From a virus, in the IMG/VR virus record IMGVR_UViG_3300008735_000113, positions 1 through 21,895 of that record: DNA of 21,895 nucleotides. One strand, 5' to 3'. The notes beneath the pieces were generated by a model. The model made no database searches, had not been told where the DNA came from, and saw only the letters and a program-made list of their open reading frames with translations. Within the stretch, counting starts at the first letter, position 1, and each line of letters starts with the position of its first letter. Position numbers and translations under genes: made by a program. Below are positions 1-21,895 of the stretch, piece after piece.

Positions 1-680
1 CAATTAGTATATTTTGGTTCATTACCATATTCTATGATCATCATACCACGTTCGTCATCCCATGCATCTGCGTAATTGTGTGGAAACGCATTACCCATAT
101 AAGTTACATTTTTGTTTGTTTGTCTTTTATGGAAGTGTCCTGTAAATACTTCTCCGCAACCTGCAAAATGTTCAGCTTTAATTCCACCAATATCAGGCAT
201 ATCTACCATTGCATTCATTTTAAAATATGGTAGTTCAAAATGCCCAAACACATATTTTTGTGTCATTTTTTCAATAATGGTCCATTCATTTCCAACAATC
301 CATGGAATAATTGCAACATCATCTTTAACTATCCACTCATTAACAATATGAACGTTAGGAATATTTCTAATATATTCCATTGAATTAATTTCTCTTTTAT
401 CTCTGTAGAATAAATCGTGATTTCCCATAATTACATAAACATCTTCAAATGCTTGTCCTAATCTTTCCATATTAGATACGGTGTAGTTCATTGTAGAAAC
501 GTTAGTTACTGATCTGTGATGGTGCCAGTCGCCTAGGAATATACAAGTTTCGCAATTATGTGCTTTAGCCTGTTCTATAAACCAATAAATGAATGCTTCG
601 CAATCATCATTGTGTACACGTGAGTTACCTTTTAACCCAAAGTGTATATCTGTGAAACAAGCAACTTTTTTAAAAAACAT
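1..680 (-). CDS. 47: gp47-type recombination endonuclease subunit (SbcD/Mre11-like phosphoesterase), C-terminus cut off by the window edge
   Basis: I read 226 residues on the minus strand, starting at the ATG complementary to 678-680 and still open at base 1. The calcineurin-like metallophosphoesterase motifs appear in order: D11-x-H13 (TDIHFG), GD51 in LGDWH, GNHD at 86-89, GH at 146-147 and GHFH at 181-184. These are the usual ligands of a two-metal nuclease centre. In T4, gp47 (about 340 residues) pairs with the ATPase gp46 to resect DNA ends for recombination-dependent replication, so roughly a third of the protein, including the C-terminal part, should lie beyond the window, probably followed by gene 46. 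The gene begins 3 bases after the sigma factor stop codon, so the two are probably co-transcribed. No clear Shine-Dalgarno precedes the start (only AT-rich sequence with GGT), so translation may be coupled. Family call is firm; the exact gp47 identity rests on motifs plus the gp55 neighbour. Confidence 0.88.
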   Translation of the reverse strand, partial: MFFKKVACFTDIHFGLKGNSRVHNDDCEAFIYWFIEQAKAHNCETCIFLGDWHHHRSVTNVSTMNYTVSNMERLGQAFEDVYVIMGNHDLFYRDKREINSMEYIRNIPNVHIVNEWIVKDDVAIIPWIVGNEWTIIEKMTQKYVFGHFELPYFKMNAMVDMPDIGGIKAEHFAGCGEVFTGHFHKRQTNKNVTYMGNAFPHNYADAWDDERGMMIIEYGNEPKYTN

Positions 681-683
681 ATT

Positions 684-1661
684 TTACCATTTTTTTATCA
701 CTGGAACTTTTCTTCCTTGTTTTAATTCTATTTTTTTATAACCTACATCTTCAAAGTCATCCTGTGATAATTCTCCTGTTTTTTTTAATTTTTTGTTTAG
801 TTTTGCAATACCAGTTTTATTAACTGTTTTGACTTCACCATGTTCTATACGTTTTTTATAATCATAATTGTTATATTGATTATCGTTTTGTCTTGTAAAA
901 GATGGCATCATGTCATGTTGTTCTAATAAGTCGTCTCTAATAGTTTGGTTTTTCTTTTCAATGTTTAAGATTCGTGTAAATGAATTTGTTATTGCCGCGG
1001 TATAATATGCAAAAGGATTTTCTGATTTACTTTCATCAAACTGCAAACCAATTTGTGATAACTGCATTAGTGCTTGTGATTGCATTTCATCATTATAAGT
1101 ATAACCTCTCCAGTTTGCTCTTGTACCGTAACGTTCACACAATTTCATAAACATCATTGCAAGACTGTTTGTAATTTTTCCATGATCACAAGAGAAATGC
1201 CCATTTGACATTCCACCAACCCAGTGTGATTTTCCTACACATTTAGGTTTGCCTTTTTTATCTATTTTGTAATGTTGGAAAGGCGGAAAGTTTACTTTGC
1301 TGTGATGATCTGATACTTGTTTAGGATTTTTCTTTCTAGTAGAATCAGTAGGAATATGAACATATGTCTTTACTCTGAATACCAAATCAGTTTTATCAAT
1401 TTTTCTTGTGCTAACTGTGTAATCACTTAATTTAATTTTTTTTAATCCAGTTTTTTTAGCCTCTTCCCATGCTTGTTGTGTAAGTCGTTTGGAACGAGCT
1501 TTTCTCGCCATGGCAATAGCATTAGCATTTATTTTTTTAACATCAGATACAATTACATCATACTGTGCATATTCTGATGCTATGTATGAACAATAGGTAT
1601 TTTTGCTGGCGTGTATCTGAGCCAACAGATCTCGGTTATTTAGGTATTTCACTCGTTTCAT
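684..1661 (-). CDS. 55: late-transcription sigma factor, T4 gp55-like, with long N-terminal extension
   Basis: 325 residues. Residues about 160-245 carry the gp55/sigma region 2-like core: CERYGTRANWRGYTYNDEM near 175-193, LQFDESKSENPFAYYTAAI near 206-224 and FTRILNIEKKNQ near 228-239. In T4, gp55 binds host core RNA polymerase and recognises the TATAAATA element of late promoters, and two such elements occur in this window. T4 gp55 is about 185 residues, so this one is much longer. Residues 1-160 form an extra basic region that I do not recognise; its end (141-160) is rich in Cys and His (C141, H146, H155, C158, H160). The C-terminus is basic (GRKVPVIKKW), unlike the hydrophobic/acidic clamp-binding tail known for T4 gp55; an acidic stretch lies just before it at 298-306 (LSQDDFEDV). 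A purine-rich AGAGAT sequence sits just upstream of the ATG. Divergent from the baseplate operon and upstream of the gp47-type gene. Confidence 0.88.
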   Translation of the reverse strand: MKRVKYLNNRDLLAQIHASKNTYCSYIASEYAQYDVIVSDVKKINANAIAMARKARSKRLTQQAWEEAKKTGLKKIKLSDYTVSTRKIDKTDLVFRVKTYVHIPTDSTRKKNPKQVSDHHSKVNFPPFQHYKIDKKGKPKCVGKSHWVGGMSNGHFSCDHGKITNSLAMMFMKLCERYGTRANWRGYTYNDEMQSQALMQLSQIGLQFDESKSENPFAYYTAAITNSFTRILNIEKKNQTIRDDLLEQHDMMPSFTRQNDNQYNNYDYKKRIEHGEVKTVNKTGIAKLNKKLKKTGELSQDDFEDVGYKKIELKQGRKVPVIKKW

Positions 1662-1692
1662 AATTATCTCTAATTTTTAGTAAATGACCACA

Positions 1693-1704
1693 AACAGGTC
1701 TGTT
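1693..1704. promoter_or_regulatory. small dyad in the divergent intergenic region
   Basis: AACAG and CTGTT form two 5-base inverted arms around a GT centre. It lies between the start of the sigma gene and the rightward late promoter, where an operator could sit. Short enough to be chance; no known binding site is matched. Confidence 0.15.
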
Positions 1705-1733
1705 GAATCGTGTCGTAAAGGGAATTAAATGCG

Positions 1734-1752
1734 CCTATAATTGTGCCTATAA
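1734..1752 (+). repeat. doubled CCTATAA element at the late promoter
   Basis: CCTATAA occurs at 1734-1740 and again at 1746-1752, offset by 12 bases, about one helical turn. Only the second copy continues into the full late box TATAAATA; the first reads TATAATTG. It may be a decayed or secondary promoter, or chance in AT-rich DNA. Confidence 0.35.
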
Positions 1753-1755
1753 ATA
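1748..1755 (+). promoter_or_regulatory. T4-type late promoter (TATAAATA) for the baseplate operon
   Basis: An exact match to the T4 late promoter -10 element, in the only sizeable intergenic gap and pointing at the baseplate genes. By T4 spacing, transcription should start about 6 bases after the box, near 1761, leaving a leader of roughly 39 bases before the ATG at 1800. A weak AAGGA (1781-1785) lies 14 bases before that ATG, farther than usual. The cognate sigma factor is the divergent neighbouring gene. Confidence 0.85.
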
Positions 1756-1799
1756 TGTTTAAAGTATACGAAATTTAACAAAGGATCGCAACCAGAAAA

Positions 1800-2615
1800 A
1801 TGGCAACATTAGGAAGTATAGTAAAAAACGTAGCAGGTGGGTTTATAAACAAAACCATGTCGAGATTACTGGGTTCAGGAATTTCAACAAACTCGCGAAT
1901 AGTGAATGCTAAAGCCAAATGGTCAGGACGTCATGACAAAAAAGATTGGCGTGTGAGATTACAAGTACCCCATGGATCACCTTTAGAAACTTTTTTCTTT
2001 GATAATAACACACTAATGGCACCGTTAAAAGATAGCAGAGGTATTTTTTGGCCATTGACACCAGCAATGGTAATTCAACATAGTGCAAATTATAATGCAA
2101 TGGAACAAATACATAGTAACTATCCACATTTTGCATATCAAAATTCACAAGTAGATCAAATGAATATTATTGGAGAATTTCCTGTACAGAATCGAGACGA
2201 TGCTAAACATTGGGTAGCAACTATAAATTTTTTAAGAACGGCAACTAAAATGTTTTTTGGAGCCGATCAAGAGCTGAAAGGACATCCACCACCAATTTTA
2301 CATTTGTCAGGTTATGGAGATCATATGTTTAGTAAAGTGCCTGTGATTATAAACACTTTTAATGTTGAATTAAGACAAGGTATCGACTACATTTCAACGA
2401 AACAGTCCAATACACCATACAAACAGTTGTCTGGCGCAGACGCAGGATTTTTTATGAACGCGGAAGGTGAAGACCAAACATGGGCACCCACACTGTCAAA
2501 TATTTCTGTATTAATTACACCAATTTACTCTAGAGATTCTGTTAAGGACTTTTCAATGCAAAAATTTGTGCGTGGTGAATTAAATGGTAAAGGTAATGAG
2601 GTAGGATTTATTTAA
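1800..2615 (+). CDS. 48: baseplate tail tube cap/initiator protein (gp48/gp54-like)
   Basis: 271 residues, first gene of the late baseplate operon. Recognisable stretches are GIFWPLTPAMVIQHSANYN (about 81-99), FLRTATKMFFGAD (about 144-156) and PPPILHLSGYGDHMF beginning at 163, followed by VPVIINTFNVELRQGIDYI. I associate this pattern with the gp48-type tube-associated baseplate protein of marine T4-like phages. In T4, gp48 and gp54 sit on top of the hub and start tail tube polymerisation; only one such gene is visible here. It is shorter than T4 gp48 (364) and gp54 (320). The N-terminus is short and glycine-containing, with no signal peptide or membrane segment. The stop overlaps the next ATG by 1 base (TAATG). 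Choosing gp48 over gp54 relies on its position before gp53 and on memory of marine homologues, so the symbol is less sure than the baseplate role. Confidence 0.66.
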   Translation: MATLGSIVKNVAGGFINKTMSRLLGSGISTNSRIVNAKAKWSGRHDKKDWRVRLQVPHGSPLETFFFDNNTLMAPLKDSRGIFWPLTPAMVIQHSANYNAMEQIHSNYPHFAYQNSQVDQMNIIGEFPVQNRDDAKHWVATINFLRTATKMFFGADQELKGHPPPILHLSGYGDHMFSKVPVIINTFNVELRQGIDYISTKQSNTPYKQLSGADAGFFMNAEGEDQTWAPTLSNISVLITPIYSRDSVKDFSMQKFVRGELNGKGNEVGFI

Positions 2616-2914
2616 TGGCTAGATACTCAAATACATCACCATATTTTGAAACTCGAGAGTTTTCAGATTATCTCGATGTGCTAAACCCACGAACAATTAC
2701 AGCAGAATTAGATGATCAAAGTTACACAATAGAAAGAACTTATGCTTATAGACCAGATCTTTTAAGTTATGATCTTTATGGTACACCAAGACTTTGGTGG
2801 GTATTTGCACAAAGAAATCCAGACCAAATCGAAGATCCAATTTATGATTTCAAAATAGGAGTAACTATTCAGTTGCCTAAAAAAGATAATGTGCTTAAAG
2901 ATGTAGGAGTTTAA
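2615..2914 (+). CDS. 53: baseplate wedge protein, gp53-like
   Basis: 99 residues. The central signature LLSYDLYGTPRLWWVFAQRN (about 49-68), followed by DPIYDFKIGVTIQLP, is typical of gp53-like and related LysM-fold baseplate proteins. In T4, gp53 (196 residues) clamps wedges to one another when the baseplate closes around the hub. This copy is about half that length and looks like the LysM-like core with a short N-terminal arm. Start: ATG at 2615 overlaps the previous stop by 1 base, with AGGA at 2603-2606 giving 8-base spacing. It is followed 2 bases later by the 823-residue gene. Order gp48-like, gp53, hub genes, gp25, gp6 agrees with a baseplate cluster. Confidence 0.75.
   Translation: MARYSNTSPYFETREFSDYLDVLNPRTITAELDDQSYTIERTYAYRPDLLSYDLYGTPRLWWVFAQRNPDQIEDPIYDFKIGVTIQLPKKDNVLKDVGV
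2905..2909 (+). promoter_or_regulatory. ribosome binding site for the 823-residue gene
   Basis: AGGAG sits 7 bases before the ATG at 2917 and inside the last codons of the gp53-like gene. It supports this start and is one of the two strongest Shine-Dalgarno sequences in the operon. Confidence 0.7.
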
Positions 2915-2916
2915 CT

Positions 2917-5388
2917 ATGGCTAGAGTTAAAAATGGTAAAGGTAAAGTAAACCGTACATCAGACATGTATCACGCAGGCCATGGCAACTATAAGATAGTT
3001 AATAATACAAAATTTAGAACTAGAGGAAAAGTTACAGATGCATCAGGTAATACTATTTCAAAGTCAGCAGGACAAATTTATCAAGATGGACTTTACGCTG
3101 ATGGAGAACATTATATTCCTGATTTAAGTGGAGACAGCGAAATTGCATACTCTAATAAAGATGAAACTAAAACCAAAACTGGACCTGATCATACCTTTCT
3201 TCATAATATTTCTGATCCAAATCAATTATGGAAATATGCGTCTTACAATGTATTATTCACACTATCAGCGTTAAGTCAAAGTAATTTAGAAGATGTAAGC
3301 ACATTATTAAATTCCAAACTACACGACATAATAATAAGAAGTGCAGGGATTGGACCAACTGCTAATATGAAAGAAGGTCCACCAGGACAAGATAATCTTT
3401 CACCTGAAAATCGAAAAACAGTTAATAACAATGAAAAAATGAAAAAAGCACTTGAATATAGTCAAGTTGAGTTTCAAAAAAATAATGATATGTATTTTAA
3501 AAATGTCGAAATGAATTCTGTTCCAGGTTTAAATGAAGAAAGAAGAATGACATCTGTTACAAAGATTCAAATGGAAATTGTTGAACCATGGGGTATTACT
3601 TTATTAGAGAGGATTAAAGCCGCGGCCGCAAATAACGGATACCTAGATCATTTAGATGCACCATATATGTTAACAATAGATTTTGTAGGATGGGATGAAA
3701 AAGGTCAGCCAATTAAAGATGGAAAAAATTTAAAGCGGGTGATTCCGATTAAGTTAATAGACATGGAACTTGATATAAATCAAGGGGGAACAGTATATTC
3801 AGTGACTGCCATTCCAATTGGCGAAGCCGCTTATCTGAACCATTACAATAAGGTACGAACAGCAGGAACAATTATACCAGCAAAGAAAACATTTGGTGCA
3901 ATAGCAGAAGAATTAGAGAAAATTTTAAACAAACAAGTTAAAGACGAAACAGATGCTGGAATAAATGAAATACCTGACACATATAAAATTACATTTGATG
4001 AATCTTTTAATCCGTCCACTTCCATACCTGATATAAAAAGTTTACAACAACTGAAAATGCTTTCACAAAGTTATGACACATCAGCAGGGTATGGAGAAGG
4101 TCAAGTTGATGCCGCGTTATTCAAAGCGGCAAACGTAGATACTTCTATGGGTGATGTAGAATACATGAAAATAACTGCAGGCCAATCCATTACATATATT
4201 TTAGAAAATATAATGAAAGCACACCCAACGGTAACCAATGACAAATTTGAAGATTGGCAGAGTACTGTTAAAAGGAAGTTAGGAGAGGTTAAAGGTGGTG
4301 CATCGGCTGTATTTGAGGCATCTAAAACGGCAGAGATGCATTTTGATTATTTTAGAATTAGATCAACTGTAATCCCAACAACAGTATTTGATCCCAAAAG
4401 AAAAACAAATACTAAACTTATAGAATATGTAATCTCACCGTATAAACTTCATGCTTATAGTATTCCAGGTGGAATACCTGGGGTTAGTACAGGAGATAAT
4501 TTCAAACATTTTGTACACAAAACCTACAATTATATTTTTACAGGAGAGAATGTTGATATACTTGATCTTAATATTAAGTATAGAGTTGCATACTTTACCG
4601 CACAATTGAAAAATGTTGATAATACTAAAAAAAATAAAGTAGCAACCACCCATAATCCTCATATTGAAAAAACAGCAAGGACATCTGCACGGGATGATGC
4701 CCAAGATCAAACGTTTATTTTAAAATCAGAAGCAGGGATGGCTCAAAGTGGTGGCACAGGATTAACAGTTGGAGGTACTACAGCATTTGATCAATTTTTA
4801 GATTACTTATCTCATCCAAAAGCAGATATGGTTAATATAAGAATGGAGATTTTAGGAGATCCTGCATGGATTTCACAATCACAATTTATACCTGCAAATC
4901 CAAAATTCACTGGTGATGGAGAAAGTGTTGACCCAAACATTGGTATATTTCAACATACTAGGAATACTATTTGGAATGACGACCTTAAATGTTATAATGC
5001 GGATGTTGCCGAACCAATTATATTATTAAATTATAGAATGCCTACAGATATAAATGATAAAAAAGGTACATATGAATTACAGAATATAAAATCTGTATCT
5101 TTTTCAGGTCTGTACAGAGTAGTACAAGTAGAACACAGTTTTAACGAAGGCAAATATACTAATGTATTGCATATGGTAAGATTTAATAATCAAGGTTATG
5201 ATATATCAAAACCATATACTGAATATAAAATTTCTGGAGTTAATGGAGAAACATTTGTTGCTCCTAAAAAAGGCAATTTTAACGCAGAAACTTTTGATGA
5301 TATAGTTAATATTCAATCTAAAGCACAAAAAATTTTTAAAAATACATATAATAAAGTATTAAACAAAGTAACTGGAGGAATTCGTTAA
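2917..5388 (+). CDS. large virion structural protein, probable baseplate hub component
   Basis: 823 residues. I do not recognise a named T4 homologue. Visible parts: a polar N-terminal 200 residues; a conserved-looking stretch near 223-300 (WGITLLERIKAAAANN, then APYMLTIDFVGWDE and RVIPIKLIDMELDINQGG); and a C-terminal domain with GDPAWI (about 647) and SGLYRVVQVEHSFNEGKYTN (about 729-748) followed by VLHMVRFN. The last pattern, a beta strand pair ending a domain that handles displaced loops, resembles tail hub proteins of the gp27/gpD type. The gene lies between gp53 and gp5, and in T4 gp27 is the hub partner of gp5, so a gp27-equivalent role is reasonable but inferred. Good AGGAG site; its stop overlaps the gp5-like start by 1 base. 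Alternative: a separate structural protein of marine T4-like phages not equivalent to gp27. Confidence 0.6.
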   Translation: MARVKNGKGKVNRTSDMYHAGHGNYKIVNNTKFRTRGKVTDASGNTISKSAGQIYQDGLYADGEHYIPDLSGDSEIAYSNKDETKTKTGPDHTFLHNISDPNQLWKYASYNVLFTLSALSQSNLEDVSTLLNSKLHDIIIRSAGIGPTANMKEGPPGQDNLSPENRKTVNNNEKMKKALEYSQVEFQKNNDMYFKNVEMNSVPGLNEERRMTSVTKIQMEIVEPWGITLLERIKAAAANNGYLDHLDAPYMLTIDFVGWDEKGQPIKDGKNLKRVIPIKLIDMELDINQGGTVYSVTAIPIGEAAYLNHYNKVRTAGTIIPAKKTFGAIAEELEKILNKQVKDETDAGINEIPDTYKITFDESFNPSTSIPDIKSLQQLKMLSQSYDTSAGYGEGQVDAALFKAANVDTSMGDVEYMKITAGQSITYILENIMKAHPTVTNDKFEDWQSTVKRKLGEVKGGASAVFEASKTAEMHFDYFRIRSTVIPTTVFDPKRKTNTKLIEYVISPYKLHAYSIPGGIPGVSTGDNFKHFVHKTYNYIFTGENVDILDLNIKYRVAYFTAQLKNVDNTKKNKVATTHNPHIEKTARTSARDDAQDQTFILKSEAGMAQSGGTGLTVGGTTAFDQFLDYLSHPKADMVNIRMEILGDPAWISQSQFIPANPKFTGDGESVDPNIGIFQHTRNTIWNDDLKCYNADVAEPIILLNYRMPTDINDKKGTYELQNIKSVSFSGLYRVVQVEHSFNEGKYTNVLHMVRFNNQGYDISKPYTEYKISGVNGETFVAPKKGNFNAETFDDIVNIQSKAQKIFKNTYNKVLNKVTGGIR
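5374..5379 (+). promoter_or_regulatory. ribosome binding site for the gp5-like gene
   Basis: GGAGGA, 8 bases before the ATG at 5388 and within the end of the preceding gene; together with the TAATG overlap it suggests strong, coupled translation of the hub protein. Confidence 0.7.
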
Positions 5389-7256
5389 TGGCAGTATTAA
5401 AGCGTCATTTACGTGGTGCCACGTCAACCCCAGAAGCACCAGGTGTAGACGCAAGTTGGACTGCATTAACGCCCGGTCCATATATAGGCATTGTTAAAGG
5501 AAATAAAGATCCCGCTAGAATGGGTAGATTGAGTGTTTTTATTCCTTCACTTGCAAAAACACATAATCCACACGAACATCAATTAATTACTTGTGAATAT
5601 CTATCTCCGTTTTATGGTGCAAAAGCAGACAAATATAATATTCCTCATTCAAGAGATTATGCAGGTAGCCAACACAGTTATGGTTTTTGGGGTGTTCCAC
5701 CAGATTTAGAAACAAGAGTTTTAGTAATTTTTGCTGAAGGTAAAACAAATCAAGCATATTGGATTGGTTGTATACAAGACCCTTACACAAATCACATGGT
5801 ACCGGGTATTGCATCAAGTGAAAATACTTTTGATAAAACAACTGGATTAGATACTAATAATCCAAATGAAATGAAAAATGCAAGTGTTGATAAAAAATCA
5901 ACGTATGGGTCAACGAATGTACCGTCAGGAGAATTAAACAGAAGTGCGGCCGGTGCTTTAATGAACAATAACTATGATTCAAACGCAAAACCTATTCACC
6001 CGTTTGCAGATATATTAGTTAAACAAGGATTAAGTGCAGACAATATCAGAGGTAATACTACTTCTTCTGCAAGACGAGAATCTCCAAGTCAGGTGTTTGG
6101 AATAAGCACCCCAGGAAGAAAAGATACAACAACAACAAAAGTTCCAGTAGGTACAAAAGATTCAAGAGCGACTGATTATGTAACAAGAGGCGTTGGTCAT
6201 ACGTTTGTAATGGATGACGGTGATTTAGCAGGTGATAATCAACTTACAAGATTAAGAACAGCATCAGGACATCAACTTTTAATGCATGATACAGAAGGTG
6301 TTGTATATCTTGCTAATGGATCAGGAGATGCATTTATTGAAATGACAGCCGAAGGAAAAATTCACATTTATTCTGCAGAAAGTTTAAGTTTAAGAACTGG
6401 TGGAAACTTTAATGTACATTCAGATGCTGATATTCAATTCCATGCCACTAACGATATTAAATTTACAGCAGAAAATAATTTAAATTTAAATGCTGAAAAA
6501 AAGGTTCATGTTATAGGAGATTCAGGAATTTTGAGCAGTTCACAATCAGGAGCAATAAAAAATTACGGCAAAAAAGGTATATCATCTTATACAGCTGGTC
6601 AGCAATTACATGGCGCCAGTGGAGAATTTCATCTTCAAGGATCCAAGGTGCATTTTAATAAACCAATGGGTCGTCCAGGTTCAGGAGGAGGAGCAAGTAT
6701 TTCCGGTTGGGGACCGAGTTGGTTGAAACCTGCAGGAATTGGAATTAAAATTGATAAAAGTAAAAATGATGTTGAAGTTATAACAGATGGGGAATATATT
6801 AAACCATTAACAACAAATACAAAAACAACTGTTACAGACCTTGTTACACACGAACCATTTACTAGAAAACCAGCATTTAGTTCAGTAGGTGTAAAACCAT
6901 GGGACCTAGGCAGTTTAGGAAAATCTTGGAATAAACTTGCTAAGAATCCACTCGCTAAAGAATTTGTAGAACACAGAAATAGACTATCTGATGTACCTGC
7001 AATAAAATATGGGCAATACAAAGCAGACTTAAAACAGTATACAAAATCCATACTGAAAAACAACAGTAATTCAATTAAAATTAAAGAAACAAAAAAAATA
7101 TTTAAAGAAAATTATTCAAACTGGTTTAAAGTTAAGCCTATATTAACTGAAAAACCCAGTGTGGTAAATATCATACAACAAGGATATAATGTTGTTGCAG
7201 GAAGAATAGTCTCAGTAAGAGACAATATAACAAGTGCAATAAAAAAGTTTTTTTAA
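5388..7256 (+). CDS. 5: baseplate hub/spike protein, gp5-like, without lysozyme domain
   Basis: 622 residues. Residues about 25-131 form a gp5 N-terminal OB-fold-like domain: PGPYIGIVKGNKDPARMGRL, then FWGVPPDLETRVLVIF and YWIGCIQD. Residues 305-380 are the spike beta-helix: eight octads with hydrophobic leads at 317, 325, 333, 341, 349, 357, 365 and 373. In T4, gp5 trimers form the needle that pierces the outer membrane, with a lysozyme domain (about 170 residues) between OB fold and helix. Here the linker (about 135-265) is polar, low in complexity (KDTTTTKVPVGTKDSRATD), and shows no lysozyme signature, as in marine T4-like phages as I recall them. After the helix there is a roughly 195-residue extension starting with a glycine-rich turn (RPGSGGGAS, 429-437) and ending in a Lys/Asn-rich tail; T4 gp5 ends near its helix. 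The next gene starts directly after the stop. Confidence 0.85.
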   Translation: MAVLKRHLRGATSTPEAPGVDASWTALTPGPYIGIVKGNKDPARMGRLSVFIPSLAKTHNPHEHQLITCEYLSPFYGAKADKYNIPHSRDYAGSQHSYGFWGVPPDLETRVLVIFAEGKTNQAYWIGCIQDPYTNHMVPGIASSENTFDKTTGLDTNNPNEMKNASVDKKSTYGSTNVPSGELNRSAAGALMNNNYDSNAKPIHPFADILVKQGLSADNIRGNTTSSARRESPSQVFGISTPGRKDTTTTKVPVGTKDSRATDYVTRGVGHTFVMDDGDLAGDNQLTRLRTASGHQLLMHDTEGVVYLANGSGDAFIEMTAEGKIHIYSAESLSLRTGGNFNVHSDADIQFHATNDIKFTAENNLNLNAEKKVHVIGDSGILSSSQSGAIKNYGKKGISSYTAGQQLHGASGEFHLQGSKVHFNKPMGRPGSGGGASISGWGPSWLKPAGIGIKIDKSKNDVEVITDGEYIKPLTTNTKTTVTDLVTHEPFTRKPAFSSVGVKPWDLGSLGKSWNKLAKNPLAKEFVEHRNRLSDVPAIKYGQYKADLKQYTKSILKNNSNSIKIKETKKIFKENYSNWFKVKPILTEKPSVVNIIQQGYNVVAGRIVSVRDNITSAIKKFF

Positions 7257-7670
7257 ATGGCATACGAATCAGAAACAAACCAAAATTTAAGTAACTCGTC
7301 AGTTACGTTTAAAGGATTTTCATCAAAAGCTGAAAAGCAGAACTTTAAGGTTTATGATTTTGAGTGTGCTAAACAGGATCTCATAAATCGTTTGTCGGTA
7401 CGAAAGGGCGAAAGGGTGGAGAATCCTGAGTTTGGCACAATAATATATGATTGTTTATTTGAACCATTTACAGAGGATTTAAAAGATATAATAATCGATG
7501 ATATTACTGAAAATTTAAATGCAGATGCACGAATTAGTACACAAGAAATACTGGTTTCTGAGAAAGATCACGGTATAGCAATACAGGCTACTATAACGTA
7601 TGTGCCTTTAGATATTACAGAGAAATTACAATTTAGTTTTGATGAGAATTCATTATTACGTTTATCTTAA
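7257..7670 (+). CDS. 25: baseplate wedge protein, gp25-like
   Basis: 137 residues, the expected size for gp25 (T4: 132). The family signature is clear: DLINRLSVRKGERVENPEFG (about 39-58), followed by TIIYDCLFEPF. The GER...NPEFG...L.EP pattern is the GPW/gp25 motif shared with type VI secretion sheath-baseplate proteins (TssE). In the baseplate it sits in the wedge core with gp6 and gp53 and helps nucleate the sheath. The N-terminal 25 residues are polar and Ser/Asn-rich. The ATG follows the gp5-like stop with no gap, and no Shine-Dalgarno is visible (run of T before it), so it probably depends on coupled translation. It ends 44 bases before the next ATG, a gap that holds a late promoter. Confidence 0.9.
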   Translation: MAYESETNQNLSNSSVTFKGFSSKAEKQNFKVYDFECAKQDLINRLSVRKGERVENPEFGTIIYDCLFEPFTEDLKDIIIDDITENLNADARISTQEILVSEKDHGIAIQATITYVPLDITEKLQFSFDENSLLRLS

Positions 7671-7690
7671 TATACGCATATAATTAATAC

Positions 7691-7698
7691 TATAAATA
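7691..7698 (+). promoter_or_regulatory. second T4-type late promoter (TATAAATA), before gp6
   Basis: Exact TATAAATA in the 44-base gap between the gp25-like and gp6-like genes, in the correct direction. By T4 spacing the start of transcription would be near 7704, only about 11 bases before the ATG at 7715. No Shine-Dalgarno lies in that stretch, so transcripts from here would be almost leaderless. No hairpin terminator is seen in the gap, so read-through from upstream is also expected. Confidence 0.8.
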
Positions 7699-7714
7699 TT
7701 GTTATAAACACATT

Positions 7715-10700
7715 ATGGCCACAACAGAACGACAGAACAGATTATTAGTTGCCGAGGATTGGCGTAAAATTTATCAAGCATTCAATCAGGCAGATTTCAA
7801 ATCGTACGATTTTGAAACGCTACGTAGAACAATGGTGGCATATCTACGTGAAAATTATCCAGATGATTTCAATGATTTTGTAGAAAGTTCAGAATATGTA
7901 GCACTTATTGATTTAATTGCTTACGTTGCTCAAGCACTTTCTTTCAGAGTAGATTTAAATGCTAGAGAAAACTTTCTAGAAACTGCAGAAAGAAGAAATT
8001 CTGTTCTAAGATTAGCAAGATTAATTAGCTATAATGCTAGAAGAAATCAACCTGCAACAGGATTATTAAAAATAGATTCTATATCTACAACACAAGATGT
8101 AAATGATTCTACAGGAGCCAATCTTGTAAATCAAAATATAATTTGGAATGATTCAGCAAATTCAAATTATAGAGAACAATTCATTGCAATTTTAAATGCG
8201 GCAAATCAAACTGGACAACTTTTTGGTTCACCAAGAGAGTCAGGAACAATTGGTGGAATATCAACTGAAGTCTATACTTTAAGTTCTGAGCAAACTGATT
8301 TACCAATTCATAGTTTTTCAACAACTATAGGTGGATCAACTAGAACTTTTGAAATAACTCCAAGTAGTATTGCAGATAGTGATTCAATTTATGAAGCACC
8401 TCCAGTACCAGGTACAGGTTTAACATATACTTACAGAACAGATGGTTCGGGTGATAGTTCTAACAACACAGGTTTTTTCTTTTTGTTTAAACAAGGTATA
8501 AGCGAAAATATAGAATTTACAGTTGATACAGCAATTACAAATTATGTTAAATCAATTTCTGCAACTAATATTAATAATACCGATGTTTGGTTGTACAAGT
8601 TAGATCAATTTGGACAACTTTTTGAACAATGGACACAAGTTCCATCGTTGTCAGGTAATAATGCAATTTATAATTCTTTGGCAAAAACAGAAAGAAACAT
8701 TTATAACGTTGTGACAAAAACAAATGATGCAATTGATTTAGTATTTGGTGATGGAAATTTTAGTAATTTACCTCTAGGAACATTTAGACTATATTATAGA
8801 AAAAGTGACAATGCCAAATATATGATTCAACCTGCTGATATGCAAGGTATACAAATAAATGTTCCATATACAGATGCTAATGGTGCAAGTCAGACACTAA
8901 ATTTAAGTTTAAGTCTTAAATCTTCGGTGTATAATTCAGCCACAACAGAGTCAAATTCTTCTATTAAAGAAAAAGCGGCACAAGTTTATTATTCGCAAAA
9001 TAGAATGATTACTGCAGAAGACTACCAAGTTGTGCCATTGTCAGCATCACAAGAGATTATTAAAGTAAGATCAGTAAACAGATCAGCATCGGGTATATCT
9101 AGAGCAAAAGAAATTTTAGATCCAACAGGAGCGTATTCAAATGTAAGTGTATTTGCTGACGACGGAATACTTTATAGAGAAGAAAGTACAAACGCATTTA
9201 CATTTACTTTTAGTAATAGAAATACTATTAAGTCAACAATTGATAATTCAATAGAGAAAAAACTTAAAGAAGCATATTCAAGACATTTTTATTATTTAAA
9301 ATACGGAACTAAAGATTTAAGTTCATTGACAGCCACGTGGAATTCAACTACTACAGCAACAAATACAAATACAGGATATTTCAAATCAGGTGGTCCACTT
9401 GTAACAGGTGACTTTGCAACATCTAACTTGAAATATGCAAAAGTTGGATCATTAATAAAATTTACATCACCAGATACAAGAGAATTTTTAAACAACACAC
9501 TTGTAACGTTAGGTACTGATAATGCAGAAGATAGAATGTGGGCAAAAATTGGTGCAGTAGTTAATGATGGTGCTAACAGTGGTGTAGGTAATTTAGAATC
9601 AGGTCTTGGACCAGTTACACTTAATAATATAATACCAGACGGTTCTGTGATATCGTTAGTTATACCAAACTTAACTACAACATTTGCAGACGATTTAAAA
9701 ACAGATATAATTGATCGAATAGAAGCATACGAAGAGTTTGGTTTAAGATATGATATTGATACTGAGACTTGGAAAGTAATAACAGCAACAAATTTAAGTG
9801 CAAGTTCTGTGTTTAGTTTAAGTAATACAGGATCAACAACAGGCACAAATTTAGATACAAGTTGGTGGTTTAAATTTACAAATGACGGTAACACGTATAC
9901 AGTAACATATAGAAGTTTAAATTATGTGTTTGAATCCGAAGGACAAAACAAGTTTCATTATGATGCACAAGAAAAAATTTATGATTATAAAACAGGAAAA
10001 TCTGTTAAAGATACAGTAAAAATTTTAAAAACAAACTCAATTGTATCAACAGGCAATTCAATTGGTTATCCAATTAATTGGCAAGTTACAGATACAGTTA
10101 CAGAAGTAGATGGGTATCAAGATAATAGAAAAGTAAAAGTTGGATTTTATGACGACGATGATGACAATGTAGTAGATAATCCAGAAATTTTTGATATTAT
10201 AGTAGAACCAGATACAAGTCCTACTCTAAAATTTGTTTTCTTTGAAAAATATATTTCATATAATAATATAGCAAGATACAAACCGTATGCCGCATCAAAT
10301 TTTGTAGTTTCATTAAACGAAGCAGACATAACGTTATCTAGTGCAACATACGCAGATAATCAATTATTTTATTTTTATGATTTAGCTGAAGATGTTATTA
10401 AAAAATATAGTTCAACAACAAATACGTTAACAACTACAACAGATTATATTGCTAGACGAGGAAGAAGTTCTATATCTTTCCAATACAAACACAATGCAGG
10501 ACAAGAAACTAGAATAGATCCTGCAGTATCAAATATTGTAGATGTTTATATGTTAGAAAGAACGTACGATAATTTATATAGAATTTGGTTGCAAGACGGA
10601 GGTACTAAACCAATACCATCAACAGCAGATCAAATGAGAATTTCTTATGCTGGTACACTTAATCCATTAAAATCATTATCTGATCAAATAATATATCATC

Positions 10701-11197
10701 CTGTAAAATATAAAATATTATTTGGAACAAATGCTGATGAAGAATTACAAGCAACTTTTAAAGTTGTAAAAAATCCTAAAACTAATGTTACAGATGCAGT
10801 TGTTAAAACAAGAGTAATTGCGGCAATAAATGAGTTTTTTGCATTAGACAATTGGGATTTTGGTGATACATTTTATTTTACAGAATTAGCCGCTTTTGTA
10901 CACAATCAACTGGCACCACATTTATTGACAGTTGTGATTGTACCAAATCAATCTGGACAAAGTTTTGGATCTTTGTTTCAACTAGATTCAGCGGCAGACG
11001 AGATTTTTATCAGTGGGGCCACCGTTGGTGATGTTTCGATTATAACTGCGTTAGGTGCTAATCAATTAGAAGCATCAGGAACAGTTGTAACAAGCACGTC
11101 AACCGCTACAACAAACACTACAACAGGTTCAGCAGTGTCAGGTTCCACTACATTAGGCTCCGGTTCAAGTACCGGCAGTAGTGGGACAGGATACTAA
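7715..11197 (+). CDS. 6: baseplate wedge protein, gp6-like, with enlarged middle region
   Basis: 1160 residues; T4 gp6 has 660. The N-terminus is characteristic: FKSYDFETLRRTMVAYLREN, then DFVESSEYVALIDLIAYVAQ and NARENFLETAERRNSVLRLA (to about 105). A baseplate J-like segment follows near 428 (NRMITAEDYQVVPLSASQEI). The C-terminal domain is also typical (about 1042-1111): NWDFGDTFYFTELAAFVHNQ, then FGSLFQLDSAADEIFISGA. In T4, gp6 dimers form the inner ring of the baseplate and bind gp25, gp53 and gp7. Between the J-like part and the C-terminal domain, about residues 490-1000 form a large beta-rich, Thr/Asn/Asp-rich region that explains the extra size; it includes a run of five Asp near 813. 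The protein ends in a roughly 38-residue Ser/Thr/Gly tail. Start chosen at the first ATG after the late promoter. The stop overlaps the next ATG by 1 base. Confidence 0.88.
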   Translation: MATTERQNRLLVAEDWRKIYQAFNQADFKSYDFETLRRTMVAYLRENYPDDFNDFVESSEYVALIDLIAYVAQALSFRVDLNARENFLETAERRNSVLRLARLISYNARRNQPATGLLKIDSISTTQDVNDSTGANLVNQNIIWNDSANSNYREQFIAILNAANQTGQLFGSPRESGTIGGISTEVYTLSSEQTDLPIHSFSTTIGGSTRTFEITPSSIADSDSIYEAPPVPGTGLTYTYRTDGSGDSSNNTGFFFLFKQGISENIEFTVDTAITNYVKSISATNINNTDVWLYKLDQFGQLFEQWTQVPSLSGNNAIYNSLAKTERNIYNVVTKTNDAIDLVFGDGNFSNLPLGTFRLYYRKSDNAKYMIQPADMQGIQINVPYTDANGASQTLNLSLSLKSSVYNSATTESNSSIKEKAAQVYYSQNRMITAEDYQVVPLSASQEIIKVRSVNRSASGISRAKEILDPTGAYSNVSVFADDGILYREESTNAFTFTFSNRNTIKSTIDNSIEKKLKEAYSRHFYYLKYGTKDLSSLTATWNSTTTATNTNTGYFKSGGPLVTGDFATSNLKYAKVGSLIKFTSPDTREFLNNTLVTLGTDNAEDRMWAKIGAVVNDGANSGVGNLESGLGPVTLNNIIPDGSVISLVIPNLTTTFADDLKTDIIDRIEAYEEFGLRYDIDTETWKVITATNLSASSVFSLSNTGSTTGTNLDTSWWFKFTNDGNTYTVTYRSLNYVFESEGQNKFHYDAQEKIYDYKTGKSVKDTVKILKTNSIVSTGNSIGYPINWQVTDTVTEVDGYQDNRKVKVGFYDDDDDNVVDNPEIFDIIVEPDTSPTLKFVFFEKYISYNNIARYKPYAASNFVVSLNEADITLSSATYADNQLFYFYDLAEDVIKKYSSTTNTLTTTTDYIARRGRSSISFQYKHNAGQETRIDPAVSNIVDVYMLERTYDNLYRIWLQDGGTKPIPSTADQMRISYAGTLNPLKSLSDQIIYHPVKYKILFGTNADEELQATFKVVKNPKTNVTDAVVKTRVIAAINEFFALDNWDFGDTFYFTELAAFVHNQLAPHLLTVVIVPNQSGQSFGSLFQLDSAADEIFISGATVGDVSIITALGANQLEASGTVVTSTSTATTNTTTGSAVSGSTTLGSGSSTGSSGTGY

Positions 11198-14100
11198 TGG
11201 CAGATAACCCAACAAACGCATTAACAAACCAAGAAGTTGTTAAACAAGGTAACAACGAGTATCGTAGAACTATTCAGCATTTACCTGCGTTTTATAGAAC
11301 AGATTCTAACACAAGATTTTTATCTAGTACATTAGATCCTTTAATTCAAAAAGGTGCATTAGAAAGATTAGATGGATTTATTGGTAGACAAGATGCTTAT
11401 ACAAGAAAAATTACTGACAGATATATTAGTGCAACTAGCAGAGATAGATTTGCATATCAATTAGAACCTGCCGTAACATATACAGATAAAGATACAACAT
11501 CGGTAAATCCTGAAGATCAAGTTAAATTTACAGGAACTTATGATGACTATATTAATCAAATAAAATATTTTGGTGGAAAAGTTGATAACCATGATAGACT
11601 AAACAAAGAAAAAGTTTACAGCTGGAATCCGGCCATTGATTATGATAAACTTGTTAATTACAGAGAATATTATTGGATACCTGAAGGTCTTAATGCAATT
11701 GAAATTGATACAATTGGTCCATCAGCAGTAGCAGAATATAAAGTTGAGGCATGGCCAGATGATGGTAGTTCAGCACGTGCTTGGAATTTACTTCATAGAG
11801 AAAATGAAAGAAATCCAATTTTAACTCTTTACAGAGGTAACACATACAAATTTATTGTAAACGCAAAAGGTCATCCATTGTGGATTATGACAGAACCTTA
11901 TAAGGATAAACTATCTACAGATGGTTCAACATCAACTTTATATACAACAGGCGTAACAAACAACGGAACAGCAGACGGTACAGTTACATTTACAGTACCA
12001 ACAAGTGCACCTGATACTTTATATTATCAGTGTGGCAATCACGATGCTATGTATGGTGTATTACAAATTAAAACGATAGATTCAAATAAAAAACTTAATC
12101 TTGCTAATGACATAATTGGAGTTAAAAATTATTCATTACGAACTTTAGATTTATCTAACGGAATGAAGATTAAATTTAAAACGTCTATTGTAGATCCGGC
12201 GTATCAAAATAAAGAATATTATGTTGAAGGAGTAGGTGATTCTATAACATTAACAAATATTGAAGATTTAATGACTCCAGAATCATATGCAACTGAAACA
12301 ACTATTTTATATGATAGTGTAACTTATGATTCACGACCATATGCAAAAGCATTTTATAGACCAGATACACAAGATTACATTACTATTAAAAGAGATTCAT
12401 TAGACCAAAATGCATGGTCAAGATATAATAGATGGTTTCATAGATCTGTTATAGAAAGAACAGCAGAAATTAACGATTTTACACCAACGTTAAACGAAAC
12501 TGACAGAGCAAAAAGACCAATTATAGAATTTGATTCTGGACTTGCACTTTATAATCACGGAACGCAGGCAAAAAAATCTGTTACACTTTATGATACAGTA
12601 ACAACAGATGCATTTAGCAGTGTAGTAAATCAAACAGGTTATATTGTTGATGGATTAAGTTTAGCAGAAGGCATGCGAGTAGTTTTTGCCGCAGATACAG
12701 ACCCAATTGTAAAAAATAAAATTTATGACGTTAATTTTGTAACAGCCGGAGATTCAACGCAGGTTATTACATTAACCGAAGCGTCTGACGGTACGCCAGC
12801 AAATAACGAATCAATTTTTATAGAGTTTGGAACAGTCAATCAAGGTAAAACATTTTACTATAATTCAACAACAGAACTTTGGACAACATCACAAAATAAA
12901 ACAAAAGTTAATCAACAACCATTGTTTGGTATGTGGGATAATAACGATATTTCATTTGATGATGAAACAAAGTATATAAATTCAACGTTTGCAGGAGCTA
13001 AAGTTTTTGCATATGCAATATCAGACACATCAACAACAGATACAGTATTAGGATTGAAAGTAAAATATAATACAATTAACAACGTGGGAGATATTGTATT
13101 TGATTCAGATCATACATCTGGTACATTTACATATAAATCAGATACAACAACAGTAACAAAAAATTTAGCAGAAGGACATTTACATTATACAACAGGTGCA
13201 GGAACACATAATAGTAAAAGTGCTTGGATTGAAAGAACTAATGAAAGTAAGCAAAGAGTAATTAGAACTTTTATTGTAGATGATACAGAAAAACAATTAT
13301 TTCCAATTGATTTTTATAAAGATTCTGTATCACTTACGGATCTAGAAGTTTCTGTTTTAGTAAACGGTATAAGAAAAACTTTAACAACTGATTATACTCT
13401 TGTAGATGGTACAGTTAACAAGTATGTGAAATTTGTTAAAGAATTAACTGTTGATGATCAAGTTAGAATTGCTGGATATAGTTCAGCCGACAAAGTAACA
13501 ACTAAAGGAATTTATGAAGTACCAGAAAATTTATCAACAAATAGTGTAAATGCACAGTTAGGCACGTTTACGTTTGGACAAATTTTAAATCATGTTAGAG
13601 ATATTTTTGATAAAAATCAAGATATTACAGGTGTTACCCCAGGAGTTTCAAATTTAAGAGATAAACCAAATGCAAGATTAAAAGGTGGAGCAATAAAACA
13701 ACATCAAGGAACATTACTTCCAGCAGTATTTGGATTAATTGATCAAGAATCAAACGTTTTATCAGCAATTGATTATTGTAATTTAGAATATGAAAAATGG
13801 TATGATTCATTTTTAACTAAGGCCGTTGGTACAGCATATGAAGGTGTCGTCGCAGACAGAGTTGATGAAATTATTGAAGCAATTGGTCAAGGAAAAAATA
13901 ATACTTTTCCATTTTATTATGATGATATGATAGGATATGGTGAAAATGTTTCAGTAAGATCTTATACTGTACAAGGTGCTTCACAAACAGAATATGCAAT
14001 TGATTCACAATTTGATATTACTACACCAAGCAATAGAGCGGTATATGTGTATCTAAATGATGTTCAATTGTTACTTGGCACAGATTATACGTTTAGTACA

Positions 14101-17100
14101 ATTGATGATAGTATAAACATTACAGCTACACTTGCAGTAGATGATAAAATTAAGATTAAAGATTATAGTGATACAACTGGAAGTTATATGCCAGCAACAC
14201 CAACGAAACTTGGAATGTATCCAAAATTTACACCTGAGAAATTTACTGATACAACTTATATTACTGATACATCGGTTATACGAAAACACGATGGTTCATT
14301 CATTAAAGCATATGGTGATGAAAGAGATGATTTAATTTTAGAACTAGAAAAAAGAATTTATAACAATTGTAAAACAACGTATGATGCAACATTGTTAGAT
14401 ATTAATGATGTAATGCCATCAGCATTTGCCTCAACAGAATATACATTACAAGAGGTTAATGATGTAATGGGTTCGGATTTTTATGTTTGGGCAGGTAGAA
14501 ATAATGTTCAATATTTGAATAATACACAATTTACAGAAGGGTCACCGTTCACATACAATTATGCTAAATCAACTGATCGAGTAAACAATCAAAGTTTGCC
14601 AGGACATTGGAGAGGCATATACAAATATTTTTATGATACTGACTCACCGCATACAAGACCATGGGAGATGTTAGGACATTCAGAAAAACCAAGTACTTGG
14701 GAGGCTACATATGGAGTGGCACCTTATACTTCTGGCAATACTGTGTTATGGGACGCTATTGCAACACAGCCAGGAAGATATGGAAAACCTGAAATTACAA
14801 GTCATCTTCCTGTAGATGCATCAGGAAACTTATTAGACCCAATTGCGGCAAAACTTGTAGATAATTTTGATATTCCAGGTAGAAGAGCAGGTTGGAAATT
14901 TGGAGACCAAGCACCTGCAGAGACATCGTGGAGAAGAGCGTCAGCATACCCATTTACTATAATGAAAACTTTAGCATTAACAAAACCTGCTAAATTTTTT
15001 AATTTATATTTTGATCTATCTAGATTATCAACAAATGTATCAGGAAATTTAATTTATACAGATACAAGCATAAGAACACAACTGTCAACAGCCAAATATC
15101 ATATAGAAACTGTTACAGATAATACAACAGGAACAGTTACAAGATACAACACAGCAGGGTACCAATCTTTTGTAGTTAATTATTTGTCTTCAAGAAATCT
15201 TGATCCTAATATTTTTTATTACAAAAAAATGAAAAACTTGTCTGTACAAATGGCTTATAAGTTAGGTGGGTTCACAGATAAAGATAATTTAAAAGTATTA
15301 ACAGATTCAGTTTCACCAGGATCAACTTCTGGTTCTAAATTTGTACCGGATGAAAACTATAAAATATTATTTAGAACATCAAATCCTGTAGAAAGTTTTT
15401 ACTATTCAGGTGTATTAATAGAAAAGAATACAGATATTGGTATAGATGGATCTACCCTTTTAGGTGGTTATAAAGTTTTAGGATATTCAACAAAAAAACC
15501 ATATTTCAATTTTTATTATCCAACAAAATCAATTACAAATAAAAAAGTTTCTGTATCGGATGTAGAAGTTGAACGGTATTCAAATTATCAAGAAACAGTT
15601 CAAACTATTCCATATGGATATGTATTTGAAACTATTCAAGATGTATCAGACTTTTTGTTTGGTTACGGAAAATGGTTAGAAGAACAAGGATTTAAATTTG
15701 ACAAATATTCAAATGAAATTAAAGAAACATTAAATTGGCAGAATGCAGTAAAAGAATTTTTATTTTGGACTACACAAAACTGGTCTGCAGGGTCAGCTAT
15801 TACAGTTTCACCTGCCGCAGAAGGTTTTGAATTAGATACTAATAATTCTATTGTAGGTAAACTAAGAAACTTATCTGGTGATTATTCGTCGTTAGATGCA
15901 GGTGGAAGAAAACTTGATATAAGAGAAATGTCAACAAAACGTATTGGCAAAACTTTTGATTTAGAAATAAAATCACAAGATGTTGGTTTATATAATATTG
16001 CTTTGAATACAGTACAAAAAGAACACATTCTTTTATTTGATAATAGTACAGTGTTTTCAGATATCATTTATGATCCTTATACAGGATTCCGTCAACAAAA
16101 ATTAAAATTAGTAGGGTGGAAAACAGCAGGATGGAATGGTGATTATTATGCACCAGGCTTTGTATTTGATGCCGCACAGATTACATATTGGTTAAAAAAT
16201 ACAGATTATAAAGTTGGTGATAGTGTTGAATATCAAGGAAGATTTTATGTTGCAAAAATAAATCATAATTCAGGTACAACATTTGTAACAGAAAGTTGGA
16301 TGTTAAAATTAGAAAAACCAGCACCACAGCTGATTCCAAACTTTGATTATAAGATTTCACAATTTAATGATTTTTATAATTTAGAATCAAATAATTTTGA
16401 TGAATCACAGCAAGAACTTGCACAACGATTAATTGGGTATCAGTCAAGAGATTATTTAGAAAATCTTTTTGTTAATGATGTATCACAATATAAATTTTAT
16501 CAAGGATATATTAAAGAAAAAGGAACTCAAAATGCAATTAACAAATTGCTTAAAGCCAAATACGAAGAGTCTGATATTACTTTAGATTTGTATCCAGAAT
16601 GGATGATTAGAACTGGAAGAATTGGTAATACAGACGCTAGAGAAAATATACAAATAACTTTAAAAGATAATGAGATTGTAGCAAATCCACAAAGTATTGA
16701 GTTGTTGGGTACGTCTAATGACACAAAAGCATATACTAGAAGTTTAGGAGTTCCTGCAGATGATTTTTATAGTAAACCTGTAGAATATACAGCAAGTTCA
16801 ACATTTGCAAGATATGATTATACAACAGCAGGTATAGATAGAGATACAATTCAAGTTTATAAAAACGCAGGCTATCCACAATTAACTCAAGTACAACATA
16901 CAGCATTTAATATAACTGAATTATTAAATCTTGATGTTAATGTTTTAACACAAAATGATTTAATATGGGTAGCAAATAAATCAAATTTGGATTGGGACGT
17001 GTATCGTTTTACATCAGCAGGAATTAAAATACAGTCATTAAGATCACTTAATGATTCTACACAAATGGAAATTATATTTACTGACAGTCATGGATTAAGT

Positions 17101-20100
17101 GCTGGATCAACAACAACACTACCTGATTATTTTGCAATTGTCAATTCAGAAGAAACAACATTAAATCAAGTATATCAAGTTAGTAGTATACCAAATCATA
17201 AAACAGTTATAATTGATTATACAGGAGAGTCAGCATTTATTCCTACATTAGAAGATGGATCAACCGCTGATAGTTATGGAAATGTTTACAAATTTGTTTC
17301 TGTAAGATTAAGCTCAATGGACAACGTGAATGATCTTTTAAGTTATAATGTATATGAAGATAAAAACGATGCAATTGAAAGAGAAGGTGATAAAGTTTTT
17401 GCAGATGCAGATTCATTAGGTTTATGGCGTGTTTATGAAAAACAAGATCCATATACAACTGCAAGAATACTTTCACCAGATACCACAACAGCAGATCAAG
17501 ATTTTGGTTATCAAATTGTTGCAAGAAATGACGGTAGAACAGTTGTAGTTTCAGCACCAACAAAAGGACAAGGTGCTGTTCATTTCTTATTCCGTTCAAG
17601 TTCTTCAGCAGGAACAACATTTAGTACACAAAGTTCTGTAACAATGACTGAAAATGATGATTCAACAAGTAAATTAGGTTATTCATTATCAATGAGTACA
17701 GATGAAAACTTTGTAGTTGCAGGAGCACCATATACGAATACAATTGGTGCAGATGGCAGTACAAGATTTTCAGACGCAGGTTTAGTTAAAATATATTTGT
17801 GGGAACCAACAACATTCAAATACGGAATATTAAACACAATAACACCACCAACAGATGTTGCATCACAAAACTTTGGTTGGGCACATAAAATTTGTGAACC
17901 GACTGCTAGTTCTACTAGATCTAGTTCAGTAAAATATATGTTTGTATCAGCACCAGGAACAGGTACAGATGCCGGCACAGTTTATATGTACGAATGGGGA
18001 GTTGGTGCAGATGGTTCTACATATGATACCTGGACACAAAATTTAACAATAACTTCATCTGTACCAGGCACAAATAAAAGATTTGGACATAGACTAGAAG
18101 CAAATGATAATGGTGATATACTTGCTATTAGTTCTAAAGCACCGGGACAAGCAGGAAAAGTAGAAATTTATAGAAGAACATCGCAATCAAGTGATGACAG
18201 TGTACATCATTCGTTTACTCTTGTACAAACATTAGAAGGAACAAGTTCAGATGGATCAAGTTTAAACACTCAGTTTGGTGAATCATTAGCAATGAGTAAA
18301 GATGGTACAACTTTAATAGTTGGTGCACCAGGATATGATGATAGTAGTCAAGCAGATGCCGGAGCCATTTATTATTACAAATGGGACGCTGACGGAGATT
18401 CAACACTAGCTTATACATTACAACAAACAATTATAGCACCCGATACTCAAGTTAATATGAAGTTTGGCTCAACAGTAGATATAAATGATGCAGGTACAAG
18501 ACTAGTAATTGGTGCTGAAAAATTCTCAAATAATAGAGAAATGTTATTTGATTCAGGCGAAACAACATTTGATTTGCAAGATACAAGATTTGTTGATGAA
18601 AATGTTGGGTCAGGTGGTGCTTATACAGCGACTATGTACAATACAAAATTTATTATTGATGACAGACTAATAACAACACAGGTTTCTGCAAATGATGATT
18701 TTGGAAAAGGTGTATGTGTAATAGACAATACAGTATTAGTAGGTGCTCCAGATGATGACGGTAACATAGGAGCAGATGGAAGCTCAGTCGTTAGCAATGA
18801 TGGAACAGTAACCCAGTTTGACTTAACAGTTAATGGTGAATATGCTTGGAAACAACTTACATATGAAACTTCATTAATAGATATTAATAAACTTGGACAA
18901 GTGTTTGAATTTAATAAATCTACAAAACAAATTAGAGATTATTATGATTTGTATGATCCTGTAAAAGGTAGAATACTTGGAATTGCAGATAGAGAAATTG
19001 ATATTAAGACAACTTGGGATCCTGCAACGTATAATGTTGGAGACAATGCAAATACTAAACTAGCATGGGCAGAGGATCATATTGGAGAAGTTTGGTGGGA
19101 TTTATCTAAAGTAAAATGGTTATGGTATGAACAAGACACACAAGAATATAAAACAAACAATTGGGGTAAAACATTTCCTGGATCTAGTATAGACATTTAT
19201 GAATGGACAGAAACAATATTATTACCTAGTGAATATAATGATCCTAATGTTCAAGCAGTAAACGGAATACCATTAAACGAAACACAATATACTGTTAAAC
19301 AAAAATACAATTCTGTACTTGATGGATTTGTAAATTACTATTATTATTGGGTAAAAAATAAAACTAGTATGCCAACTAATAGTGTGGTGCAAAGAAAAAA
19401 TACTACTGCTTATATTACTAATTTAATTACAAATCCACAAAGATTTGATTTTAAATATTATGCAGTAACAGATACAGATAAATTTTTAATTTACAATGTA
19501 GGTAATCTTATAAACGATAATATAATTTTAAATGCTGATATCAGAACAAATACATTTGAGGGTGATGCACACTCAGTATGGAAATTAGTTAGAGAAGGTG
19601 ATAAATTTTATCGCCCGGGAACACAAATTGAAACACGTTGGTGGGATTCGTTAATAGGTGAAAATAGCACCGGCGATAAAGTGCCTGATCCTGGGTTATC
19701 TGTAAACGAAAGATATGGAAATAATATTAGACCAAGACAAAGTTGGTATGTAGATAGATATAATGCTTTAAAAGAAACACTTGATTATGCAAATATAATT
19801 TTGAAAAAACATCAATTAATTGGCACAATTAATTTAACAAATTTAGATTCAAAAGATTTAGAACCAACTGCTGAAAGTTTAGAGTGGGACGCTAAAGTTG
19901 ACACTTATGCTGACTTAACTTATATTAATACTGCTGACTTATCAGGAACAGTAAAATATCTTGTTTCAGCAGACGAAACTGCTAACGGATTTTGGGCAAT
20001 ATACACTTGGGATGGCACAGAATGGACGAGAACAAAAGTTCAAACATATAACACTAGCAAATACTGGAGTTATATAGATTGGTATGACATAAGTGGTGAT

Positions 20101-21895
20101 TTAGGACATTTACATAGTGAAAATACAAAAATTGACAAACAAGTAACGTATCAATATGAATTAGATACATTAGAACTTGATATAGGAAAACACGTTAAAG
20201 TAACATCAGCTGATACAGGAGGTTGGAAATTGTTTATGAAAACTTCTACAGGTTGGAAGAATGTTGGAACAGAAAACGGAACTATTAAATTATCAACTAA
20301 ACTGTATGATTATTCACAAGATGCAACAGGGTTTGCAGGACAAGATAATTTTGATGATAATTTCTTTGATCAAGAACCAACAAAAGAAACAAGAAAAATT
20401 TTAACTGCATTAAGAGATGACTTATTCATTAATAATCTTGCTGTAGAATATAATACATTATTCTTTACAGGTTTAAGAAAAGTATTATCTGAACAAACTT
20501 ATGTTGATTGGGTGTTTAAAACTTCATTTATGAATGCTAAAAATTCTGCAAGACAACTAGATCAAAGAAAAACCTACACAACAGGTACAGATGCTTGGGT
20601 TGAAAGTTATATTAATGAAGTAAAACCATTTCATACAAAATTAAGAGAATACAAATTAGGTTACACAGGTACAGATACAGAAGATGGAATGTTTACTGAT
20701 TTTGATAATCCACCATTTTATAGTGACAACGATGGAAAAATTAGAACGTTAAATGTATCAAGTGATACAAGTAAATTATCTGAATATCCTTGGCAGATGT
20801 GGAACGATTATCATAAAAAATATGTTTCATCTATTACTGTTGCGTCAGGAGGAGCAGGATATACTGTTGCACCTACTGTAACTATATTAGGAGGTACTGT
20901 TAATAGTACAGGGCCATTCCAAGTATTAGGTACAAGTAGTTCAGGTAGTACAAGCGGAACATATGGATATTACTATCCATTGTTTACAAGTGAGAAACAA
21001 GCACAAATTTTTGACACACAAAATAACAGTGGTTCAGGTGTAGCAAATTCATATACATTTGATGATTTCACAGGTACATTTTATATGCCTGCTAGTACAT
21101 CATTTACAGGACAAACTGCAAAATCTGGTGATTACAAAATGTACACAACACCAGACACAGATGCGGCAACTGCCACAGCAACAGTAAAAAATGGTGAAGT
21201 TACACAAATTATTGTAACAGGTAAAGGTAGAAATTATACAGCAACGCCAACTGTTGTAATTACAGGTGGAACCGATAGTGGAGCAAACGCATCTACTGTT
21301 GCTAAAGCATATGCAAATTTAAACAACGATCTTGTTAGAGATTTTGATGTTACAATGAAGTTTGACAGAATTAAATCTACGCACGATGTTGTAGATTGGG
21401 CGTCATCAACTTCTTATGCATATGGACAATTAATTAGATATAACAACGAATTATATAAAGCAACAAGTGCCTTTACGTCAACAACAAAATTTAAAGAAAG
21501 CATAGGAGATCTTTATAAAGTTTATGGTGATGAAACAGGTTTAACAGCATCAGACAGAGCAAAAGGTTTTTACACACCAACCGCAGGAATGCCAGGTAAT
21601 GAATTATCACAAATTATGGCAGGTGTTGATTACGGTGGAACAATGGTTACAGGATTATTGTTTTCACAAGGACAAGGATGGGATAAATCAGGTTGGTATG
21701 ATTTTCCTTGGGACGCTTATGGAACATCAAACATTAAAACATTTACAGCAGACGGAACAACTAGAACATTTACATTTGCTACTGCTCCAGCAACAACAGA
21801 TGTTTATCAAGTTTATATAAGTTCTGATGATAGTACACGTTTAAAATTAGACGATGTTATTAGAGGAGATGGATCAACAACTACATTTACTTTAA
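11197..21895 (+). CDS. giant virion structural protein in the gp7 position (baseplate wedge/fibre type), 3' end outside the window
   Basis: Open from the ATG at 11197 (overlapping the gp6 stop; AGGA at 11188-11191, spacing 5) to the last base: 3566 complete codons read in one frame without a stop, at least about 390 kDa. T4 gp7 is 1032 residues. The N-terminus (HLPAFYRTDSNTRFLSSTLD, then PLIQKGALERLDGFIGRQDA and YQLEPAVTY) and a later part (about 1735-1795: ESQQELAQRLIGYQSRDYLE, then NDVSQYKFYQGYIKEKGTQN) look like the large structural proteins that follow gp6 in marine T4-like phages. Order: conserved N-terminus; cupredoxin-like domain (206-294); beta modules A (688-762) and B (918-991); fibre-like beta regions; W..GD-type module (1665-1701); seven FG-GAP-like repeats (2103-2525); a Trp-rich region (about 2630-2680, HIGEVWWDLSKVKWLWYEQ); a VESYINEVKPFHTKLREYK stretch near 3140; two G-x-GY strands (3213, 3338); second W..G module (3401); partial module C (3513-end). 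The gp7 equivalence is inferred from position only. Confidence 0.82.
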   Translation, partial: MADNPTNALTNQEVVKQGNNEYRRTIQHLPAFYRTDSNTRFLSSTLDPLIQKGALERLDGFIGRQDAYTRKITDRYISATSRDRFAYQLEPAVTYTDKDTTSVNPEDQVKFTGTYDDYINQIKYFGGKVDNHDRLNKEKVYSWNPAIDYDKLVNYREYYWIPEGLNAIEIDTIGPSAVAEYKVEAWPDDGSSARAWNLLHRENERNPILTLYRGNTYKFIVNAKGHPLWIMTEPYKDKLSTDGSTSTLYTTGVTNNGTADGTVTFTVPTSAPDTLYYQCGNHDAMYGVLQIKTIDSNKKLNLANDIIGVKNYSLRTLDLSNGMKIKFKTSIVDPAYQNKEYYVEGVGDSITLTNIEDLMTPESYATETTILYDSVTYDSRPYAKAFYRPDTQDYITIKRDSLDQNAWSRYNRWFHRSVIERTAEINDFTPTLNETDRAKRPIIEFDSGLALYNHGTQAKKSVTLYDTVTTDAFSSVVNQTGYIVDGLSLAEGMRVVFAADTDPIVKNKIYDVNFVTAGDSTQVITLTEASDGTPANNESIFIEFGTVNQGKTFYYNSTTELWTTSQNKTKVNQQPLFGMWDNNDISFDDETKYINSTFAGAKVFAYAISDTSTTDTVLGLKVKYNTINNVGDIVFDSDHTSGTFTYKSDTTTVTKNLAEGHLHYTTGAGTHNSKSAWIERTNESKQRVIRTFIVDDTEKQLFPIDFYKDSVSLTDLEVSVLVNGIRKTLTTDYTLVDGTVNKYVKFVKELTVDDQVRIAGYSSADKVTTKGIYEVPENLSTNSVNAQLGTFTFGQILNHVRDIFDKNQDITGVTPGVSNLRDKPNARLKGGAIKQHQGTLLPAVFGLIDQESNVLSAIDYCNLEYEKWYDSFLTKAVGTAYEGVVADRVDEIIEAIGQGKNNTFPFYYDDMIGYGENVSVRSYTVQGASQTEYAIDSQFDITTPSNRAVYVYLNDVQLLLGTDYTFSTIDDSINITATLAVDDKIKIKDYSDTTGSYMPATPTKLGMYPKFTPEKFTDTTYITDTSVIRKHDGSFIKAYGDERDDLILELEKRIYNNCKTTYDATLLDINDVMPSAFASTEYTLQEVNDVMGSDFYVWAGRNNVQYLNNTQFTEGSPFTYNYAKSTDRVNNQSLPGHWRGIYKYFYDTDSPHTRPWEMLGHSEKPSTWEATYGVAPYTSGNTVLWDAIATQPGRYGKPEITSHLPVDASGNLLDPIAAKLVDNFDIPGRRAGWKFGDQAPAETSWRRASAYPFTIMKTLALTKPAKFFNLYFDLSRLSTNVSGNLIYTDTSIRTQLSTAKYHIETVTDNTTGTVTRYNTAGYQSFVVNYLSSRNLDPNIFYYKKMKNLSVQMAYKLGGFTDKDNLKVLTDSVSPGSTSGSKFVPDENYKILFRTSNPVESFYYSGVLIEKNTDIGIDGSTLLGGYKVLGYSTKKPYFNFYYPTKSITNKKVSVSDVEVERYSNYQETVQTIPYGYVFETIQDVSDFLFGYGKWLEEQGFKFDKYSNEIKETLNWQNAVKEFLFWTTQNWSAGSAITVSPAAEGFELDTNNSIVGKLRNLSGDYSSLDAGGRKLDIREMSTKRIGKTFDLEIKSQDVGLYNIALNTVQKEHILLFDNSTVFSDIIYDPYTGFRQQKLKLVGWKTAGWNGDYYAPGFVFDAAQITYWLKNTDYKVGDSVEYQGRFYVAKINHNSGTTFVTESWMLKLEKPAPQLIPNFDYKISQFNDFYNLESNNFDESQQELAQRLIGYQSRDYLENLFVNDVSQYKFYQGYIKEKGTQNAINKLLKAKYEESDITLDLYPEWMIRTGRIGNTDARENIQITLKDNEIVANPQSIELLGTSNDTKAYTRSLGVPADDFYSKPVEYTASSTFARYDYTTAGIDRDTIQVYKNAGYPQLTQVQHTAFNITELLNLDVNVLTQNDLIWVANKSNLDWDVYRFTSAGIKIQSLRSLNDSTQMEIIFTDSHGLSAGSTTTLPDYFAIVNSEETTLNQVYQVSSIPNHKTVIIDYTGESAFIPTLEDGSTADSYGNVYKFVSVRLSSMDNVNDLLSYNVYEDKNDAIEREGDKVFADADSLGLWRVYEKQDPYTTARILSPDTTTADQDFGYQIVARNDGRTVVVSAPTKGQGAVHFLFRSSSSAGTTFSTQSSVTMTENDDSTSKLGYSLSMSTDENFVVAGAPYTNTIGADGSTRFSDAGLVKIYLWEPTTFKYGILNTITPPTDVASQNFGWAHKICEPTASSTRSSSVKYMFVSAPGTGTDAGTVYMYEWGVGADGSTYDTWTQNLTITSSVPGTNKRFGHRLEANDNGDILAISSKAPGQAGKVEIYRRTSQSSDDSVHHSFTLVQTLEGTSSDGSSLNTQFGESLAMSKDGTTLIVGAPGYDDSSQADAGAIYYYKWDADGDSTLAYTLQQTIIAPDTQVNMKFGSTVDINDAGTRLVIGAEKFSNNREMLFDSGETTFDLQDTRFVDENVGSGGAYTATMYNTKFIIDDRLITTQVSANDDFGKGVCVIDNTVLVGAPDDDGNIGADGSSVVSNDGTVTQFDLTVNGEYAWKQLTYETSLIDINKLGQVFEFNKSTKQIRDYYDLYDPVKGRILGIADREIDIKTTWDPATYNVGDNANTKLAWAEDHIGEVWWDLSKVKWLWYEQDTQEYKTNNWGKTFPGSSIDIYEWTETILLPSEYNDPNVQAVNGIPLNETQYTVKQKYNSVLDGFVNYYYYWVKNKTSMPTNSVVQRKNTTAYITNLITNPQRFDFKYYAVTDTDKFLIYNVGNLINDNIILNADIRTNTFEGDAHSVWKLVREGDKFYRPGTQIETRWWDSLIGENSTGDKVPDPGLSVNERYGNNIRPRQSWYVDRYNALKETLDYANIILKKHQLIGTINLTNLDSKDLEPTAESLEWDAKVDTYADLTYINTADLSGTVKYLVSADETANGFWAIYTWDGTEWTRTKVQTYNTSKYWSYIDWYDISGDLGHLHSENTKIDKQVTYQYELDTLELDIGKHVKVTSADTGGWKLFMKTSTGWKNVGTENGTIKLSTKLYDYSQDATGFAGQDNFDDNFFDQEPTKETRKILTALRDDLFINNLAVEYNTLFFTGLRKVLSEQTYVDWVFKTSFMNAKNSARQLDQRKTYTTGTDAWVESYINEVKPFHTKLREYKLGYTGTDTEDGMFTDFDNPPFYSDNDGKIRTLNVSSDTSKLSEYPWQMWNDYHKKYVSSITVASGGAGYTVAPTVTILGGTVNSTGPFQVLGTSSSGSTSGTYGYYYPLFTSEKQAQIFDTQNNSGSGVANSYTFDDFTGTFYMPASTSFTGQTAKSGDYKMYTTPDTDAATATATVKNGEVTQIIVTGKGRNYTATPTVVITGGTDSGANASTVAKAYANLNNDLVRDFDVTMKFDRIKSTHDVVDWASSTSYAYGQLIRYNNELYKATSAFTSTTKFKESIGDLYKVYGDETGLTASDRAKGFYTPTAGMPGNELSQIMAGVDYGGTMVTGLLFSQGQGWDKSGWYDFPWDAYGTSNIKTFTADGTTRTFTFATAPATTDVYQVYISSDDSTRLKLDDVIRGDGSTTTFTL
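11812..12078 (+). other. cupredoxin-like domain with type 1 copper ligand pattern, inside the giant protein
   Basis: Residues 206-294. It starts with a beta strand pair (LTLYRGNTYKFIVNAKGHPLWIM read from about 209), continues with TVTFTVPTSAPDTLYYQC and ends with GVLQIKTI. Candidate copper ligands are H226 (in GHP), C279, H282 and M285; the last three are spaced C-x2-H-x2-M, the spacing I know from amicyanin (Cys92, His95, Met98). The fold and ligand set are those of small blue copper proteins; whether metal is bound in the virion is unknown. It could also serve as a plain beta-sandwich adhesin module. Confidence 0.68.
13258..13482 (+). repeat. beta module, copy A, inside the giant protein
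   Basis: Residues 688-762: starts VIRTFIVDDTEKQ, contains VSVLVNGIRKTLTTDYTLVD and ends LTVDDQVRIAGYS. It aligns by eye with copy B (13948-14169) in the core VxVxVNGxxxxLxTDYT...L..DD.I.I..YS. Such modules are common in phage fibre and baseplate proteins. The sequence identity is at protein level, not DNA level, so this is an old duplication or a reused fold. Confidence 0.6.
13948..14169 (+). repeat. beta module, copy B, inside the giant protein
   Basis: Residues 918-991: starts VSVRSYTVQGASQTEY, contains VYVYLNDVQLLLGTDYTFST and ends LAVDDKIKIKDYS. It pairs with copy A 230 residues upstream. The C-terminal end of the visible protein (from 21733) starts a similar pattern. Confidence 0.6.
16189..16299 (+). 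other. aromatic W..GD module, copy 1, inside the giant protein
   Basis: Residues 1665-1701 with pattern W-x7-VGD-x-V-x-Y-x-G-x-FY-x-A...TFV-x3-W. The arrangement of Trp and Tyr recalls small carbohydrate-binding modules of the CBM5/12 type found in phage and chitinase proteins. A degenerate second copy lies at 21397-21492. Fold assignment is by pattern only. Confidence 0.4.
17503..18777 (+). repeat. seven FG-GAP-like repeats (probable beta-propeller) inside the giant protein
   Basis: Repeat starts at residues 2103 (FGYQ), 2160 (LGYS), 2226 (FGWA), 2296 (FGHR), 2360 (FGES), 2423 (FGST) and 2502 (FGKG), spaced 57, 66, 70, 64, 63 and 79. Each has the pattern F-G-x3-(alternating hydrophobic)-x-D/N-G-(strand)-(G/S)-A-P, for example FGYQIVARNDGRTVVVSAPT and FGESLAMSKDGTTLIVGAPG; the sixth has GAE in place of GAP. 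Most are followed by a G-x-(V/I)-x-(I/M)-Y strand (GTVYMYEW, GAIYYYKW). This is the integrin-alpha-type FG-GAP repeat, and seven would close one propeller. In known proteins such propellers bind protein or glycan partners, sometimes with calcium; the Asp-rich loops here (DDSSQADAG, DDDGNIGADG) could do that. Confidence 0.75.
20833..21270 (+). repeat. two G-x-GY/APTV beta-strand repeats inside the giant protein
   Basis: ITVASGGAGYTVAPTVTILG from residue 3213 and IIVTGKGRNYTATPTVVITG from residue 3338 share the plan I-x-V-x2-G-x-G-x2-Y-x3-P-T-V-x-I-x-G-G, 125 residues apart. Such strands are frequent in phage fibre and baseplate proteins. Between them lies a Thr/Ser/Tyr-rich insert. Confidence 0.55.
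21397..21492 (+). other. aromatic W..G module, copy 2, inside the giant protein
   Basis: Residues 3401-3432: WASSTSYAYGQLIRYNNELY followed by KATSAFTSTTKF. Same layout as copy 1 (W, then Y-x-x-G, then Y-x-x-x-x-Y-x-A, then T..F), with the GD reduced to G. Confidence 0.38.

Follow-up and report, generated by a model that had tools for sequence, protein, structure and literature searches.

A predicted type 1 copper domain inserted in the giant baseplate protein that a marine jumbo-type phage encodes

Cupredoxins are well known and iron sites on phage tails have been described. Among the mononuclear cupredoxins (amicyanin, plastocyanin and pseudoazurin; PF00127), amicyanin has the ligand loop spacing C-x2-H-x2-M, and rusticyanin is a free periplasmic electron carrier with a longer C-x4-H-x4-M loop. 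The tethered cupredoxins of copper nitrite reductases (9cck, 6hbe and 2dv6) are added domains of a catalytic copper enzyme. Within the reach of our literature search, iron is the only metal whose presence on tails has been discussed: the HxH iron-binding sites in T4 gp37 and in the fibres of marine phages are octahedral, built from His pairs and placed in a trimeric fibre, and the Ferrojan/Trojan Horse hypothesis proposes such tail-borne iron for marine phages (PMC11705849). A search without most subscription journals and without bioRxiv preprints returned no paper on type 1 copper domains on phage tails; viral nirK (PMC8115048) encodes a copper protein different from the domain described here.

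The domain lies in a window of 21,895 nt, the whole stretch of DNA that was analysed. It is predicted to share its fold and ligand set with amicyanin, plastocyanin and pseudoazurin, from which it differs in being part of a giant virion protein and in carrying HP rather than HN after the first His. All four ligands align with those of rusticyanin in a profile match. It resembles the tethered domains of copper nitrite reductases in being an added domain, and its CxxHxxMxG loop is spaced identically to that of 9cck and 6hbe, whereas the phage protein has no visible catalytic copper site. Metal ions on tails would be common to the T4 gp37 and marine fibre sites and to the copper proposed here, but the site in this domain is predicted to be mononuclear and to contain Cys. 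The favoured explanation of the insert, with a probability of about 0.7, is a cupredoxin domain with a mononuclear type 1 (blue) copper site, which a marine jumbo-type phage displays on its baseplate wedge.

Genomic setting of the giant protein and its insert

Open reading frames of the window were compared with phage protein families, and the following features frame the domain:

2615..2914, + strand: gp53-like baseplate wedge subunit (phrog_7145)
5388..7256, + strand: gp5-like baseplate hub protein (phrog_13211, baseplate hub subunit and tail lysozyme)
7257..7670, + strand: gp25-like baseplate wedge subunit (phrog_261 and phrog_43, baseplate wedge subunit)
7715..11197, + strand: gp6-like baseplate wedge subunit, adjoining the giant gene upstream (phrog_10646, E 3.5e-289)
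11197..21895, + strand: giant protein assigned to the baseplate, an ORF of 3566 aa or more that continues past the window end
11716..12084, + strand: predicted cupredoxin domain, residues about 174-296 (AlphaFold2, fold matches and insertion alignment)

The genes upstream run in the order gp53-like, virion structural protein, gp5-like hub, gp25-like and gp6-like, which leaves the giant protein in the gp7 position; the protein itself matches phrog_10938 (virion structural protein; E 8.6e-110 and 5e-230). The giant protein is assigned as a baseplate wedge component on the grounds of gene order and protein family, not of structure, and the placing of the domain on a baseplate protein in the initial annotation was borne out to that extent. 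A late-transcription sigma factor (684-1661, - strand; phrog_12791, E 4.8e-85) lies on the strand opposite to the baseplate cassette.

The closest isolate relatives of the giant protein are giant virion proteins of jumbo phages (e.g., Atu_ph07, Phosso, PA5oct, RaK2 and 121Q), and homologues are present in 57 jumbo phage records. Giant cyanophage proteins labelled 'similar to gp7' were considered as homologues and rejected: a query taken from downstream of the domain hit jumbo phages and not cyanophages, so the cyanophage matches most likely come from the cupredoxin domain. Giant phage proteins are also encoded on contigs placed in Pelagibacter, Porticoccaceae and Betaproteobacteria MAGs (L184-L187), which are probably viral contigs binned with bacteria.

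Alignment to the giant proteins of Atu_ph07, Phosso, Paride and Vibrio phage 2.275.O places the domain as an insert at one point of the giant protein, and it is absent at the same point in those four jumbo phages. Since the giant protein lacks the domain in jumbo phages whose hosts are terrestrial or enteric, the domain is read from these alignments as an acquired insert. In a tree of the family, in which the deeper forks are poorly resolved, the giant-protein version forms one clade (100/99), and so a single acquisition by the giant protein fits. At the insertion site Atu_ph07 (L100) and Phosso (L103) have a short segment, some 60 residues long, that differs from the domain; the site may be a place of module exchange.

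Fold and ligand set of the domain

Positions 11812-12078 (+ strand), to which the domain had been assigned, translate to residues 206-294 of the ORF beginning at 11197. AlphaFold2 was run on the window domain together with 73 relatives and gave eight strands at a pLDDT of 90.5 and a pTM of 0.85. The location of the cupredoxin was upheld; its N-terminal limit was moved about 30 residues earlier (to about 174), and the domain is taken as residues about 174-296 because the first modelled strand comprises residues 178-185. A longer model (residues 21-502) was of low confidence (pLDDT 53) except in the domain and the segment after it.

Against solved structures, the 50 VIA-align matches listed had Z-scores of 10.1-10.6, with an rmsd of 2.4-3.1 across 99-104 residues, and each was either a two-domain laccase or a copper nitrite reductase; rusticyanin was among the Foldseek matches, at moderate TM-scores of about 0.55. 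AlphaFold2, Foldseek and VIA-align thus each point to a Greek-key beta-sandwich of the cupredoxin type, in agreement with the initial reading. Membership of the multicopper oxidases or copper nitrite reductases was rejected: only one cupredoxin domain of this family occurs within the 21,895-nt window, and its HPL(W)IM motif is without the further His of HPFHLHGH. Some PDB sequence matches (8a14 and 9rxk, for example) seem to be due to tags or fusions and were set aside.

The proposed ligands are as follows:

11872..11874, + strand: H226, N-terminal His ligand in the motif GHP(F/L) (conservation; aligned with rusticyanin H85)
12031..12033, + strand: C279, thiolate ligand (register and conservation)
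12040..12042, + strand: H282, second His ligand (register and conservation)
12049..12051, + strand: M285, axial ligand, Gln in one relative (register and conservation)

Translation confirms these four residues and the C-x2-H-x2-M spacing. In the model, H226 lies in the loop between strands 216-222 and 229-231, and C279, H282 and M285 in that between strands 274-278 and 286-292; type 1 ligands of cupredoxins occupy the same two loops. The predicted fold is therefore in favour of a type 1 site rather than of ligands far apart.

A profile built from 22 distant phage relatives of the domain was searched against the PDB and retrieved rusticyanin, plastocyanin, amicyanin, pseudoazurin, azurin and copper nitrite reductase; copper proteins made up 39 of the 53 matches at E<=1 (best, 4e-4). 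In the profile alignment the four ligands stand in register with rusticyanin H85, C138, H143 and M148, copper nitrite reductases have the same CxxHxxMxG loop, and the order His, Cys, His, Met with a known type 1 loop spacing is preserved. The first His is followed in the domain by Pro-Phe/Leu, for which the alignment with 6vox offers a comparison. Cupredoxins usually have Asn or Ser there; the Pro after H226 counts against a type 1 site but is not fatal, because multicopper oxidases have HPF at that place.

PF00127 (Copper-bind) gave no match for the window domain and weak matches for 12 of 74 family members (best E 2.5e-4), L195 scoring 20.3 bits against a cut-off of 21.2; the NCBIfam amicyanin model matched five of the 74, also weakly. 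The best Pfam match is PF25489 (At5g54830-like), a model named after a plant protein, which 58 of the 74 members match (E down to 6.6e-7); the window domain scores 24.9 bits, below its cut-off of 27.

Conservation of the site and the nature of the metal

The full ligand set is present in 312 of 318 distinct matches, in 82 of 84 clusters at 70% and in 23 of 24 clusters at 50%. Across the clusters at 50%, H226, H282 and M285 are 100% conserved and C279 96% conserved, so that they rank with the best conserved columns of the domain; this speaks for ligands conserved throughout the family. All four are invariant in 64 close relatives. A chance pattern was ruled out on this basis, since the protein's remaining cysteines in the stretch compared, C861 and C1058, vary (each kept in 10 of 64); C279 is the sole conserved Cys within the first 1250 residues. 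Some searches had used patterns containing the ligands, and a control sample was fetched with residues 395-470, outside the domain: the domain was found in 80/80 giant proteins and the full ligand set in 77/80, which counters selection bias from motif-based searching. Free variation of the His, Cys or Met positions among homologues, which would have spoken against the site, was thus not seen in either set.

One of the six incomplete cases (L151) is a contig that ends after the Cys. The exceptions in the control sample are L501, L483 and L492. Single exchanges occur in L501 (on the same contig as L109; H to M) and in L483 (M to Q), M to Q being a natural axial exchange known from stellacyanin. 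In L492 (940-1220), H226 is replaced by D, C279 by S and H282 by T, with the frame intact and the rest of the domain kept, and in S-CREM2 (L096) the whole ligand motif is lost. Such exceptions, either a single exchange or the joint disappearance of three ligands or of the entire motif, fit one coupled site; taken with the conservation, this is the pattern of a single metal site that is under selection and lost as a unit. L492 is a natural three-ligand-loss relative that could be used as a control protein, and site-loss relatives of this kind provide ready natural controls.

These data bear on whether any metal is bound. The domain could be a receptor- or glycan-binding beta-sandwich whose residues are conserved for the fold only, with no metal in life, a reading suggested by where it sits, namely on exposed proteins that include gp9 (at the C-terminus in 80/80 gp9-type loci) and fibres, and by a few weak family matches to a carbohydrate-binding Pfam model. 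We hold it to be quite improbable: Cys, two His and Met are kept jointly in 23 of 24 clusters at 50%, whereas a bare cupredoxin fold needs none of them, and L492 keeps the remaining domain sequence without three of the ligands, so the fold seems independent of them.

Alternatively, the site may be real and hold zinc (or iron) in the virion, as a purely structural metal like the T4 gp37 fibre iron. Baseplates are put together in the cytoplasm, which offers zinc and little free copper; yet a His2-Cys-Met set with amicyanin spacing, in which Met is conserved too, is that of copper proteins, and zinc sites normally have no need of Met. Phage tail fibres with His sites that bind iron are on record (PMC11705849). 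Such a metal is judged unlikely, copper being preferred over zinc because Met is retained. Copper binding by the domain is strongly predicted from fold, ligand register and conservation; that the site could hold zinc or no metal in nature counts against the type 1 copper reading, as do the dispensability of the domain, seen from homologous baseplates without it and relatives without the site, the moderate Foldseek TM-scores and the lack of a Pfam match above cut-off for the window domain.

Distribution and possible use of the domain

Searching a phage collection with the domain gave 343 records at E<=1, almost only marine cyanophages and pelagiphages; jumbo phages of Klebsiella, Pseudomonas, Salmonella and Erwinia that have the giant protein were not among these matches. 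With relatives in about 340 phage records, the view of the domain as an isolated peculiarity of one phage baseplate was not supported. Family members sit at the C-terminus of gp9-type proteins, inside P-SSM2-type fibre-like proteins and in cyanopodovirus proteins of unknown function.

Under the type 1 copper reading, a pre-shaped His2-Cys-Met site would take up one copper ion per domain. Loading would probably follow lysis, in the periplasm or in seawater, since free copper is sparse in the cytoplasm, the place of baseplate assembly. Once bound, the metal might pin the loops of the beta-sandwich and so harden a module for decoration or adhesion that is exposed on the tail.

Type 1 copper sites are classic electron carriers and the hosts of many carriers of the domain are photosynthetic, so that a redox-active domain might exchange electrons with host surface or periplasmic proteins and thereby trigger or time adsorption and ejection. 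This is the least probable of the readings weighed here: homologous baseplates work without the domain, and its presence at varying positions of unrelated proteins favours a self-contained module over a dedicated electron-transfer partner. Stability and surface binding would be likelier uses of copper than electron transfer.

Cyanophages, pelagiphages and marine jumbo-type phages share the near-invariant site, placed on gp9, fibres or baseplates. Hundreds of marine phages have related domains on tail proteins, which suggests that many viruses of the ocean may have copper-bearing tails. More tentatively, and at somewhat less than even odds, the domain would represent a widespread, uncatalogued type 1 copper family built into the tails of a considerable fraction of the tailed phages in the sea; their virions would hold copper, employ it for adsorption or stability and rank among the copper ligands of seawater. 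A recurrent site of this kind would open adsorption and virion stability to tests of a part played by copper, and abundant ocean viruses would be tied to copper chemistry.

The family also extends beyond phages. Bacterial genomes encode short secreted relatives with full ligands, including one with a signal peptide (L192) and one with a lipoprotein signal (L197), both recognized by eye; the secreted and lipoprotein members L189, L190, L192 and L197 have no Pfam match above cut-off. Mimicry of a host periplasmic copper protein, which had been suggested for the phage domain, gained no specific support, although these secreted relatives exist. Structural matches in BFVD were tail fibre proteins, baseplate proteins and giant-virus beta-sandwich proteins, the last being Pithovirus and Marseillevirus 'beta-sandwich proteins' (including A0A481Z6J5) that resemble the domain structurally.
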